Shown here: positions 1 to 64,000 of the stretch, in pieces
Layout of the letters: every line of letters starts with the position of its first letter
How positions within the stretch are numbered: position 1 is the stretch's first letter
Source: Georgenia sp. SYP-B2076
Lineage (GTDB): Bacteria; Actinomycetota; Actinomycetes; Actinomycetales; Actinomycetaceae
Reading direction: 5' to 3'
Assembly: GCF_003991205.1 (NCBI RefSeq)
Contig: NZ_RXOZ01000002.1
Location: 62,001 to 126,000 of the forward strand
Length of the DNA stretch: 64,000 bases
The notes under the pieces: model-generated
Told to the model about the DNA's origin: nothing
What the model saw: the letters and a program-made list of their open reading frames with translations, nothing else
Databases searched by the model: none
Program-made: the position numbers and the translations under genes

Positions 1-1
1 C

Positions 2-301
2 TTCGTCGCGCTGCACTTCACCGACGCCCGGCGCCAGCCGGAGATCCCGGCCCCGACGGTCCCGGGCCTGCGGCACTACGTCGTCAGCCGTTGGGACGCC
101 CCGCACGACTCCGGCCTGCGCGACCGTGCGCTGTTCGACCCCGCCGACCGGGTGAGGCGCCGGTTCGGCGTGGGGGAGGGCACCGTGGTGCTGCTGCGCC
201 CCGACGCGCACGTGGCCGCAATCCTCCCCGCGGGCACCCCCGAGGAGGTCACCGCGAAGTACGTCGGCATCGTCGGGCAGCCGGTGCTCAGCCCGACCTG
301 A
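2..301 (+). CDS. FAD-dependent aromatic monooxygenase, C-terminal end (partial)
   Basis: The reading frame is open from the window edge to TGA at 299-301 and gives 99 residues. The segment LLRPDAHVAAILP followed by a short helix resembles the C-terminal thioredoxin-like domain of PheA/TfdB/MhpA-type flavin hydroxylases, where an 'LVRPDGxVAWR'-like strand is typical. The FAD- and NADPH-binding parts lie outside the window. If the assignment holds, the enzyme hydroxylates an aromatic ring using FAD, NAD(P)H and O2, which would fit the catabolic operons just downstream. A strong hairpin follows the stop, so the gene is transcribed separately from the Liv transporter. The family call rests on this short tail only. 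Confidence 0.6.
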   Translation, partial: FVALHFTDARRQPEIPAPTVPGLRHYVVSRWDAPHDSGLRDRALFDPADRVRRRFGVGEGTVVLLRPDAHVAAILPAGTPEEVTAKYVGIVGQPVLSPT

Positions 302-309
302 GGCGCCGT

Positions 310-335
310 GCCGCCGCCCGCCCCCGGGCGGCGGC
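310..335 (+). terminator. Hairpin terminator after the monooxygenase gene
   Basis: An 11-bp perfect GC stem (310-320 with 325-335) closes on a CCCC tetraloop, 8 bases after the stop. There is no T-tract, which is usual for terminators in very GC-rich actinobacteria. Confidence 0.65.
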
Positions 336-336
336 T

Positions 337-370
337 GACGTGCGCGGGCGGCCGACGTGCGCGGGCGGCC
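337..370. repeat. Two tandem copies of a 17-bp unit
   Basis: GACGTGCGCGGGCGGCC occurs twice head to tail (337-353 and 354-370). A third partial copy, GACGTGC, begins at 371 and then diverges into its complement. The repeat lies in the spacer between the terminator and the transporter promoter region. No function is evident. Confidence 0.7.
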
Positions 371-477
371 GACGTGCCGCCCGCGCGATGGCGCGCGCCC
401 CACGGCCTCCACGCCTCTGGCCCGGCTTCACGGCCGTGATCCGGAAACTTAACAAGTTCGTGATGCAAAGGGCTGGT

Positions 478-494
478 CATATCTGTGATCACAG
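478..494. promoter_or_regulatory. Operator-like motif upstream of the Liv transporter operon
   Basis: CATATCTGTGATCACAG contains the perfect 12-bp palindrome CTGTGATCACAG (483-494). The 17-mer matches CATATCAGATATCACAG at 5453-5469 at 14 of 17 positions. Both copies lie in locally AT-richer DNA upstream of a transcription unit of the same presumed pathway. I infer a shared regulator binding site; the regulator is not in the window. Confidence 0.55.
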
Positions 495-583
495 TGGCAA
501 GATCTCCAATCACACCGCCGCAAGGTCGCGGCGCCCAGTCCCTCCAGATGGTCTGCGGACCTCAACCGAAACCCGGTGGTGAC

Positions 584-1804
584 ATGTCCCTCCCTCGCAA
601 AGCCCTTCCCCTCGTGGGTCTTCTCGGCGCAGCCCTCGCGCTCGCCGGCTGCGTCTCCAGTGCACCGACGGACGACGCCTCCGCCGCCGGCAGCCCGGAC
701 GCCTCGACCGCTGCCGGGAACGTGACCATCGGCGTCGTCATGGCCAGCTCCGGCTTCATGGGGCCGATCGACACCCCGCCGCTCAACGCCATGAAGCTGG
801 AGGCCGACAAGATCAACGCCGAGGGCGGGATCGGCGGCCAGCAGGTCGAGCTGAAGATCATCGACACCGGCACGAAGCTCGACCGGTACGCCTCCGCGGC
901 GACCGAGGTGATCGACGCCGGAGCGAAGGCGCTCGTCGTCACGTGCGACTACGACGTGTCCTCGCCCGCCGCCCTCGTCGCGGAGGGCGCGAACATGCTC
1001 AACATCGCCCCGTGCATCGGTGACCCGATCTACGGGCCGGCCGGCGGGCTCAAGAACGGCTTCTCGATGGGCAGCGGCACGCCGGGCGAGGCCACGATCC
1101 AGGCCGAGTTCGCCTACGAGAAGGGCTGGACCACCGCGGTCCTGCTCACCGACACGACGCTGAAGTACACGCAGAACCAGTGCGAGATCTTCGAGAAGCG
1201 CTTCACCGAGCTCGGCGGCCGGATCATCTCCAAGCACGACTACAAGCAGGGCGACTCCGTCCGGGAGACCGTCTCCGCCGTCGCGGCCGGCGAGGCGCCG
1301 GGCGTCATCGCGAACTGCGGCTACTCCCCGGGCGGAGCGACCGTCGCCAAGGAGATGCGCGACGGCGGCGTCACGGCCCCGATCATCTCCGGCTTCGGCA
1401 TGGACGGCGACTTCTGGACCGGCGGCATCCCCGGCCTGAGCGACTACTACGTCGTCACCTACGCCGCGAAGAACGGCGACGACCCCGACCCCGCCGTCAA
1501 CGAGGCCGCCGCCGCCTACGAGAAGGCCTACAAGGAGCGTCCCTCCGTCGGCGCCTTCGTCGCCGGCCACTCCACCCTCCAGGCCATCAAGGCGGCCTAC
1601 GACAAGGCGGGCAGCTGGGACGGCGACAAGCTCACCGCCGCCCTGGAGACGATGGGCAGCCTCGACCTCCTCGCCGGCCCGACGGAGTTCTCCAAGGACC
1701 TGCACATCTCGGTCGAGCGCCCCATGCGGGTCCTCGAGGTCAAGGACGGCAAGCTCGCGTTCGTCGAGGAGCGGACGCCCGAGAAGGTGACCTTCGCGGG
1801 ATGA
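584..1804 (+). CDS. Branched-chain-amino-acid-type ABC transporter substrate-binding lipoprotein
   Basis: The start at ATG 584 gives a classic lipoprotein signal: positively charged MSLPRK, a hydrophobic stretch and the lipobox LALAGC around residue 20. The upstream in-frame ATG at 485 would bury that signal and lies inside the palindromic operator, so I reject it. The mature part is a Peripla_BP_6 (LivK-like) fold: it begins NVTIGVVMASSG and runs about 380 residues. Members of this family deliver amino acids, but many actinobacterial ones deliver aromatic acids, amides or urea. The gene heads a five-gene operon, and its stop overlaps the next start by ATGA. The substrate cannot be read from sequence; the neighbouring catabolic operon suggests an aromatic or heterocyclic acid. 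Confidence 0.9.
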   Translation: MSLPRKALPLVGLLGAALALAGCVSSAPTDDASAAGSPDASTAAGNVTIGVVMASSGFMGPIDTPPLNAMKLEADKINAEGGIGGQQVELKIIDTGTKLDRYASAATEVIDAGAKALVVTCDYDVSSPAALVAEGANMLNIAPCIGDPIYGPAGGLKNGFSMGSGTPGEATIQAEFAYEKGWTTAVLLTDTTLKYTQNQCEIFEKRFTELGGRIISKHDYKQGDSVRETVSAVAAGEAPGVIANCGYSPGGATVAKEMRDGGVTAPIISGFGMDGDFWTGGIPGLSDYYVVTYAAKNGDDPDPAVNEAAAAYEKAYKERPSVGAFVAGHSTLQAIKAAYDKAGSWDGDKLTAALETMGSLDLLAGPTEFSKDLHISVERPMRVLEVKDGKLAFVEERTPEKVTFAG

Positions 1805-2550
1805 GCGAGCAGGCAGCCACCTCGGGAACGTTGACCGCCACCGGCATCACCCGGTCCTTCCGTGGGGTCAAGGCGCTCTCCGGCGTCGACCTCTCGGTCA
1901 CCAAGGGCGCCGTCCTCGGGCTCATCGGCCCCAACGGAGCCGGGAAGTCCACGCTGGTGAACATCATCAGCGGGTACGACCGGCCGGACACCGGGACCGT
2001 GACGATGGACGGGCAGGATGTCACCCGCACCGACGCGCGCACCAAGGCGCGCTCGGGGCTGGCGCGGACCTTCCAGCACGGCCACACGTACCACGGGCTC
2101 TCGGTGCGGGAGAACATCGAGGTGGCTGCCCTCGGCACCGGCCGGCGGCGGGCGGAGGCCCGCCGCCGGGCGGACGAGCTGATGGAACGGCTCGGCATCG
2201 CGGACCGGGCGAACCAGCTCGCTGCCACGCTCCCGCACGGCACGGAGCGCCGCCTCGGCGTCGCCAGGGCGCTCGCCGTCGAGCCGCGCTACGTCCTCCT
2301 CGACGAGCCGGCCGCCGGCCTGAACGAGGGCGAGATCGGCGAGTTCGGCGAGGTCGTTCGGTCGATCGCGGCCGCCGGGACCGGTGTGCTGCTCATCGAC
2401 CACAACATCCGCCTCATCATGGCCGTCTGCGACCGGATCCACGTGGTGGTCCAGGGGAAGAGCTTCCTCGAGGGCCCGCCCGCGGAGGTCCAGCGCAGCG
2501 AGGCCCTGGCGGAGGCCTACCTGGGAAGGAGCGGACGTGACGCAGCATGA
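1801..2550 (+). CDS. ABC transporter ATP-binding protein, LivG type
   Basis: This 249-residue ATPase powers the Liv-type importer from the cytoplasmic face. Walker A is GPNGAGKST (near residue 40), Walker B is YVLLDEPAAGLN, and the H-loop lies in LLIDHN. The ABC signature is degenerate: LPHGTERRLGVARAL stands where LivG usually has LSYGxQRRLEIARAL, so one of the two composite ATP sites may turn over slowly. It starts at ATG 1801 inside the stop of the lipoprotein gene. It pairs with the LivF-type ATPase that follows. The ARTFQ segment typical of LivG supports subfamily placement. Confidence 0.92.
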   Translation: MSEQAATSGTLTATGITRSFRGVKALSGVDLSVTKGAVLGLIGPNGAGKSTLVNIISGYDRPDTGTVTMDGQDVTRTDARTKARSGLARTFQHGHTYHGLSVRENIEVAALGTGRRRAEARRRADELMERLGIADRANQLAATLPHGTERRLGVARALAVEPRYVLLDEPAAGLNEGEIGEFGEVVRSIAAAGTGVLLIDHNIRLIMAVCDRIHVVVQGKSFLEGPPAEVQRSEALAEAYLGRSGRDAA

Positions 2551-3256
2551 TCCCGCGCTCGAGGTGACCGGCCTCGAGGTCCGCTACAGCGGCGTCCCCG
2601 CGGTGAAGGGCATCTCCTTCACCGTCGGGCGCGGTGAGACCGTCGGTCTCATCGGCCCGAACGGGGCCGGGAAGTCCTCGACCCTTCAGGCGCTCATGGG
2701 AGCGGTGCGGAGCACGGGCACCGTGCGCCTCGCCGGCACCGACATCACCGGGCTCGCCCCGGAGAACGTCATCCGCCGCGGCCTGGCCCTGGTGCCGGAG
2801 GGCCGGCACATCTTCGGGGACCTCTCCGTGCGCAACAACCTGCGTCTGGGGCTCGTCGGCCGGCGCGACAGCGCCGGGAGCACCGAGGACCTGGACGGGG
2901 TGCTCGAGCTCTTCCCGATCCTCCGCGAGTTCGAGAGCCGGGCGGCCGGGCTGCTCTCCGGTGGCCAGCAGCAGCAGCTGGCCATCGGCCGCGCCCTGCT
3001 CGCCCGCCCCGACGTGCTCATGCTCGACGAGCCGTCCCTCGGACTCTCACCGACCGCCGTCGACACGGTCTTCGAGGCCCTACAGGCCGTCCGCGCCCAG
3101 GGCACCTCCGTCCTTGTCGTCGAGCAGCGGGCCGAGTTCACCATCGCCTTCGCGGACCGCACCTACGTGCTCCACGACGGCGAGATCACCCTCGAGCTCT
3201 CGCCCGAGGCCGCCGGCGACGAAGACCTCCTCACGAAGGCGTACTTCGGATCATGA
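2537..3256 (+). CDS. ABC transporter ATP-binding protein, LivF type
   Basis: A 239-residue second ATPase of the importer. I chose GTG 2537 because AAGGAG lies at 2526-2531 and the product then starts MTQHDPALEVTGLEV like other LivF proteins; the longer frame upstream would run through the end of the LivG gene. Walker A is GPNGAGKSS, the signature LSGGQQQQLAIGRAL is canonical, and Walker B is VLMLDEPSLGLSP. It overlaps the LivG gene by 14 bp and the following permease start by ATGA, so translation is probably coupled. With the partner's degenerate signature, this subunit carries the good signature motif. Confidence 0.93.
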   Translation: MTQHDPALEVTGLEVRYSGVPAVKGISFTVGRGETVGLIGPNGAGKSSTLQALMGAVRSTGTVRLAGTDITGLAPENVIRRGLALVPEGRHIFGDLSVRNNLRLGLVGRRDSAGSTEDLDGVLELFPILREFESRAAGLLSGGQQQQLAIGRALLARPDVLMLDEPSLGLSPTAVDTVFEALQAVRAQGTSVLVVEQRAEFTIAFADRTYVLHDGEITLELSPEAAGDEDLLTKAYFGS

Positions 3257-4134
3257 GCAACCTCCAAGCACTCATCGACGCCATCTCCACCGGCGCCCTG
3301 TACGGACTGGCCGCGCTGGGGATCGGCCTGGTCTTCGGCGTCATGCGCCTGGCCAACTTCGCCCACGGCGAGCTCATCACGATCGCCGCGTACACCCTCG
3401 TGCTCACCTGGCACCTCGGTGCCGTGGTCTCGATCGTGCTCGCGATCGCCGCCTCCGTCCTGCTCGCCCTCCTGCTGGAGTTCGCCGTGTTCCGCCGTAT
3501 GCGCCGGGCCAACTCCGCCACCCTGCTCATCGCCAGCTTCGGGCTCAGCTTCCTCCTCCAGCGCGTCTACGAGATCGCCTTCGGAAACACCGTGCGCTCG
3601 GCCGCGGTCGCCCCGGCGCTCGCCCGCTCGGTCGAGGTCGCCGGGATGCGGGTCCAGATGCTCTCCCTCGTCACGATCCTGGCCGCGGCCGTCCTGCTCG
3701 TCGGGCTGCACCAGTTCCTCAACCGCTCCAGCCTCGGCCTCCAGGTCCAGGCCGCGTCGACCGACTTCGCCACCGCACGGCTCCTCGGCGTCCGCGCGAA
3801 CAAGGTGATCGCCCTGACGTTCGGGATCAGCGGCGCCCTCGCCGCCGTCGTCGCCTTCGTCCTGACCGTGCAGACCGGCGCCGTCGGGCCGACCTTCGGT
3901 GTCAACATCACGGTGCTCGCCCTCATCGGGGCGGTGATCGGCGGGATCGACAAGCTCGGCAGCGCCCTTGTGGGCGGCTTCCTCGTCGGCTTCGCGACCT
4001 CGCTCCTCACCAGCTACCTGCCGAGCGAGACGGTGAACTTCCGCAACGCCTTCGTCTTCGCGGCCGTCATGGTCATCCTCATCCTCAAGCCATCCGGGCT
4101 GCTCGTCCGCGGCCCCGTCCTGGAGCGCGCATGA
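3253..4134 (+). CDS. Branched-chain-type ABC transporter permease, LivH type
   Basis: A 293-residue integral membrane permease with about eight hydrophobic segments, beginning ALIDAISTGALYGLAALGIG, which is characteristic of LivH proteins. The EAA-like loop around STDFATARLLGVRANKVI contacts the ATPases. The C-terminal part ends in the conserved VMVILILKPSGLLVRG. It overlaps both neighbours by four bases. Function is one of the two membrane subunits forming the translocation path; substrate is unassigned. Confidence 0.93.
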   Translation: MSNLQALIDAISTGALYGLAALGIGLVFGVMRLANFAHGELITIAAYTLVLTWHLGAVVSIVLAIAASVLLALLLEFAVFRRMRRANSATLLIASFGLSFLLQRVYEIAFGNTVRSAAVAPALARSVEVAGMRVQMLSLVTILAAAVLLVGLHQFLNRSSLGLQVQAASTDFATARLLGVRANKVIALTFGISGALAAVVAFVLTVQTGAVGPTFGVNITVLALIGAVIGGIDKLGSALVGGFLVGFATSLLTSYLPSETVNFRNAFVFAAVMVILILKPSGLLVRGPVLERA

Positions 4135-5357
4135 ACACCGACACCACCCCCAGCGGGCGCGCCACCACGCCCGCCAGGCCGGCCCTGGGCGCCCGGCTCG
4201 TCAGCCTCGTCGGTCCGCTGGTCGTCGTCTACGTGTGGATCCTCGGCGCGAGCCTCCTGGGCGGGGCCCTGCCGGTCCAGGCCGGCTACGCCCTGGTCAA
4301 CCTCGTCATCGTCGTCGGCCTCCAGATCTTCGTCGGCAACTCCGGGGTGCTGTCCTTCGGGCACGTCGCCTTCGTCGCCGTCGGCGCCTGGATCTTCGGG
4401 CTGATGGTCATCGACCCGGTCCTCAAGGCCAACCTTCTGGCCGACGCCTTCCCGGCGCTGGTCGACACCCAGCTGTCCTTCGGCGCGGCCGTGGCGCTTG
4501 CCGTGGCCGGCGGCGGCCTGTTCGCCGCGATCGTCGCGCCGTTCCTCATGCGCGCGAACGGCCTGCAGGCCGGCATCGCCACCTTCGCGCTGCTCCTCAT
4601 GGTGGGGCAGGTGCTGACGTACTGGACCAAGGTGGCCCCGCCGAGCGGTCAGTCCATGGTCGGCATCCCGGACCAGATCGGCCTGCAGCAGCTCCTCTTC
4701 TTCGCCATCGCCGCGATCGTCGTCTCCTGGCTCTACCAGCAGACCAGGAGCGCCCGCCTGCTGCGGGCGAGCCGCGAGTCGCTCATCGCCGCGCCGGCGT
4801 CGGGCGTCAACGTCACCTGGCACCGGATCGTGGCCTTCGTGCTCTCCGGCGCCGTCGCCGGACTGGGCGGGGCGCTGTGGGCCGAGACCAACCGGGTGGT
4901 CCAGGCGTCCCAGCTCGGCATCGGCTTCACCTTCGCGCTCATCGCGATGCTCGTGCTGGGGGGCCGGCAGAGCATGTGGGGGGCCGTCGTCGGGACCATG
5001 GTTTACTCGGTCCTCGACTCGGCCCTGCAGGTCTTCCAAGGCGGCGTCACCCTCGGCCCGGTGATCGTCTCGATCCCCGAGGGCGCGCGGCTCATCGTGC
5101 TGGGCGCGGTCCTCGTCCTCATGCTGCTCCTGCGCCCCGAGGGCATCACCGGCGGCCGGGAGTTCGCGTTGCCGCGGCCCGTGGACCTGCTCGCGCGCCG
5201 CAGGTTCTTCTCGTCCGGGCCGGTGGCCCGGACTCGTGGCGCGGTGGCCGAGCAGGCACCGGTGCCCGCGGGCGCGTCGACGGGCGGTCCTGCGCCCTCC
5301 GGCGGTGCTGCGCCGGCGGGGGCGCCGACGCCCCGGACCGACGACGTGAGCGCCTGA
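4131..5357 (+). CDS. Branched-chain-type ABC transporter permease, LivM type
   Basis: A 408-residue second membrane subunit. The conserved LivM features are visible: NSGVLSFGHVAFVAVGAW near residue 70 and the loop SPLRE-like segment around RASRESLIAAPASGVNV. About eight to ten hydrophobic segments precede RPEGITGG, the usual end of the fold. A low-complexity tail of about 60 residues rich in Pro, Ala and Gly follows and is not part of the family core. It is the last gene of the transporter operon and is followed at once by a strong hairpin. Confidence 0.92.
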   Translation: MNTDTTPSGRATTPARPALGARLVSLVGPLVVVYVWILGASLLGGALPVQAGYALVNLVIVVGLQIFVGNSGVLSFGHVAFVAVGAWIFGLMVIDPVLKANLLADAFPALVDTQLSFGAAVALAVAGGGLFAAIVAPFLMRANGLQAGIATFALLLMVGQVLTYWTKVAPPSGQSMVGIPDQIGLQQLLFFAIAAIVVSWLYQQTRSARLLRASRESLIAAPASGVNVTWHRIVAFVLSGAVAGLGGALWAETNRVVQASQLGIGFTFALIAMLVLGGRQSMWGAVVGTMVYSVLDSALQVFQGGVTLGPVIVSIPEGARLIVLGAVLVLMLLLRPEGITGGREFALPRPVDLLARRRFFSSGPVARTRGAVAEQAPVPAGASTGGPAPSGGAAPAGAPTPRTDDVSA

Positions 5358-5362
5358 CACGT

Positions 5363-5395
5363 CCCCCGCCGCCGGACCATCGCCGGCGGCGGGGG
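5363..5395 (+). terminator. Terminator of the Liv transporter operon
   Basis: A perfect 13-bp stem, CCCCCGCCGCCGG (5363-5375) with CCGGCGGCGGGGG (5383-5395), and a 7-base loop begin 6 bases after the stop. There is no T-tract. Confidence 0.85.
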
Positions 5396-5452
5396 AGGCG
5401 GTCCTGCGCCGACGTCTCGCCCTTCCCTGGGCGGGCAAGACATGGCATAGTG

Positions 5453-5469
5453 CATATCAGATATCACAG
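5453..5469. promoter_or_regulatory. Operator-like motif upstream of the catabolic operon
   Basis: CATATCAGATATCACAG includes the inverted repeat ATATC-A-GATAT. It matches 14 of 17 bases of the motif at 478-494. It ends only 17 bases before the start codon at 5486 and just upstream of the ribosome binding site AAAGGAGG (5473-5480), so a bound protein would block initiation or early elongation. Confidence 0.55.
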
Positions 5470-5485
5470 ATCAAAGGAGGCTCCC

Positions 5486-6562
5486 ATGGGCGCCAGCTAC
5501 CACGTCAGTGTCGACTGGCTCGGCGCGGCTCTGAGCTCCGTGTTCCGGGCGTCCGGCTTCTCCGCCGGCGCGGCCGACGTCGTCGCGGAGAGCCTCGTCG
5601 AGTCGGACATGTGCGGGGTCGCGTCGCACGGCAGCATGCTGCTGCCGATGTACGTCGCACGCCTGCGCAGCGGCTCCGTCACCACCCGCGAGAGCGCCGA
5701 GGTGGTCAGCGACTTCGGCGCCGTCGCCGTGCTCGACGGCGGCCACGCCTTCGGCCAGCTCACGGGCAGGCAGGCGATGGAGCTCGCGGTCGACAAGGCA
5801 CACCGGTTCGGCATCGGGGCGGTCGCCGTCAGGCACGCCTTCCACTTCGGCCGCGCCGCCGCCTACGCCCAGCTCGCGGCCGCGCGGGGGTGCATCGGCC
5901 TCGCGACGTCCAACACCCGTCCGCTCATGCCGGCCGTGGGCGGCGCGGAGCCCGTGGTGGGGAACAACCCGCTGGCTATCGCCGTGCCGTCCGGCGACGG
6001 GCCGGGCATCTCGCTCGACATGGCGCTCTCGGAGGTCGCCCTCGGGAAGATCCGCCTCGCCGAGGCGGAGGGACGCGCCATCCCCGACACGTGGGCGACC
6101 GACGTCGACGGCGTGCCCACCACGGACCCCACGGCCGCGATCGCCGGCATGCTGCTGCCGACCGGCGGTCCCAAGGGGTTCGGCCTAGCGCTCGTGGTGG
6201 ACGTCCTCACCGGCGTCCTCGCGGGCGGCGCGTTCGGCAGCGGGGTCCAGCCCCTGTACAAGGACCCCACGGTCCCGAACGACTGCGCGCACTTCTTCCT
6301 GGCCATCGACCCGGCGCGTTTCGGCGACGGTTTCGAGGAGCGGGCGGCCGCCCTGGCGGGCGAGGTCACCGGCTCCCGGCCCCGCCCCGGCGTCGAGCGG
6401 ATCCTGCTCCCTGGGCAGCCCGAGGAGGAACGACGCGAGCGCGCCCTGTCCGAGGGGATCGCTCTCGAGGGCAGCGTGATGGACGGGATCCTGGAAGCCG
6501 CGGAGCTGGTCGGCGCGCAGCTGCCGGCCCGCCCCCTGGAGGAGGAGAGCAATGTTCGGTGA
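5486..6562 (+). CDS. Malate/L-lactate dehydrogenase family (Ldh_2) NAD(P)-dependent oxidoreductase
   Basis: A 358-residue protein with a near-perfect ribosome binding site (AAAGGAGG at 5473-5480). The family pattern is clear: GVASHGSMLLPMYVARL near residue 45, GIGAVAVRHAFHFGRAAAYA near 110, and SNTRPLMPAVGGAEPVVGNNPLAIA near 145. The pattern PTGGPKGFGLALVVDVLTGVL is the conserved cofactor and dimer region. Members reduce or oxidise 2-hydroxy acids (malate, lactate, sulfolactate, ureidoglycolate, or delta1-piperideine-type imines) with NAD(P)H. It is the first gene of the catabolic operon and overlaps the next gene by 11 bp. A late step that handles a 2-oxo or 2-hydroxy acid would fit, but the substrate is unknown. 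Confidence 0.85.
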   Translation: MGASYHVSVDWLGAALSSVFRASGFSAGAADVVAESLVESDMCGVASHGSMLLPMYVARLRSGSVTTRESAEVVSDFGAVAVLDGGHAFGQLTGRQAMELAVDKAHRFGIGAVAVRHAFHFGRAAAYAQLAAARGCIGLATSNTRPLMPAVGGAEPVVGNNPLAIAVPSGDGPGISLDMALSEVALGKIRLAEAEGRAIPDTWATDVDGVPTTDPTAAIAGMLLPTGGPKGFGLALVVDVLTGVLAGGAFGSGVQPLYKDPTVPNDCAHFFLAIDPARFGDGFEERAAALAGEVTGSRPRPGVERILLPGQPEEERRERALSEGIALEGSVMDGILEAAELVGAQLPARPLEEESNVR

Positions 6563-7241
6563 CGTGGTCGAGACCCCCGACGGGTCCAAGGTCACCCTGG
6601 TGGACGTCGGCAGCACCCGGCTGCTGGACACCGACGTCGTCCGGGTGTGGGACGTCGCGCTGGAACCCGGCGGGCGCCACCCGTGGCACCAGCACCACAA
6701 CCCCTACGTCGTGCTGTCCGTGGCCGGGTCGAGCGGCCGCATGGACTGGCTCGACGGCGCGCCCTCCAGGCAGATCTCGGAGTACACCGGCGGGGCGGTG
6801 TTCCGGCCGGTCTCGCCCGTGCACTGCCTGACGAACACCGGCGGTACGCGCTACCGCAACCGCCTCGTCGAGCTCAAGGACCTGGGGGAGAACCGCCCCG
6901 GCGGGGTGCTGGACGTCGGCGCGGGCGCCCGCAGCGTCGAGGGCGAGCCTCCCGTCGGCGTCCCCGCGCCCGCGGACGGCCGCGTCCCGGTCATCGCGAC
7001 CGACCACGTCCGCGTGTGGACCGTGACCGTGCCCGCCCGGTCCGCCGCCGACCTGGTGCTGGACCCCGTCGGCCACGTCGTGGCCGAGCTCGACGCGACG
7101 CTCGAGGGCGACGACCTCGCCGCGTCGGTGACCGAGCACGACGGCGGCCCGCGCCGACTCACCAACGACGCCGACCACGACCGCACGTGGTTCGTCGTCG
7201 CGCTCGACTACCTCACCCACCGCACCCGAGAGGACCGATGA
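6552..7241 (+). CDS. Cupin-domain protein of unknown function
   Basis: A 229-residue protein. The cupin metal motif is seen as HPWHQHHNPYVVLSVAG (near residues 37-53), with a second-strand partner at FRPVSPVHCLTNTGG. The C-terminal half (VRVWTVTVPARSAADL...) looks like a second, degenerate cupin that lacks the histidines. The start ATG 6552 lies within the end of the dehydrogenase gene, preceded by GGAGGAG. Cupins of this kind are metal-dependent dioxygenases, isomerases or simply ligand-binding proteins. Its place between a dehydrogenase and a second cupin suggests an enzyme of the same pathway, but no reaction can be assigned. Confidence 0.7.
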   Translation: MFGDVVETPDGSKVTLVDVGSTRLLDTDVVRVWDVALEPGGRHPWHQHHNPYVVLSVAGSSGRMDWLDGAPSRQISEYTGGAVFRPVSPVHCLTNTGGTRYRNRLVELKDLGENRPGGVLDVGAGARSVEGEPPVGVPAPADGRVPVIATDHVRVWTVTVPARSAADLVLDPVGHVVAELDATLEGDDLAASVTEHDGGPRRLTNDADHDRTWFVVALDYLTHRTREDR

Positions 7242-7786
7242 TGACCCACCAGGATGTCGCCCTGCCGCTCGTCGCCCGCCCGCCCCGGCCCGAGGGGGTC
7301 GCCGAGGAGGAGTGGGCCGAGAACCTCTCTGACCCGGCCCGCTACGGGGGCGTCGCCCCCGACCGCTCCCGCGAGGCGGCCGGCCCCGTCGTCGACGGCG
7401 AGCTCACGCACCGCTTCCGGGAGATCCTGGTGCAGACCGGGGACCTCGAGTGGGTCGAGAAGACCCTGGCCGGGCTGAGCCAGAAGGCGCTGTGGCGCGA
7501 CGAGGCGACGGGCGCGTCGATCACCCTCGTGCGCTTCCTCAAGGGCTCGGGCATCCCGAGCCGGCACTCGCACGCCTCCAACCAGTTCATGTTCTGCCTC
7601 TCCGGCCGCTACACGTACGTGCCGACCGACGTGACGCTCACGCCCGGCTCGTTCTACTGGAACCCCAAGGGCTCCCTGCACGGGCCCACCCGGGCCGAGG
7701 AGGAGACCGTGCTGCTCGAGATCTATGACGGCCCGCACTACCCGACCCAGCCCAGCTGGTACACAGACCCCGCCGACGCGCACTGA
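7238..7786 (+). CDS. DAD-like cupin (2,4'-dihydroxyacetophenone dioxygenase-like)
   Basis: A 182-residue single-domain cupin. The motif SRHSHASNQFMFCLSGRYTY is followed by TPGSFYWNPKGSLHGP, the pattern of the DAD/ChrR-like cupin group, in which three His and one Glu or Gln bind iron. Enzymes of that group cleave a C-C bond beside a carbonyl group with O2. ATG 7238 overlaps the previous stop by ATGA; a second ATG at 7241 is also possible. It lies in the middle of the catabolic operon and is my best candidate for a ring- or chain-cleaving dioxygenase there. The substrate is not predictable. Confidence 0.65.
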   Translation: MMTHQDVALPLVARPPRPEGVAEEEWAENLSDPARYGGVAPDRSREAAGPVVDGELTHRFREILVQTGDLEWVEKTLAGLSQKALWRDEATGASITLVRFLKGSGIPSRHSHASNQFMFCLSGRYTYVPTDVTLTPGSFYWNPKGSLHGPTRAEEETVLLEIYDGPHYPTQPSWYTDPADAH

Positions 7787-7809
7787 GCGCCCCAGACTAG
7801 GAGAACGAC

Positions 7810-8214
7810 ATGCCCAAGACCGAGATCAGGTCCGACCTGCTGGCCGAGCCCAACGGGCACTTCGCGCAGGCCACCGCCGCCCCGCTGACCGGCCGGATGG
7901 TGTTCATCTCCGGCATGACCGCCCGCAACCGCGACGGCGGGGTCACCGGCGTCGGGGACGTCACGGCCCAGACGCACCAGGTGTGCCAGAACCTCCGCGC
8001 CGCCGTCGAGGAGGCGGGCGGCACCCTCGACGACATCGCGAGGGTGGACGTGTACGTGCGCAACATGGAGGACTTCAAGGCCATCCACGCCGTGCGCGAG
8101 CAGTACTTCACCGGGGTCGCACCGGCCTCGACGCTGGTCGAGGTGTCGAAGTTCGTCAACAAGGACTACCTCATCGAGATCAACGCCATCGCCGTCGTCG
8201 GCCAGGACCGATGA
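7810..8214 (+). CDS. RidA/YjgF/YER057c/UK114-family enamine/imine deaminase
   Basis: A 134-residue protein with the family length and the pattern VDVYVRNMEDFKAIHAV, then EVSKFVNKDYLIEINAIAVV. RidA proteins hydrolyse reactive enamines or imines to ketones and ammonia. The usual Arg in the 'P.R..' strand is replaced here (PASTLVEVSKFVNKDYLIEI), so this is a RidA subfamily member rather than canonical RidA. An aminoacrylate-like or 2-aminomuconate-like intermediate would be a natural substrate and would point to a nitrogen-containing compound. The ribosome binding site AGGAGAAC precedes ATG 7810, and the end overlaps the FAH gene by ATGA. Confidence 0.85.
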   Translation: MPKTEIRSDLLAEPNGHFAQATAAPLTGRMVFISGMTARNRDGGVTGVGDVTAQTHQVCQNLRAAVEEAGGTLDDIARVDVYVRNMEDFKAIHAVREQYFTGVAPASTLVEVSKFVNKDYLIEINAIAVVGQDR

Positions 8215-9131
8215 GGCTCGCGTCCGTCCGCGCGGAGGGTGACCTCCGGGTCGGGATCGTCGACGTGGCCGCCGGCACGGTGACCGTGCTGCCGTCCGGC
8301 GCGGGGACCCTCGACGACGTCGTGCGCGGCGGGGCCGCCGCCCTCGCGGAGGTGGCCGCGCGCGCGGGCGACGGCGAGGTCGTCGCCCTGCCGGGCGCCG
8401 ACCTCCGCGCCCCACTGAGCAGGTTCAACCGCGACGTGCTGTGCACCGGGTGGAACTACTGGGACCACTTCGAGGAGTCGAAGGGCAAGCGTGAGGGGCA
8501 GGACCCTGCGGGGCGCCCCGACCACCCGACCTTCTTCACCAAGGGGCCCGACTCCATCATCGGCCCGAGCGACGACATCGCGTACGACCCGCGCCTGAGC
8601 GCGAAGTGGGACTACGAGGCGGAGGTCGCCATCGTCATCGGCAAGACCGGGCGTTCCATCCCTGCGGAGCGAGCGATGGAGCACGTGTTCGGCTTCTGCC
8701 TCGCCAACGACGTCTCGCAGCGTGACATCCAGCGGGCGCACGGCGGCCAGTGGCTCAAGGGCAAGAGCATCGACGCAGGCTCGCCGCTCGGGCCCTGGAT
8801 CACCACGCCGGACGAAGTCGCCGACCCGTACGACATCCGCCTCACCTGCGAGCTCAACGGCCAGGTGCTCCAGGACGCGTCCACCGGCCAGGTGGCGTTC
8901 CGCTTCGAGGACATCATCGCCGAGCTGAGCTGGGGGATGACGCTGCGGGCGGGCGACGTCATCCTCACCGGCACCCCAGCCGGCATCGGCAACGCGCGCG
9001 AGCCGCAGATCTTCCTCACGGAGGGCGACGTCGTCGTCACCCGCGGAAGCGGGCTGGGCGAGCTGCGCAACACCCTCCGCCGGTCCGACCTCACCAGCCA
9101 CGCCTCGGCCGAGCTCACCGTTCACGCCTGA
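8211..9131 (+). CDS. Fumarylacetoacetate hydrolase (FAH) family protein
   Basis: A 306-residue protein with an N-terminal domain of about 70 residues and then the FAH catalytic fold. The metal ligands appear in KWDYEAEVAIVIG (E-x-E) and in GFCLANDVSQRDIQ (D). The substrate-side segment KGKSIDAGSPLGPWITT and the end VILTGTPAGIG are typical. Members hydrolyse C-C bonds of 1,3-diketo acids or decarboxylate and hydrate 2-oxo acids with Mg2+. In this operon it would act after ring cleavage. It starts at ATG 8211 inside the RidA stop. A hairpin follows directly. Confidence 0.9.
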   Translation: MRLASVRAEGDLRVGIVDVAAGTVTVLPSGAGTLDDVVRGGAAALAEVAARAGDGEVVALPGADLRAPLSRFNRDVLCTGWNYWDHFEESKGKREGQDPAGRPDHPTFFTKGPDSIIGPSDDIAYDPRLSAKWDYEAEVAIVIGKTGRSIPAERAMEHVFGFCLANDVSQRDIQRAHGGQWLKGKSIDAGSPLGPWITTPDEVADPYDIRLTCELNGQVLQDASTGQVAFRFEDIIAELSWGMTLRAGDVILTGTPAGIGNAREPQIFLTEGDVVVTRGSGLGELRNTLRRSDLTSHASAELTVHA

Positions 9132-9135
9132 GCGA

Positions 9136-9164
9136 GGGCGGCCGGTTCGCCGGGCCGGCCGCCC
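9136..9164 (+). terminator. Intra-operon hairpin between the FAH gene and the stress-protein gene
   Basis: A perfect 10-bp stem, GGGCGGCCGG (9136-9145) with CCGGCCGCCC (9155-9164), and a 9-base loop occupy the 54-base gap. It could be an attenuating terminator or an RNA processing/stability element; the genes on both sides run in the same direction. Confidence 0.5.
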
Positions 9165-9185
9165 CCCGCACCCAGAGGAGCACAG

Positions 9186-9593
9186 ATGACGATCGTCGTC
9201 GGTTACGTCCCCACCCCCGAGGGGCACGCCGCGCTGCGCCGCGGCGCGCAGTGGGGGAGGGCGTCGGGGCTCCCGCTGGTCGTCGTCAGCTCCCAGTACG
9301 GCGACCACCGTCTCGACGGCGCCCAGTCGGCGCGGTTCGACGCCGAGCTCGCCGCGGCGCGCGGCGTCGTCTCCGACGCCGGCGTCGACGTCCAGGTGCG
9401 CCTTCTCGTCCGCGGCAACGACCCGGCCGAGGACATCCTCGCCGTGGCGGCGGAGGTCGACGCCGAGCTCATCGTCATCGGCCTGCGCCGCCGCACGCCC
9501 GTCGGCAAGCTCGTGCTGGGCTCGAACTCCCAGCGGGTGCTGCTCGGCGCCGACTGCCCCGTCGTCGCCGTCAAGGCCGACGCCACCAGCTGA
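9186..9593 (+). CDS. Universal stress protein (UspA family)
   Basis: A 135-residue single-domain Usp with the ATP-binding signature G-x2-G-x9-G(S/T) visible as GLRRRTPVGKLVLGSNSQRVL split over the C-terminal third (near residues 99-119). It starts MTIVVGYVPTPEGHAAL, matching the family's first strand and the conserved Asp/Thr position poorly. A good ribosome binding site (AGAGGAG) precedes ATG 9186. Usp proteins help cells survive stress; one inside a catabolic operon may protect against toxic intermediates, but that is inference. Confidence 0.85.
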   Translation: MTIVVGYVPTPEGHAALRRGAQWGRASGLPLVVVSSQYGDHRLDGAQSARFDAELAAARGVVSDAGVDVQVRLLVRGNDPAEDILAVAAEVDAELIVIGLRRRTPVGKLVLGSNSQRVLLGADCPVVAVKADATS

Positions 9594-9611
9594 TCCGAAG
9601 GAGCACCACTC

Positions 9612-9818
9612 ATGCCTCTCATCCAGATCACCATGGGCGCAGGTCGCACCGCCGAGCAGAAGCGGGACCTGCTCGCGGCCATCACCCAGGCCGCCCACGA
9701 GACCACGGGCACGCCGCTCGCCGCCGTGCGCGCCTGGATCGTCGAGATCCCCGCAGAGCAGCTCATGATCGCGGGCGAGACCCTCGCCGAGCGTCAGGCC
9801 GCCGGCAGCACGCACTGA
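9612..9818 (+). CDS. 4-oxalocrotonate tautomerase family enzyme
   Basis: A 68-residue protein that starts Met-Pro-Leu-Ile; removal of Met exposes the catalytic Pro-1 of this superfamily. The sequence MPLIQITMGAGRTAEQKRDL is typical, with the usual 60-70 residue length. The canonical active-site Arg-11/Arg-39 pair is not obvious: Arg-12 and Arg-40 (AAVRAWIVEI) may fill the roles. These enzymes interconvert 2-hydroxymuconate-type enols and ketones after meta cleavage of aromatic rings. GAAGGAG lies just upstream of ATG 9612. Confidence 0.85.
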   Translation: MPLIQITMGAGRTAEQKRDLLAAITQAAHETTGTPLAAVRAWIVEIPAEQLMIAGETLAERQAAGSTH

Positions 9819-9825
9819 CACCGCC

Positions 9826-11571
9826 GTGGCCAGCAGGACGCATGCCGTCACCGAACGGCGGATCGCGATCGTGGGTGCCGGGCAGGCGGGCATCCAGCTC
9901 GCCCTCGGCCTCCAGCACCACGGCGTGACCGTCACCCTCGTCACCGACCGCGGCCCCGCCGAGATCCGCTCGGGCGCGGTCATGGCCACGTCGTGCCTCT
10001 TCGCCCCCGCGCTCGAGGTCGAGGACAACTCGGACCTGCCCACGTGGGACGACGAGGCGCCGTCCATCCCCCACCTCGACCTCACGGTCGCGGGCGGCGA
10101 GCCCGTCCACTGGCGCACCTCCTTCGACTCCCCGGCGCGGTCGGTGGACCTGCGGCTGAAGTACAGCGCCTGGCTCGACCTGTTCGTCGCCCGCGGCGGG
10201 GACCTGCGCATCCAGTCGATGACCGTGGGCGCCACCGAGGAGCTCGCCGGCAGCCACGACCTCACCATCGTCGCCACCGGCAAGGGCGAGGTCGGCTCGC
10301 TGTTCCCCACGGACGCGTCCCGGACCACCTTCGACGCCCCTCAGCGGGTGCTCGCCGTCGCCCTGGTGACGGGGGTGGAGCCGGACGCCGACGGCGAGGC
10401 TCTGCACCTGGCGGTCGACCCCGCGGCGGGGGAGTTCCTCAGCTACCCCATGCTCACCGAACGGGGCACCGCCCACGTCATGATGTTCGAGGGGCGGCCC
10501 GGCTCCGGCCTGGGGCGCCGGCTCGACGCCATCACCGACGCCGCGGACCATCTCGCCGTCGGGCTGGAGCTGCTCGCCGAGCACTTCCCCTCGGAGGCCG
10601 CGCGGTTCGCGGGCGCCCGGCTGCTCGACGAGACCTCCGTCGCCCGCGGCCGGGTCACCCCGACGGTGCGGCAGCCTGTCGGCGTGCTGCCCTCGGGCCG
10701 TACGGTGCTGGGCCTCGGCACCGCCGTCGTCGCGACCGACCCCATCGCCTCCCAGCCGTCGAACAACGCGACGCTCGCGGCCGACTTCTACCTCGACGCC
10801 ATCCTGCGGCGCGGCGACCGCGACTTCGACGCCACGTGGCAGAGGCGCACGTTCGAGGCGTTCTGGCGCGGCTGGTCGAAGTGGTCGGTGCTCTGGACCA
10901 ACTCGATCCTGCAGGACCTCACCGCCCACCAGCGCACCCTCCTCAAGGCCGCGGAGACGGTGCCCGGCGTGGCGCAGGCCGTGGCCAACAGCCTCGAGGA
11001 CCCCCGCACGAGCTATCGATGGTGGTTCGAGGAGGCCGACGCCGCCGCCCTCATCGCCCGCAGCGCGGCCGAGGCGCGGGGTCCGCTCGACGCGCGTGAC
11101 CTCCGCTCGGCGCTCGGCCAGTACGCGACCGGCGTCACCGTCATCACCACGACGGACGGTGCGGGCGTCTACCACGGCCTCACGGCGAACTCCTTCACGT
11201 CGGTCTCGATCGACCCGCCGCTCGTCCTGTGGTGCCCGTCGAAGCGGTCGACGAGCCGGCCGGTGTTCGCCGCGTCGGAGTACTTCGTCGTCAACGTCCT
11301 CGCGGACGCGCAGCACCACCTGTCCCGGCAGTTCTCGGTGTCCGGCTCGGCCGAGAAGTTCAAGGGCGTGGAGACGGTCGAGGGGCTCGGCGGCGCGCCG
11401 GTCCTCGCGGACGCCGTCGCCACCTTCGAGTGCCGGCGCGTGGCCGTCCACGACGCGGGCGACCACGACATCCACGTCGGGCAGGTGGAGCGCTACTCCT
11501 CGACCGGCGGAGAGCCGCTGCTGTTCCACGACGGCCGCTTCCACGTGACGCGGCCGCGCCCCGAGAGCTGA
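9826..11571 (+). CDS. Self-sufficient styrene-monooxygenase-type fusion: StyA-like FAD monooxygenase plus flavin reductase
   Basis: A 581-residue, two-domain protein. Residues 1 to about 415 resemble StyA: the dinucleotide-binding motif IAIVGAGQAGIQLALGLQ near residue 13, and the later segments HVMMFEGRP and LPSGRTVLGLGTAVVATDPIASQ. Residues about 422-581 are a HpaC/StyB-like flavin reductase (ALGQYATGVTVITTTDG, then GLTANSFTSVSIDPPLVLWC). The junction is around 11090. Fused StyA2B-type enzymes (group E2 flavin monooxygenases) are known, best described in Rhodococcus; they epoxidise styrene-like alkenes and oxidise indole. The start is GTG 9826, 7 bases after the tautomerase stop. The fusion would reduce its own FAD with NADH and needs no separate partner. 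True substrate unknown. Confidence 0.85.
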   Translation: MASRTHAVTERRIAIVGAGQAGIQLALGLQHHGVTVTLVTDRGPAEIRSGAVMATSCLFAPALEVEDNSDLPTWDDEAPSIPHLDLTVAGGEPVHWRTSFDSPARSVDLRLKYSAWLDLFVARGGDLRIQSMTVGATEELAGSHDLTIVATGKGEVGSLFPTDASRTTFDAPQRVLAVALVTGVEPDADGEALHLAVDPAAGEFLSYPMLTERGTAHVMMFEGRPGSGLGRRLDAITDAADHLAVGLELLAEHFPSEAARFAGARLLDETSVARGRVTPTVRQPVGVLPSGRTVLGLGTAVVATDPIASQPSNNATLAADFYLDAILRRGDRDFDATWQRRTFEAFWRGWSKWSVLWTNSILQDLTAHQRTLLKAAETVPGVAQAVANSLEDPRTSYRWWFEEADAAALIARSAAEARGPLDARDLRSALGQYATGVTVITTTDGAGVYHGLTANSFTSVSIDPPLVLWCPSKRSTSRPVFAASEYFVVNVLADAQHHLSRQFSVSGSAEKFKGVETVEGLGGAPVLADAVATFECRRVAVHDAGDHDIHVGQVERYSSTGGEPLLFHDGRFHVTRPRPES

Positions 11572-11597
11572 CCGACCCACCCACAGGAGGATCATCC

Positions 11598-13268
11598 GTG
11601 CGCACCGTCGACGCCGTCGTCATCGGGGCCGGCCACAACGGCCTGGTCACCGCCCTCTACCTGGCCCGGGCCGGGTGGGACGTGCTCGTGCTGGAGGGGA
11701 ACCACGACGTCGGGGGCGCGACCCGCAGCGGTGAGGTCACCGAGCCCGGCCTGGTCCACGACCTCTACGCCACGAACCTCAACCTGTTCCTCGCCAGCCC
11801 CGTCTACGCCGAGCTGCGCGAGGACCTCGCACGCACCGGCTTCCGGCCGGTCGTGTCCGACCGGCCGTACGCCAGCGTCTTCCCCGGGGGCAGCCTGCGG
11901 GTCTACCAGGACGCCGAGCGCACGGAGCGCGAGCTGGGCGAGCACAGCGCCGCCGACCTCGCGGGCTGGCGCCGTCTGCGCGAGATGCAGCACGAGTTCA
12001 TGGCGACGCTCATGCCGCTCTACGGCACCCGGCTGCCGAGCGCGGCGGCCCTGCGGCACCTCGCCCGCGCCGTGCGCCGCGCCGGTGTGGGCAAGCTGCT
12101 GACCTTCGCCCAGCTGTTGGCGCGCTCGACCCGCGAGCTGGGCGAGACGTGGTTCGAGACCCCCGAGACCAGGGCGCTCATCGCGGCGTGGGGGATGCAC
12201 CTGGACTACGGCCCGGACGTCTCGTTCGGCGCGATGTTCCCCTTCGTCGAGACGTTCGGCGACATGGAGGCGGGCATCGCCATCGCCCGGGGCGGCGTCT
12301 CGAGCCTGCCGGAGGCGCTCGCCGCCCTGGTCCGCGAGGCAGGCGGCGAGGTGCGCACGGGCGCCCGGGTCGAGCGCGTCACCGTCGACGGCGGCCGGGC
12401 CACCGGCGTCGTGGCGAACGGCGAGCCGATCGCCGCCCGTCGCGCGGTCGTCGCCGGGACGTCCCCGCGCCGCCTCTTCGGGGAGCTCCTCGACGGCGCC
12501 CCCGGGGTCCGGGCCGAGGAGCGGGAGCACGCCCGCCGCTTCCGCTACGGCCCCGGCACCATGATGGTGCACCTCGCGCTCGACGCCCCGGTCCCGTGGT
12601 CCGCCCACCCCGACCTCGCATCCTTCGCCTACGTCCACGTCGGCCCGTACGTCGACGACCTGGCCCGCACCTACACGCAGTCCCTGGCCGGACTCATCCC
12701 CGACAGCCCGCTGCTCGTCGTCGGCCAGACGAGCCAGGTCGACCCCACCCGCAGCCCCGACGGGCGCCAGGTCGTCTGGGTGCAGGTGCGCAGCCTGCCG
12801 TCAACGATCCTGGGTGACGCCGCGGGGGAGATCACCGCCCGGCACTGGGACGAGGCGAAGGAGGCGGTCGCCGACCGGGTCCTCGCCAAGCTGGAGGAGT
12901 ACGCCCCGGGCGTCGGCGCGCTCGTGCGCGCCCGCACCGTGCTCTCCCCGCTGGACCTCGAGCGGTCCAACCCCAACCTTGTCGGCGGCGACAGCGTGGC
13001 CGGCAGCCACCACGTGGCCCAGAACTTCCTCTTCCGCCCCTGGCTGGGCGCTTCCGGTTACGCCACCGCCGTTCCGGGGCTGTACCAGATCGGGGCGGCG
13101 ACGTGGCCCGGTGCCGGGACGAACGCGCTGTCGGGCTATCTGTGCGCCGAGCTGCTCCTCGGCCCTGCGCCCGGGCTGGGCACCCGGGCGCGGTCGGGCG
13201 TGCGGGCCGGTGCCGCCGCGCTCGCGCGCGGCGCGGATGCCGTGGCGGGGCGGTTCACCGGGCGGTAA
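11598..13268 (+). CDS. Phytoene-desaturase-like FAD-dependent oxidoreductase
   Basis: A 556-residue protein with the Rossmann FAD motif DAVVIGAGHNGLVTALYLAR at the N-terminus and the CrtI/amine-oxidase C-terminal signature around GLYQIGAATWPGAGTNALSG. The start is GTG 11598, preceded by ACAGGAGG (11583-11590); the longer frame upstream lies within the fusion gene. Members of this group include carotenoid desaturases and many uncharacterised actinobacterial oxidoreductases. No carotenoid genes are nearby. Placed last in the catabolic operon, it may dehydrogenate a ring or side chain. A hairpin follows directly. Confidence 0.8.
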   Translation: MRTVDAVVIGAGHNGLVTALYLARAGWDVLVLEGNHDVGGATRSGEVTEPGLVHDLYATNLNLFLASPVYAELREDLARTGFRPVVSDRPYASVFPGGSLRVYQDAERTERELGEHSAADLAGWRRLREMQHEFMATLMPLYGTRLPSAAALRHLARAVRRAGVGKLLTFAQLLARSTRELGETWFETPETRALIAAWGMHLDYGPDVSFGAMFPFVETFGDMEAGIAIARGGVSSLPEALAALVREAGGEVRTGARVERVTVDGGRATGVVANGEPIAARRAVVAGTSPRRLFGELLDGAPGVRAEEREHARRFRYGPGTMMVHLALDAPVPWSAHPDLASFAYVHVGPYVDDLARTYTQSLAGLIPDSPLLVVGQTSQVDPTRSPDGRQVVWVQVRSLPSTILGDAAGEITARHWDEAKEAVADRVLAKLEEYAPGVGALVRARTVLSPLDLERSNPNLVGGDSVAGSHHVAQNFLFRPWLGASGYATAVPGLYQIGAATWPGAGTNALSGYLCAELLLGPAPGLGTRARSGVRAGAAALARGADAVAGRFTGR

Positions 13269-13274
13269 CCCGTG

Positions 13275-13292
13275 GGCTGAGGCGCCTCAGCC
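13275..13292. terminator. Bidirectional terminator between convergent genes
   Basis: GGCTGAGGCGCCTCAGCC is a perfect 18-bp palindrome. It starts 7 bases after the stop of the plus-strand operon and contains the stop codon of moaA on the minus strand (13287-13289). Confidence 0.7.
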
Positions 13293-14321
13293 GCCGATGT
13301 AGGACATCTCGATCCGCCCGGCGCGGCGCCTACCGAGCGAGGAGCGCAGCTCCGAGTACCGGTCGCCGCGCGCGGCCCAGATGCCGCCGAGCGCGGCGGC
13401 GAGGTCGCCGTCGTCCTTGGCGGGGTCGCGCAGCAGTGCCCGCAGGTCGTGCCCCTCGGAGGCGAACAGGCACGTGAAGAGCTTGCCGTCGGTGGACAGC
13501 CGGGCGCGGGTGCAGGTGCCGCAGAAGGCCGCGGTGACCGAGGAGATGACGCCGATCTCGCCTGCACCGTCCCGGTAGCGCCACCGGGTGGCCGTCTCGC
13601 CGCGGTGGCTGGCGGCGGCGGCCTCGACCGGGAGCTCCGCGTCGATCCGCGCCACGACCTCGGCGGAGGGCAGTACCTCGTCCATGCTCCAGCCGTTCGT
13701 CGCGCCGACGTCCATGAACTCGATGAACCGGACGATCACGCCAGTGCCCTTGAAGTGCCGCGCCATGGGGAGGATGTCGGCGTCGTTCGTGCCGCGTTTG
13801 ACGACCATGTTGACCTTGACCGGGGCCAGGCCGGCGTCCTGGGCCGCCTCGATCCCGCGCAGCACCCTCGCGAGCGGGAAGTCCACGTCGTTCATGGCGG
13901 CGAACCGGTCCGGGTCGAGCGAGTCGAGGGAGACGCTCACCCGTGACAGGCCGGCGTCCTTCAGGCTGCGTGCCATCACGGCGAGTGCGGACCCGTTGGT
14001 GGTGAGGGCGATGTCGACCGGCCGGCCCTCCGCCGTGCGGAGCTGCGCGAGGGCGGCGACGAGGTCCTCGATGCCGCGGCGCAGCAGGGGCTCACCCCCG
14101 GTCAGGCGCACCTTCTCGACACCGTGCGCGACCGCGACGCGGGCCACCCGCACGATCTCCTCGAAGGTGAGGATCTCCGCCTTGGGCAGGAAGGGGTAGT
14201 CGCGCCCGAAGACCTCCTTCGGCATGCAGTAGACGCACCGGAAGTTGCACCGGTCGGTGACCGAGATCCGCAGGTCACGCAGGGGCCGGCCGAGCCGGTC
14301 GGCAGGGACGTCGTCTGACAT
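13287..14321 (-). CDS. moaA: GTP 3',8-cyclase MoaA (molybdenum cofactor biosynthesis)
   Basis: This radical-SAM enzyme converts GTP to 3',8-cyclo-7,8-dihydro-GTP, the first step of molybdopterin synthesis. The N-terminal cluster motif is CNFRCVYC (C-x3-C-x2-C), the SAM-binding GGEPLLR follows, and the C-terminal cluster cysteines are in [19 protein letters not shown]. It ends in the conserved Gly-Gly (SYIGG) needed for activity. Length is 344 residues. I chose ATG 14321 because GGAGGA stands just upstream and the product begins [20 protein letters not shown]. It is divergent from xdhC. Together they suggest a molybdenum hydroxylase encoded elsewhere. Confidence 0.95.
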
Positions 14322-14379
14322 CTGTCCTCCTCCGCCCCGCGGGGGCAGACCGGCACGCGCGCACATCCGCGCGCCACGG

Positions 14380-14408
14380 TTGACATGTGATCAACTACAT
14401 CGAAGAAT
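14380..14408 (+). promoter_or_regulatory. Possible promoter for xdhC
   Basis: TTGACA (14380-14385) is followed after 17 bases by AAGAAT (14403-14408), a four-of-six match to the -10 consensus. The spacer contains TGTGATCA and the region forms TTGA-N7-TCAA, so an operator could overlap. The first base of transcription would leave a leader of about 125 bases before the GTG at 14543. Confidence 0.35.
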
Positions 14409-14420
14409 CTCGCCATCGTA

Positions 14421-14442
14421 GCCGGACGCAGCCCCGTCCGGC
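14421..14442 (+). other. Leader hairpin upstream of xdhC
   Basis: GCCGGACG (14421-14428) pairs with CGTCCGGC (14435-14442) around a 6-base loop, 13 bases after the possible -10 element. It lies in the 221-base divergent spacer 14322-14542, which holds no gene. Whether it is regulatory is unknown. Confidence 0.4.
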
Positions 14443-14542
14443 CGACATCCTCCCCACGAGGGGTCTCACGCAGCCGTGGTGACCCTGGACGTGTCTGCAT
14501 CACCGCCTAGACCCATCGCCACCTGACCCCGGAGACGACATC

Positions 14543-15661
14543 GTGCGTGACATCCTCGACCGCATCCACGACTGGACCGAACCCTTCGCCGTCGCCACAG
14601 TCGTGCGCACGTGGAAGTCCTCCCCGCGCGGGCCGGGCGCGTCGATGGCGGTCAACGCCATGGGCGAGGCGGTGGGCAGCGTCTCGGGCGGGTGCGTCGA
14701 GGGCGCCGTGTACGAGGCGTGCCAGGAGGTGCTCGAGAGCGGCCGCCCGCAGCGGGTCCGCTACGGGGTCAGCGACGACGACGCCTTCCAGGTGGGCCTG
14801 ACGTGCGGAGGGACCATCGAGCTGCTGGTCCAGCGCATCGACCCCGCCGCGCCGGAGCACCTGGCCGACCTGCTGGCCGCCGTCGACGCCCACCGCCCCA
14901 CCGCCCTGGCCACCGTGGCCGCCGCGGCGGACGAGGGGCTGGTGGGCAGGCACGTGCTCCTCGTCGACGACGAGGCCCGCGGCGGCACCGGCGACGCGCG
15001 GCTCGACGAGGCGGTCGTCGACGCCGCGCGCGGCCTGCTCGAGCACGGCCGCAACCAGATGGTGCACCTGGGCAGCCACGGCGAGCGGCGCATGGACGAG
15101 GTGTCGGTCTTCGTCGAGTCCTTCGCACCCGCCCCGCGCATGATCGTCTTCGGTGCCATCGACTTCGCCGCCGCGGTGGCGCGGATGGGCTCCTTCCTCG
15201 GCTACCACGTGACGGTGTGCGACGCGCGGCCGGTCTTCGCCACGCGCGCCCGGTTCCCCGAGGTCGACGAGCTCATCGTGCAGTGGCCGCACGACTACCT
15301 GCGGTCGGTGGAGGTCGACCGGCGCACCGTGCTCTGCGTGCTCACCCACGACCCCAAGTTCGACATCCCGCTCCTCGTCGAGGCGTTGTCGGGACCGGCC
15401 GCCTACATCGGGGTGATGGGGAGCCGGCGCACCCACGCCCAGCGCAACGCCGAGCTCCGCGAGCACGGCATCACCGAGGAGCAGCTCGCGCGCCTGAGCT
15501 CGCCGATCGGGCTCGACCTCGGCGCGCACACCCCTGAGGAGACGGCGGTGTCCATCGCCGCCGAGATCGTCGCGCAGCGGTGGGGCGGGTCCGGTCGGCG
15601 CCTGTCCGCCGTCGACACCCCGATCCACCGCGAGGCCACGGCGCCCGTAACCGCCGGCTGA
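14543..15661 (+). CDS. XdhC/CoxF-family protein (maturation factor for molybdenum hydroxylases)
   Basis: A 372-residue protein starting with GTG 14543 (MRDILDRIHDWTEPFAVATV). The N-terminal XdhC_CoxI domain has SSPRGPGASMAV and the conserved GSVSGGCVEGAV. The C-terminal Rossmann-like XdhC_C domain contains MIVFGAIDFAAAVARMGSF, HDPKFDIPLL and YIGVMGSRRTHAQR. Such proteins bind the molybdenum cofactor, promote its sulfuration and insert it into xanthine-dehydrogenase-family enzymes. The Rossmann motif reads GAIDFA rather than the usual GAGHVA, so nucleotide binding may be altered. No molybdenum hydroxylase subunit lies in the window. Confidence 0.88.
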   Translation: MRDILDRIHDWTEPFAVATVVRTWKSSPRGPGASMAVNAMGEAVGSVSGGCVEGAVYEACQEVLESGRPQRVRYGVSDDDAFQVGLTCGGTIELLVQRIDPAAPEHLADLLAAVDAHRPTALATVAAAADEGLVGRHVLLVDDEARGGTGDARLDEAVVDAARGLLEHGRNQMVHLGSHGERRMDEVSVFVESFAPAPRMIVFGAIDFAAAVARMGSFLGYHVTVCDARPVFATRARFPEVDELIVQWPHDYLRSVEVDRRTVLCVLTHDPKFDIPLLVEALSGPAAYIGVMGSRRTHAQRNAELREHGITEEQLARLSSPIGLDLGAHTPEETAVSIAAEIVAQRWGGSGRRLSAVDTPIHREATAPVTAG

Positions 15662-15669
15662 GCCGGCGG
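15651..15669 (+). terminator. Hairpin over the xdhC stop codon
   Basis: CCGCCGGC (15651-15658) and GCCGGCGG (15662-15669) form an 8-bp stem whose 3-base loop is the TGA stop itself. Confidence 0.5.
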
Positions 15670-15765
15670 GTCGCCCTGGGCCGTTGGGCCCACCGGTGTC
15701 CCTCGCCCCCTGGCATGCTGGCCAAAGATACGGCCGCTCTCGGCCGGTAGTGAAGGGGGACCACG

Positions 15766-16326
15766 ATGGCAAGAAGGCTGGCAGCCACCGCCGCAGGGCT
15801 CGCACTGGTGCTGGCGGGCTGCTCGTCGGGACCGGGGGCGCCCGAGGCGGACCCGATGCTCGTCCAGCACGACCTCGACGGCCTGGACACGACCCAGGTT
15901 ATCGACCGGCTGGACCGCCTGGGCGACGACGAGCGCCCCACCGACCTCACCGCGTCCGTGCGGACCGACGAGCTGCTGCTCTCCGACGGCACGCGGGAGC
16001 TGAGCCTGGAGCTGCCCGCGGACCGGTTCTACCTGTCCGTCGCGCCGTACGCCGACCAGACGCACGAGTGCTTCTACCACAGCCTCACCACGTGCCACGG
16101 CGAGCTCGGCGGCGAGGACGTCCAGGTGCGGATCGTCGACGACGCCACCGGCGAGGTCCTGCTGGACGAGGCGCGGACCACGTTCGAGAACGGCTTCACC
16201 GGGTTCTGGCTGCCGCGGGGCATCGACGGCACGATCACCGTCACGCACGACGGTCGGACCGGAGAGGCCCGGTTCTCCACCGACGCCGACGGCGCCACCT
16301 GCGTGACGACACTGCAGGTCGTGTGA
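15766..16326 (+). CDS. cueP: CueP-family copper-binding lipoprotein
   Basis: A 186-residue protein with a lipoprotein signal (MARRLAATAAGLALVLAGC). The CueP signature region is plain: YLSVAPYADQTHECFYHSLT, then CHGELGGEDV, which supplies the conserved Cys and His residues that bind copper. CueP in Salmonella is a periplasmic copper-resistance protein; actinobacterial members are anchored at the outer face of the membrane as here. The ribosome binding site AAGGGGG precedes ATG 15766. It is monocistronic and there is no CueR-like operator that I can recognise. Its 3' end lies in a 20-bp tandem repeat. Confidence 0.88.
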   Translation: MARRLAATAAGLALVLAGCSSGPGAPEADPMLVQHDLDGLDTTQVIDRLDRLGDDERPTDLTASVRTDELLLSDGTRELSLELPADRFYLSVAPYADQTHECFYHSLTTCHGELGGEDVQVRIVDDATGEVLLDEARTTFENGFTGFWLPRGIDGTITVTHDGRTGEARFSTDADGATCVTTLQVV

Positions 16327-16376
16327 CGAGCCTGCCGGTCGTGTGACGGCGCGGCAGGTCCTGTGACGGCGCGGCT
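16317..16376. repeat. Three tandem 20-bp units at the end of cueP
   Basis: Units start with GGTC at 16317, 16337 and 16357; the first includes the last codons and stop of cueP. Copies 2 and 3 share GTGACGGCGCGGC. Copies repeat the GTGTGA or CTGTGA stop context, so the array looks like a slipped duplication of the gene's 3' end. Confidence 0.75.
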
Positions 16377-16422
16377 GTCGTAGCGGACCCGCCGCGCGCC
16401 GTCGGCCCGTAGGTTGGCCCGC

Positions 16423-16809
16423 GTGGCGACCTACGAGGACGTGTCCCGGTTGGCCGAGCAGCTGCCCGAGGTGACCGAGGGGGAGTCCCGCGGGCACCGG
16501 GCGTGGTCCGTCGCGGGCAAGGCGTTCGCCTGGGAGCGTCCGTTCACCAAGGCCGATCTCCGCCGGTTCGGGGACCAGACCCCGCCCGAGGGGCCCATCC
16601 TGGCCGTCCGCGTCGAGGACCTCGGCGAGAAGGAGGCGGTGCTCGCGGCGCGGCGGCCGGGCTTCTTCACCATCCCGCACTTCGACGGGTACCCGGCCGT
16701 GCTCATCGAGCTGCAGGAGGTCTCCGCGACGGCGCTGCAGGAGGCGATCACGGACGGCTGGCTGGCGTGCGCGCCGCCCCGGCTGTCGGACGGGTACCTC
16801 GACCGGTGA
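16423..16809 (+). CDS. MmcQ/YjbR-family protein
   Basis: A 128-residue protein of the MmcQ/YjbR fold, a small double-wing DNA-binding-like domain with 'CyaY-like' topology. Typical elements are [18 protein letters not shown], then KAFAWERPF, and the end [12 protein letters not shown] prefer GTG 16423 to TTG 16414. The biochemical role of the family is not established. It converges on and overlaps the EamA gene by 62 bp. Confidence 0.8.
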
Positions 16810-17767
16810 CCGTGGGGTGTGCGCGGTTCGCGGGGCCCTCGGGGTCCTCTCGGTCCGCGGCGTCCGCGGCCGCCGGCGCGCCGGCCGCCGGCATATCGAG
16901 AGCCGGCCGCCTCGGCCGCATCGCGCTGAGCCCGACGCCGGCGAACACCAGGAGCCCGCCCGCCGCCTGCGCCGCGGTCAGGGACGCACCCATCACCAGC
17001 GAGATGACCACGGTGAAGACCGTGATGAGGTTGAGGAACAGGCCCGCGCGCCCCGACGGGATGGTCTTCAGCGCCGCGTTCCACAGGGCGTAGGCGCCCA
17101 CCGACGGGAAGAGGGCGATGAACAGCAGGGCGCTCAGCGTCACCCGGTCCGCCGGCCAGTCGACGCCGAGGGTGAGGGACACCGGGGCCAGCAGCACCGC
17201 GATGATCGTGGCCTGCGCCGCCGTCGACGTGATGGGTGGGACGGACGTGAGGCCCTTCCCGAAGATCGTGTACAGGCTCCACACGACGATCGCGCCGACC
17301 ATGAGCAGGTCGCCCGCGTTGTGACCGAGGGTCAGGACGGACGCCAGGTCCCCCTTGGTCAGGATGAGCAGCACGCCGGCCAGGCCCAGGGCCAGCCCGG
17401 CGACGCCCCGCCAGCCCATGCGCTCGCGGAGGATGAACGCGGCGAGCAGGACCATCACGGCCGGGTTGGCCGCGTTGATCAGCGAGGCGGACAGCGCCGA
17501 GGTGTGCTGCAGCGCCGCGTAGAGCAGCAGGTTGTACCCGGCCAGCCCGAGGGCGGCGAGCAGGAGGAGACGCGGCCACGCCCTGGCGACCCGCCGCCAG
17601 TCCGGCTTCTCCAGCACCTGAGCCAGCACCAGCAGCGGCACGGCCGCGAGGAGCCAGCGCAGCCACGTCAGCGACAGCGGGCTCATGGTCTGGACGGCCG
17701 CATGACCGACGATGTAGTTGCCCGCCCACATCAAGGTCGCCAGGACGAGGGCAAGGGCCGCCTTCAC
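16748..17767 (-). CDS. EamA/DMT-family transporter
   Basis: A 339-residue membrane protein with ten predicted hydrophobic segments arranged as two EamA repeats: [20 protein letters not shown] opens the first, and [20 protein letters not shown] opens the second near residue 155. The ends of the repeats ([36 protein letters not shown]) fit the drug/metabolite transporter superfamily. A disordered Ala/Pro-rich tail of about 60 residues runs into the 3' end of the convergent MmcQ gene. Family members export amino acids or metabolites; substrate unknown. Confidence 0.9.
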
Positions 17768-17888
17768 CGTCTACTCCAACTGCTTCCCGACGCGTGGCCG
17801 GACCGCCGCAGGAAGCACCGGCCGGCCCGCACCATGGTACCCACCGGTCCGGGAGACAAGGCCGCTGCGCTCCGGCAGGCTGTCGCCC

Positions 17889-18707
17889 ATGACAACCGAA
17901 GACACGGCGGGGCCCGTCCATGTCGTCCTCGTGCCCGGCTTCTGGCTCGGCGGCTGGGCGTGGGACGACGTCGTCCCGCACCTCGAGCGGTCCGGCCTCG
18001 AGCCGCACCCCGTCACCCTGCCGGGCCTCGCCTCGTCATCGGAGGACCGCGCCGGGCTGACGCTGGCCGACCACGTCGCAACCGTGCGCGACGTGGTCGC
18101 CGACCTCACGGGCCAGGTGGTGCTGGTGGGGCACAGCGGCGCCGCGCTCGTCGTGCAGGGCATCGTCGACGCCGACCCGGGCCGGATCGCCGGGGTGGTC
18201 TATGTCGACGCGTGGCCGTCGGCCGACGGCGACGCCATCTTCGACCTGCCCGCCGACCAGGTCGACCTGCCGCTGCCGAGCTGGGAGCAGATGGAGGCGG
18301 ACGGCAACAGCCTCGAGGGCATCGACGAGGCCGGCCTCGCCCGGTTCCGCGAACGAGCTGTGCCGGAGCCGGCGGGCGTGGCCCGCTCGGCGGTCCACCT
18401 GACCGACGAGCGGCGCCTGGACGTCCCGGTCACGGTCATCTGCTCCTCGGTGCCCGCGGCCCGGCTGCGCGCGGTGATGGACGAGGGGCAGGCGTGGACC
18501 GGCGAGCTCGTGGCCACCAACCCCGACGTCCTGACGTTCGTGGACCTGCCCACGGGCCACTGGCCCATGTTCAGCCGGCCGGCCGACCTCGCGGCCGTCA
18601 TCGCGGACGCGGCGTCGAGCGCGACGACCCCGGCGGCGGACGCTGGAGCCATGCGGCAGACGGCGCAGCCCTCCCAGGTCCTGGACCAGGATCGCGCGGG
18701 GGAGTGA
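17889..18707 (+). CDS. Alpha/beta hydrolase
   Basis: A 272-residue hydrolase. It opens VHVVLVPGFWLGGWAWDDVV, giving the oxyanion-hole region. The nucleophile elbow is VLVGHSGAALV (Ser near residue 83), and a C-terminal His sits in LPTGHWPMFSRPADLA. ATG 17889 is the first Met after the divergent EamA promoter region. The family resembles small esterases and salicylate-esterase-like enzymes; substrate unknown. A 30-residue polar tail follows the catalytic fold. Confidence 0.85.
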   Translation: MTTEDTAGPVHVVLVPGFWLGGWAWDDVVPHLERSGLEPHPVTLPGLASSSEDRAGLTLADHVATVRDVVADLTGQVVLVGHSGAALVVQGIVDADPGRIAGVVYVDAWPSADGDAIFDLPADQVDLPLPSWEQMEADGNSLEGIDEAGLARFRERAVPEPAGVARSAVHLTDERRLDVPVTVICSSVPAARLRAVMDEGQAWTGELVATNPDVLTFVDLPTGHWPMFSRPADLAAVIADAASSATTPAADAGAMRQTAQPSQVLDQDRAGE

Positions 18708-18893
18708 GCTGCGGGCATCGGTGGCTGCCCCGGCGTGACGGGGGCCACCCTCGGCCGTCCACACCCCAGAACTGCCCGGGAGGTCGGGACATCCGGCCCT
18801 GCCGCCCGGGATGCCGGGCGCCACAGGATCACTCCTGAGCCCGAACGGGACCGGCCACGGCGGCCGGCGCGCCGCGGGCAAGAGGAGCCCACA

Positions 18894-19589
18894 GTGTCCG
18901 CATCACCGGTCCTGACTTCCGCCTCCACCACCACCGAGCCCCGCGGGGCGCGTGCCGGCCGCGGCTGGGCCGCGTCCGGCGTCGCCGCAGCCCTCGCCGG
19001 CGGGACGGGCATCTTCCTGTCCATGAGTGTCAGCCCCGTCTACGACAGGGCCGACCCACCCACGGTCGAGTCGGTCACCGACCACCTGTCCGGCTTCGTC
19101 CCGCAGCTCATCGGGCTGCACGTCGCCACTGTCGTGTGCGCGCTCCTGCTCATCCCGTTCGCGGCGGGGCTGCACCGCCGTCTCGCCGGCCAGGCCCCGG
19201 CCCACTCCCTGCTCCCCGCGGTGGCCGCACTGGGCCTGGGCGTCCTCTCTGCGGTGCTGGTGCTCGGCTCGGGCCTGGACACCGAGTTCGTCTTCGGCCT
19301 CGGCGAGCCGGAGCTGATGGTCGCGAGCGACGTGTCGTTCTACTCGCACTGGATCGCCACCATCTCCTGGCTCTGGCTGACCGCCGGGGTCAGCGCCCTG
19401 GCGCTGGGGATCGCGGCAATCCGGCACGGCGCCGCGGGGAGGGCCCTCGGCGTGACGAGCCTGGTGCTCGGCGGCCTGATGGTGCTCTTCGGGGTGTCGC
19501 CGCTGCAGTACATGGCCGGCTTCATCGGCCCGGTGTGGCTGCTCGTCACCGCCCTGACGATGCTCCGCGGCGAACGTGCCGCGCGATAA
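18894..19589 (+). CDS. Multi-pass membrane protein of unknown function
   Basis: A 231-residue protein with about six hydrophobic segments: GWAASGVAAALAGGTGIFL, LIGLHVATVVCALLLIPFA, LLPAVAALGLGVLSAVLVLG, a Trp-rich segment near 19350, one at 19440 and the last near 19520. The start GTG 18894 has GAGGAG 12 bases upstream and gives a short cytoplasmic N-terminus. I do not recognise a named family with confidence. It lies between an alpha/beta hydrolase and a two-component system and shares a strand with both. Confidence 0.7.
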   Translation: MSASPVLTSASTTTEPRGARAGRGWAASGVAAALAGGTGIFLSMSVSPVYDRADPPTVESVTDHLSGFVPQLIGLHVATVVCALLLIPFAAGLHRRLAGQAPAHSLLPAVAALGLGVLSAVLVLGSGLDTEFVFGLGEPELMVASDVSFYSHWIATISWLWLTAGVSALALGIAAIRHGAAGRALGVTSLVLGGLMVLFGVSPLQYMAGFIGPVWLLVTALTMLRGERAAR

Positions 19590-19646
19590 CGCCGACCACG
19601 CGGCCTGATCGTTTCTACAGTCCCCTCATGACCGATCTCCTGCCTT

Positions 19647-21590
19647 ATGACTGAGCCGTCGGACCCCGGGCGCCCCGCGTCCGGGGTCCCGGCGTACGTC
19701 CTGGGTGCCGCCGCGTGGCTCCTCGCCCTCGGCGGCCTCGTGCTGTTCGTCGCGTCGCGTCCGCAGGTCGCCCCCGAGGACGTGTTCCTCCTCGTCGACG
19801 TCACCGTCGGGCTGGTGTACGGGGCGGTCACGGCCCTTGTGCTCGCGCGCCGGCGCCATCCCGTCGGGTACCTGCTCGCCCTCACCAGCATCGGTGGCGC
19901 GGTCTCCGCCCTCGCCGGCGGGTGGCGGGCGTTCGCGACGGCGCGTGGGCTCGAGCCGGGCGCGCTCGCCGACCCGTTCGGCTGGGCGTGGGTGCCCGGC
20001 ACCCTGGCGCTTTTCCTCGTGGTGCCGTGGATGGTGCGGGAGCGGCCGCTCGGACGGGCCTGGTGGGGGCCGGCGCTCGGCGGCGTCGTGGTGACCGCGG
20101 CGCTCGCCGCCTCGGTCGCCGGCACCTTCGCGGTCCTCACGCTCGTGCTCACCGCGGCCGTCGTGTTCGGCCTGGTCACCGCGGTCGGCGTGGAGGTCCG
20201 ACGGCGGCGCTCGCCGGAGCCCGAGGCTGTGGGCCTGGACTGGCTCGTCGCCGGGACGGCGGTGCTCGCCGTGTCGTTCGTCCCGATCCTCCTGCCCGAG
20301 GCCATCGTGCCCGCGTGGCTGACCCCGGCCGTGCACCTTGGGACGCAGGCGCTGTTCCCGGCCGCGATCCTCTCCGTGGTGCTCCGGCAGCGGCTGTGGG
20401 GCATCGAGCTGGCGGTCTCGCGGGCGTTGCTCGCGGGCTCCCTCACCCTCGGGCTGGCGGCGATCTACCTCACCGCGAGCGTGGTCCTGGCCCGGCTTGT
20501 GCCGGGGGAGGGGGTGGCGCGGGCGCTCGCTGCGGCGGCCGTGGTCGTCGCCGTGCAGCCCACCCGCCTGTGGCTCCAGCGCCGCCTGCGCCTGATGATC
20601 TACGGCGCCGCGCACGACCCCTGGCGCGTGGCCGGCCGGATGGGCACCCAGCTGGGCCGGGCGGCGGACCCGGACGCGTTGCTCGGCTCGCTGACCGAGA
20701 GCGTCGGCACCGCGCTGCGGCTCGAGTCGGTGACCCTCCTCGCCGGCGCCCCCGGCGGGGAGCAGGTCGTAACCCGGTGGGGGACGCCGTCGGCCGGGGC
20801 CACGCGGGTACCCCTCGTAGCGGGCAGCGAGCCGATCGGGACGCTGTCCGTGACGGCGCGCCCCGGCGAGGCGCTGGACGTCCGCACCCTGCGGGCGCTG
20901 ACGGAGCTGGCGGCGGTAGTGGCCTCTGGCCTCGTGCTCACCCGGACCGCGAGCGAGCTGGAGCGCACGCGCGAGCGCCTGACCACCGCCCGCCTGCAGG
21001 AGCGGCGGGTCATCCGGCGCGAGCTGCACGACGGGCTCGGCCCATGGCTGGCCGGCTTGCGCCTGGGGCTGCGGGGCGTGGCCAACCTCCTCGCCACGGA
21101 CCCGGCTGCCGCCCGGGAGATGCTCGGCGCGCTGCAGGCCGAGCTCGAGACCCGTGTCGAGGACGTCCGCACGGTGGCGCGCACGCTGCTGCCGCCCGTC
21201 CTCGAGGAGCTGGGCCTGGAACCGGCGCTGCGCGAGCTGGTGGCCCGCCACGCGGAGAACGGCTTCGACGTGCGGCTGACCTGCCGGCTCGAGCCCACGC
21301 TGCCCGGGGCGGTGGCGACCGCCGCCTACGGTATCGCCGGCGAGGCGGTGCTCAACGCGGCCCGGCACAGCGGCGCGGCGGGCTGCGACCTCGACGTCGC
21401 CGACGAGGTCGGGACGATCCGGATCACCTGTCGCGACGACGGCGTGGGATACCCCGCCGACGCCCGGGCCGGCGTCGGCACCCGCGCCATGCGCGAGCGC
21501 GCCGAGGAGCTGGGCGGCGAGCTCGAGATCCGCGATCTGGTGCCGCGCGGGACGGCGGTCGAGGCTGTGCTGCCGGTGGGGGCGCGATGA
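19647..21590 (+). CDS. Membrane sensor histidine kinase (NarL/LuxR-type partner)
   Basis: A 647-residue kinase. The first 310 residues hold about nine hydrophobic segments. A GAF-like region follows (about 330-440). The HisKA_3 dimerisation motif is RRVIRRELHDGLGPWLAGLR with phospho-His near residue 461. The HATPase region has NAARHSGAAG (N-box), DDGVGYP (G1) and GVGTRAMRERAEELGG (G2). The start ATG 19647 has no strong ribosome binding site. The stop overlaps the response regulator start by ATGA, so the two are cotranslated. The stimulus is not readable. Confidence 0.9.
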   Translation: MTEPSDPGRPASGVPAYVLGAAAWLLALGGLVLFVASRPQVAPEDVFLLVDVTVGLVYGAVTALVLARRRHPVGYLLALTSIGGAVSALAGGWRAFATARGLEPGALADPFGWAWVPGTLALFLVVPWMVRERPLGRAWWGPALGGVVVTAALAASVAGTFAVLTLVLTAAVVFGLVTAVGVEVRRRRSPEPEAVGLDWLVAGTAVLAVSFVPILLPEAIVPAWLTPAVHLGTQALFPAAILSVVLRQRLWGIELAVSRALLAGSLTLGLAAIYLTASVVLARLVPGEGVARALAAAAVVVAVQPTRLWLQRRLRLMIYGAAHDPWRVAGRMGTQLGRAADPDALLGSLTESVGTALRLESVTLLAGAPGGEQVVTRWGTPSAGATRVPLVAGSEPIGTLSVTARPGEALDVRTLRALTELAAVVASGLVLTRTASELERTRERLTTARLQERRVIRRELHDGLGPWLAGLRLGLRGVANLLATDPAAAREMLGALQAELETRVEDVRTVARTLLPPVLEELGLEPALRELVARHAENGFDVRLTCRLEPTLPGAVATAAYGIAGEAVLNAARHSGAAGCDLDVADEVGTIRITCRDDGVGYPADARAGVGTRAMRERAEELGGELEIRDLVPRGTAVEAVLPVGAR

Positions 21591-22237
21591 CGATCCGCGT
21601 CGTGGTCGTCGACGACCACCCGGTGTTCCGCCTCGGCATGGTCGCCCTGCTCGCCTCGCTGGCGGGGGTGGAGGTGGCCGGCCAGGTGGCGGACGCTGCG
21701 CAGGCGCGCGACGCCGTCGGTCCGGGCGTGGACGTCGTCCTCATGGACCTGCACCTCGGCACCGACTCCGGGATCGAGCTGACACGCGAGCTGGTGGCGC
21801 GGGACCCGCGGCTCGCGGTCCTGGTGGTGACGATGAACGAGGACGACGAGTCCGTCGTCGCGGCGGTGCGGGTGGGCGCGCGGGGGTATCTGCTCAAGAC
21901 GGCCGGGCCGGAGGAGGTGGAGCGGGCGGTGCGGGCGGTGGCCAACGGGGAGCTGATACTCGGGCCCCAGGTGGCCGCGCGCGCCATGTCGGCCCTCGTC
22001 TCAGGCCGCACCGCGGTGCGGGTGCCGTTCCCGGAGCTGACCGACCGGGAGCGCGAGGTCCTCGACCTCATGGCCCGCGGGCACGACAACACCGCCATCG
22101 CCCGCCGGCTCGTGCTCAGCCCGAAGACGGTTCGCAACCACGTGGCCAACGTCCTGGCGAAGCTGGCTGTGCCGAACCGGTCGGCGGCGATCGTCCGTGC
22201 CCGTGAGGGGGGCCTCGGCGGGGCCGGCGCAAGCTGA
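21587..22237 (+). CDS. LuxR/NarL-family response regulator
   Basis: A 216-residue regulator. The receiver domain has acidic DD at 9-10, phospho-acceptor Asp-54 in VVLMDLHLG, Thr/Ser in VVTMNED and Lys in YLLKTAG. The LuxR HTH occupies about residues 150-205 (LTDREREVLDLMARGHDN, then SPKTVRNHVANVLAKL). It is activated by the kinase encoded just upstream. Target genes are not evident; no repeated operator is seen nearby. Confidence 0.93.
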   Translation: MTIRVVVVDDHPVFRLGMVALLASLAGVEVAGQVADAAQARDAVGPGVDVVLMDLHLGTDSGIELTRELVARDPRLAVLVVTMNEDDESVVAAVRVGARGYLLKTAGPEEVERAVRAVANGELILGPQVAARAMSALVSGRTAVRVPFPELTDREREVLDLMARGHDNTAIARRLVLSPKTVRNHVANVLAKLAVPNRSAAIVRAREGGLGGAGAS

Positions 22238-22712
22238 AGGGGCCCCTCGCGCGGCGGGTGGGTTCGGCCTCGTGTGGGGCGCGCTCGTGATCCTGGCGGT
22301 TGACGCCGCTCGGGCGAGGAGGGTGAGGGCGCCCGCGCCCGGCGTTCCCGCCCCTCAGGGACAGCTCGTCAGCTGAGGCCCGTGCCGGCGCCCACGCACA
22401 CTGATCGGATCGCGATCGCGCCACAACCCCGGCCGTGAGGGGCTCGTCCCGCGCCAAAGGGCCAGGTCGCGACGAGCGTGGGGCGGCGGTTGTGGCGCGA
22501 TCCACGCGCCCACCGCACCGACCGGGCCCGCCTCACCCCTACGCACTCTCCCGCGGACGGGTCGCCGGCGGTGCGGGTGGTGCCGGCGGTTCCGGTGGTG
22601 CGGGTGGTGCGGGGTGTACTCCCGCACCCGGCCCGGCCGCGCAGGTGTGACGGACGGCATGCCGCCCCGATGCGCGCCCCAGTCCCATGGCGTCGTAGTC
22701 TTGTTGAGCCGA
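22238..22712. other. 475-bp spacer upstream of the tRNA
   Basis: No convincing gene. It holds a long imperfect inverted repeat (22414-22502) and a G-rich low-complexity stretch at about 22562-22616 made of GGTGCG/GGTGCC/GGTTCC-type hexamers. Small reading frames exist on both strands but show only Gly/Ala or Thr/Gly repeats and no ribosome binding site. Confidence 0.6.
22414..22502. repeat. Long inverted repeat
   Basis: GATCGCGCCACAACC (22414-22428) is perfectly complementary to GGTTGTGGCGCGATC (22488-22502). Inside, CTCGTC and GACGAG pair again, so the whole 89 bases can fold into one long, bulged hairpin. It may be the terminator of the two-component operon or a small palindromic element. 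Confidence 0.6.
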
Positions 22713-22786
22713 CGCGGGGTGGAGCAGCTCGGTAGCTCGCCGGGCTCATAACCCGGAGGTCGCAGGTTCAAATCCTGCCCCCGCTA
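22713..22786 (+). tRNA. Initiator tRNA-fMet (CAU), host of the integrated element
   Basis: The 74-base gene has the initiator hallmarks: C1 unpaired with U72, three G:C pairs below the anticodon loop (GGG...CCC), and anticodon CAT in CTCATAA. The T-arm GCAGG-TTCAAAT-CCTGC is normal. The encoded 3' end reads CTACGAG rather than CTACCA, because the bases after position 73 come from the integrated element. The displaced original end, with CCA, is at 44421-44458. Confidence 0.93.
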
Positions 22787-22787
22787 C
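22753..22787 (+). repeat. attL: 35-bp direct repeat at the tRNA 3' half
   Basis: The 35 bases from the 3' side of the anticodon stem to the base after position 73 are identical to 44421-44455. Sequence differs on both sides of the two copies. This is the integration core of the element. Confidence 0.9.
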
Positions 22788-22792
22788 GAGAT

Positions 22793-22824
22793 CCAGGCTC
22801 GGAATCTACGGATTCCGAGCCTGG
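22793..22824 (+). terminator. Terminator after tRNA-fMet, supplied by the element
   Basis: A 14-bp perfect stem (22793-22806 with 22811-22824) closes on TACG, 7 bases after the tRNA. The core CAGGCTCGGAA...TTCCGAGCCTG is shared with the terminator of the second tRNA-fMet at 46523-46557. Confidence 0.8.
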
Positions 22825-22848
22825 AGGCGTTTAGAGACATGATCGGGT

Positions 22849-22866
22849 GTCCACTTAGTGTCCACA
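22849..22866. repeat. Left inner 18-bp repeat (possible integrase arm site)
   Basis: GTCCACTTAGTGTCCACA is identical to 44273-44290. Each copy itself holds two GTCCAC units, a layout typical of arm-type binding sites of tyrosine integrases. Confidence 0.7.
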
Positions 22867-23013
22867 AACCCGGTCCAGGAACCTTCTGCTGGCCGGATGT
22901 CCGGCTTGGGTACGGAGTCGCCACGTCCTGCACGGAGTGGTGCGGCGACCGCGGCACACCTACCGGGCATGGAAGGCACAGCACGAGGATTGAGTGGCGG
23001 CCTGGAGCCGCTG

Positions 23014-23202
23014 ATGAGCATCGAGGAACTCTCGGAGTACCTCGACGTGCCGGTCAGGACGTTGTACGACTGGCGCCTCGCCGGCAAAGGGCCATGTGCC
23101 GTTCGCATCGGCCGACAGCTCCGCTACTTGGTCAGCGACATCCACGGCTGGCTACGGCAGCAGCGCGAGGCCGAGCCTGGGCGGGCGCCGGAGGCGGGGT
23201 GA
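23014..23202 (+). CDS. Excisionase-like helix-turn-helix protein
   Basis: A 62-residue protein, MSIEELSEYLDVPVRTLYDW followed by RLAGKGPCAVRIGRQLRY, which is the MerR-like winged helix (HTH_17) of recombination directionality factors. I chose ATG 23014 because GGAG stands 8 bases upstream and the size matches Xis proteins. Frames from GTG 22858 or ATG 22969 are longer, but the first would start inside the 18-bp arm repeat. It ends 6 bases before the integrase start, so the two are one operon. It probably bends att DNA to favour excision. Confidence 0.8.
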   Translation: MSIEELSEYLDVPVRTLYDWRLAGKGPCAVRIGRQLRYLVSDIHGWLRQQREAEPGRAPEAG

Positions 23203-23208
23203 CCAGCG

Positions 23209-24402
23209 ATGGGTAGGCCGCGAACACCGATCGGCACCTTCGGTGACATCACCTACGTCAAGGTCGCAGGCGGCCGGGTCCGAGCTCGCACCCGCTATCG
23301 CGATGACGACGGCCAGATTCGCCGAGTCTCGGCCACCGGTACCTCGAACAAGGACGCCGAGCGCAACCTCAAGAAAGTGCTAGCACGGAGGCCGAGTCAC
23401 GTCGCCAGGGGAGAGGGGACTGGGGACACTTCCTTTGCCACACTCGTCGAGACCTGGCTGGAAGACCTCGATGCGGAGTCCAAGCTCGCGCCGAGCACGC
23501 GTGCTCTCTACGAGCGCAACATGCGTCAGCTCGTCATGCCTGCCTTCGAGCACTACGTCCTGCGGGAGATCACTGTTCGCAAGGTTGACCAGTTCATCAA
23601 GACACTGGCGACGACCAAGAGCTACAGCATGGCCAAGCAGGCGAGGACTGTCCTGAGCCTCGCCCTCGGTCTTGCCGTCCGCTACGACGCAATCGCCAAG
23701 AACCCGGTCCGCGACACGACCCGGCTCCGAAAGCCGCCGTCCCAGGCGATGGCGCTGACGGCCACGCAGGTCGAGGCGATCCGCGACGCAACTCGAGGTT
23801 GGCGGCGCGGCCCGGGCGTTCCCGGGCCACCGCCAGACGGCCAACTGGAGCAGATCATCGAGATCATGCTCGGGACGTCGGCCCGCATCGGCGAGGTGCT
23901 CGCGATCCGAAGGTGCGACGTCGACGTGATCAGTTCTCCCGCGACCGTGCGCATCTGCGGAACCATCGTGTCACCGGCAGGTAAGCCCACGCACCGACAG
24001 CCGCACCCCAAAACGGCGAAGTCAACCAGGACGGTTTCGGTACCCAGATTCACCGCCGAGGTGCTGGGTCAGCGGCTCGTCGCGATCGTCGCGGAGGACC
24101 CGGAGCACCTGATCTTCTTCACCCGCAACCACACGCCGTTGACGACCAACAACGTTCGCCGGCGTCTGCGCACCGTCCTGGACGGCGCGGGGATCTCGGG
24201 CGTGACGCCACATTCGTTCCGTCGGACCGTCGCGACGGTCATCGACCGGGCCGGCGGTGCGGATCTTGCGGCCGAGATGCTCGGTCACACCTCGTCGAAG
24301 ATCACGAAGGAGCACTACATCGAGCCCGACGAGATGGTGAACCCGGTGACCGCCGAGATCCTCGAATCACTCGCTCCGCGCGAGCGAGACGACCAGAAGT
24401 GA
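23209..24402 (+). CDS. Tyrosine site-specific integrase
   Basis: A 397-residue phage-type integrase. An N-terminal arm-binding domain (residues 1-65) is followed by a SAM-like core-binding domain (FATLVETWLEDLDAESKLAP onward) and the catalytic domain from about residue 175. The catalytic residues are visible: Arg in SARIGEVLAIR, Lys in PKTAKSTRTVSV, HxxR in HSFRRTVAT, His in MLGHTSS and the nucleophile Tyr in ITKEHYIEP. It acts on the tRNA-fMet core at attL/attR. It lies just inside the left end, as expected for such elements. Confidence 0.95.
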   Translation: MGRPRTPIGTFGDITYVKVAGGRVRARTRYRDDDGQIRRVSATGTSNKDAERNLKKVLARRPSHVARGEGTGDTSFATLVETWLEDLDAESKLAPSTRALYERNMRQLVMPAFEHYVLREITVRKVDQFIKTLATTKSYSMAKQARTVLSLALGLAVRYDAIAKNPVRDTTRLRKPPSQAMALTATQVEAIRDATRGWRRGPGVPGPPPDGQLEQIIEIMLGTSARIGEVLAIRRCDVDVISSPATVRICGTIVSPAGKPTHRQPHPKTAKSTRTVSVPRFTAEVLGQRLVAIVAEDPEHLIFFTRNHTPLTTNNVRRRLRTVLDGAGISGVTPHSFRRTVATVIDRAGGADLAAEMLGHTSSKITKEHYIEPDEMVNPVTAEILESLAPRERDDQK

Positions 24403-25018
24403 AAGGGACGTCGCCGGTGGTGCGGACTCCGCACCACCGCTCCCTTCCCCGAAGTTGCCGATTCCAACCGAAGCGCATCGCCTGGCGACGGCGCATCCCC
24501 GGTCGTGATGACTCTTCACCACCGCACTCGTCCCCACGGTTGCCGTCGTCACCGACGTGCATCTCCTTGCTGCCGGCGTCCAGCTCACGTGTGCGATCGC
24601 GGGTTCCATGGGACTCACTCTCGCGCGGGTGCGTTACGGAGAACGTACGGGGCGCCTGACCCCGTACGCACCCCGTACGCACCATGACGGCGCACATCAG
24701 CACAGGTCAGGGTGCGTACGGGGGAAGGTCGCCGCGTGTTGGCGACCGTGCCCAGCTCCCTCCTTCCCGAGCCCTCCTTCAGCAGCTCGTCGACCAGCCT
24801 GCCCATGCCGGCGACGAACTCCGGAGGAGGCCCGTTCGACTACGAGGTGTGCAGGCTACGCCAGAGGACCCCAACGTGTTGTCCGGACCGGACCGGGGGC
24901 ACTATCGGCGAAGGCCGCCCCGTGAACGGTCGCACCCGCCCAGCCATCCCCGGGCAGGCCGCGGCAGTCGTCGTTTGTGGTCCTCACACCTCTGGCACCC
25001 GAGGCGCACCGGGTGGGT
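24403..25018. other. 616-bp spacer between integrase and relaxase
   Basis: There is no gene I can support. The middle holds a cluster of CGTACGGGG repeats in both orientations (24644-24723). A minus-strand frame at 24615-24806 starts MGRLVDELLKEGSGRREL and is preceded by GGAGGAGG-like sequence on that strand, but it runs through the repeats and looks like a remnant or chance frame. Confidence 0.5.
24644..24723. repeat. Four CGTACGGGG repeats; candidate oriT or relaxase operator
   Basis: The 9-mer CGTACGGGG occurs at 24644-24652 and 24715-24723, and as its complement CCCCGTACG at 24660-24668 and 24671-24679. The first two form a 9-bp hairpin with a 7-base loop. The last two inverted copies extend to CCCCGTACGCACC and GGTGCGTACGGGG. 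The block is about 300 bp upstream of a MobF relaxase gene, where origins of transfer usually lie. Confidence 0.55.
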
Positions 25019-28000
25019 GTGACGGTCTCGATGCGCGTGATCTCGGCCGGCAAGGGCTACGGGTACCTGCTCCGGTCGGTCGTGCAGGGCGACGGGGACG
25101 CCGCCCAGGCGACCGCGTTCACGCGGTACTTCACCGAGGCCGGCACCCCGCCGGGGGTGTGGATGGGCAACGGGGTCGCGTACTTCGGGGCTGGCGAGCT
25201 GCGCCCCGGTATGACGGCGACATCCCAGCAGCTTCAGACGCTCCTGGGTCGCGGCAACGACCCTGTCACGGGGGCGAACCTCGGTCAGCCCTTCCGGGAG
25301 TACCCTACGGTGGCCGAGCGCACCGCGGCGCTGGCCGCTCGCGTCGACCGGGGCCTGCCCGGCGAGGAGTTCGACGCCGAGGTGACCCGTATCCAGGCCG
25401 CGCAGGCCGCGCGGGGGCCGCAGACGGCGACCGCCGGGTTCGACCTCACGTTCTCCGTGCCCAAGTCGGTCTCCGTGCTGTGGGGCGTCGCCGACGCCAA
25501 CACCCAGGAGCTCCTCGTCGCGGCGCACCACGCCGCCGTCGCCCAAGTGCTCGAGTTCTTTGAGCGGGAGGTCGCCGCCACCCGTACGGGCCATGCTGGG
25601 ATCGCGCAGGTGCCCGTCGTCGGGGTCGCTGCGATGGCGTACGACCATTGGGACTCGCGCGCCAACGACCCACAGCTCCACACCCACGTCGTCGTGTCGA
25701 ACAAGGTCATGACCGCCCACGACGGGCAGTGGCGCACCCTGGACAGCAGGGCCGTCCACCACTCGATCGTCGCGCTGTCCGAGCACTACAACGCCGCCCT
25801 CGCCGACCGGCTCACCGGAGCCTTCGGCCTGACCTGGGAGCGGCGCGAACGTGGCGAGGACCGCACTGCGCAGTGGGAGATCCAGGGCGTCAGTGAGGAC
25901 CTTGTGGCCGAGTTCTCCAGCCGTGCCCGCGCGATCGACGTCGCCACCGACGCGAAGATCGCCGCCTACGTGATTGAGCACGGCCACCGACCCTCCGACC
26001 GGCGGATCGTGCAGCTGCGCGCCGAGGCCACCCTCGAGACCCGGCCCGAGAAGACCATCCGCGCGCTGGCCGACCTGACGACCGAGTGGCGTGCACGCGC
26101 GCGTGTAATCGTCGGGGGCGAGCCCACCGAATGGGCACGCAAGCTCACCACCACGCAGCCGGCGCAGGCCCTCACCGCGGAGTCGGTGCCGATGCACCTG
26201 ATCGACCAGGCCGCCGCCCAGGTCGTCGACGCCGTCTCGGAGAAGCGGTCGACCTGGCGACACTGGAACCTGTGGGCCGAGGCCACGCGCCGCACGATGG
26301 GCTGGCGCTTCGCGACCGCCTCGGACCGCGAACGCGTCGTCGCCCTCGTCACCGACGCCGCCACCCGCCGGTCGGTCCAGCTCACCCCGGGCGAGGTCGC
26401 CACCACCCCGGCCACGATGCGGCGCGACGACGGCACCAGCATCTTGCGCCCCCGGCACTCTATCTATTACTCCAGTGAGAAACTGCTCGCCGCGGAGGAC
26501 CGGCTGCTCACCCTGGCCCAGGACCACGACGCGCAACTCGTCGTCCCGCCGCACATCGTCGAGACCATGCCCGGCGCCCGTGGCGACGGCGTGGTGATCG
26601 ACGGTGAGCAGGGCGCCGCGATCGGCCAGGTCCTCACCTCGGGCCGGCGCCTGGACCTGCTGGTCGGTCCGGCCGGCACCGGCAAGTCCACCGCGATGGC
26701 CGCGTTGCTGGGTGCCTGGACCGCCCGGCACGGGCCCGGGTCCGTGGTCGGCATGGCGCCGTCGGCCGCCGCCGCGCAGGTGCTCGCCGAAGACCTCGGC
26801 ATCGGCTGCGACAACACCGCCAAGTGGCTCCACGACCACCACCGCGGCAAGGCAGACTTCCGCCCAGGCCAGCTCGTCATCCTCGACGAGGCCACCCTCG
26901 CCTCCACCCGCACCCTGGAGACAATCGCCACCCGCGCAGCCGCGGTCGGCGCCAAGGTCGTCCTCGTCGGCGACCCCGCCCAGCTCCAGTCCGTCGACGC
27001 CGGCGGCGCGTTCTCCATGCTCGTCCAGGACCGCGTCGGCGAACTGGCGCGGCTGGTCGAGGTGCGGCGCTTCGTCCACGAGTGGGAGAAGGACGCCTCC
27101 CTCGCCCTGCGCGACGGCGACGTGGCCGCGATCGACACGTACGAGACCCACGGGCGCGTCCGCGAGGGCACCACCGAGGCGATGATCGACGCCGCCTACC
27201 AGGCGTGGCAGGACGACCTGTCCGCCGGCCGGTCGTCCATCCTGGTGACTGAGGCCGCGGAATCGGTACGGCAGCTCAACGAGCGTGCCCGTGCCGAACG
27301 CATCCAGTCCGGCCTGACGTTCACACGGCGCGAGGTCGCGCTGCGCGACGAGGCCCGCGCGTCCGTGGGCGATGTGATCATCACGCGCCGCAACGACCGT
27401 CGGCTGCGCACCGGCGAAGGCACCTGGGTTTGCAACGGCGACCGCTGGACCGTCACCGCCGTCGGACGCGGCGAGACGATCGACGTCCGCCGAGTCGGCG
27501 ATCTCAGCGGGGTGAGCGTGACGCTTCCGGCCGGCTACGTCGCCCGGCACGTCGACCTCGGCTACGCCGTCACCGCCCACCGCGCCCAGGGCATGACCGT
27601 CGACACCGCGCACGTGGTCGTCTCCCCGTCCACCACCCGCGAGAACCTGTACGTGTCCATGACCCGCGGCCGACGCGCCAACACCGCCTACGTCGCCCTC
27701 GACAAGCCCGACCCGCTGCACACCACCCCGGCCGACACCGAGACCTCCGCACGCACAGTGCTGTTCGGCGTGCTCAACCACTCCGGGCTCGAGCTCTCCG
27801 CCCGCCAGACCATCGCCGCCGAGCAGGAGCGGTGGACGAGCATCGGGCAGCTCGCGGCCGAGTACGAGACCATCGTCGCCACCGCCCAGCAAGGTCGCTG
27901 GACGCGGCTCGTGACCGACGCGCTCGTCGGAAAGGGCGGGCTCACGATCGCCGACGCTAGCCAGGTCATCGCCTCCGCAGCCTTCGCCGTCCTCGCAGGG

Positions 28001-28549
28001 GGGCTGCGCCGCGCCGAGGCCAACCGCCATGACGTCGACACCCTGCTGCCGCGCCTGGTCGCCCAGCGCACGCTGCTCGACGCCGACGACATCGCCGCCG
28101 TCCTCACCGCCCGCCTCGCCCGAGCCACGCGACGGCCCCCACGCGGGACGACCCCGGATCTCGTCGCCGGACTCCTCCCGGCCGCCACCGGCCCACTGCC
28201 CGCCGACGCCGCCCGCGCGCTGACCGAACGCCGCGAGCTCATCGAGACCCGCGCCCGCACCCTCACCGAGGCTGCGATCCGCGATCGGGCGCCCTGGGTG
28301 TACCGCATCGGTGAGCGGCCAGCCGGCGCAAGCGACCGCGAGCAGTGGCTCGCCGAGCTGACCGTCGTCGCCGCCTACCGCGACCGGTACGCCATCACCT
28401 CCGCCGCGCCACTCGGCGCTTCGACCCAGACCCTCGCCCAGGAACGCGACCGGCGCCGAGCCGCCGAAGCCCTGCGCCGCGCCGCGGCCATCGCCCAAAC
28501 CCGGAGGACTCGACCGAGTGGTGCGCGCAACCTCGGGCGCAGCCTCTGA
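25019..28549 (+). CDS. MobF-family relaxase/helicase (TrwC/TraA-like)
   Basis: A 1176-residue conjugative relaxase fused to a helicase. I chose GTG 25019, giving MTVSMRVISAGKGYGYLLRS, the usual actinobacterial opening, rather than ATG 24977. The TrwC domain (1 to about 320) has the candidate nicking tyrosines in GYGYLL and TRYFTEAG and the metal-binding histidine triad with QLHTHVVVSN (near residue 221). The RecD/TraI-like helicase has Walker A GPAGTGKST (about 550), Walker B LVILDEAT (about 619), LVGDPAQLQSV and the late motif VTAHRAQGMTVD. It would nick the element at oriT, pilot the strand and unwind DNA. No coupling protein or secretion gene accompanies it. Confidence 0.93.
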   Translation: MTVSMRVISAGKGYGYLLRSVVQGDGDAAQATAFTRYFTEAGTPPGVWMGNGVAYFGAGELRPGMTATSQQLQTLLGRGNDPVTGANLGQPFREYPTVAERTAALAARVDRGLPGEEFDAEVTRIQAAQAARGPQTATAGFDLTFSVPKSVSVLWGVADANTQELLVAAHHAAVAQVLEFFEREVAATRTGHAGIAQVPVVGVAAMAYDHWDSRANDPQLHTHVVVSNKVMTAHDGQWRTLDSRAVHHSIVALSEHYNAALADRLTGAFGLTWERRERGEDRTAQWEIQGVSEDLVAEFSSRARAIDVATDAKIAAYVIEHGHRPSDRRIVQLRAEATLETRPEKTIRALADLTTEWRARARVIVGGEPTEWARKLTTTQPAQALTAESVPMHLIDQAAAQVVDAVSEKRSTWRHWNLWAEATRRTMGWRFATASDRERVVALVTDAATRRSVQLTPGEVATTPATMRRDDGTSILRPRHSIYYSSEKLLAAEDRLLTLAQDHDAQLVVPPHIVETMPGARGDGVVIDGEQGAAIGQVLTSGRRLDLLVGPAGTGKSTAMAALLGAWTARHGPGSVVGMAPSAAAAQVLAEDLGIGCDNTAKWLHDHHRGKADFRPGQLVILDEATLASTRTLETIATRAAAVGAKVVLVGDPAQLQSVDAGGAFSMLVQDRVGELARLVEVRRFVHEWEKDASLALRDGDVAAIDTYETHGRVREGTTEAMIDAAYQAWQDDLSAGRSSILVTEAAESVRQLNERARAERIQSGLTFTRREVALRDEARASVGDVIITRRNDRRLRTGEGTWVCNGDRWTVTAVGRGETIDVRRVGDLSGVSVTLPAGYVARHVDLGYAVTAHRAQGMTVDTAHVVVSPSTTRENLYVSMTRGRRANTAYVALDKPDPLHTTPADTETSARTVLFGVLNHSGLELSARQTIAAEQERWTSIGQLAAEYETIVATAQQGRWTRLVTDALVGKGGLTIADASQVIASAAFAVLAGGLRRAEANRHDVDTLLPRLVAQRTLLDADDIAAVLTARLARATRRPPRGTTPDLVAGLLPAATGPLPADAARALTERRELIETRARTLTEAAIRDRAPWVYRIGERPAGASDREQWLAELTVVAAYRDRYAITSAAPLGASTQTLAQERDRRRAAEALRRAAAIAQTRRTRPSGARNLGRSL

Positions 28550-29100
28550 GACCGCCCAGGTTTCGACCGGGATCGCACGCATCAGCAGGCACACCTTGTC
28601 TTGGGCCAGGCGCACCTTGAGGGGATCCCGTTGACCCACACGTACACCTAATCGACTCCGGCCAGCGACCGCGGGTTGAACGCGGCCGCCTCCTCCTGCC
28701 ACTGCTCGGCCAGCGGGTGATCGTCTTGGCCGACAACCCGGCGGAGTCGAGGAACTGCTCCAACGCCGGAGCGAAGTCACTGCTGGACAGCCCGTGCAGG
28801 TACAGCAACGGCAACACCTCCGCCACCCGCGGGGATCTGCGCGCCCACGCAGGCAGGATCGCCGAGGCGAACCGCGGCCGCTCACCCGTGGCCTCATCGG
28901 TGCGCTTGTCGTTGACCCGCGGCGCCCGTACCGGCACCGCGTCGGCCGCCGTGGTCACCTCCCGCTCGCCGTGATAGCCGTTGCGCACCACCAGCCGGTG
29001 GCCGTACTCGTCGACCTCGCCGGAGTGGGTCTCGATGTAGGCGGCGACCTCGGCCTGCAACGCCGCCGCCAGCAGCGCGCGCGCCCGCGCGCCCTCGCGC
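28550..29100 (-). pseudogene. IS256-family transposase remnant
   Basis: On the minus strand the frame from about 29090 reads ARALLAAALQAEVAAYIETH, VVRNGYHGEREVTTAADAV, then PRVNDKRTDEATGERPRF and LPLLYLHGLSSSDFAPALEQ, the N-terminal half of an IS256-type Mutator transposase. After SAKTITR the frame is lost. The continuation LAEQWQEEAAAFNPRSLAGVD is followed by an in-frame TAG, and a second shift precedes LKVRLAQDKVCLL. The catalytic DDE region is missing and the piece abuts the relaxase stop. It is dead and has no visible terminal repeats. Confidence 0.85.
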
Positions 29101-29286
29101 CCTCGCGAACGACGGGCGCGGCGGAAGAGCGCCCGGCACCGCTCACAGCGGGCACAAAGGAGGCTCCGGCCGACGCTTCCCACTCGCTGGCGGTGAGCTG
29201 AGCCCTTGCGCTGCGTGTCGCACGGCCGCTACCTGGTCATAGTGAGAAGATGATGACGTGATCCACGTTCGTCGGTAGGAGTCCGC

Positions 29287-30303
29287 TTGAGCGCGTTCGA
29301 TGAGATAGGTCAGCGCGCAGATGCGGGTGGACCTCAAACCATCGCTTTGCTCCGTCGGCTTGGCGCTCAGGTCACGCGTACCTCGTCCTTTCCACCCCCG
29401 ACTGGGCACCGCAGCTGGAGCGCCGAAGCAGTCGATGACCTGCTTGCCGACATGTTCTCAAAGGCCTCGCCCCGCGGCCAGGTTTTCGTCCTCGCCTGCT
29501 ATCTGAAAGCGACGGACCAGGCATCACTCGAGCGGCTCATCTTGGCCAGCATCCGCAACTTCCTGATCGATCAGGCCAAGGGAACCGAGCGCGGCAAACT
29601 CCGCCGCCGTCTCGACACTCTCCTCAGCGATGATGCTCGTTTCGCGCGACCACCCGGACTTGCGGACATTTGGGCCTGGGCGCTCCTCCATCGCGCCATG
29701 GGCCTGTGGCAAGGTGACCTGGAGGAACTGCATCAAGCCGCGGCGCGGGTCCGCGGCTACCAGATTCTTGCCTGGAACACGGCGGGACGAACCCCGAAGC
29801 ACACGGTGGTAGCACTCACGGAGGTCTCCTACGGCGTAATCGACCACGCCGACGGTGCCGTCCGAGACCAGGACCTCGCCGCGGTCATCGAGCGCCGATT
29901 CGCACTCCTTGCACCACCGGTCTTCATTGAGATTCCCGACGGTTCCTTCACCGCGGCCGCGCTCGCCGGGTTCACCGCCAGTGACGACCCAACTGCGGAG
30001 TTGACGGTGCGAGAACAAGCTGAACATCTTTGGCTCACGCTCAGCGCGGAAGAACAAGATCTGCTGCCTGTACTGGGGCAGAGCCTGGACTCCCGGCAGG
30101 CCGCCACCGGCATGGGACGCGCGGCGACACAAGCGCTGAGCGCGGCTCTGACTGATCGGCTAAGGCTGGCCACCGTTGATGACCGGCATCGCGAGGACAT
30201 CATTCTGCACCTGGCAGCGCTCGCACGCACCAACAATGAATCACGTCGTCTGTCCCAGGTGGGACCGCACCTAGCGGGGTCAGCCGGAGAGGAGTTGAGG
30301 TGA
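29287..30303 (+). CDS. Sigma-factor-like protein of unknown function (regulatory module, gene 1)
   Basis: A 338-residue protein from TTG 29287, chosen because GTAGGAG (29275-29281) is well spaced. Residues about 50-110 (VFVLACYLKATDQASLERLI, then LASIRNFLIDQAKGTERGKL) resemble sigma region 2. A helical pair near residues 245-290 (LWLTLSAEEQDLLPVLGQSL, then RQAATGMGRAATQALSAAL) is laid out like region 4. The match is by eye and weak; a plain HTH regulator is possible. The stop overlaps the next start by GTGA. Codon use is less GC-biased than in chromosomal neighbours, as in the rest of the element's cargo. I propose it senses or transmits the signal that the linked protease completes. Confidence 0.6.
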   Translation: MSAFDEIGQRADAGGPQTIALLRRLGAQVTRTSSFPPPTGHRSWSAEAVDDLLADMFSKASPRGQVFVLACYLKATDQASLERLILASIRNFLIDQAKGTERGKLRRRLDTLLSDDARFARPPGLADIWAWALLHRAMGLWQGDLEELHQAAARVRGYQILAWNTAGRTPKHTVVALTEVSYGVIDHADGAVRDQDLAAVIERRFALLAPPVFIEIPDGSFTAAALAGFTASDDPTAELTVREQAEHLWLTLSAEEQDLLPVLGQSLDSRQAATGMGRAATQALSAALTDRLRLATVDDRHREDIILHLAALARTNNESRRLSQVGPHLAGSAGEELR

Positions 30304-31190
30304 CTGGTGATGCTGCACGTCCGCAGTCGAAGCTTGAAGTAGCCGCCTCAAGCGTCACTGTTCCGGCCGAGGTGCGCGCGGCGTGGACCGGGGTCGCGCC
30401 GGGGCTGACTGTTGGGCAAATCTGGCGCGCACGCTGGGACGACCAGGTCCAACTCGTCGTCATCCTCGGCGCCGACCGGCGCCCCACAGCAATCCCTCTG
30501 TCATTCGACCTCGACTACACCGACTCCACCACGACGCCGATCGCGGCTGCGGCCAACCCGTTCAACGTTCCGGTGATCGTCTGGTCCGGGCTCGCCCAGG
30601 CCCTCCCCCTCGTCGTCTTCGACCGCTTCGCCGGTCAGCTGTCCCCAGAGGTCACCGCCTCGCTGGCCTCGGAGCCGGCACGATCCGCCGAGGATCGTTC
30701 ACTGCCGCACCCGGTACGCGTGTATCGAGCGTTGCTCGAAGACGCGATGGGGGAACTCTCGGCTGCGCGCTGGTACGAGAGCGGGTCGGGTGACTTGAGT
30801 GCGATACTGCACCGGGCCGACCTGACGGTTCAGGACGTCGCAGCAGCCCTCGGAGCGACACCGCAGAGGGCGTTGGCAATCTGGCGTGGCCAATTGGCGC
30901 TGAGCCACGAGGAGGCGGAGAAGGTCGCTCCGTTGATCGGCGAGTCAGCCGAAACCCTGTTGGCGGCGAACCCTGCGCCACCAGCGGACCTCGTCGCCTC
31001 CCTGGAACAACCGGTGCGTCATCGCCTGGTTCTGGCCTACGCCGCCAGGCGCAGCGTGAAGGTCCCTACCGCTTACCGAGACCTCGCGTACCAAACCTGG
31101 GCTCTCGCCGCGCGGCAGACCGGTCAGAAGACGACGAACTGGAACCTTCGGCTCGACACCCTCTTTGCGGCGGTGCTCGATGAACCCTGA
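30300..31190 (+). CDS. HTH protein with N-terminal beta domain (regulatory module, gene 2)
   Basis: A 296-residue protein from GTG 30300. Residues 36-115 (GLTVGQIWRARWDDQVQLVV, then AIPLSFDLDYTDST) suggest a small beta barrel of the PemK/MazF or SH3 kind; no toxin residues are certain. Residues 174-222 (DLTVQDVAAALGATPQRALA, then LALSHEEAEKVAPLIGESAE) form an XRE-like helix-turn-helix. It is coupled by overlaps to both neighbours (4 bp and 11 bp). In analogous pairs, an HTH protein is the repressor cut by the ImmA/IrrE peptidase encoded beside it; I infer that relation here. Confidence 0.6.
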   Translation: MTGDAARPQSKLEVAASSVTVPAEVRAAWTGVAPGLTVGQIWRARWDDQVQLVVILGADRRPTAIPLSFDLDYTDSTTTPIAAAANPFNVPVIVWSGLAQALPLVVFDRFAGQLSPEVTASLASEPARSAEDRSLPHPVRVYRALLEDAMGELSAARWYESGSGDLSAILHRADLTVQDVAAALGATPQRALAIWRGQLALSHEEAEKVAPLIGESAETLLAANPAPPADLVASLEQPVRHRLVLAYAARRSVKVPTAYRDLAYQTWALAARQTGQKTTNWNLRLDTLFAAVLDEP

Positions 31191-32241
31191 CCGTCACCGC
31201 CCAATCAGTGTGCCCAGGAACCAGGTCATCGCACAGGTGACGGCCATGCTCGACTACATCGACGCATCCGACCCAGGCATCCGCTCGCGGCTGTTCGACG
31301 ACGTCTTGAGCACGTTGGCAAGCAGAGACGAGATCGATGTGCGTTTGGTCCCCGATCAGGAAGTCGACGGATCTGGATGCAGTGTGGCCGGCGGGTACCT
31401 CGCCGACCACACGCCGCCCGTTCTCGTCATCTCAGAATCAGCCAGCCGTGGTCGACGGGCCTTCACCGCGTTGCACGAGTACGGCCATCACCTCCAGCAG
31501 AGTGTCTTCGACCTCATGGAAGGCCTAACACAGCAACCCGACGGCGGCCTCGCGTTGGAGGACGCGGCCTGTGACACTTTCGCCTCCGCCATCTTGCTGC
31601 CCAAAGAGCTGGTCAAGAAGCACATCGGGGACCGAGGCCCGTCAGCGGACACCGCGCTGTCGCTGTGGCACGCCGCGCCGCAAGTCTCCCGGGCGGCCGT
31701 CTGCGTCCGTGCTGCCCTGACGCTCCAGACCCCGGGTCACGTGACGCTCCTCGACGAGAACGGCGTCGTCGTCTTCTCCTCCTCCCGCGAGCTTCCCCCG
31801 CTGCATCGAGGCAGCGACCAATCTCGAGTGAGCATCGTGGCCGCCGCACGACAGGCGCCCATGCGTATCCTCGACGGCGAGGCGGAGTTCTTCTACCGCG
31901 ACGGCATCCGCGGTCAGGCACTGTATGCGCAGGCAGCCGACATGGGCGGCATGACCGTCATCGTCTCCGTGACCGAACGGGCGGCCTGGCGGAAGCTGTC
32001 CTTGCCACGGAAGGACAACGGCCCCAAAGGCGTGTTCCGAATCTGTGAACATGGCGCGTGTGGACACGAGTTCCGCACGTTTGAGCGCCCATGCGAGCAG
32101 TGCAGTGTCCCGAGGTGTCCAGAATGCGGACAGTGCAACTGCGGCTTCCGGCTGCGGGAACGCACCTGCCCGTCGTGTTACCTGGTGAAAGCCGCCCATC
32201 TCTTCGACGACACCACCGGAGCCTGCCAAGACTGCTCCTGA
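31180..32241 (+). CDS. ImmA/IrrE-family metallopeptidase with C-terminal zinc ribbon (regulatory module, gene 3)
   Basis: A 353-residue protein. The gluzincin motif is HEYGHH at residues 99-104, and the third zinc ligand is probably Glu-127 in LEDAACDTFASAILLP, the usual ImmA/IrrE pattern. A middle domain (about 190-280) is unassigned. The C-terminal 65 residues contain some twelve cysteines (CEHGACGHEF, CEQC, CPECGQCNC, CPSCY, CQDC), that is two or three zinc-ribbon knuckles. ATG 31180 lies inside the preceding gene. ImmA-type peptidases cleave HTH repressors after DNA damage or phage signals. The metallopeptidase CapP with its HTH partner CapH controls some CBASS operons, which is a precedent for this gene's place upstream of a CD-NTase. 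Confidence 0.85.
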   Translation: MNPDRHRPISVPRNQVIAQVTAMLDYIDASDPGIRSRLFDDVLSTLASRDEIDVRLVPDQEVDGSGCSVAGGYLADHTPPVLVISESASRGRRAFTALHEYGHHLQQSVFDLMEGLTQQPDGGLALEDAACDTFASAILLPKELVKKHIGDRGPSADTALSLWHAAPQVSRAAVCVRAALTLQTPGHVTLLDENGVVVFSSSRELPPLHRGSDQSRVSIVAAARQAPMRILDGEAEFFYRDGIRGQALYAQAADMGGMTVIVSVTERAAWRKLSLPRKDNGPKGVFRICEHGACGHEFRTFERPCEQCSVPRCPECGQCNCGFRLRERTCPSCYLVKAAHLFDDTTGACQDCS

Positions 32242-32318
32242 ACAGGGCGGCGGCTGAAAGCGAAATACGTCGTCTGCCCTCGGTAGAGCATCGAAGTGAT
32301 GCTTCGCGCGGGACTCGA

Positions 32319-32352
32319 CGCCGGGAGAGTCACCAGCTCACTGCTCCCGGCG
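32319..32352 (+). promoter_or_regulatory. Hairpin just upstream of the CD-NTase start
   Basis: CGCCGGGAG (32319-32327) pairs with CTCCCGGCG (32344-32352) around a 16-base loop; the stem ends 11 bases before ATG 32364 and would occlude the weak ribosome binding site GAGAAG. A second small inverted repeat, AGCATC-N5-GATGCT (32287-32303), lies upstream in the same 122-bp gap and could be an operator. Confidence 0.45.
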
Positions 32353-32363
32353 AGAAGAACATC

Positions 32364-33425
32364 ATGACAACCATCAGCCCGACCATCACCCTTGAACAAA
32401 TCGTCAACCAGGCCCGCCGCAGGATCGAGGTCTCCGACGCCGAACTCGACGAAGCACGAAAGCGCCGCGCTGCTATCGGCGCTGCGCTCCGCAACGAGTT
32501 CAGCGGCAGCCGCACCTACGTCAACGGCAGCATCGCTCACGGGGATGCGCTGACCCCACTGACAGACGTCGACCTCGGCGTCGTGGTGCCCAATCCCGAC
32601 CACGAGTACGGTCCGGGCAAGCGCGGGCCGAAGGACCTCAAGGAGCGCGCCGCAGACGCTATCCGTGCCGGCCTCAAAGAGGAATACGGTGATCTCGCCG
32701 TCGAAGTCAAGGGCCGCAAGCGCTCCATCCTCGTGCGATTCCGCGACCCGGTTGCCCCGGGACAACCCGACTTCACCGCCGACGTGATCGTCGCCATCGA
32801 CAACCCTGACGGCGCCGGCCTCTACATCCCTCGATTCGATAGCTGGGACCGCTCGCACCCCGAGAAGCACACCGAACTCGTGAGAATCGCGAACACGAGC
32901 ACCGACGCCTGCTTCGCCCGGATCGTGCGACTGCTGAAGCACTGGAACCGGAGCAACGGCAAGCCGCTGTGCTCCTGGAACATCAAGGCCCTCGCACTCA
33001 ACTGTGTCGATGCCCCCACTGCGCTAATCCCGGGTCTACGCGCATGGTTCGACTTCGCGATCAAGGAACTCTCTCGCGGCGAGACACCTGATCCTGCCGG
33101 GGTCGCGGAGAAGCCCATCAAGCTCAACGGCATCCGCACCGAAGTGATCCGTCGGCTCACGCGCGCACTGGAGAAGCTCGACCGCGCGATCGAGTACGAG
33201 AAGACCGGCTACATCGCCCTCGCCCACAACGACCTCGCCAAGTTCTTCAACGACCCCAAGATGCTGCCCGCCCCGGACCCCATTGCGGTGATGCAGGAAG
33301 AAGCCCGGCGGATCACCGCGCAGAAGGCCAAGGACAGCAAGACGTTCGGTACCCCCGCCCTCCTCACCGGCACCGGCGCCTCCGCGGGCCGCGAACGCGG
33401 AAACGTACGCTCATGGGGAGCCTGA
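32364..33425 (+). CDS. CBASS CD-NTase (cGAS/DncV-like nucleotidyltransferase)
   Basis: A 353-residue enzyme of the cGAS/DncV-like family, which makes a cyclic di- or trinucleotide second messenger when phage infection is sensed. The active site is clear: GSIAHGDALTPLTDVDLGVV gives the GS motif (55-56) and the metal-binding Asp-68 and Asp-70; the third acidic residue is Asp-140 in DFTADVIVAI. The C-terminal helical part has the usual WNIKALALN region. It ends RSWGA; in E2-linked systems the CD-NTase C-terminal tail is the part that becomes conjugated. Its 3' end overlaps the E2 gene by 13 bp. The clade and product nucleotide cannot be told by eye. Confidence 0.88.
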   Translation: MTTISPTITLEQIVNQARRRIEVSDAELDEARKRRAAIGAALRNEFSGSRTYVNGSIAHGDALTPLTDVDLGVVVPNPDHEYGPGKRGPKDLKERAADAIRAGLKEEYGDLAVEVKGRKRSILVRFRDPVAPGQPDFTADVIVAIDNPDGAGLYIPRFDSWDRSHPEKHTELVRIANTSTDACFARIVRLLKHWNRSNGKPLCSWNIKALALNCVDAPTALIPGLRAWFDFAIKELSRGETPDPAGVAEKPIKLNGIRTEVIRRLTRALEKLDRAIEYEKTGYIALAHNDLAKFFNDPKMLPAPDPIAVMQEEARRITAQKAKDSKTFGTPALLTGTGASAGRERGNVRSWGA

Positions 33426-33892
33426 GCCCACGGTGGTACGGGGCCGACCCGGCGTGGGCACTCCCGTTCCAGCGCGACGCGAGACGCCACTACGGCCCAG
33501 CGGTCACCGTCACCTTGCGGCCCTACAACCTCCTCTACCGCCACGAGGGACTCCATATCCCAGGGCGTGACGGACCCGTCCCCGTAGAGGTCCGATTCGA
33601 AGCCCGGCCTCTCTACGACACCTACGGGCTTTCGCCTCAGGACTATCCACGGGTGTTCGCCGACCCCGGATTGGCCTCGCCCCACCGCATGCCCGACGAC
33701 AGCCTCTGCCTGTTCTACCCCGGCGATCCACGCGAACGAAGATGGATGGCGGACGACGGGCTGCTCGCTCTCCTGAATCTCGCCGGCGACCACCTGTTCT
33801 TCGAGACCTACTGGCGCCACACCGGAGGCCACCAAGGCGGCACGTGGCTGGCGCCGGAAGCACCGCACGGCTATCAAGGTGGCAGGCCATGA
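33413..33892 (+). CDS. CBASS E2-like conjugating protein (no E1)
   Basis: A 159-residue protein. The pattern HRMPDDSLCLFYPGDPRERR around residues 91-110 is the E2-like catalytic region, with Cys-99 the likely active cysteine and Trp-111 following; TYWRHTGGHQGGTW ends the fold. No E1 (ThiF-like) or deubiquitinase gene is present, which matches 'type II-short' CBASS, in which an E2-only protein primes the CD-NTase by linking its C-terminus to a partner. ATG 33413 lies inside the end of the CD-NTase gene and the stop overlaps the effector start by ATGA. The three are one tight operon. Confidence 0.8.
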   Translation: MGSLSPRWYGADPAWALPFQRDARRHYGPAVTVTLRPYNLLYRHEGLHIPGRDGPVPVEVRFEARPLYDTYGLSPQDYPRVFADPGLASPHRMPDDSLCLFYPGDPRERRWMADDGLLALLNLAGDHLFFETYWRHTGGHQGGTWLAPEAPHGYQGGRP

Positions 33893-34410
33893 CGCCGACC
33901 CAGCTGCCCGCTACCGAAGCGACCCTCGCGATCGAGCCGCTCAGCTGGGACGGCATCGCAACCGTCCTCGCCGCAGTCCTTGCCGCGATCGTCGCCGTCC
34001 TCGGCTACAGCATCCAGCAAAGGATCGCGCGAAAGGAGCGCCGGGCCGTGATCTACAGCGAAGCGCTGCGCGCGGTTGAGGACTACCTGGAAGCGCCATA
34101 CCTCGTGCGCCGCCGCGACGGGTCCACCTCCGCACGCCAGACCATCACCACCCACATCAGCGAAATCCAATCCAGGCTGTCCTACTACTGCGCCCTGCTC
34201 GACATCCACGCGCACTCCGAGATCAGCACGGCATACCGCACGCTGGTGTCCGCGGCGCGAGCCGAAGGCGGCAAGGCGATGTCACAGGCGTGGAAGAGCC
34301 GGCCCACACGACGTGATGGCGGAGTTCCCATCGGCGCCCGCTACAACCGCTCCCGCAGTGATGATGCGCGCAAGGGCTACATCGAAGCGATCCGACATCG
34401 AGACGCTTGA
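33889..34410 (+). CDS. Single-TM membrane protein, predicted CBASS effector
   Basis: A 173-residue protein. One strong membrane segment lies at about residues 20-43 (IATVLAAVLAAIVAVLGYSI), followed by basic QQRIARKERR, so the C-terminal 125 residues face the cytoplasm. That part is helical and polar (AVEDYLEAPYLVRRRDG, then ISEIQSRLSYYCALLDIHAH). No enzyme motif is seen. The third position after CD-NTase and E2 is where CBASS effectors stand, often membrane-perforating TM proteins. I infer that it oligomerises on binding the cyclic nucleotide and breaches the inner membrane. A one-TM rather than two-TM layout would be less usual. Confidence 0.65.
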   Translation: MTPTQLPATEATLAIEPLSWDGIATVLAAVLAAIVAVLGYSIQQRIARKERRAVIYSEALRAVEDYLEAPYLVRRRDGSTSARQTITTHISEIQSRLSYYCALLDIHAHSEISTAYRTLVSAARAEGGKAMSQAWKSRPTRRDGGVPIGARYNRSRSDDARKGYIEAIRHRDA

Positions 34411-34474
34411 TCACCGTGTCGGACGCCCCTCGCCCACACCCATCAGCTCGCAAAGATGAACCGCGCCGGGTTCA

Positions 34475-34798
34475 GTGGAGAGTTGTGTGTGCTTCGGCGG
34501 CGGTCGCCGGCGAAGGGGTGGGGGCAGCGCAGTAGGCGTGCTCGTACCGAACAAGAAGACGACCACGACCGTCGCCAACGACGAGTTCACCGTCCGCGAG
34601 TACATCGCCTTCGCCCCGATGTGGCAGACATACCAGCAGTTCTTCGCCACCAACGGCGACAAGGTGCCCGCCCGTTTCAGCCGCCACGCGACGGCGCACG
34701 CGGTGAGCGCGCACCAGTACAGCCGGCGAAACGCGGAGCAGGCTCTGATGTTCGCCTGCAGCCTGCTCTACCGGCTCGGCGAGGAGGCGGATCGGTAG
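34475..34798 (+). CDS. Hypothetical protein, possibly the C-terminal remnant of a longer gene
   Basis: The frame from GTG 34475 gives 107 residues. The first 25 are Gly/Arg-rich and unconvincing; the conserved-looking part is from about 34546 (FAPMWQTYQQFFATNGDKVP, then ARFSRHATAHAVSAHQYSRR). That segment reads like the C-terminus of a larger protein whose N-terminal part has been lost. It sits between the CBASS operon and the hsd operon. No function is suggested. Confidence 0.35.
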   Translation: MESCVCFGGGRRRRGGGSAVGVLVPNKKTTTTVANDEFTVREYIAFAPMWQTYQQFFATNGDKVPARFSRHATAHAVSAHQYSRRNAEQALMFACSLLYRLGEEADR

Positions 34799-34931
34799 CG
34801 GAATTCGGCCATCTCCTCGGTCTGGTCTACGCGAACGCGTGTCGGTGCTCGCCGATAGGGTGAGGAACGTACAGAAATCGCCGGTCTAGCCGGCACGTTC
34901 AGCGCCGACCAGATCCGGAGAATCACCAGCC

Positions 34932-36938
34932 GTGTCAGTCCTTTCGAGCTTCGTGTGGAGTGTCGCCGACACCCTGCGCGGTCCCTACGCCGAGGCCGAG
35001 TATGGCTCGGTGATCCTGCCGTTCACGGTGCTGCGCCGCCTGGAGTGCGTGATGGAGCCGCACCGCGAGGCGATGGCCGAGATCGTCGCGAAGTACCCCG
35101 GCGAGCAGCAGCGGCGCACGCACCTGAAGATCGCCACCCGCACCGAGGACAGCGCCGGACTGTCGTTCTGGACCACCAGTGCCTACACGCTGAAGAAGGC
35201 GCTGCAGGACCCGGACAACCTGGCCGAGAACCTCATCGACTACGTGGGCGGGTTTTCCGCGAACCTCGACGTGTTCAAGTCCTTCGGCTTCGAGAACGTC
35301 ATCCGCACCCTCGACGAGCGCGACCGCCTGGCCCAGGTCGTCCGCCACTTCGACAGGATCGACCTGTCTCCCGATGCCGTCTCGAACGCGGACATGGGGG
35401 ACCTGTTCGAGAACCTCATCTACCGGTTCGCCGAGTCCGCCAACGACGGTGCCGGCCAGTTCTACACGCCCCGCGACGTCGTGAGGCTCCTAGTCGATCT
35501 GGTCTACGCCGAGGACACCGAGGCGCTGCGGGACCGCGGTACCGTGCGGTCGATCTACGACCCGACCGTCGGCACCGGCGGCATGCTGACCGTCGCCGAC
35601 GAGCACCTGCACGGGCTCAACCCGGACGCCTCCACGGCCCTGTTCGGGCAGGAGATCAACCCGCGCACCTACGCGATCTGCAAGGCGGATCTCCTGATCA
35701 AGGGCCAGGACCCGTCGAACGTCCGGCAGGGAGACACGCTCGTGGTCGACCGGTTCGAGGACCGCCGCTTCGACTACGTGCTCTCCAATCCGCCATTCGG
35801 GACCGACTGGAAGGCCGTCGAGTCGGACGTGAAGAACGAGCACGCGCGTGGGGGACAGGGGCGCTTCATGCCGGGGCTCCCGGCCGTCGGCGACGCCGCG
35901 ATGCTGTTCCTGCTGCACGTCGCGTCGAAGATGCGCGACGTCGACGACAGCGGCCGCGGCGGCAAGGCCGGCATCGTCCTCAACGGCTCGCCGCTCTTCA
36001 ACGGCGGCGCGGGCTCCGGGCCATCGGACATCCGCGGCCACATGCTTGAGAACGACATGGTCGAGGCGATCGTCGCCCTGCCGAACGACATGTTCTACAA
36101 CACCGGCATCGCCACGTACCTGTGGATCCTGTCGAACGCCAAACCCGATGAGCGCGTGGGCAGGTTGCAGCTGATCGACGCCACGGGGCTGGGGTCGAAG
36201 CTGCGCAAGTCGATCGGCTCCAAGCGCGTCGAGATCGCCGAGAAGGGCCGCGAGGCGATCGTGCGCGCCTTCGCCGGGACCGAGAGCGAGGACGATGAAA
36301 CCACGGTGCCGGTGAAGGTGTTCGACAACCTCGACTTCGCCTACTGGAGCGTGACCGTCGAGCGCCCGCTCCAGCTGCGCTTCGCGTGCACCCCAGAGGC
36401 GATCAGCGCCGTGTCTGAGCACAGGACGCTCGGCAAGATCACCGGGCTGACCGATGCCCTCGAGTCCTTCGGCGACGAGCCGTACCTGAACCGCGAGAAG
36501 TTCAACCGCGAGCTCGGCAAGCACCTCGGTGACCAGGGACTCCGCCTGACCACGGCGCGGCGCAAGACCCTGTGGCAGACCATCGGCGTCCACGACGAGA
36601 CCGCGGACGTCTGCGTGTACGCCTCGGGTGCGCAGAGGGGCGAGCCGGAGCCGGACGCGGCGCTCCGTGACACAGAGAACGTGCCCTTCGGATGGGGGGG
36701 CCACCCGAAGACCCACGAGGCGCTCGAGGAGACCGTGCAGGCGTACTTCGACGCCGAGGTGAAGCCGCACGTCGACGACGCCTGGATCGACTGGTCGAAG
36801 ACGAAGACCGGCTACGAGATCCCGTTCACCCGGCACTTTTACTCCTACGAGCCGCCAAGGCCGCTCGACGAGATCGACGCCGATCTCGAGAGGGTCGTCG
36901 GCGAGATCATGACGTTGCTCCGCGAGGTGGAAGCGTGA
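34932..36938 (+). CDS. hsdM: Type I restriction-modification methyltransferase subunit HsdM
   Basis: A 668-residue N6-adenine methyltransferase subunit, longer than the usual 500-550. The N-terminal HsdM_N helical domain starts LSSFVWSVADTLRGPYAEAE. SAM-binding motif I is DPTVGTGGM (near residue 210), and catalytic motif IV is SNPPFGTDW (near 285). About 130 extra C-terminal residues end in a coiled coil (LERVVGEIMTLLREVEA). GTG 34932 overlaps nothing upstream; the 133-bp spacer holds small inverted repeats (ACGCG-AA-CGCGT at 34829-34840). The stop overlaps hsdS by GTGA. With HsdS it methylates the recognition site to protect self DNA. Confidence 0.93.
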   Translation: MSVLSSFVWSVADTLRGPYAEAEYGSVILPFTVLRRLECVMEPHREAMAEIVAKYPGEQQRRTHLKIATRTEDSAGLSFWTTSAYTLKKALQDPDNLAENLIDYVGGFSANLDVFKSFGFENVIRTLDERDRLAQVVRHFDRIDLSPDAVSNADMGDLFENLIYRFAESANDGAGQFYTPRDVVRLLVDLVYAEDTEALRDRGTVRSIYDPTVGTGGMLTVADEHLHGLNPDASTALFGQEINPRTYAICKADLLIKGQDPSNVRQGDTLVVDRFEDRRFDYVLSNPPFGTDWKAVESDVKNEHARGGQGRFMPGLPAVGDAAMLFLLHVASKMRDVDDSGRGGKAGIVLNGSPLFNGGAGSGPSDIRGHMLENDMVEAIVALPNDMFYNTGIATYLWILSNAKPDERVGRLQLIDATGLGSKLRKSIGSKRVEIAEKGREAIVRAFAGTESEDDETTVPVKVFDNLDFAYWSVTVERPLQLRFACTPEAISAVSEHRTLGKITGLTDALESFGDEPYLNREKFNRELGKHLGDQGLRLTTARRKTLWQTIGVHDETADVCVYASGAQRGEPEPDAALRDTENVPFGWGGHPKTHEALEETVQAYFDAEVKPHVDDAWIDWSKTKTGYEIPFTRHFYSYEPPRPLDEIDADLERVVGEIMTLLREVEA

Positions 36939-38308
36939 GCGTCGTAGTCCCGGATGCCGTTGCCGAGCGCGTTCACAAGTGGCTTGGAGACATTCCGGCC
37001 GGTTGGAGCGGGGCTCGACTGTTCGAGGTCGCAGACGCGTGGACGAGCAACGTAGACAAACACACAGTCGAGGGGCAGCCCTCGGTCCGGCTCTGCAACT
37101 ACGTGGACGTCTACAAGAACGACTCCATCGTCGACTCACTCGACTTCATGGCCGCTTCCGCGACGCATGACCAGATTAGGAAGTTTCGAATCCGCCAAGG
37201 TGACACCCTCATCACCAAGGACTCCGAGACTGCGGACGACATCGGCGTCCCGGCCTTCGTCGAGTACGAAGCCGAAGACCTCGTCTGCGGCTACCACTTG
37301 GCCATCATCCGGCCCCACGGGCGAAAGGTCGTTCCGAGGTTCCTCTATTGGGCGCTTGATTCGGAGCCCATCGCCCGTCAGTGGAGTGTCACCGCCGCAG
37401 GCGTGACTCGTGTCGGTATCCGCAGCACCGACCTCAACAAGGTTACGATCCCGCTCCCGCCGCCCGACGAGCAGCGCGCCATCGCCGACTACCTGGACCA
37501 CGAGACGGCCCAGATCGACGTGCTCGTCGCCAAGCAGGAGGAGTTCGTCGGGCTGCTGCAAGAGCGCCGAGGTGCTGTCCGGGACAAACTGATGACCGCT
37601 GGTGTCGTGCAAGGTCGGAGCGTCGAAGCAACCGGAAGCGCCTGGCTCTCGGAACTGCCGCGTGGCTGGCGGGCCGTTCCCACGCGACGCCTGCTTGAAC
37701 TTGGGCCCTCCAATGGCGTCTCACCCGAGGCAGGCCGCGTCGGCGATCTGCGCTCGTTGTCGATCGGTGCGGTCCGCAATGGGCGGGTGAGACTCGCAGA
37801 CGACGTCACGAAGTACGTCGACCGAGCCGCGGTGAGTGACATTTCGCGTCTGCGCCTTGAACCTGGTGACGTGCTCATCGTTCGCGGCAACGGCAACATC
37901 AGTTTGGTCGGACGGGCGGGGCTGGTCGGCGACGAATTCGGCCAACAGGAGTACATCTATCCCGACCTCTTGATCAGAATCCGCACAACTCCCGACATGC
38001 TTCCCGAGTTCTTCGTTGCTGCGTTCGACGCGCCCGCGAGTCGAGCACAGATCGAGCTGTTGGCGCGGACGACAGTGGGAACCTTCAAGGTTTCAGCTGC
38101 TGATGTCAAATCCATCGTCTTGCCACGTCCGCCTATAGATGAGCAGCACGCGATCGTCGAGCACATCAACGAGCAGACCACCCGCATCGATGCCCTGATC
38201 GCGAAGGCCGAGGAGCACATCGTCCTCGCCAAGGAGCGGCGCTCGGCGCTGGTCACGGCGGCGGTGACGGGGCAGATCGACGTACGCACGGCACGGAAGG
38301 CGAGCTGA
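36935..38308 (+). CDS. hsdS: Type I restriction-modification specificity subunit HsdS
   Basis: A 457-residue specificity subunit with the usual two target-recognition domains. Each ends in the conserved pattern: PPPDEQRAIADYLDHETAQI near residue 180, and RPPIDEQHAIVEHINEQTTR near residue 405. Each is followed by a helical spacer that sets the gap between half-sites. The two halves differ in sequence, so the recognition site is asymmetric and bipartite. GTG 36935 overlaps the hsdM stop. Nothing suggests phase variation: no recombinase or second specificity cassette lies nearby. Confidence 0.92.
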   Translation: MSVVVPDAVAERVHKWLGDIPAGWSGARLFEVADAWTSNVDKHTVEGQPSVRLCNYVDVYKNDSIVDSLDFMAASATHDQIRKFRIRQGDTLITKDSETADDIGVPAFVEYEAEDLVCGYHLAIIRPHGRKVVPRFLYWALDSEPIARQWSVTAAGVTRVGIRSTDLNKVTIPLPPPDEQRAIADYLDHETAQIDVLVAKQEEFVGLLQERRGAVRDKLMTAGVVQGRSVEATGSAWLSELPRGWRAVPTRRLLELGPSNGVSPEAGRVGDLRSLSIGAVRNGRVRLADDVTKYVDRAAVSDISRLRLEPGDVLIVRGNGNISLVGRAGLVGDEFGQQEYIYPDLLIRIRTTPDMLPEFFVAAFDAPASRAQIELLARTTVGTFKVSAADVKSIVLPRPPIDEQHAIVEHINEQTTRIDALIAKAEEHIVLAKERRSALVTAAVTGQIDVRTARKAS

Positions 38309-38311
38309 ACC

Positions 38312-41300
38312 ATGGCGGCACCCGACGGAACCCGCGAGGAGGCGTTCGAGACCGAGATCGCCGAGCACCTCGCAGCGCACGGCTGGGAGTACAGCGAGAC
38401 CGACGACGGCTACGACGCCGAGCGGGCGGTCTGGCCGGAGGACGTGCACTGGTGGCTGAGCGAGACGCAGCCCAGCCAGTACGCGAAGGTCGTCCGCGTC
38501 GGCACCGCAGCTGAGGCCGCCGACCGCGAGGCGCTGCTGTCGTCCCTCGTCGCCCGGCTGGACACCCCGATGAGCTCCGGCGGCGGCACGCTGAACGTGC
38601 TGCGCCGGAAGTTCTCCCACACCCGCGGGGCCACCGCGCACCTGCGGATGTGCCAGTTCAGGCCGGCCACGACCCAGAACCCGACGACCACCGAGCACTA
38701 CGGGAAGGTGCGGCTGCGCGTCGTCCGACAGCTGCACTTCTCGCCGAAGCGCGGGGACTCCCGCTCGATCGACCTGGTCCTGTTCGTCAACGGCTTGCCG
38801 GTGGCGACCATCGAGCTGAAGTCGTTCTTCAAGCAGGAGTGGCGCACGGCCGTCAGCCAGTACCGGAAGGACCGCGAACCGGCCGGGCAGCCGCTGCTCG
38901 GCTTCGGCACGCGCGCCCTCGTCCACTTCGCCGTCGACGACGACCAGGTCCACATGACCACGAAGCTGGCGGGGGAGAGGACCCACTTCCTGCCCTTCAA
39001 CCGCGGCCACGAGGACACCGGCGCAGCGGGCAACCCGCAGGACCCGCACGGGGCCGCCACGTCGTACCTGTGGGAGCAGGTCCTGCAGCGCGACAACTGG
39101 CTGGCGATCCTCGGCTCCCAGATGTTCCTCAAAACCGAGGCCCACGAGGACCCCGCCACCGGGAGAATCAAGCGGTCCACCACGCTGATGTTCCCGCGCT
39201 ACCACCAGTGGCGCGCCGTGAAGAAGCTCGTGGACTCGATCGCGGACGAGGGCCCGGGCCGCCGCTACCTGATCGAGCACAGCGCCGGTTCGGGGAAGAC
39301 GAACACCATCGCCTGGACGGCGCACCGGCTCGCGCGGCTCCACGACCAGGCGAACGCGAAGGTCTTCGACAAGGTCCTGATCGTCTCGGACCGCCGGGTC
39401 CTGGACGCGCAACTGCAGCAGGCGGTAGAGCAGGTCGACGACACCGTCGGCACGGTCGCCGTCATCGACTCGGCGGCCGTGCGCCGCTCAGGCGGCTCGA
39501 AGTCCCGCGCCTTGCTGGACGCCCTGACCGGCTCGGCGCTGATTATCGTCGTGACGATCCAGACGTTCCCCTACGTCAAGGGTCTGCTGGAGACGACGCT
39601 GGGCGACAAGAACTTCGCCGTGATCGTCGACGAGGCGCACACCTCGCAGTCCGGCAAGACCGCCGCCGACCTGAAGAAGGTCCTCACCGAGGGCGGGCAG
39701 ATCGCGACCGATGAGGAGCTCGACGCGCAGGACGTCGTCAACGAGCTGGTCGAGGCCGACGACGCGCGAGAGCAGCAGATCGCCGCCGAGACCGCCGCCC
39801 GGGCCGGTGCTCGGAACGTGTCGCTGCTGGCCTTCACGGCGACGCCGAAGACGAAGACCAAGACGCTCTTCGGGCGCGAGAACGACGGGGGGCTGCCGGT
39901 CTCGTTCGACGTCTACCCGATGCGGCAGGCGATCGAGGAGGGCTTCATCCTCGACGTGCTGCGCGGCTACCAGACCTACCGGACCGCGTTCGAAATCGAG
40001 CAGCGCGGCGAGGACGGTGTCGTCACGGGCATCGTGGAGGGCGGCGACGACCGCCTGGTGGACCCCAAGGTCGCCGCCCGCAAGATCATGCGGTTCGCGA
40101 ACCTGCACCCGACGAACGTCGGCCAGAAGGTCGAGATCATCGTCGAGCACTTCCGCGCGAACGTCGCCCAGCTCCTCGACGGGCACGCCAAGGCGATGGT
40201 CGTCACGGATTCCCGGCAGGCCGCGGTCCGGTACAAGGTGGAGGTCGACAAGTACCTCGCGCAGAAGGGCTACGGGTACCAGTCGATCGTCGCGTTCTCC
40301 GACAAGATCAGCGACGACGAGTACGGGCTGACCGACGTCACTGAGGCGTCGATGAACCCCGGTCTCGGCTCCGACCTCGCGCGGGAGTTCCGCCGGCCCG
40401 AGTACCGGCTGATGCTCGTCGCCGACAAGTTCCAGACAGGGTTCGACCAGCCGCTGCTGTGCGCGATGTACGTCGACAAAAAGCTCCCCGACGTGCACGC
40501 GGTGCAGACGCTGTCGCGGCTCAACCGAACCTACCGAGCGCCGTCGGGGGAGGTGAAGGACCGCACATTCGTGCTCGACTTCGTCAACGACCCGGCCGAG
40601 ATCCGCGAGGCCTTCCTGACCTACTACCTCGAGGCTCACGTCGAGACCGAGACCGACCCAAACTTGGTGCACCGGCTCGCGACCAAGCTGACCCAGACAC
40701 GGATCTACTCGCCCGAGGACGTCGAGCGCTACGCGGAGGCGTGGTGGACGCCTACGCAGTCGCACGCGGCGCTGGCCGCCGCGGTGACACCGGCGCGCGA
40801 CGGGTTCGCGAGCCGGTGGGCCGAGGCCGTGGAGGGACAGGACAGCCAGGCGCTCGACGAGCTGCGCACGTTTCGCAAAGACTGCGGCTCCTACGTGCGC
40901 CTATACGACTTCATGTCGCAGGTGGTCGACTACGGCACCAGCGATCTCGAGAAGCTCGCCGAGTTCCTGAGGCAGCTGGTGCGGCTGCTCCCGTCCGACG
41001 ACACGGGCGGGGACGCCGACGTGTCCGGGCTCGAGCTGCGCCGCGTCCGCCAGATCGACCAGGGCAGGGCCGACATCGGCCTCTCCGGCGACCAGGACAC
41101 GCCGGGTCTGTCAGGCATCACGGGCGTCGGGTCGGGAGTGTCGCGTCCCGACCCTCAGCAGGAGCTGCTGTCGGAGGTCGTCGCCCGGATCAACTCGCTG
41201 TTCGGCACGGAGTTCGCGGACCCGCAGATCGAGGGCTTCGTGATAGCCGCGGCCGGCATGGCCGAGGAGGACCAGCGCATCGCCGACCAGATCGACCACA

Positions 41301-41530
41301 ACGCCGTCGACCAGTTCCTGGCCTCGCCCGAGCTGCGCGAGACGCTGACCGACGCCGCTGTGCTGAACGAGGGGGCGTTCGGCAAGCTCACCGGTGCGCT
41401 GACCGGCGACAACGAGCGCGCCGACGAGTTCATCCGCCTGATCGGTCAGTACCTGTACCAGTCGCGCCGGATGCGGATGGCGGACGAGACGGATTCTGAG
41501 GACGCCGGTGCCTCCGACCAGGGCGTGTAG
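38312..41530 (+). CDS. hsdR: Type I restriction endonuclease subunit HsdR
   Basis: A 1072-residue motor and nuclease subunit. The nuclease core PD-(D/E)xK is in SRSIDLVLFVNGLPVATIEL followed by KS (near residues 150-172). The helicase has Walker A HSAGSGKT (near 323), DEAH in VIVDEAHTSQSG (near 439), motif III LLAFTATP and late motifs MLVADKFQTGFDQP and VQTLSRLNRTYR. It pulls unmodified DNA and cuts it far from the site. It starts 3 bases after hsdS. All motifs appear intact. Confidence 0.93.
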   Translation: MAAPDGTREEAFETEIAEHLAAHGWEYSETDDGYDAERAVWPEDVHWWLSETQPSQYAKVVRVGTAAEAADREALLSSLVARLDTPMSSGGGTLNVLRRKFSHTRGATAHLRMCQFRPATTQNPTTTEHYGKVRLRVVRQLHFSPKRGDSRSIDLVLFVNGLPVATIELKSFFKQEWRTAVSQYRKDREPAGQPLLGFGTRALVHFAVDDDQVHMTTKLAGERTHFLPFNRGHEDTGAAGNPQDPHGAATSYLWEQVLQRDNWLAILGSQMFLKTEAHEDPATGRIKRSTTLMFPRYHQWRAVKKLVDSIADEGPGRRYLIEHSAGSGKTNTIAWTAHRLARLHDQANAKVFDKVLIVSDRRVLDAQLQQAVEQVDDTVGTVAVIDSAAVRRSGGSKSRALLDALTGSALIIVVTIQTFPYVKGLLETTLGDKNFAVIVDEAHTSQSGKTAADLKKVLTEGGQIATDEELDAQDVVNELVEADDAREQQIAAETAARAGARNVSLLAFTATPKTKTKTLFGRENDGGLPVSFDVYPMRQAIEEGFILDVLRGYQTYRTAFEIEQRGEDGVVTGIVEGGDDRLVDPKVAARKIMRFANLHPTNVGQKVEIIVEHFRANVAQLLDGHAKAMVVTDSRQAAVRYKVEVDKYLAQKGYGYQSIVAFSDKISDDEYGLTDVTEASMNPGLGSDLAREFRRPEYRLMLVADKFQTGFDQPLLCAMYVDKKLPDVHAVQTLSRLNRTYRAPSGEVKDRTFVLDFVNDPAEIREAFLTYYLEAHVETETDPNLVHRLATKLTQTRIYSPEDVERYAEAWWTPTQSHAALAAAVTPARDGFASRWAEAVEGQDSQALDELRTFRKDCGSYVRLYDFMSQVVDYGTSDLEKLAEFLRQLVRLLPSDDTGGDADVSGLELRRVRQIDQGRADIGLSGDQDTPGLSGITGVGSGVSRPDPQQELLSEVVARINSLFGTEFADPQIEGFVIAAAGMAEEDQRIADQIDHNAVDQFLASPELRETLTDAAVLNEGAFGKLTGALTGDNERADEFIRLIGQYLYQSRRMRMADETDSEDAGASDQGV

Positions 41531-41534
41531 CACG

Positions 41535-44057
41535 ATGGCGACGAAGAGCGCTCCGCACCCGGCGATTCGCGCGGTGCTCCAGGACTCTGAGCCCGTGCCG
41601 TACTCCGACATGGGCCGCGGCCCGGTTGGCCTGGAGCACGCGACGAGCGTGTCTTTGGCGCGGGCTCTTGCCGTCGGCGGCCTCAGCCGCCTCGAGCCGA
41701 GTCTCACGGCCGTCGACGTCTGGGATCCTGCGGCCGGCCTGGGATTCGCCGGTTTCCTCCTGGTCGAAGCGCTGCAGTCGTCGGGAGTGGAGGTCCGCTA
41801 CCGCGGTCAGGACATCAACGAAGCCGCGGCGTCCGCGAGCCTTCGTCGGTTCGAGGCGGTCCACGACGCCGAAATCGCCCATGCGGACACGTTGGCGCAC
41901 GACGCCTTTGAGGACTTCAGTGCGGATCTGGTGATCGTCGACGCGCCCTGGGGCATGGACTGGAGGCAGTCGGCGACGGCTGTCGAGGCCCGGCATCGCG
42001 CCGGCGCGTTCGGGTTCGGCCTTCCCCAGCGTTCCGACAGCACCTGGCTGTTCATCTCTCTGGCGCTGGAGAAGCTGCGTCCGGCGAAGCAGGGCGGTGG
42101 ACGTGTCGCGGCATTGGTCAACCCGGGCGCTCTGAGCTCCGGCGGCGCAACCGGCGGGGTGCGGCAGCGGATCGTCGACGCCGGCCTGCTGGAGTCGGTC
42201 ACCCGCCTTCCCGACGGCCTCGCGCCGAACACCGAGATCCCCCTGTACCTCCTGACCTTCTCCAACAGAGCCGAGGACGTCGGCCGGGACACGGCGATGA
42301 TCGCCGACCTGCAGACGATGTTCACCACGGAGCAAGGCCGGAGGTCGATCCCGGTCGAGGCGTTCCACGAGCTCGAGTCTGGGCTAAGGACGAAGAAGTC
42401 GGGCCCGCGCAACCGCACCATCAGCACTCGCCAGTTCACGCGCAGGGACGCACGGCTGTCGCGCACCACGAGCGAAAGCACTCAGCTCTCGTGGCGCGTC
42501 ACAACGTACAACGACACAGCGATCGATGGTCGGTTCCTTGAGGCACGCTATGGGCCGGACTCCGGAGTCTCGTTGACCGAGGAGCCGCGCGAGACCGTCG
42601 ACCTCGATCCCAGCCGCGTCTTCAGGGAGGATGCGCGCGAGCTGCTGCGGGACATGGCCGCGAAAGGCTGGCCCAGCCGACGTCTGAGCAGCCTTCTCGC
42701 CCGAGAGCCCGACGCTGCCCCTGATCCGAATCACGAGAAGGGCGAGCGCCGGTTGTTCGTGCCCACCAGCTGGGGTGGCAGAGCCGCCACCGAGCTGTCC
42801 GAGACGAACGCCGGCGGTCGCGTCCTGGCGATGCAGTTTGACGACGACTCGGTGTACCCGCCCTTCATGGCGGCGTGGCTGAACTCGGAGCAGGGCGTCG
42901 CCAGTCGGCTTCGTGCGATCGACAACGCCAGTTCGGGCCACCACCTCAAGGCATTGCGGTCGGACGCCAACTCATTGATGAGGTGGGCCGATGAGCTGCT
43001 GATTCCGGTGCCGGACCTCAGTGTCCAGCTGGCCCTCGCCTCTGCAGACGAACGGCTCAGTTCGTTCCAGGCCGACCTCGGCACTCGGCGAGCGAGCATC
43101 TGGTCATCACCGGAGAGCGCTGAGGAGGTGGTGAGCAAGGTCGCTGGTGCCTTCGACGACTCGTTGACGTCCTGGCTCGACCAGCTGCCGTACCCGATCG
43201 CATCGGCATTGTGGACCGCGGAGTCCGCCCATTCGGTGGGGGAGCAGCAGCGCGCCTATCTCCACGCCTGGGAGGCGATCGTGACCTTCCATGCGACGGT
43301 CCTGCTCTCCGCGAGCCGCAGCGATCCGGGCAGCAGCAGCGAGACCGAGGCCGCGATCCGTCAGACCCTGCATGAACAGCACCTGGGCATCGAGAAGGCC
43401 TCGCTCGGCACCTGGGTGGTCATCGTCGAGAAGACGTCGAAGAGCCTGCGCAGCGCGCTCGAGAACGGCGACGCCGATGACGTGGCCCGCGTTCGCCGCG
43501 CGTTCGCCGACCTCGGCCGCGCCGGCATCGAACGGCTGATCTCGAAGGACGTCGTCAAAAAGTTCAACGAGCTGAACGGCAAGCGCAACCGGTGGTCCGG
43601 CCACACGGGGTACACCCCGGAGCAGGAGCTGAGGACTCAGGTCGACTCTCTCGTCTCAGACCTCAGAGAGCTCCGCGGGCTCCTCGGGAACGTCTGGGCA
43701 CAGCTCGTGCTGGTCCGCCCTGGCAGCGCGAAGCGCCGTCGTGACGGTCTCGTCCAGACGGCGGAGGTCGCAGTGGGGACTCGGACGCCGTTCGCGGCTC
43801 GGGAGTTCGCCGTGGGTGAGCACATGTACGACGACGAGCTCTACCTCGTGCGGGACGGATCGCAGTCGCCGCTGCGCCTCGGGCACTTCGTGCAGCTGCG
43901 CGCGGCCCCGAGCAGCGCCCAGTTCACCACGTACTTCTACAACCGCACCGAGGGGACAAGCGTGCGGATGGTCAGCTACCAGTACGGATTGGAGAGCGAG
44001 CTGGAGGACGACGTGGAGAGCCTTCGTGCGGACTTCGGGGGACTGGCGCTCTCGTGA
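41535..44057 (+). CDS. N6-methylase-like protein with degenerate motifs and HsdS-like region, last gene of the hsd operon
   Basis: An 840-residue protein beginning 4 bases after hsdR. Residues 55-350 have a Rossmann methyltransferase layout, but motif I reads DPAAGLG (64-70) and motif IV reads DAPW (136-139) where active enzymes have NPPF/Y or DPPY; the second proline is missing. Residues about 385-520 resemble one HsdS-type target-recognition half (RLFVPTSWGG, then MAAWLNSEQGVASRLRAIDN and ELLIPVPDLSVQLALAS). The C-terminal 300 residues (KKFNELNGKRNRWSGHTGYT onward) are unknown to me. It may be a DNA-reading protein without methylation activity. In its original setting it was followed by a GHKL ATPase gene, of which only the start remains. 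Confidence 0.65.
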   Translation: MATKSAPHPAIRAVLQDSEPVPYSDMGRGPVGLEHATSVSLARALAVGGLSRLEPSLTAVDVWDPAAGLGFAGFLLVEALQSSGVEVRYRGQDINEAAASASLRRFEAVHDAEIAHADTLAHDAFEDFSADLVIVDAPWGMDWRQSATAVEARHRAGAFGFGLPQRSDSTWLFISLALEKLRPAKQGGGRVAALVNPGALSSGGATGGVRQRIVDAGLLESVTRLPDGLAPNTEIPLYLLTFSNRAEDVGRDTAMIADLQTMFTTEQGRRSIPVEAFHELESGLRTKKSGPRNRTISTRQFTRRDARLSRTTSESTQLSWRVTTYNDTAIDGRFLEARYGPDSGVSLTEEPRETVDLDPSRVFREDARELLRDMAAKGWPSRRLSSLLAREPDAAPDPNHEKGERRLFVPTSWGGRAATELSETNAGGRVLAMQFDDDSVYPPFMAAWLNSEQGVASRLRAIDNASSGHHLKALRSDANSLMRWADELLIPVPDLSVQLALASADERLSSFQADLGTRRASIWSSPESAEEVVSKVAGAFDDSLTSWLDQLPYPIASALWTAESAHSVGEQQRAYLHAWEAIVTFHATVLLSASRSDPGSSSETEAAIRQTLHEQHLGIEKASLGTWVVIVEKTSKSLRSALENGDADDVARVRRAFADLGRAGIERLISKDVVKKFNELNGKRNRWSGHTGYTPEQELRTQVDSLVSDLRELRGLLGNVWAQLVLVRPGSAKRRRDGLVQTAEVAVGTRTPFAAREFAVGEHMYDDELYLVRDGSQSPLRLGHFVQLRAAPSSAQFTTYFYNRTEGTSVRMVSYQYGLESELEDDVESLRADFGGLALS

Positions 44058-44108
44058 TCGACGGGCGTGCTGGGGCTATCTGTCGGTCGTCGCTGACAGG
44101 ATGTGAAC

Positions 44109-44255
44109 GTGCCGCACATGCAGCTTGAGGACGACGACGACCTCGTCCAGAGACGAGGCCACGAGAACGACCCGATCAAGGCGGTCATCGAACTCGTCTA
44201 AAACAGTCTCGACGCTGCCGCCCACGACGTGCAACCGGTGATCCCGCGCATGCAA
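44109..44255 (+). pseudogene. Truncated start of a GHKL-type (HATPase) gene
   Basis: From GTG 44109 the frame gives MPHMQLEDDDDLVQRRGHEN, then DPIKAVIELV, a TAA stop (44199-44201) and NSLDAAAHDV. This is the N-box of an Hsp90/MORC-like ATPase (family pattern 'AIxELVWNSLDADA'), with the Trp codon position occupied by TAA. The similarity ends near 44230 and the right end of the element follows. Gene death is by both nonsense mutation and truncation. It starts 51 bases after the methylase-like gene, so the two once formed a unit. Confidence 0.7.
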
Positions 44256-44272
44256 CCCGGATCCTCACCTGG

Positions 44273-44290
44273 GTCCACTTAGTGTCCACA
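44273..44290. repeat. Right inner 18-bp repeat (possible integrase arm site)
   Basis: GTCCACTTAGTGTCCACA, identical to 22849-22866 in the same orientation. It lies 130 bases inside attR; the left copy lies 61 bases inside attL. Confidence 0.7.
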
Positions 44291-44420
44291 TTGGGTCCGT
44301 CGCACACCGCAGCAAACGGGTATCCTGGCGACTGGAAGCGAGGGCGGATCCCTCACCAAACCGAGCGAATCGGTAGCTTCCGGCCCGAGACCGTAGTAGT
44401 CGCGATGCCCCTGATGGCGT

Positions 44421-44455
44421 CCGGAGGTCGCAGGTTCAAATCCTGCCCCCGCTAC
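44421..44455 (+). repeat. attR: displaced 3' half of tRNA-fMet
   Basis: Identical over 35 bases to the tRNA 3' half at 22753-22787. Here the sequence continues ...GCTACCA, so the original chromosomal gene encoded CCA. No tRNA 5' half lies upstream. Confidence 0.9.
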
Positions 44456-44471
44456 CAATCTCGTTGGCACG

Positions 44472-44496
44472 AGGCCCGGTCACTGCGACCGGGCCT
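44472..44496 (+). terminator. Original terminator of tRNA-fMet, stranded at attR
   Basis: AGGCCCGGTC (44472-44481) pairs with GACCGGGCCT (44487-44496), 5-base loop, followed by TTG. It lies 14 bases after the displaced CCA and would have ended the tRNA transcript before integration. Confidence 0.75.
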
Positions 44497-44550
44497 TTGC
44501 TGTGTCCGCGACCGCCCGCTCGGGGAGCAGTCCCACCGCTGGACGTCGTA

Positions 44551-44566
44551 TCGAATGCATGTTCGA
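44551..44566. promoter_or_regulatory. LexA-like (SOS) box upstream of the radical-SAM gene
   Basis: TCGAATGCATGTTCGA matches the actinobacterial pattern TCGAAC-N4-GTTCGA except for one base. It ends 8 bases before the predicted start codon at 44575. Confidence 0.6.
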
Positions 44567-44574
44567 ATGGGGGT

Positions 44575-45597
44575 ATGCGATGGGAGTCTCGAGAGCTGAA
44601 GGGCGCGGACGCGACTGCGCTGCTGCCGCTGGCCGGGCTGGTCCGGAGCGTGAGCACGCCCGAGTTCGCCGGGGTGACCTTCCACGAGGTGCTGTGCAGG
44701 AGCGCGCTGAACCGGGTGCCGGCACAGTCCTCGATGCCCTTCACGTGGACGATCAACCCAACTCGGGGGTGCCTGCACCGGTGCACGTACTGCTTCGCGC
44801 GCCGCACCCACGAGTACCTGGACCTGGACGCCGGCCAGGACTTCGACACGCAGATCGTCGTCAAGACGAACATCGTCGAGGTGCTCCGCAAGGAGCTCGG
44901 CCGCCCGTCCTGGCGGCGCGAGCACGTGGCGCTCGGCACGAACTCCGACCCCTACATGCGCGCCGAAGGCCGCTACCGCCTCATGCCGGGGATCATCACC
45001 GCGCTCGCGGAGTCCGGGACCCCGTTCTCCATCCTGACCAAGGGCCCGCTGCTCCGGCGCGACCTCCCACTCCTCGTGGACGCGGCACGCACGGTGCCCG
45101 TCTCCGTGGCCGTGTCCCTCGCCCTGGTCGACCCCGAGCTCCAGCAGCGGGTCGAGCCCGGCACGTCCACGCCCAAGGCACGCCTCGACCTCATCCGGGC
45201 TATCACCGACGCCGGGCTCGAGTGTTCGGTACTGGCGATGCCGATCCTGCCGTGGCTGACCGACTCCGAGGACCAGCTCGACGACCTGTACGCCGCCCTG
45301 GCCGACGCGGGGGCGACCGACGTCACGGCCGGCCCCCTGCACCTGCGCCCCGGTGCCCGCGAGTGGTACCTGGCGTGGCTCCAGCGTGAGTTCCCCGGCC
45401 TCGTGCCGCGGTACCGCCGGTTGTATGGCTCCGGCGCCTATGCCCCGAAGGAGTACCGCCAGTGGCTCGGTGAACGCACGGCGCGGGCGCACCGCATGCA
45501 CGGGTTCGACCGGCGGGCCCCGTTCCGCTGGGCGCGCACCGCCGCACCGGAGCCGGCACCGGAGGCGACCGGACCCGCTCAGCCCGCCCTCTTCTGA
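44575..45597 (+). CDS. Rv2578c-family radical SAM protein
   Basis: A 340-residue radical-SAM protein. The cluster motif is RGCLHRCTYCFAR (C-x3-C-x2-C), with WTINPTRGC before it and the SPL-like GTNSDPYM after it, as in the Rv2578c/SplB-related group. I chose ATG 44575 because the product then begins MRW, as Rv2578c-like proteins do; the longer frame from 44464 would run through the stranded tRNA terminator. A ribosome binding site is unusually close (GGGGG directly before ATG), so the transcript may be leaderless. The reaction is unknown; relatives repair or modify nucleic acids. A LexA-like box suggests induction by DNA damage. Confidence 0.88.
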   Translation: MRWESRELKGADATALLPLAGLVRSVSTPEFAGVTFHEVLCRSALNRVPAQSSMPFTWTINPTRGCLHRCTYCFARRTHEYLDLDAGQDFDTQIVVKTNIVEVLRKELGRPSWRREHVALGTNSDPYMRAEGRYRLMPGIITALAESGTPFSILTKGPLLRRDLPLLVDAARTVPVSVAVSLALVDPELQQRVEPGTSTPKARLDLIRAITDAGLECSVLAMPILPWLTDSEDQLDDLYAALADAGATDVTAGPLHLRPGAREWYLAWLQREFPGLVPRYRRLYGSGAYAPKEYRQWLGERTARAHRMHGFDRRAPFRWARTAAPEPAPEATGPAQPALF

Positions 45598-45728
45598 GCC
45601 GACGGCCGAGTTCTACGCGGCACTTCCCAGGTCAAGCGCAGGCTGGCATCGACGGCGGTGCAGTTCCTTCTCAAGGTGGCGGCCGAGCCGGCATCAGACC
45701 CGGCCGCCTGCGGCGGACGCCCCGCCGC

Positions 45729-46112
45729 TCAGGACATGCCGGTCGCGACGCTCAGGATGTTCCCGTCGGGGTCGGTGAACCAGACGCCCTTCGAATCGCC
45801 CATGGTCGCGACCCCGTCCTGCCACTCCGTGCCCTCGTACTCGAAGGTCTGGAACTTGATGCCCTTGTCGCGCAACGCGGCGACCTCGGCGTCGAAGGAC
45901 TCATCCGACGCCATGAAGGACAACGCCGTTGCCTTGTTCGTGCCGGCGTAGGCGGAGGGGTAGACCAGGAACTGGCTCTGTCCCGCCTGGTACAGCACAC
46001 CACCCACCGTCTCGCTGCCTGGCGAGAAGCCGAGGACATTCTCGTAGAACTCCCGCGCGGCGGCGAGGTCCTTGACCGCGAGCGCCGGGATGGCCGTGAG
46101 GTTGGAGAGCAT
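45729..46112 (-). CDS. VOC/glyoxalase-family protein
   Basis: A 127-residue vicinal-oxygen-chelate fold protein: IPALAVKDLAAAREFYENVL opens the first beta-alpha-beta-beta-beta unit, and GVWFTDPDGNILSVATG closes the second. The ribosome binding site GGAGGTC precedes ATG 46112. Metal ligands typical of glyoxalase I are only partly present, so it may be a binding or resistance protein of the bleomycin type. It stands alone. Confidence 0.85.
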   Translation of the reverse strand: MLSNLTAIPALAVKDLAAAREFYENVLGFSPGSETVGGVLYQAGQSQFLVYPSAYAGTNKATALSFMASDESFDAEVAALRDKGIKFQTFEYEGTEWQDGVATMGDSKGVWFTDPDGNILSVATGMS

Positions 46113-46443
46113 GGCGACCTCCTATGCGAGCCAGACGTACATCGGCTGGTCGGCGGCTCGAAGGTAAGTCTCTGGCTGGTCCCGGTCAAGACGCCATTCT
46201 TGGCTATGCGTCCTTCGCGGGTCGAGGAGTCGTGCCCGGGGTGACGTCAGCCCAGCGGCAGCCGCACCGGCTCACCCGCGACGGCACGCGGAGCGTGCCG
46301 AACAGGTTGCGCGGTGGAACTCGTCGGCGCGTGGGGCGAGGAACAGGTGTGCCGAACACCGGGCACCCGTCGGGCGTTGTGATCAAGCGCATGCCGACCT
46401 GCCTCGTCCACCGGCCGGCGACCCCATAACATTGACGACTCAT
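46113..46443. other. 331-bp spacer without a gene
   Basis: I see no coding sequence, hairpin or repeat that I can support. It separates the VOC gene (minus) from the second tRNA-fMet (plus) and must hold both promoters. Confidence 0.5.
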
Positions 46444-46517
46444 CGCGGGGTGGAGCAGCTCGGTAGCTCGCCGGGCTCATAACCCGGAGGTCGCAGGTTC
46501 ACATCCTGCCCCCGCTA
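46444..46517 (+). tRNA. Second initiator tRNA-fMet (CAU) with an altered T-loop
   Basis: The 74-base sequence is the same as the tRNA at 22713-22786 except for one base: the T-loop reads TTCACAT instead of TTCAAAT, so the near-universal A58 is C. The initiator hallmarks (C1 with U72, three G:C pairs, CAT) are kept. No CCA is encoded. A strong terminator follows. The gene may be functional with a weakened elbow, or a decaying duplicate. Confidence 0.85.
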
Positions 46518-46522
46518 CGGGT

Positions 46523-46557
46523 TTCAGGCTCGGAAATGACAAATTTCCGAGCCTGAA
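46523..46557 (+). terminator. Terminator of the second tRNA-fMet
   Basis: A 15-bp perfect stem (46523-46537 with 46543-46557) with loop GACAA. Its core is the same as that of the terminator at 22793-22824. Confidence 0.85.
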
Positions 46558-46674
46558 TCATCTCTAGCCACCCAACTACATTGGTGGCACGCCGCGAACG
46601 CCCTGGGCGCGCGCTCCATGAGATCGGCGCAACGCACCCGGCCACCGGCGCCAGCTTCTGAAGGGAGTCCCCAC

Positions 46675-47910
46675 ATGGAGGTACCACCCCTGGTCTGGGG
46701 CCTGACGATCGCCGGGATCGTCGGGCTGCTGGCCTTCGACTTCATCTTCCACGTCCGCAAGGCCCACGTTCCCACGCTGCGCGAGGCGGCGCTGTGGTCC
46801 GGTCTGTACGTCGGGCTGGCGTTGCTGTTCGGCGTCGGCGTGCTCGTGTTCGGAGGCGCGGCGGCGGGGTCGGAGTACTTCGCCGGCTACGTCACCGAGA
46901 AGGCGCTCTCGGTCGACAACCTGTTCGTCTTCCTCATCATCATGACCAGCTTCCGGGTGCCGCGTGAGGACCAGCAGAAGGTGCTGCTGTTCGGCATCGT
47001 CTTCTCCCTCATCGCACGGACCGGGCTCATCTTCGTGGGCGCAGCGCTGATCAACTCGTTTGCCTGGGTGTTCTACTTCTTCGGCCTGATCCTCCTGCTC
47101 ACCGCCGGCAACATGCTCAAGCCCGAGAGCAGCGACGACTCCCGCGGCGCCGACAACTTCATCATCCGGATCGCTCGCAAGCTCTTCCACACCACCGACC
47201 ACTACGACGGCGACAAGCTGTTCACGATGGTTGACGGCAGGCGGGCGCTCACGCCGATGCTGCTGGTCATGGTGGCCATCGGCGGTACCGACATCCTGTT
47301 CGCCCTGGACTCCATCCCGGCGATCTTCGGGCTGACCCAGAACGTCTTCATCGTCTTCACCGCGACCGCGTTCTCCCTCCTCGGGCTGCGGCAGCTGTAC
47401 TTCCTCATCGACGGGCTGCTGGACCGACTGGTCTACCTGTCGTACGGGCTGGCCGCGATCCTCGGGTTCATCGGCGTCAAGCTGATCCTCCACGCCCTGC
47501 ACGAGAACAACGTGCCGTTCATCAACGGCGGCGAGCCCGTGCCGGTCGTGGAGATCAGCACAAGCCTCTCCCTGACGGTGATCCTCGGGGTCCTGGTCGT
47601 GACCGTCGTGGGCTCGCTCGTCAGCAAGAAGGGCAAGGCTCAGAACGCCATCGCCAACGCGCGACGCCACGCCACGCACTACCTCGACTCCGAGTACACG
47701 ATCGACGCGGCGGAGCGGGAGCGGATCTTCCGGATGCTGCTTACCGAGCGTGACCAGATCATCGCGCTCGGGCCGAAGTACCGCCAGATGGTCCGCGACG
47801 AGCCGGCCCTGATGGAGCTGCTCGAGCGGGCGAAGGAGAGCCACGAGACCGCGGTGGACCGCGGGCAGGCGCCCCCGGCCGGCGAGACGCAGATCGTCGA
47901 ACGCGGGTAG
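46675..47910 (+). CDS. TerC/Alx-family integral membrane protein
   Basis: A 411-residue membrane protein with about eight to nine hydrophobic segments. The TerC signature is clear: YVTEKALSVDNLFVFLIIMT near residue 80 and GGTDILFALDSIPAIFGLTQ near 205, with acidic residues inside the membrane. AAGGGAG precedes ATG 46675. Family members are tied to manganese export and to tellurite resistance. No yybP-ykoY riboswitch is visible in the 117 bases before the gene. A cytoplasmic tail of about 90 residues follows the last segment. Confidence 0.92.
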   Translation: MEVPPLVWGLTIAGIVGLLAFDFIFHVRKAHVPTLREAALWSGLYVGLALLFGVGVLVFGGAAAGSEYFAGYVTEKALSVDNLFVFLIIMTSFRVPREDQQKVLLFGIVFSLIARTGLIFVGAALINSFAWVFYFFGLILLLTAGNMLKPESSDDSRGADNFIIRIARKLFHTTDHYDGDKLFTMVDGRRALTPMLLVMVAIGGTDILFALDSIPAIFGLTQNVFIVFTATAFSLLGLRQLYFLIDGLLDRLVYLSYGLAAILGFIGVKLILHALHENNVPFINGGEPVPVVEISTSLSLTVILGVLVVTVVGSLVSKKGKAQNAIANARRHATHYLDSEYTIDAAERERIFRMLLTERDQIIALGPKYRQMVRDEPALMELLERAKESHETAVDRGQAPPAGETQIVERG

Positions 47911-48009
47911 GTACCACCTGCACAGCGCGCCGCGGCCGCGGTGGTGCCCGCGGCGCGCAGGCCGCGGTCATGCGCCCTGCGGCCGCGCGGCAGTGCCTAG
48001 GCTGGCGCC

Positions 48010-48765
48010 ATGGCTCCCGGCCGCGGTGCGAGCACGCTGGCGCCGGTTGCTGACTTCCCCTGGCCGTCGTTGATCCGTGGGCTGCTCGCGAGCCTCTTGG
48101 CCCCGCTCGTCCTGATGTCCGCCGGTGGGACCGGGGCGGCAGCTCTTACCGGGCCGCTGGTGTACCTGGCCGGCGCCGGGCTCGTCGCCTGGCACTGGCC
48201 CGGCCGGTCCCTCGGCCCGGCGAACCAGATCACCCTCGTGCGTCTCGTCGGCGTCTCGTGGGTGGCCGCGACCCTGCCGCAGGCCGTGCTGGGCCCGTGG
48301 TCACCGGCCACGCACCTCTTCGTGATCGGCGTGGGCACCCTTTCGCTGCTGCTCGACGGCGTGGACGGGCGCGTGGCCCGGGCGTGGGGCGGGGCGAGCC
48401 CGTTCGGTGCCCGGTTCGACATGGAGACGGACGCGGCCCTGGTGCTGGTCCTGAGCCTCGCCGTCGGCCTCCTCGACGTCGTGGGCGGGTGGGCTCTCGC
48501 CGTCGGCCTCATGCGCTACGCCTACCTGGCCTGCTCGTACCGGTGGCCGTGGCTCCGGGCGCCCTTGCCCGAGAGCACGGCCCGCAAGGCGGTCGGCGTC
48601 GCCCAGGGGGTCGCGCTGCTCGCCGCGCTCCTGTGCCCCCTGGTCCCGGGGCTGCCGCCGGCGGCCCCGGACGTCGTCGTCGCGCCGGCGCTCGTGGCGT
48701 TGTGCTGGTCGTTCGGCCGGGACGCGCGGTGGCAGCGCGCCCGGCACCTGGCCACGGTGCGGTAG
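48010..48765 (+). CDS. CDP-alcohol phosphatidyltransferase family protein
   Basis: A 251-residue membrane enzyme with about six hydrophobic segments. The catalytic signature D-x2-DG-x2-AR-x8-G-x3-D-x3-D is complete: DGVDGRVARAWGG, then GARFDMETD (near residues 116-141). Such enzymes move a phosphatidyl group from CDP-diacylglycerol to an alcohol such as inositol phosphate or glycerol phosphate. The acceptor cannot be told. It starts at ATG 48010 and appears monocistronic. Confidence 0.88.
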   Translation: MAPGRGASTLAPVADFPWPSLIRGLLASLLAPLVLMSAGGTGAAALTGPLVYLAGAGLVAWHWPGRSLGPANQITLVRLVGVSWVAATLPQAVLGPWSPATHLFVIGVGTLSLLLDGVDGRVARAWGGASPFGARFDMETDAALVLVLSLAVGLLDVVGGWALAVGLMRYAYLACSYRWPWLRAPLPESTARKAVGVAQGVALLAALLCPLVPGLPPAAPDVVVAPALVALCWSFGRDARWQRARHLATVR

Positions 48766-48955
48766 GCCACCGCGACGGTCCTACCGGTGTCGAAGCCCCG
48801 GCGGATGACACCCGGCCATTCCGTGGCCGCCGTCGACGGGGCGGGGGAGGATCAGGTCCCATGGGGCTCGCGCACCCAGACGTCGCGACGCGACGCGTCA
48901 CCTGGCGTCGCCTCGCAACCCGCCCCGCCGCAGTGGCAGCACACGGAGGTCGCCG

Positions 48956-49333
48956 ATGAGCATCGAGCTGAACCACACCATCGTGAACGCGCGCGACAAG
49001 CACGCCTCCGCCGTGTTCCTCGCCGGGATCCTGGGGCTGCCCGCGCCGACGACGTATGGCCCGTTCGTCGTCGTCCAGGTCGAGAACGGCGTGTCGCTGG
49101 ACTTCGCCGACGACTCCGGCGAGATCCGCCCGCAGCACTACGCCTTCCTCGTGGGCGAGGGGGAGTTCGACCAGATCCTCGGGCGGATCACCGGCCTCGG
49201 ATTGACCTACTGGGCGGACCCGTACCATCGGCGCGCGGGGGAGATCAACACCAACGACGGCGGCCGCGGGCTTTACTGGCGCGACCCGGACGGCCACAAC
49301 CTCGAGATCCTCACCCGGCCGTACGGCGGCTGA
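48956..49333 (+). CDS. VOC/glyoxalase-family protein
   Basis: A 125-residue single-fold protein: LNHTIVNARDKHASAVFLAG opens it, and RGLYWRDPDGHNLEILTRPY ends it, with His, Tyr and Glu at metal positions (LNHT, QHYAF, NLEIL). It is thus closer to metal-binding dioxygenase or lyase members than the VOC protein at 45729. GGAGGTC precedes ATG 48956. A hairpin ends the unit. Confidence 0.88.
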   Translation: MSIELNHTIVNARDKHASAVFLAGILGLPAPTTYGPFVVVQVENGVSLDFADDSGEIRPQHYAFLVGEGEFDQILGRITGLGLTYWADPYHRRAGEINTNDGGRGLYWRDPDGHNLEILTRPYGG

Positions 49334-49344
49334 CGTCCGGCTTT

Positions 49345-49366
49345 CCGGCGGCGGAGCCGCCGCCGG
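49345..49366 (+). terminator. Hairpin after the VOC gene
   Basis: CCGGCGGCGG (49345-49354) and CCGCCGCCGG (49357-49366) form 10-bp arms around two bases, 12 bases after the stop; no T-tract. Confidence 0.6.
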
Positions 49367-49449
49367 GGCCGCCACGCCCGTCGGCGGCGCGCCGGGTCGC
49401 CGCGCCCGACCGGAAGGTGCGAGCGTGACGCGCCTGCGACCATGGGCCG

Positions 49450-50922
49450 ATGGCGCACTTCCAGCACACGACGGTCCTGCCGTACCCGCGCGACGAGGTC
49501 TTCGCGTGGTTCGAGCGCCCGGGCGCGCTCGTCCGGCTCAGCCCGCCCTTCGGCGGCTCGGTGCAGGCGGAGCCGGACCGGGGGATCCGGGACGGCTCGA
49601 CCGCCCGGCTGGGCATCGGCGCCCCCGGCGTGCTGGGCGCCGGTCTCGGGGCGCTGGCCCGGGCGGTGCCGTGGCCCGGCGTCGTCCCGGCGCGCCTGCG
49701 CCGGCCCGAGCTGGACTGGACCGCCCGCCACGACGCCTACGACCCGCCGCACGGCTTCCGCGACACGATGGAGCGCGGGCCCCTGGGCCACTGGCAGCAC
49801 ACGCACCGCTTCGAGGAGGCCCCCGACGGCGGCACCGTGATGGTCGACCACATCGACTTCGGGGTCCCGGGGGAGGGGCGGCTCCCCGACCAGGTGGCCG
49901 AGACCGCCGCCCGGCCGCTGCAGCCGACGCTGCGGCGCATCTTCGCCTACCGGGCCGCCCAGCTGCGCGACGACCTCGTCTTCCACGCCGCCCACGCGGC
50001 CGCCGGGACCCGGACCGTCGCCGTCGCCGGCGCCTCCGGGCTCATCGGCCGCCAGCTGTGCGCGCTGCTCACCGGCGGCGGGCACCGCGTGCTGCGGCTC
50101 GTCCGCCGCGACGCCACCGCCCCCGACGAGGTCTCCTGGGACCCGGCCGCCGGGACCCTGGACGAGGAGGCGCTGCGCGAAGTCGACGTCGTCGTCAACC
50201 TGGCCGGCCGGTTCATCGGCGGCCACCTCACGCCGACGGCCAAGCACGAGATCTGGCACAGCCGGGTCGACGGCACCACGCTGCTGTCCCGGGCGCTCGC
50301 CCGGATCGCCGAGGACGGGCGGGAGCGGGCGTTCGTCTGCGCCTCGGGCATCGGCTACTACGGCGCCCGCCCGCACACCGTCCCCGACCCCGAGCCGCTC
50401 ACCGAGGACGACCCGGCGGGGACGGGCTTCCTCGCCGACGTCTCCCGCGCCTGGGAGGCCGCGACCACCCCCGCCGCGGAGGCCGGGGTCCGCGTGGTCT
50501 CGCTGCGCACCGGACTGGTCCAGACCCCCGTGGAGGGACCGCTCGCGCGGCTCCTCCCGCTCTTCGCCGTCGGGCTCGGCGGCCCGCTCGACCGCGACCA
50601 GTGGCAGAGCTGGATCTCCATCGACGACATCGTCTCCGCCTACGCCCACGCCGCGCTCGATGACCGGGTCCGCGGCCCGGTCAACGCCGTCGGCCCCGAG
50701 CCCGTGCGCGGCGAGGAGTACGCCCGCACCCTCGGGCACGTCCTGCACCGGCCGGCGCTCCTGCCCGTCCCGGCCTTCGGCCCGCGCCTGGTGGTCGGGC
50801 GGCAGGGCGCCGAGGAGCTGGCGTACGCGAGCCAGCGGGTGTCGTCCCGGCGGCTGCAGGAGGCCGGCTTCCGCTTCCGCCATCCCACCCTCGAGGCGGC
50901 GCTGCGCCACGTGCTGCCGTAG
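49450..50922 (+). CDS. TIGR01777-family NAD-dependent epimerase-like protein with N-terminal SRPBCC domain
   Basis: A 490-residue two-domain protein. Residues 1-180 are an SRPBCC/START-like ligand-binding domain (HFQHTTVLPYPRDEVFAWFE). Residues 188-490 are the YfcH/TIGR01777 fold: Rossmann motif VAVAGASGLIGRQL, VVNLAGRFIGGHLTPTAKHE, the S-x-Y-like GIGYYGARP and WISIDDIVSAYAHA. This fusion is common in actinobacteria. In YfcH-type proteins catalysis is unproven; NAD(P) binding is probable. No operon partner is evident. Confidence 0.88.
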   Translation: MAHFQHTTVLPYPRDEVFAWFERPGALVRLSPPFGGSVQAEPDRGIRDGSTARLGIGAPGVLGAGLGALARAVPWPGVVPARLRRPELDWTARHDAYDPPHGFRDTMERGPLGHWQHTHRFEEAPDGGTVMVDHIDFGVPGEGRLPDQVAETAARPLQPTLRRIFAYRAAQLRDDLVFHAAHAAAGTRTVAVAGASGLIGRQLCALLTGGGHRVLRLVRRDATAPDEVSWDPAAGTLDEEALREVDVVVNLAGRFIGGHLTPTAKHEIWHSRVDGTTLLSRALARIAEDGRERAFVCASGIGYYGARPHTVPDPEPLTEDDPAGTGFLADVSRAWEAATTPAAEAGVRVVSLRTGLVQTPVEGPLARLLPLFAVGLGGPLDRDQWQSWISIDDIVSAYAHAALDDRVRGPVNAVGPEPVRGEEYARTLGHVLHRPALLPVPAFGPRLVVGRQGAEELAYASQRVSSRRLQEAGFRFRHPTLEAALRHVLP

Positions 50923-51031
50923 CGACGCGCCCGGCGGCGAGCCGAACCGGGACGACGTCGCACGCGACTTGACATAGTTGCTGGGAGAGGCCGGGTGGCG
51001 ATGACCCGAGCCCACCGACGAAAGGACGACG

Positions 51032-51865
51032 ATGATTCCGCTGGGTCCAGGACCCGTCCCGACCACCGGGGAGGAGCTCGCCGCGCGCGCACGCGGCGCG
51101 CTCGGCCACGCGTGGCACCTGGGCGGCACCCCCGTCGTCGACGCCGACGTCTCCGCCCAGGGAGAGGTCGACCGCATCGCCATCGACATCTCCGGCACGT
51201 CGATCGACGCCGCCCACCTGCACCCGCGGGCCGCGGCGTGGCACGCCCCCGCGGGCAGGCGCGAGGGGGAGACCACCGTGCGCTCGCTGGACGTGCGCGC
51301 CCTGCCGGTGCTGGTCGCCGGCGCCCCGGTCACCGTGCGGGCGGACGCCGTGAACGTCGTCGCCGAGTGGGTCCGCGCCGAGGGCGGCGACCTGTGGCTC
51401 GTGCCCAAGGACGCGGCGTCGACGGCGGAGCCCACCACCGGGCACGTGCTGGTCACCGCGGCGGTCAGCGACCTCGAGGCCGCCGCCCGCACCATCGGGG
51501 CCGAGGTGGCCAGGAGCAAGGGCGTCACCCTCCAGGAGCTGCACCTTCGGCCCCAGCCGGCCGGCCACAACGCGGTGCGGGGAGAGGTGCAGGCCAAGGC
51601 CGCGAAGGGGTTCATGTCGAGCCGCGTCGTGGTCGGCGGCCACGTCCAAGTGGACGACGCCCTGGTCCTGCGTGTGGTGGAGCTCCAGCTCGACGCGGGC
51701 GGCATTGTCGGGAAGGTCGCCGAGGGCCTGCTGCGCCCGAGGATCGAGCCGTGGCGGGGCAAGAGCGTCGACCTGTCCGCGCGGACGTTCGCCGGAGCGC
51801 GGCTGACCGCGCTCGAGATCGGCGCGGACGACCAGTTCCGCCTCGAGGCGACCTTCGGGAGCTAG
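51032..51865 (+). CDS. LmeA/DUF2993-like protein
   Basis: A 277-residue protein without signal peptide or membrane segment. The repeated pattern of an amphipathic strand and 'SLDVRALPVLVAGAPVTVRA' recalls the DUF2993 (LmeA) lipid-binding fold; ISGTSIDAAHLHP and the end RLTALEIGADDQFRLEATF fit. LmeA in mycobacteria is a periplasmic phospholipid binder, whereas this one lacks export signals, so the role may differ. A strong two-way hairpin follows. Confidence 0.55.
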   Translation: MIPLGPGPVPTTGEELAARARGALGHAWHLGGTPVVDADVSAQGEVDRIAIDISGTSIDAAHLHPRAAAWHAPAGRREGETTVRSLDVRALPVLVAGAPVTVRADAVNVVAEWVRAEGGDLWLVPKDAASTAEPTTGHVLVTAAVSDLEAAARTIGAEVARSKGVTLQELHLRPQPAGHNAVRGEVQAKAAKGFMSSRVVVGGHVQVDDALVLRVVELQLDAGGIVGKVAEGLLRPRIEPWRGKSVDLSARTFAGARLTALEIGADDQFRLEATFGS

Positions 51866-51880
51866 GGGGCCCACCCGCCG

Positions 51881-51925
51881 ACCGCGGCGCCCGCCCGCAG
51901 CCCCGAGGGGGGCGGGCGCCGCGGT
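51881..51925. terminator. Bidirectional terminator between convergent genes
   Basis: ACCGCGGCGCCCGCCC (51881-51896) is fully complementary to GGGCGGGCGCCGCGGT (51910-51925), loop 13 bases. A second copy of the right arm at 51930-51945 allows an alternative stem and reaches the ligase stop codon. Confidence 0.8.
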
Positions 51926-51944
51926 CCCGGGGCGGGCGCCGCGG

Positions 51945-53462
51945 TCAGGGCCCGGCGAGGGACCGCACCGTCTCGACGGTGTCCGCCTCGGCGGCGGTCT
52001 TGTCGTCGCGGTAGCGCAGCACCCGCGCGAACCTCAGCGCCATGCCGCCGGGGTAGCGGCGCGAGCGCTGGATGCCGTCGAAGGCGACCTCGACCACCTG
52101 CTCGGGCCGCACCGCCACCACGTGGCCGTCCCGTCCGGTCTCCAGCTCGAGGAAGCGCGTGGTCTGCCAGGCGAGCATCTCGTCGGTCATGCCCTTGAAG
52201 GTCTTGCCGAGCATGACGAAGCCGTCGCCGTCGCGGGCGCCGAGGTGGATGTTGGAGAGCCAGCCGCTGCGCCGGCCGCTGCCCCACTCGACGGCGAGCA
52301 CGACGAGGTCGAGGGTGTGCCGCGGCTTGACCTTGACCCACGCCGAGCCGCGCCGGCCCGCGTCGTAGGGGGCGTCGAGGTTCTTGAGCACGAGCCCCTC
52401 GTGGCCGCGCGCGAGCATCTCCCCGAAGAAGTCCCGGACCTCGTCGGGGTCGGCGGTGATCCGCCTGGGGGCGATCAACGGCTCGGGCACCACCCGGGCG
52501 AGGGCGGCGAACCGCTCGGCGGCGGGGGAGTCGATGAGGTCGTCGCCGCCCAGGTGCAGCACGTCGAAGAAGTAGGTGGTCAGCGGGACCTGCTCGCGCA
52601 GGGACGCGCCGTCCAGGCTCATCGTCCGGGAGCCGGTCTCCTGGAAGGGCCGTGGCCGCCCGTCCGGGCCGAGCGCGACCGCCTCGCCGTCGAGCACGAC
52701 GGCGCCGACGTCGAGCCCGCGGACCACCTCGACCACCTCGGGCACCCGGTCCGTGATGTCGTCGAGGGACCGGGTGAACACGGAGACCGCGCCGCCGGTG
52801 CGGTGCACCTGGATGCGGATGCCGTCGATCTTGCCGTCGGCGGCGACCCGCCCGCCCACCTTCTCCAGCGCGGCCGGCACGTCCGGGGCGGCGGAGGCGA
52901 GCATCGGGCGCACCGGCCGGCCGACCTCCAGCCGGAACGCCAGGAGGGCCTCGGCGCCGCCGTTCAGGGCGGCGGCGGCGATGGGCCCGGACAGGGCGCT
53001 GAACATCGCGGCCCGGCGCACCGCGGCGACGGGCACCAGCGCCGCCTCCGCGATGGCGTCGAGGAGCAGCGAGTCCAGCGCGCCCTGCCGCAGCTCGCCG
53101 AGGATCAGGCCGCGGAGGAACTGCTGCTCGGGGGCGGTGGCCGCCCGGAACAGGGCGGTGACGGCGGCGGCGCGGGTGGCCTGGGAGCCGGTCCCGGCGA
53201 GGGCGCCGGCCTCCTCCAGCGCGCGGTCGACGGCGGTCGGCGTGAGCGTCGCCACCTCGGCGGGGTCCGGCAGCTCGGTCAGCGACCGCCAGCCCACGCC
53301 GGTCCGGCGCTGCCGCGTCCGGCCCGAGAGGTAGGACGCGACGATCTCCACCTCGTCGGTGCCGGTGGCCCGCAGGACGGCGGCCAGGAGGGCCCGCTTC
53401 TCCAGGCGCGAGCGCGTGGCCGCGACGGCGGCGGAGGTCTCGACGAGCTGGGCGAGCAGCAC
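51945..53462 (-). CDS. ligB: ATP-dependent DNA ligase (LigB type)
   Basis: A 505-residue ligase that seals DNA nicks using ATP. The N-terminal helical domain (1-190) is followed by the adenylation domain with motif I ADGKIDGIRIQVHR (Lys near residue 210), then SLDDITDR, VVLDGEAVAL (motif IV region), EGLVLKNLDAPYDAG and WVKVKPRHTLDLVVLAVEWG (motif V). The OB-fold ends RSRRYPGGMALRFARVLRYR. GTG 53462 gives the expected length for actinobacterial LigB; the longer frame is Gly/Ala-rich junk. It probably backs up the NAD-dependent main ligase. It is separated from the LacI gene by 71 bp. Confidence 0.92.
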   Translation of the reverse strand: MLLAQLVETSAAVAATRSRLEKRALLAAVLRATGTDEVEIVASYLSGRTRQRRTGVGWRSLTELPDPAEVATLTPTAVDRALEEAGALAGTGSQATRAAAVTALFRAATAPEQQFLRGLILGELRQGALDSLLLDAIAEAALVPVAAVRRAAMFSALSGPIAAAALNGGAEALLAFRLEVGRPVRPMLASAAPDVPAALEKVGGRVAADGKIDGIRIQVHRTGGAVSVFTRSLDDITDRVPEVVEVVRGLDVGAVVLDGEAVALGPDGRPRPFQETGSRTMSLDGASLREQVPLTTYFFDVLHLGGDDLIDSPAAERFAALARVVPEPLIAPRRITADPDEVRDFFGEMLARGHEGLVLKNLDAPYDAGRRGSAWVKVKPRHTLDLVVLAVEWGSGRRSGWLSNIHLGARDGDGFVMLGKTFKGMTDEMLAWQTTRFLELETGRDGHVVAVRPEQVVEVAFDGIQRSRRYPGGMALRFARVLRYRDDKTAAEADTVETVRSLAGP

Positions 53463-53533
53463 GTGCCGATTCTGGCAGGCTCCGCCGTCGGGGGCGCGGT
53501 GCGGGGCCGGCGACCCGGCGGGTGCGGCCGCGC

Positions 53534-54553
53534 TCAGCCCGCCGCGGGCGGCGGCGCCGTGCTCGCCCTGACGACGAGCGTCGGCGGATCGACAGGTCTG
53601 AGCTCGTCGCCGTCCACGCCGATGAGGTGGAGCAACCGGCTGACACATCGCCGTCCCACCTGCGCGAAGTCCAGCCGCACCGTCGTCAGCGCGGGCACGT
53701 AGAACCGCGCCTCGGGGATGTCGTCGAACCCGACGATGCTCAGCTGCTCCGGCACCTCGATCCCCAGCTCGTGCGCGGCCTTGAGGCAGCCGAGAGCCAT
53801 CTGGTCGTTCGCGACGTACACGGCGGTGACGTCAGGCTGACGGAGGAGCTCGAGCCCGATGGTGTATCCGGACTCGGCGCTCCAGTCGCCGGTGCGGACC
53901 GGGTGCGCCACCCTCGCCGACATCGACAGCTCCCGCGCCCATCCACGTGTGCGCGCCTCGCTGCCGAGCCATCCGTCCGGCCCCGCCAGGTGATGCACGG
54001 AGCGATGCCCGAGCTCGAGGAGGTGCCGCGTCGCGAGGCGCGCCCCGAGCTCCTCGTCCTGCGCCACGGTGACCGGTCCGTCCTCCGCGCCGGGCTCGAA
54101 CATGACGAGCGGCAGCGAGGACGAGATGCCCGCGACCGCCGTCGCCGCCGCGGCGATGGGCGCGAGCACGATGACGCCGTCAACCGCGTCGGCGGCCAGG
54201 TGCTCGATCGCCGCCCGCATGCTCTCGCGGTCGATCTGGCCCAGGGACACGAGGCTGGTGCCGTACCCAAGCTTTCGCGCCTCCTCGGCAATGCCGAAGA
54301 GTGTCTGGGCGGGGCCGAACTGGCTCGTCCCGACGCTGACCACACCGATGTTCATCGTTCTGCGCGTAGCGAGGGCGCGTGCGGCGGTATTCCTGCGGTA
54401 GTCCAGGTGCGAGATGGCCCGCTCGACCCGGTCGCGCGACTCGTCACTGACATGAGGGCTGCCGTTGACCACTCGCGAGACCGTCTGCGGCGAGACGCCG
54501 GCCAGCTTCGCGACATCGACCATTCTCGGCGCGCGATATCTCGTCTCGCTCAT
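53534..54553 (-). CDS. LacI-family transcriptional regulator
   Basis: A 339-residue repressor. The HTH is MVDVAKLAGVSPQTVSRVVN with the hinge helix near ALATRRT (residues 10-63). The ligand domain follows (IGVVSVGTSQFGPAQTLFGI; late motif IVGFDDIPEARFYVPALTTV). ATG 54553 is preceded by GGGGGAT; ATG 54565 is an alternative. It is the last gene in the minus-strand sugar operon, an arrangement that suits autoregulated feedback. LacI-type operators at 60882-60895 and 61051-61064 are its probable targets. The inducer is likely the transported sugar or its first product. Confidence 0.92.
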   Translation of the reverse strand: MSETRYRAPRMVDVAKLAGVSPQTVSRVVNGSPHVSDESRDRVERAISHLDYRRNTAARALATRRTMNIGVVSVGTSQFGPAQTLFGIAEEARKLGYGTSLVSLGQIDRESMRAAIEHLAADAVDGVIVLAPIAAAATAVAGISSSLPLVMFEPGAEDGPVTVAQDEELGARLATRHLLELGHRSVHHLAGPDGWLGSEARTRGWARELSMSARVAHPVRTGDWSAESGYTIGLELLRQPDVTAVYVANDQMALGCLKAAHELGIEVPEQLSIVGFDDIPEARFYVPALTTVRLDFAQVGRRCVSRLLHLIGVDGDELRPVDPPTLVVRASTAPPPAAG

Positions 54554-54608
54554 CCGATCCCCCATTCCCGATTGAGTAGCTGTCAAAGGCCGCAGGAGGC
54601 GAGCGCGT

Positions 54609-55589
54609 TCATGGTCCGACATGCACGGGCCGGCGGAGTCGTACAGAGTCCTGCACAGCGAACAGCAGCTCCATGCTATGCGAGTTGTCCGCGATGCTGG
54701 TGTCCGGTTCGCCGCCGGTGACCACGGCATTCTGGAACACGTCCAGTACGCGCTCCAGGTCGCTCACCGGAGCAATTGCGGCCGAACCCGTGCCCGGCAT
54801 TTGGGGAATATCGCCGCCCGTGGCGGGGTCGAACGAGAACAGGCCGTCGGTCATGGTGAGCACGCCACGTTCGCATTCGATGGTGTAGTCACCGTCCCAC
54901 GAGGTATTCCGGCCGCGCGCCGCCCACGAGCCGGTGTAGCTGACCAGGAGGCCATTCTCGAGCGTGACGATGGCGTCCACGCACGGGGCCCCGCGATACC
55001 TGCTCCAAAGCGGTCGATATTCGCGCGCATAAACCTCTGCGGCGTTGCTGCCCGTGAGATATCGCAAAAGGTCGAGGTGATGGATGCTCATGTCCTCGAG
55101 AAGGGGGTTCTGCATGTCGGTGCGGCCGCCCTCCAGCAGCTCCGGCTGGCTGAAGCGAAGGCCGATGTGGCCGACGGCGCCGAGGGAGCCGTCCGCCAGC
55201 AGGCTCCGCATCGCGATCGCCCAGGGGCGACGGCGGTAGTTCTGCGCCACCATCACCACGAGGTCCGGGCGCTTCTCCGCCGCGGCCAGGACCGCCGCCA
55301 GTCCCTGCCTGCTGCGGACCGCCGGCTTCTCGCACAGCACGTGCTTCCCGGCCTGCACCGAGCGGACGATGGCATCCGCATGGAGGTGCACCGGCAGCGT
55401 CACGAGGACGGCGTCCGCGTCCGACTCCGCGATGGCCTGCCGGTAGTCGGTGTAGTGACGGGGCCCGGGAACCTCCTGGTGCCTGCTGACGGTGCCGGCC
55501 ACCGTGACATCGTCACGGCCCGCCAGGACCTCGAGCCACTGCCGTCCCCATCGGCCGACACCGAGCACAAGCACAGAGAGCTGTCTCAC
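54609..55589 (-). CDS. Gfo/Idh/MocA-family oxidoreductase
   Basis: A 326-residue NAD(P)-dependent dehydrogenase. The Rossmann motif is LVLGVGRWGRQW, followed by the family hallmark CEKPAVRS (EKP near residue 88) and the catalytic-side segment MSIHHLDLLRYLTG (His pair). GGAGG stands before the ATG. Members oxidise sugars, cyclitols or amino-sugar derivatives at a ring hydroxyl group. It lies between a nitrilase gene and the LacI regulator and is the first of two such enzymes in the locus. Confidence 0.9.
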   Translation of the reverse strand: MRQLSVLVLGVGRWGRQWLEVLAGRDDVTVAGTVSRHQEVPGPRHYTDYRQAIAESDADAVLVTLPVHLHADAIVRSVQAGKHVLCEKPAVRSRQGLAAVLAAAEKRPDLVVMVAQNYRRRPWAIAMRSLLADGSLGAVGHIGLRFSQPELLEGGRTDMQNPLLEDMSIHHLDLLRYLTGSNAAEVYAREYRPLWSRYRGAPCVDAIVTLENGLLVSYTGSWAARGRNTSWDGDYTIECERGVLTMTDGLFSFDPATGGDIPQMPGTGSAAIAPVSDLERVLDVFQNAVVTGGEPDTSIADNSHSMELLFAVQDSVRLRRPVHVGP

Positions 55590-55699
55590 CGGTCCTCCTT
55601 GCCCACGCCGCCGCCCCCGCCACCTGCGCCAGGACGAGAGGGCCCGGAGCCCGTGCCAGTAGCCCGCGGAGGGCCACAGGCACAGGCCCCGGCGCCGGC

Positions 55700-56884
55700 C
55701 TACGGCTCGGCGGGCACCTTGTGGTGCGTGTCGGGTGAGGTGTGGCTCACCCTGTTCGCCTCCTCGGTGATGGTCTCCACGGTGCCGTCCTCATGGGTCT
55801 GGTAGCCCGTCGGCGGGGTGAGGACGCCCCGCTCGACGAGCGTCCTGATGTTTCGGGCGCGCGTGGCGTCCTCACGAGCGAGCCAGTTCTCGGTCGGGGG
55901 TTCGTCCGCGTACTGGTTCTTCGGGTAGATCGGCTTGTCGTACATCGCGCGGTACTGCTCGGTGCGCAGGTCCTTGAACTGGTTGTACAGACCGTTCGCG
56001 ATCCGCTGGCGGCGCAGGGCCTCGATGTCGATCGTGGTGCACACGAACGAGTCACCGGGGGTCCACCCGGTCTGCTGGGCGACGATCTGGCCCCGCGGGT
56101 TGACGATCATCGAGCGTCCGCCGAACAGGTCCTGCATGCTCCCGTCGGGCCGGACCTCAGGGCCGAGGTTCGGCGCGACGACGTACGCGGAGTTGAACAG
56201 GGCGTGGGCGCGGTTCTGGATCTCCCACATCCCGGTCATCACTGCAGGCTCGATCAGGGTCGGGCGGATGATGATCTCCGCGCCGTTGAGCGCCAGCCCG
56301 CGCGCGATCTCGGGGTAGACGCCCTCGTGACAGATGGCGATGCCGATATTGCCGATCTCGGTGCGGGCGACCGGGAAGATCGCGTTCATGACGTCCCCGC
56401 CGGTCTTCTTCTCGACGAACTCGTCGAAGATGTCGTGCGGGTTCATGTTCCCCAGCATGCCGCCCTCGTAGGCGTCGCTCGTCGCCTTGTACCGCTTGTA
56501 GACGACCTCGCCCTCGGGGCTGATGATGAAGGCGACGTTGAAGTACCGGTCCGGGAAGTCGTCGTCCCGCACCATGTACAGCTCAGCCGCGATGTACGCG
56601 TTGAGCTGCTTCGCCTTCTTGCCGAGCTCGTCCGTCTCCGGCCCGGGGATCGTGACCGCGAAGTTTGCCTCTGCCTCGCGGTTGCCGGGGGTGTTGTCGA
56701 TCATTCCCTGGATCGCCATCTCGGGAAGCACCACGAGCTTGACGGGGGCGCCCTCCCAGGCGCCGACCATCACCGCGGTGTCCATGAACGCGTTGATCCG
56801 CTTCACGTTGTCGAGGCAGTCCTTGCTGCTGCGGACATTGATGGTCCGCGGTGACAGCGCGACGACGGAGAAAGGCTCAACCAT
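55700..56884 (-). CDS. Nitrilase-superfamily amidohydrolase
   Basis: A 394-residue carbon-nitrogen hydrolase. The catalytic triad is visible: Glu-55 in VVLPEMAIQG, Lys near 130-133 in VVYKRYKATSD and Cys-185 in GIAICHEGVYPE. The length and the C-terminal extension (IEALRRQRIANGLYNQF, then PENQYADEPP-like) recall formamidase and aliphatic amidase members. It would cleave an amide, carbamoyl group or nitrile. AAGGAGT precedes the start. Its place in a sugar-transport operon is unusual and suggests an amide-bearing or amino-sugar substrate. Confidence 0.88.
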   Translation of the reverse strand: MVEPFSVVALSPRTINVRSSKDCLDNVKRINAFMDTAVMVGAWEGAPVKLVVLPEMAIQGMIDNTPGNREAEANFAVTIPGPETDELGKKAKQLNAYIAAELYMVRDDDFPDRYFNVAFIISPEGEVVYKRYKATSDAYEGGMLGNMNPHDIFDEFVEKKTGGDVMNAIFPVARTEIGNIGIAICHEGVYPEIARGLALNGAEIIIRPTLIEPAVMTGMWEIQNRAHALFNSAYVVAPNLGPEVRPDGSMQDLFGGRSMIVNPRGQIVAQQTGWTPGDSFVCTTIDIEALRRQRIANGLYNQFKDLRTEQYRAMYDKPIYPKNQYADEPPTENWLAREDATRARNIRTLVERGVLTPPTGYQTHEDGTVETITEEANRVSHTSPDTHHKVPAEP

Positions 56885-57011
56885 GGTGGTACTCCTTCGG
56901 GTTGTGTGTCTCGCCCACGTCGGCGGACACCCTGTTCTGGTGCGTCTGTCCGGCGGGCTGATGGGCGCCGCCGGGCCAGGTGTGTGAACTTCGCGTACGA
57001 CGTCCCGTGGT

Positions 57012-58055
57012 TCAGAACTGGCGCTTCGGGTCGTAGTACTGCTTCGCGTTCTCCGGGGTGGCCAGGAAGGTGTCGATCCAGAACTGGCCGCCGGGGCACG
57101 CCTTGTCCTGGGTCTCGCCGTTGGCCGCGGCCACGGCCTTCTCGACGGCGGCCTGACCCTGCTTGTAGGGCTCGTTCGAGGCGTCCGCCTGGACCGGCCC
57201 GCTCGGGTTGTCGATCATGCCCTTGAGGACCGCCATCTGACCGTCATAGGTGCCGATCATGACCTTGTCGAGGATGCCGGCGTCCTTGAGGCCCTGCTCG
57301 ATGCCGGGCAGCATGACGTCGCTGAGGCTGAAGACGATGTCGAGGTCCGGGTTGGCCGTCGCGACGTCCCGGATCGGCGGCAGTGCCCGGTCGGGCAGCC
57401 ACTCGCCGTACCGGATCGGCAGGTACTCGATGGGGGGTGCCCCCTGTGTCTTCTTGTAGCCCTCGACGACCCCGTCGTTGCGCAGCGTGGTCACCGTCTC
57501 GCCCGAGTACCCGCCGATGACGACGGCCTTGACCGGTTCGGTGCCGAACTTGTCCTTCGCCTTCTTGGCGATCTCGGCGCCGAGCCCGGCGGCCACCTCG
57601 GTCTGGTTCTCGGCGACGTAGCAGAACTGCTTCTTCGCCAGCTCCTCCGAGAGGTTGCTGTTCACCACGACGAGCGGGACCTTGGCCTGGGTCACGGCGT
57701 TGACCGCGGGCGCCACACCGGTGGGGTCCTGCGGGTTGAGGATGATGACCTGGGCTCCCCGGGTCAGCAGGGTCTGAACGTCGGAGTTCTGCTTGACGGT
57801 GTCCCCACCGGCGTCGGTGACGATGACCTCGGCGCCGAGCTCCTTGGCCTTGTCCTTCGCGCCCTGCAGCAGCGTTGCCCACCAGTCGCTGCCGGCGAGG
57901 CGCCGCTGGGAGAACCCGATGAGGACGCCCTTGCCTTGTGAGGCGCTCTCGCTGCCACCGCCGGATGCTGGTCCGGCTCCCTGCCCGCACGCGGTCGCCA
58001 GCAGGCTGACCGCGACCACACCCGTCAGGGCGCTCCTGATTGCTTTGGCACGCAT
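57012..58055 (-). CDS. Sugar ABC transporter substrate-binding lipoprotein (RbsB type)
   Basis: A 347-residue lipoprotein: charged start MRAKAIR, a hydrophobic core and the lipobox LLATAC (Cys at 23). The mature part is a Peripla_BP_4 fold (GVLIGFSQRRLAGSDWWATL, VIILNPQDPTGVAPAVNAVT and VVNSN). It would capture a pentose, cyclitol or related compound outside the membrane for the permease and ATPase encoded upstream. GAAGGGAAG is the ribosome binding site. Confidence 0.92.
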   Translation of the reverse strand: MRAKAIRSALTGVVAVSLLATACGQGAGPASGGGSESASQGKGVLIGFSQRRLAGSDWWATLLQGAKDKAKELGAEVIVTDAGGDTVKQNSDVQTLLTRGAQVIILNPQDPTGVAPAVNAVTQAKVPLVVVNSNLSEELAKKQFCYVAENQTEVAAGLGAEIAKKAKDKFGTEPVKAVVIGGYSGETVTTLRNDGVVEGYKKTQGAPPIEYLPIRYGEWLPDRALPPIRDVATANPDLDIVFSLSDVMLPGIEQGLKDAGILDKVMIGTYDGQMAVLKGMIDNPSGPVQADASNEPYKQGQAAVEKAVAAANGETQDKACPGGQFWIDTFLATPENAKQYYDPKRQF

Positions 58056-58093
58056 CGTGCTTCCCTTCTGAGAACATGCATGGTGGACGACTG

Positions 58094-59197
58094 CTAGACG
58101 TTCGAGGCCTCACTCACTCCGACGTCCTGAGCGGTGGAGCCGCGGTTCGCGCGCCTGCTGGACAGGCCCGAGCGGATGCGCTGGATGCCCCCGCCGGAGG
58201 TGAGGAACACGGCGAGGACGATGACGAGGCCGCGGATCACCAGCTGCGGCTCCGACTGGATCCCGACCAGGTTCATGATGTTGCCGATCATCCCGATGAT
58301 CAGGGCGCCCAGGACCGTGCTGATCGGGTCACCGGTCCCGCCGAACAACGAGGTGCCACCGACGACCGTGGCGGCGATGGAGTCGAGCTCGTAGCCCTGG
58401 CCAACGAGGGAGCTGCCCTGAGAGAGGCGGCCGGCCAGCATGAGGCCGGCGACGCCGGCAAGGAGGCCGCTCGTGATGTAGGCCATGAGCTGGTCACGAT
58501 TGACCGGCAGCCCGGAGAGGCGGGCGGCCTCGGGGTTGCCGCCCAGGGCGTACAGCCGCCGGCCCAGGGGGGAGAACCTCATGACGAAGGCAGCGATCAG
58601 CGTGATGACGAGGGCGATGAGCACGACGTTCGGGATCGTGAAGGTGCTGCCGCCGAAGAGGTTGAGGAACGTGGTGTTGCTGATCACGATCAGCGTGCCG
58701 ACCTGGACCAGGAATGCCACGCCGCGCGCGATGCTCAGCATCGCGAGCGTGGCCACGAACGGCGCGATGCGCGCATAGACGACCAGCACGCCGTTGATCA
58801 ACCCGGCGAACGCGCACGCGACCAGCGCAACGACGACCGCCACGAAGACGCCCTGACCCTGGCGCAGCAGCACCGCGGTGATCACCGTGGACAGCGCCGC
58901 GACCGAGCCGACCGAGAGGTCGATGCCTCGCGTCACCACGACGATGAACTGCGCGATGCCGAGGACGGCCACGACGGAGGCGGCGACGACGATGTTCTCG
59001 ATGTTCCGCCCCGTCAGGAAAAACTCTGACATGAGGGAGCCGACCACGGCGACGAGGACGAAGACGAGAATCAGGTAGCCCTGCGGACCGATCTTGCCGG
59101 TGGGAAGGCGCCAGCGAGTCTTCTTCGCCTCGTCCTCATTGAGGGGAGGGCCTGCGTCCTGCGAGCCAGGAGCAACGCCCGGGGACCTGACGGACAT
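58094..59197 (-). CDS. Sugar ABC transporter permease (RbsC type)
   Basis: A 367-residue membrane subunit with about ten hydrophobic segments after a 38-residue cytoplasmic start. Family marks: TRGIDLSVGSVAALSTVITA and the EAA-like loop SPLGRRLYALGGNPEAARLS, which contacts the ATPase, then GQGYELDSIAATVVGGTSLF. It probably forms a homodimer. TCTGGAGGAA precedes ATG 59197. It lies between the ATPase and binding-protein genes, the standard order. Confidence 0.93.
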   Translation of the reverse strand: MSVRSPGVAPGSQDAGPPLNEDEAKKTRWRLPTGKIGPQGYLILVFVLVAVVGSLMSEFFLTGRNIENIVVAASVVAVLGIAQFIVVVTRGIDLSVGSVAALSTVITAVLLRQGQGVFVAVVVALVACAFAGLINGVLVVYARIAPFVATLAMLSIARGVAFLVQVGTLIVISNTTFLNLFGGSTFTIPNVVLIALVITLIAAFVMRFSPLGRRLYALGGNPEAARLSGLPVNRDQLMAYITSGLLAGVAGLMLAGRLSQGSSLVGQGYELDSIAATVVGGTSLFGGTGDPISTVLGALIIGMIGNIMNLVGIQSEPQLVIRGLVIVLAVFLTSGGGIQRIRSGLSSRRANRGSTAQDVGVSEASNV

Positions 59198-59236
59198 GGG
59201 TTCCTCCAGATTGGTGTGCGCGTAGATGCGCGCTGG

Positions 59237-60793
59237 TCATCTCAGGTGGGCGAGGAAGCGGTCCTGGCCCTGTTGGATCTCCTCGTGCGTGGCCTCGGCG
59301 ACGACGCGCCCGGCGGAGAGCACCAGGACGCGGTCGCAGAGTGCGGCCTCGGCGACCTCGGAGGTCACCAAGATGGCCGAGCCGCCGTCGCGGAGATACG
59401 CCCGGACCAGCCGGTAGATCTCTTCCTTGGCGGCGACGTCCACGCCCCGCGTCGGTTCGGCGAGGATGAGGATCTTGCTGTTCTGGGTGAGCCAGCGGGC
59501 CAGCAGGACCTTCTGCTGGTTGCCGCCGCTCATGGTGCCGGTGGCCTGGCCGACGCTGTGGCACTTGATGTTGAGCTCATCCACCTGCTTGCGCGCGTGC
59601 CTGGCCTCGGACTGGCCGTTGAGGAGGCCGAACTTGGTGAACTGCGGCAGGGAGGCGAGCGTCATGTTCTTCTGAGCGCTCATGTCGAGCACGAGGCCCT
59701 GCGACTTGCGGTCCTCGGGGATGAGGCCGAGTCCTGCGGCGATGGCCTGCCGCGGAGACCGGACCCGCACCTCTTTCCCGTCGATCCACAAGCTGCCGCC
59801 GGTGGGTTCGCGCATCCCGAAGAGGCACTCGGCGAGCTCGGTCTGGCCGCTCCCCAGGAGCCCCGTCACGCCGAGAATCTCGCCGCGTCGGAGCTCGAAG
59901 GAACACGGTGCCAGCTGGTGGCCGTCGGTCAGGCCGGAGACGCGCAGCACGACCTCCTCCGCCGCCCGGCCGCCGAGCTTTCCCTCCGAGCCTTCCTCTG
60001 CCGCCGCGGCGAGGGAGTTCTCGTACCGGTCCCCGACCATGGCCTTGACGATCTGGTGGGTCTCCGGGACCTCGTCGAAGCGGGCGACCCGCCGGCCGTC
60101 GCGAAGGACGACGATGGAGTCGCAGATCGCGCGGACCTCGTCCAGGCGGTGGGAGATGAAGATGAGGCCCACGCCGGTGGAGGCCAGGTCCCTCATAAGG
60201 TCCAGCAGCCCTCCCACGTCGCGGGGAGGGAGGGTGGTGGTGGGCTCGTCCAGGAGCAGCACCCGCGGCTCGGACTTGAGCGCCTTGGCGATCTCCACGA
60301 GTTGTTGCTTCGCGAGCGGGAGGGACCCCACGGTGGCGTCCACGTCGATGTTCGCTCCCAGGCGGTCGAGCAGTGCCCGCGCCCGACGCTGCAGGGGGCG
60401 ACGGCGGACGACCGCGCCGTGGTGGAACTCGTCGAGGAAGATGTTCTCGACCACGGACATCGTCGGGACGAGGCTCATCTCCTGGTAGATCGTGTAGATC
60501 CCAGCCTGGCGTGCCGCGTGCGGGGTCGCGAGGTTGACCTCCTGGCCACCGATGAAGATGTGCCCGCTGTCGGGGTGCTCGGCTCCGGACAAGATCTTGA
60601 CCAAGGTCGACTTGCCGGCGCCGTTGGCGCCGGAGAGCGACACGATCTCGCCCGCGTGGACCTCGAGGTCGATGTCCTGGAGCGCGGTGACGCCCGGATA
60701 CCTCTTGGTCACACCGGTGACCCGGAGTGCCGGGGCCTGATGGTCTGTCACGCCGGTGGCCCGGTGCGCCGGGGACTGATCGCTTGCATTCAC
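59237..60793 (-). CDS. Sugar ABC transporter ATP-binding protein (RbsA/MglA type)
   Basis: A 518-residue protein with two fused nucleotide-binding domains. The first has Walker A GANGAGKST, signature SLPLAKQQLVEIAKAL (degenerate) and Walker B VLLLDEPTTTLPP. The second has the usual defective Walker A GLLGSGQTEL, signature MSGGNQQKVLLARW and Walker B ILILAEPTRGVDV. I chose GTG 60793 because AAAGG lies 9 bases upstream; TTG 60802 is the longer alternative. It is the first gene of the minus-strand operon and energises uptake. Confidence 0.93.
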   Translation of the reverse strand: MNASDQSPAHRATGVTDHQAPALRVTGVTKRYPGVTALQDIDLEVHAGEIVSLSGANGAGKSTLVKILSGAEHPDSGHIFIGGQEVNLATPHAARQAGIYTIYQEMSLVPTMSVVENIFLDEFHHGAVVRRRPLQRRARALLDRLGANIDVDATVGSLPLAKQQLVEIAKALKSEPRVLLLDEPTTTLPPRDVGGLLDLMRDLASTGVGLIFISHRLDEVRAICDSIVVLRDGRRVARFDEVPETHQIVKAMVGDRYENSLAAAAEEGSEGKLGGRAAEEVVLRVSGLTDGHQLAPCSFELRRGEILGVTGLLGSGQTELAECLFGMREPTGGSLWIDGKEVRVRSPRQAIAAGLGLIPEDRKSQGLVLDMSAQKNMTLASLPQFTKFGLLNGQSEARHARKQVDELNIKCHSVGQATGTMSGGNQQKVLLARWLTQNSKILILAEPTRGVDVAAKEEIYRLVRAYLRDGGSAILVTSEVAEAALCDRVLVLSAGRVVAEATHEEIQQGQDRFLAHLR

Positions 60794-60881
60794 GTCGGCC
60801 AACCTTTCGGGGGTCCGAGCCTGAGGGGCGACGTCGCGCCCAGGTCTGTGACGGTCCTCTCTGACCGCTGCACTGCCGTGT

Positions 60882-60929
60882 TGTTAGCGCCAACATGAGA
60901 ATCGTAAGTCGTGTGGGTCGCGGTGACAA
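60882..60929 (-). promoter_or_regulatory. Promoter of the sugar operon overlapped by a LacI-type operator
   Basis: On the minus strand TTGTCA (60924-60929) and TACGAT (60901-60906) are 17 bases apart. The expected start point falls in TGTTGGCGCTAACA (60882-60895), a LacI-type operator one base short of a perfect palindrome. A repressor there would block initiation. Confidence 0.65.
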
Positions 60930-61050
60930 GTGCGATTTCTTCGATCTGCGGAAGCGCAGAAACCCTCGTCATCGGCCGCAATCGTGCGCCCGGCCAGGCC
61001 GCCGTGCCCGCCGGCGAACGGCTCTGAGATTCACGCGCCCGGCGTTCGGG

Positions 61051-61064
61051 TGAGAGCGCTAACA
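61051..61064. promoter_or_regulatory. Second LacI-type operator-like site
   Basis: TGAGAGCGCTAACA shares the AGCGCTAACA half with the site at 60882-60895 and lies 169 bases from it (centre to centre), 16 bases from the end of the upstream Gfo/Idh gene. It could support DNA looping. The 286-bp spacer 60794-61079 otherwise holds no gene. Confidence 0.45.
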
Positions 61065-61079
61065 GGGGCCGAGCCGGGA

Positions 61080-62171
61080 TTAGGCCGCCGTGACGCGGCC
61101 TGCCCAGCGTTCGGTGCCGACGCTCACGTCGGACCTGGTCGTCACGGCCTCCTCGATCCCGAGGCCGATGAGGTGGTCCTGGCACGCCTCTGCCAGGGGA
61201 TATGGGCCCGGGTCTTCGCCCTGGCACCACGCGGCCGTGCGGGCGAGCATCGTGGCGATGGCGATCTCCTCGTCGGACAGCCGCGCTCCGGGGAAGGCGT
61301 TGCGGTAGACCGGCCGGCCCTCGAAGCTGATGTGGTCCAGGTCGAAGCCCTCGAGGTTCAGGTCGAGGCCCGTCTGTCGCCTCTCCAACCTCGACTCGAC
61401 GACCGTCCGGGCGTCCACGAGCCTGACGACCCGGTCGTCCGCCAGCTCGCCGCGACTGCCACGCGCCAGGAGGCGCCCGGTCCGCAGCGGGTTGTGCCAC
61501 TGGTTGTCGGTGAAGTCGTACAGGCCCATCGGGCCGCCGAAGTCGATGAGCGCCAGGGTCGTCTCGGCCGGCCTGGCCGTCGCGTCGCCCGACCACCCTT
61601 GACGGGAGACCGGGTCGGCGAGCGGCCCGGTGAAGGATCTCGCCGTGACAGTCGCCGGCGCGAAGCCCGCCCCGAGCATCGACCGCATGATCGATGCGGC
61701 GTGGTACAGGTGGGTCGACGACACGTGCACGGACGAGACATCACCGAGGATGCCGCTGCGAATCACCTCCAGACGGGCCGCATGACCGGGCATCTGCATG
61801 TACTGCTCGGCGACCTGCACCAGGCCGGAGGAGCCGACGGAGGCCCACAGGTCCCGCAGGCCCTGCAGGTCGGGTGCCGGTGGGGTCTCGACCAGGACCG
61901 GCACTCCCAGGCCCACCAGCTCCTCGGTTGCCGCCGGGGCGGCCTCGCGCGGCACCGCGACGACGACGAAGTCCGGGCTGTGGCGCGCGAGCTCGCTCGT
62001 CGAGGAACAGACGGGCGCGCCCCATGCCTCCTCGATCTCGCCGCGCCGCCGGTCGGAGCGCGTGACCACGCCGGCGACCCGGAAGCGTGCCGGGAGGGCC
62101 GCGGCTATCCGCACGAAGAAGTGCGCCCGCCACCCGGTGCCGATGATGCCGAACCGACTGGGCGTGGCCAC
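61080..62171 (-). CDS. Gfo/Idh/MocA-family oxidoreductase (second copy)
   Basis: A 363-residue protein from GTG 62171. It opens RFGIIGTGWRAHFFVRIA (Rossmann motif). The usual EKP is replaced by VETPPAPDL, so the lysine that activates the hydroxyl group in typical dehydrogenases is missing; it may be a hydratase-, hydrolase- or binding-type relative instead. C-terminal domain marks: FGGPMGLYDFTDNQWHNP. It starts 14 bases after the aldo/keto reductase gene and lacks a clear ribosome binding site. It is little similar to the copy at 54609. Confidence 0.82.
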   Translation of the reverse strand: MATPSRFGIIGTGWRAHFFVRIAAALPARFRVAGVVTRSDRRRGEIEEAWGAPVCSSTSELARHSPDFVVVAVPREAAPAATEELVGLGVPVLVETPPAPDLQGLRDLWASVGSSGLVQVAEQYMQMPGHAARLEVIRSGILGDVSSVHVSSTHLYHAASIMRSMLGAGFAPATVTARSFTGPLADPVSRQGWSGDATARPAETTLALIDFGGPMGLYDFTDNQWHNPLRTGRLLARGSRGELADDRVVRLVDARTVVESRLERRQTGLDLNLEGFDLDHISFEGRPVYRNAFPGARLSDEEIAIATMLARTAAWCQGEDPGPYPLAEACQDHLIGLGIEEAVTTRSDVSVGTERWAGRVTAA

Positions 62172-62185
62172 CGGAGGGTCCGTTC

Positions 62186-63118
62186 TCAGATGACGCCGGT
62201 GCGGCCGACGGCGGCGAGCGGGACCAGGTCGTCCCAGAGGTCGTCGGGGATCGGCCACCGGGCCAGCTCGAGGGTCTGGTCGATCCGCTCCGGACGTGAC
62301 ATCCCCACCATGGTGGAGGCGATGCGCGGCTCGCGGAGCGAGAACTGCAGCGCGGCGGCGGCCAGCGGTACGCCGTGCGCCTCGCAGGCACGGAGCATGG
62401 CGCGGACCCGGTCGAGGGTTTCCGGGCGTGCTGGCTGGTAGCAGTAGTTGGGCTCCACGTCCGGACCCCTCACCAGCATCCCCCCGCCGTACGGGGCTCC
62501 ATTGATGAACGCCACCCCGCGCTCGTCCGCGTCCTCGATCAGCGGGAGGGCGGACTGGTCGACCAGCGTGTAGCGGTTGTGGCTGATGATGGCCTGGAAC
62601 AGGTCCAGCTCCAGGTACCGGAGCATGAGGTCGATCGGCCCACCGGCGACACCAAGGTTCTCGACCACCCCTTCGTCGCGCAGCTGGACCATCGCCTCCA
62701 CGGGACCCCCGGGCCCGGTGGCCTCCTCGAAGGTGAGGCGTTCAGGATCGTGCAGGTGCAGCACCTGCAACCGGTCGAGCCCGAGCCTTTCCAGGCTCTC
62801 GTGCACCGAGTCACGGACGCGGGCGCCGGAGAAGTCGTCGCTGTCGTGGGCCGGGTCGGCCTTCGTCTGGAGGACGAAGCCGGGAGGGAGGCCGCCGGCC
62901 TCCTTGAGCGCGAGACCGATGCGGCGCTCTGCGTCGAAGTAGTTGTTCGAGGTGTCGATGAAGGTGATCGGTCCCTCGAGCACGCGGCGCAGGGTGGCGA
63001 GGGCCTGTTCGGTGCTCACCTCGTAGCCGTACTGGCTGGGGAAGCTGCCCAGGGGGCTCGTGCCCACGCACACCGGTGTGACGGAGAGGCCTGTCCTGCC
63101 GAGAGGTCGTGTTTCCAC
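62186..63118 (-). CDS. Aldo/keto reductase
   Basis: A 310-residue (beta/alpha)8 reductase from GTG 63118 with AGGAAG upstream. The start METRPLGRTGLSVTPVCVGT is typical. Catalytic residues: Asp and Tyr in FIDTSNNYFDAE, Lys in VLQTKADPAH and His in LHLHDPE. It resembles the D-threo-aldose 1-dehydrogenase/L-fucose dehydrogenase group more than drug-type reductases. It would interconvert an aldose and its lactone or an aldehyde and an alcohol. It lies between the GMC and Gfo/Idh genes, all on one strand with gaps under 20 bp. Confidence 0.9.
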   Translation of the reverse strand: METRPLGRTGLSVTPVCVGTSPLGSFPSQYGYEVSTEQALATLRRVLEGPITFIDTSNNYFDAERRIGLALKEAGGLPPGFVLQTKADPAHDSDDFSGARVRDSVHESLERLGLDRLQVLHLHDPERLTFEEATGPGGPVEAMVQLRDEGVVENLGVAGGPIDLMLRYLELDLFQAIISHNRYTLVDQSALPLIEDADERGVAFINGAPYGGGMLVRGPDVEPNYCYQPARPETLDRVRAMLRACEAHGVPLAAAALQFSLREPRIASTMVGMSRPERIDQTLELARWPIPDDLWDDLVPLAAVGRTGVI

Positions 63119-63135
63119 TGTTCTTCCTGTCCGTG

Positions 63136-64000
63136 TCAGCGTGCGCCGTGCTGGCCGGCGTGCACGTCGTGGGTGGTCGGCCGCGCGGTCGGCGCAGACC
63201 GGTCGAGCATGTGGTCGGCGGTCATGTACGCCATGGCCCAGATGGTCTCGGTGGGGTTGTACCCGTGATAGCTGGGGAACTGGCCGCCGCCGATGACGAA
63301 GAGGTTCTGGCACTCGTGCGAGTGGCCGTACACGTCGACGACCGACGTCGCCGGGTCCTCGCCCATGCGATGGGTGCCGACCTCGTGCGTCGAGAGGTGG
63401 TAGTCCGGCTTGGTGGTCTCCTCCCACCAGTACGTCAGGCCCATCTCGTGGGCGATCTTGCGCTTGATCGTCAGGAGGAACTCCACGCCGCGCTGGTCCC
63501 ACTCGCCCCAGCCGTGGGTCATCCGCAGCGCCGGCTGACCCCACGGGTCCTTGCGGTGCGGGTCGAGGTCGACGAACGTGTCCTTCGTCGGGATGTTCGC
63601 CGTCTGGGAGTACATGGACCACACGTGGGCGTAGTTGTCCCGCATCCAGTCGCGGAAGCCGGCGCCCCAGCGGGGGGCCTCGTCGGGCATGGCGTGCGCG
63701 ATCTCGATGGGCTGGTAGTCGCCGGGCCAGCTGATGATCGGTGCGCCCCACAGCACGGTGGGGTCGTAGTCGTGCACGAGCTCGCCGCTGAAGTCCTCGA
63801 TGGACGTCGATGCGACGAGCGTGCCCATGAACGGGTTCGACGGCTCCTTGGTCAGCCCGAGGAAGAACCCGAACGCGTGGGTCATGAGGTGCTTGCCGAC
63901 CTGCCCGTTGGCGTTGATGCCCGAGGCGAGCAGCAGTCGGGCGTTCTCCAGCGCGTAGCACGCGAGGACCACCCGATCGGCCTCGAGGTCCACGGACCGT
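63136..64000 (-). CDS. GMC-family oxidoreductase, C-terminal part (runs off the window)
   Basis: The open frame continues past the window edge on the 5' side; 288 residues are visible. The conserved C-terminal GMC signature is present: HEVGTHRMGEDPATSVVD, then LFVIGGGQFPSYHGYNPTET and IWAMAYMTADHML, with His and Asn as the catalytic pair. The segment VVLACYALENARLLLAS matches the FAD-domain strand. This subgroup resembles bacterial glucoside 3-dehydrogenase and gluconate 2-dehydrogenase large subunits, which oxidise a sugar hydroxyl group. With two Gfo/Idh proteins, this suggests 3-keto-sugar chemistry, as inference. Confidence 0.85.
   Translation of the reverse strand, partial: RSVDLEADRVVLACYALENARLLLASGINANGQVGKHLMTHAFGFFLGLTKEPSNPFMGTLVASTSIEDFSGELVHDYDPTVLWGAPIISWPGDYQPIEIAHAMPDEAPRWGAGFRDWMRDNYAHVWSMYSQTANIPTKDTFVDLDPHRKDPWGQPALRMTHGWGEWDQRGVEFLLTIKRKIAHEMGLTYWWEETTKPDYHLSTHEVGTHRMGEDPATSVVDVYGHSHECQNLFVIGGGQFPSYHGYNPTETIWAMAYMTADHMLDRSAPTARPTTHDVHAGQHGAR

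Follow-up and report, generated by a model that had tools for sequence, protein, structure and literature searches.

A candidate three-gene control cassette upstream of CBASS and other actinobacterial immune operons

Immune operons that kill the cell need to stay off. In a 64,000-nucleotide stretch of the Georgenia sp. SYP-B2076 genome (the window; contig NZ_RXOZ01000002.1, positions 62,001 to 126,000), a CBASS operon is preceded by three genes, for which the original prediction had offered two readings, a new CBASS switch or a separate defence system adjoining CBASS. What, then, do these three genes control, and by which means?

The locus and its relatives

As predicted, the three genes form a coupled trio of open, overlapping frames on one strand, and CBASS begins 122 bp downstream of gene 3 on the same strand (Table 1). 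According to the ORFs and to PADLOC, this operon consists of a CD-NTase, an E2-like protein and an effector without E1, an organisation that we take to be E2-only (short type II) CBASS. The next large same-strand ORF past it is HsdM.

Table 1. Features of the Georgenia locus (positions within the window)
Feature	Position	Strand	Remarks
Gene 1, divergent sigma70-like protein, 338 aa	29287..30303	+	TTG start; ORF list
Box 1, CACGTCGTCTGTCC	30242..30255	+	within 3' end of gene 1; start 58 bp 5' of gene 2
Gene 2, predicted MazF-fold N-terminal domain, HigA/DdrO-like HTH and C-terminal helices, 296 aa	30300..31190	+	
Gene 3, M78 (ImmA/IrrE/CapP-type) metallopeptidase	31180..32241	+	Cys-rich tail at about 32050-32241
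Box 2, TACGTCGTCTGCCC	32266..32279	+	24 nt 3' of gene 3 stop; 5' of CBASS
Dyad AGCATC-gaagt-GATGCT	32287..32303	+	possible operator; directly 3' of box 2
CBASS CD-NTase	32364..33425	+	PADLOC Cyclase PDLC00779, E 2.1e-169
CBASS E2-like protein	33413..33892	+	PADLOC E2 PDLC00869, E 9.6e-74
CBASS one-transmembrane (1TM) effector	33889..34410	+	PADLOC Effector 1TM PDLC00666, E 1.1e-70

Relatives of the gene 3 peptidase were collected by a search of genome contigs, the best 80 of 85 relatives being taken, so that the set leans towards close relatives of the Georgenia peptidase. Gene 1 was present in 72 of the 86 peptidase-centred loci, in each case within the ordered triad of genes 1-2-3; since the same order recurs this often, the arrangement is not due to chance. 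Eight weaker peptidase loci (L016-L023), which are eight of the nine order-level gene 3 matches besides our genome and lie outside the 86, contain genes 2 and 3 only, with gene 2 either full-length or split. For the 16 loci in which genes 2 and 3 but no gene 1 were found, no profile-recognised immune operon was detected downstream.

For 70 triads the downstream sequence was available, and the operons were classified by alignment coordinates so that long ORFs were included. CBASS followed in 31 cases, a multiubiquitin/E1 operon in 22, an E2-E1-JAB/patatin operon (MBL-E2E1JAB) in four, and other or unrecognised genes in 13; the triad is thus the same-strand prefix of a recognised immune operon in 57 of 70 loci. 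In raw counts the triad stands mostly without CBASS (31/70 with it), whereas after collapse at 80% peptidase identity CBASS follows 25 of the 45 representatives counted (one contig-end representative was left out). What holds of the proposed CBASS switch is that a control module resembling CapH/CapP, with additional components, lies directly 5' of CBASS. Its specificity does not hold: with 26 of 70 triads preceding multiubiquitin/E1 or E2-E1-JAB operons, we reject a CBASS-specific switch. As several operon types follow the triad, we regard it as a general controller of immune operons and not as a part of CBASS.

The three gene products

Gene 2 carries the predicted N-terminal beta domain, seen in its AF2 model, and the predicted HTH. 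The single protein yielded weak HigA/cyanase matches to the HTH; a profile of 70 rows matched HigA (1.5e-5) and DdrO (6rnz, 1.1e-3), and its positions 47-118 matched MazF3 at 0.021. Gene 3 ORFs were excluded from the gene 2 profile search, in which the fused L070 protein would otherwise probably draw gene 3 matches. With the AF2 model (pLDDT 91.2, pTM 0.83), the best 50 of 585 Foldseek rows were MazF-family chains (prob 1.00, TM by target 0.59-0.69; best match 6l29, E 2.3e-4), and the N-terminal domain is predicted to have a MazF fold. For the structure alignments, sequences were hand-picked from the reference list and a few near-duplicates left out. This predicted fold is shared with the MazF/PemK ribonucleases; in contrast to these, gene 2 is fused to an HTH and has no toxin-antitoxin layout. 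The R-P-V motif of MazF, an enzyme with a catalytic Arg/Thr site, was not aligned in a weak hhalign comparison with two MazF-type proteins (E 0.052), and the domain is probably devoid of nuclease activity.

The assignment of gene 3 as an ImmA/IrrE-type peptidase with the motif HEYGHH was confirmed by Pfam (Peptidase_M78, 3e-9); it also matches the PADLOC capP model (2e-13) and the known structures of IrrE (3dte, 5.6e-8) and CapP (7t5t, 0.0075). The Cys-rich tail was likewise found, with ten cysteines invariant across an alignment of five sequences. In Glycomyces sp. YM15, genes 2 and 3 are joined in one frame of 677 aa. Both proteins have relatives in the IrrE/PprI + DdrO pair of Deinococcus, the peptidase in IrrE and the HTH of gene 2 in that of DdrO. 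To our knowledge, Deinococcus DdrO has neither a MazF-like domain nor a sigma-like partner. The pair controls DNA-damage-response genes (PMC10904395, available text).

Gene 1 had been described as sigma-like. In favour of this there are weak but mutually consistent indications from the fold comparison and from a two-part profile match, whereas a Pfam sigma match and a full-length profile match are lacking. Gene 1 had no Pfam, PADLOC or NCBIfam match at E<=1, and among 66 family members there was no Pfam sigma match, only three stray single-member matches, one of them to GerE. A PF04542 search of its own genome gave 12 matches elsewhere and none at the gene 1 locus. In our reading, the protein (AF2 model with pLDDT 87.0, pTM 0.62) consists of an N part like region 2, a helical/winged middle and a C part like region 4. 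Its best nine Foldseek rows were polymerase entries, the chains of which we read as sigma (best E 0.011, TM 0.15-0.20); no match had an E below 0.001, and the top rows are long alignments with an rmsd of about 17-24 A. By hhalign against ten ORFs of the same genome collected as sigma proteins, the N part reached P 0.0017 (probability 6%) and the C part P 0.00025 (probability 19%), and no match was obtained over the full length (P 0.52). The likeness of gene 1 to sigma factors is therefore weak. With ECF-type sigma factors it may have in common parts that resemble regions 2 and 4, in this order, as well as a bipartite fixed-spacer box in one clade (see below); it differs from them in being too divergent for Pfam, in its extra middle part and C-terminal helix, and in being partnered by a MazF-HTH protein alongside an M78 peptidase.

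A conserved box at two positions

A conserved box, TRYSTCGTCWGTCC, precedes gene 2 and the immune operon, not gene 1. In the box 2 region, a Gibbs sampler over 46 dereplicated triads scored 455, compared to 268-272 for shuffled sequences. At p<=0.05 (mononucleotide shuffles), 39/46 dereplicated triads have the box 5' of the immune operon and 41/45 have it 5' of gene 2, but only one of 45 has it 5' of gene 1; sampler, shuffle and PWM searches upstream of gene 1 gave nothing above chance. At a PWM score >=6, the gene 2 box is found in 40/45 dereplicated triads, and a PWM derived from the immune-side boxes alone passes 35/45 gene-2-side and 1/45 gene-1-side stretches (dinucleotide shuffles). Boxes of the same locus are more alike than those of different loci (10.5 vs 8.19 of 14), a value of 10.5 being reached in 0 of 5000 permutations.

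In one clade the box is bipartite, GGAC-N16-CGTC, resembling a -35/-10 pair with an exact 16-bp spacer. GGAC-N16-[CT]GTC occurs in 14/46 immune-side, 17/45 gene-2-side and 0/45 gene-1-side stretches, and the same elements at other spacers from 12 to 20 occur 0-5 times. In the clade of the Georgenia locus the CGTC box is present and is not a palindrome, and a recognisable GGAC or -35 element was not found.

The box is associated with gene 1. Among the 16 loci with genes 2 and 3 alone, one (L018) has a possible box 5' of gene 2 (p 0.03), and 3' of gene 3 the box was seen in one of 17 loci without gene 1 (L097; L098 added) and in none of the eight loci L016-L023; the joint PWM was trained on triads, and these distant loci may have diverged in their sites. 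In one triad (G579), none of the four best-scoring sites was a box 5' of gene 2 or of the operon. Of the 40 gene-2-side boxes, 17 lie within gene 1 and seven straddle its end, so coding conservation contributes; the coding stretch 5' of gene 3 also scored above its shuffles in the sampler (418 vs 259-261). A genome pattern search for the box gave two matches, but so did the backwards control, which makes the match count alone meaningless. The dyad 3' of box 2 is not significant on its own at the Georgenia locus (p 0.25); it is probably not a universal operator, being present in some loci and singly significant in few.

A possible sigma-based switch and its alternatives

We lean slightly towards a model in which gene 1 serves the boxes as a dedicated sigma factor and is restrained by gene 2, which the peptidase removes after DNA damage. 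The triad would be a mobile "controller of adjacent pathways" for actinobacterial immune operons, mostly those with E2/E1-type conjugation proteins. Gene 1, as an alternative sigma factor with regions 2 and 4 and an inserted middle domain, would recognise as promoters both the box of genes 2-3 and that of the immune operon. Gene 2 would silence the two promoters, by repression at the start site, by holding back gene 1, or in both ways. Gene 3 may sense DNA damage in the form of ssDNA, as do PprI and CapP, which are ssDNA-activated peptidases that cleave repressors (PMC10904395, PMC13373217, available text of both), and would then cleave gene 2. This would allow the sigma factor to switch on the immune operon and, at the same time, to reset its own brake. 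This model draws on the triad order, the paired boxes and their greater likeness within a locus, the near-absence of the box without gene 1, the two-part sigma match of gene 1 and the sigma chains that head its fold comparison; we also count the Glycomyces fusion in its favour. It is weakened by the missing Pfam and full-length sigma matches, the missing GGAC in the Georgenia clade, the boxless triad G579 and a gene 1 homologue that stands alone (G706).

The cassette is a relative of CapH + CapP with added parts. In both, an M78 peptidase adjoins an HTH protein next to CBASS/Bub-type immune operons, and the logic of CapH + CapP is ssDNA-activated cleavage of the HTH protein (PMC13373217, PMC10904395, available text). 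Unlike this two-gene module with its small HTH repressor, the cassette is a three-gene module with gene 1 added, a MazF-fold domain fused to the HTH, a Cys-rich tail on the peptidase, paired CGTC boxes and all genes on one strand. An explanation that we rate as less probable keeps to plain CapH + CapP logic: gene 2 is a repressor cleaved by gene 3, the boxes are its two operators (one autoregulatory), and gene 1, instead of being a sigma factor, has an accessory role as a DNA-binding protein or co-repressor. The HigA/DdrO-like HTH, the CapP match, the usual layout of operators 5' of repressor and target, the dyad behind box 2 in several loci, and the existence of a two-gene form would all fit, as would G417, where the same CBASS type is preceded by a short HTH + M78 pair in divergent orientation. 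However, such operators are at odds with the bipartite box of one clade, the spacer of which is exactly 16 bp, with the lack of a palindrome in the Georgenia clade, and with the scarcity of the box 5' of gene 2 (1/16) where gene 2- and 3-like proteins persist without gene 1.

Sigma factors are in general known to be set free by proteolysis, and the order and overlap of sigma, regulator and protease at the Georgenia locus would suit a partner switch, in which gene 2 acts mainly as the anti-sigma factor of gene 1, hardly touches DNA and is removed by gene 3 to release gene 1. We consider this improbable, given that the gene 2 family retains an HTH matching DNA-binding repressors, as expected of a DNA binder. 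Very improbable, finally, is that the triad works by itself as a defence or toxin-antitoxin unit, with the MazF-like gene 2 as toxin, and is no more than a travelling companion of CBASS. The fold itself and the study of M78-like/HTH pairs as toxin-antitoxin-like pairs (PMC10538038, available text) speak for it, but no R-P-V-type motif was seen in gene 2 in the weak alignment mentioned above, and the fixed place 5' of several unrelated immune operons with common boxes points to control of the neighbour. A separate defence system next to CBASS, the second of the two initial readings, is unsupported, as 57 of 70 triads prefix recognised immune operons on the same strand and the boxes mark gene 2 and the operon.

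Three families of damage-responsive controllers, CapW/BrxR, CapH + CapP and CapK + CapS, are described in the available text of PMC13373217. Like the cassette, CapK + CapS and CapW/BrxR are interchangeable transcription controllers 5' of CBASS, Bub/Bil and other immune operons; unlike it, they consist of a kinase with a STAS-wHTH repressor or of a WYL repressor, no sigma-like partner being mentioned in that text. Judged by titles and abstract starts, the sigma-like/MazF-HTH/M78 triad was not found in the open-licence literature. The chances appear to us evenly balanced that it represents a fourth DNA-damage-type immune controller and the first with a dedicated sigma factor encoded in the locus, a plug-in cassette with paired promoter boxes that fits CBASS, multiubiquitin/E1 and E2-E1-JAB/patatin operons. 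If so, the cassette would, through a sigma factor of its own, bring activation in addition to de-repression to this list of controllers, and would explain why different actinobacterial E2/E1-type operons have a box in common. The box beside an M78 gene would then be a sequence handle for finding further immune operons, 13 of the 70 triads leading into genes that are as yet unclassed.

Gene order and downstream operons of the triad

The gene positions of the original prediction, which saw a three-gene regulator/protease module that could be a new CBASS switch or a separate defence system next to CBASS, were borne out for all three genes: gene 1 (sigma-like), gene 2 (MazF fold plus HTH) and gene 3 (M78 peptidase). 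This triad sits on an integrated element of ~21.7 kb, bounded by 35-nt repeats of a tRNA-Met and carrying in addition an integrase, a TraA-like ORF, the CBASS operon and a type I restriction-modification (R-M) operon. Since a transposase-like ORF abuts the upstream region of gene 1, the native promoter of this gene may be disturbed.

Features of the integrated element and its surroundings
Feature	Position	Remarks
tRNA-Met	22713-22787	last 35 nt repeated at 44421-44455
Integrase	23209-24402	within element
Large ORF	24977	TraA-type relaxase by eye
Transposase-like ORF	28395-29183	minus strand; IS256-type remnant by eye; adjoins upstream region of gene 1
Gene 1	29287-30303	TTG start, preceded by AGGAG
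Box 1	30242-30255	before gene 2
Gene 2	30300-31190	GTG start, overlaps stop codon of gene 1
Gene 3	31180-32241	ATG start within gene 2
Box 2	32266-32279	between gene 3 and CBASS
Dyad	32287-32303	after box 2
CBASS operon	from 32364	CD-NTase, E2, 1TM effector; strong PADLOC matches throughout
Type I R-M operon	34932-41530	same strand, 3' of CBASS; HsdM by Pfam/PADLOC, two other large ORFs HsdS and HsdR by eye
Second tRNA-Met	46444	nearly identical (74/75 nt equal)

Scanning genome contigs with a gene 3 alignment gave 85 relatives, of which the best 80, all with titles read as actinobacterial, were kept; adding the window, four plasmids and L015, an order-level genome, brought the set to 86 loci. 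The plasmid searches contributed triads from Sinomonas (L011, before CBASS), Streptomyces cathayae (L012, before DUF3892, ThiF and DUF6527) and S. longwoodensis (L013, CBASS by homology), as well as a damaged triad from Mycolicibacterium chubuense (L014; gene 1 fragment, gene 3 in two frames) that precedes multiubiquitin, E2-like and ThiF genes. Profile searches in six frames detected all three genes in 72 of the 86 loci, always in the order 1-2-3 by coordinates; this count takes in L014, L030 (gene 1 in two frames) and L070 of Glycomyces sp. YM15, where genes 2 and 3 form one 677-aa open frame (1590-3623). Of the remaining 14, four are cut by contig ends (L025, L059, L063, L087) and ten are distant or broken (L093-L102, among them L098, also at a contig end, and L101, whose gene 3 is broken).

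Two triads stop at a contig edge (L060, L103). For the other 70, genes downstream on the same strand were named by Pfam and PADLOC on representatives. A CD-NTase follows the triad in part of them, namely 29 with CD-NTase+E2+1TM and two with HNH-SAVED+CD-NTase; an E1 (ThiF) gene accompanied by multiubiquitin and/or DUF6527 or E2 follows in 22, MBL with E2-ThiF-JAB and patatin in four (three classed by script plus L029, which the script put under other), and other or unrecognised genes in 13, four of which keep DUF3892. Collapsing at 80% gene 3 identity, with one representative per cluster, left 46 triads: 25 CBASS (24+1), 10 Ubl/E1, one MBL, nine other and one at a contig end. In several Streptomyces loci (e.g. 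L045, 10126-10407), gene 3 is separated from the multiubiquitin/E1 or MBL operon by a DUF3892 gene, and L030, L031, L032 and L036 keep DUF3892 with no known operon recognised downstream. Small ORFs directly 3' of gene 3 in L051 and L072 carry an AVTGKFV...RRNPKSTV-like motif (twice in L072).

Samples selected independently of gene 3 were 396 phylum genomes and 394 class genomes, in which gene 1 profiles matched six genomes besides that of the window. Four contain full triads, before Ubl/E1 (G432, G579) or CBASS (G812, and G1026, which seems to be the same record as L074); G706 has gene 1 without genes 2 and 3, and G864 a gene 1 fragment with stops, whose neighbour genes were not found. The CD-NTase of the window matched seven of the 394 class genomes, five with a CD-NTase+E2+1TM operon. 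Three of these five operons stand behind a triad (own genome, G812, G1026). In G238 a large helicase-like gene lies ahead of the operon and no member of the triad was found; in G417 a divergent short HTH plus M78 pair with a CapH/CapP look (L154, 3644-5617) stands before a CBASS operon of the window's type. A CapH+CapP-like pair can therefore fill the slot of the triad, and controllers have apparently been swapped before one CBASS type. Among 396 order-level genomes gene 3 was found in ten: the own genome, G051 (L015, with a triad) and eight with weaker matches (L016-L023, not counted in the 86 loci). As these eight lack a detectable gene 1, the triad accounts for two of the ten. They show a two-gene form, with a gene 2-like protein (matched by profile over its full length; split in L020) plus a gene 3-like M78 peptidase, and the profiles used recognised no immune-operon gene beside them.

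A shared box before gene 2 and before the immune operon

In the 46 dereplicated triads, a Gibbs sampler picked out a single motif between gene 3 and the immune operon (best score 455 versus 268-272 for shuffled sequences) and the same motif before gene 2 (408 versus 246-260), whereas the stretch upstream of gene 1 scored little beyond the shuffles (303 versus 272-281). The coding stretch before gene 3 also exceeded them (418 versus 259-261), so the sampler score can rise from coding conservation alone. With a joint model, TRYSTCGTCWGTCC, the box was significant in 39/46 immune-side, 41/45 gene-2-side and 1/45 gene-1-side stretches. A model trained on the immune side only passed dinucleotide shuffles in 38/46 stretches of that (training) side, 35/45 before gene 2 and 1/45 before gene 1. 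At a score of at least 6, immune-side boxes precede 21/24 CBASS-E2-1TM, 10/10 Ubl/E1, 1/1 MBL, 1/1 CBASS-HNH and 4/9 loci classed as other. G432, G812 and G1026 likewise have a box at both places; in G579 none was found before gene 2 or the operon.

Among 38 immune-side boxes, 37 start 3' of the gene 3 stop; the 40 gene-2-side boxes lie past the gene 1 stop (16), within gene 1 (17) or across its end (7). The two boxes of one locus resemble each other more than boxes between loci (10.5 versus 8.19 of 14 positions; 40 loci, 0/5000 permutations), a likeness to which clade structure contributes. Allowing up to two mismatches, a 16-base pattern matched the own genome twice, at boxes 1 and 2 themselves; a backwards control also gave two matches, so only their places, not their number, are informative. 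A dyad follows the immune-side box in the window and, with similar placement and varying sequence, elsewhere (e.g. L085, L056, L067), a candidate operator or RNA stem-loop.

Many ECF -10 elements have the sequence CGTC. The gene 1 clade that is more distant shows a second box part at a fixed spacing: GGAC-N16-[CT]GTC occurred in 14/46 immune-side, 17/45 gene-2-side and 0/45 gene-1-side stretches, and other spacers from 12 to 20 in at most 5. By gene 1 subfamily, GGAC-N15-17-CGTC was present in 11/33, 3/5 and 0/4 immune-side stretches (shuffle means 1.27, 0.14, 0.14) and before gene 1 in 0/32, 0/5 and 1/4. In the clade of the window no such GGAC was found ahead of the box. Judged by its sequence, the GGAC-spacer-CGTC arrangement has the layout of a putative -35/-10 pair; GGAACTT is given as a -35 box in a review (PMC8103513).

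Protein families and the putative reader of the box

The predicted model of gene 2 (pLDDT 91.2) has an N-terminal MazF fold (best 50 of 585 structure matches MazF-family chains, best E 2.3e-4), and profile comparison places its HTH nearest to HigA and DdrO. No MazF R-P-V motif was seen when gene 2 was aligned, weakly, with two MazF-type proteins; this domain probably does not cut RNA. In the tail of the gene 3 product, an M78 peptidase, ten cysteines are invariant across five homologues. For gene 1 (pLDDT 87.0, pTM 0.62), Foldseek rows 1-9 were polymerase entries read as sigma chains (best E 0.011) with poor superpositions (TM 0.15-0.20 by query); a better fit came from fragments of region 4 in SigL (3hug) and SigD (3vfz) (TM 0.58-0.66 by target length, E above 2). 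Pfam gave no sigma match, nor did the full-length protein match ten ORFs taken as sigma proteins from 12 own-genome PF04542 loci (P 0.52; two of the loci could not be recovered, and one of the ORFs is doubtful). Taken in parts, gene 1 aligns in the right order: residues 1-130 match the region 2 side (P 0.0017, HH probability 6%), and the region 4 side is matched by residues 236-335 (P 0.00025, HH probability 19%). A putative sigma factor is the best reading of gene 1.

Which protein reads the box was approached through 16 loci with gene 2- and gene 3-like proteins in which gene 1 was not found (L093-L097, L099, L100, L102, L016-L023). One has a box before gene 2 (L018, p 0.03) and, with L098 added, one of 17 has a box after gene 3 (L097), compared with four of five cut or broken triads (L025, L059, L063, L101; not L087). 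Box, immune operon and gene 1 thus travel together, which favours gene 1 as the probable reader; this reading is weakened by the distance of the loci and by profiles and a matrix built from triads. In L094, L096 (a short contig), L097 and L100, the gene 2 match covers the C-terminal half only: short HTH proteins precede the gene 3-like peptidases, possibly an ancestral form.

A proposed damage-responsive switch

Building on the observed gene content, order, downstream operons and boxes, we propose that gene 1 would drive box 1 (genes 2 and 3) and box 2 (immune operon), that gene 2 would shut both, and that gene 3 would cleave gene 2 when activated by ssDNA, in analogy to the peptidases PprI (PMC10904395) and CapP (PMC13373217). 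Damage-responsive controllers named in the latter source are CapW/BrxR, CapH+CapP and CapK+CapS, and of 544 Bub operons it reports 219 with CapW or CapH+CapP (PMC13373217); some of these 219 may be the triad described here. The triad was not found in titles and abstract starts of the open-licence literature searched, and we regard it as a variant of the CapH+CapP kind, which its putative sigma factor may set apart as a separate kind. In seven loci (L050, L054, L055, L066, L089, L090, L092), triads are followed by genes matching none of the profiles used, which are candidates for undescribed operons.
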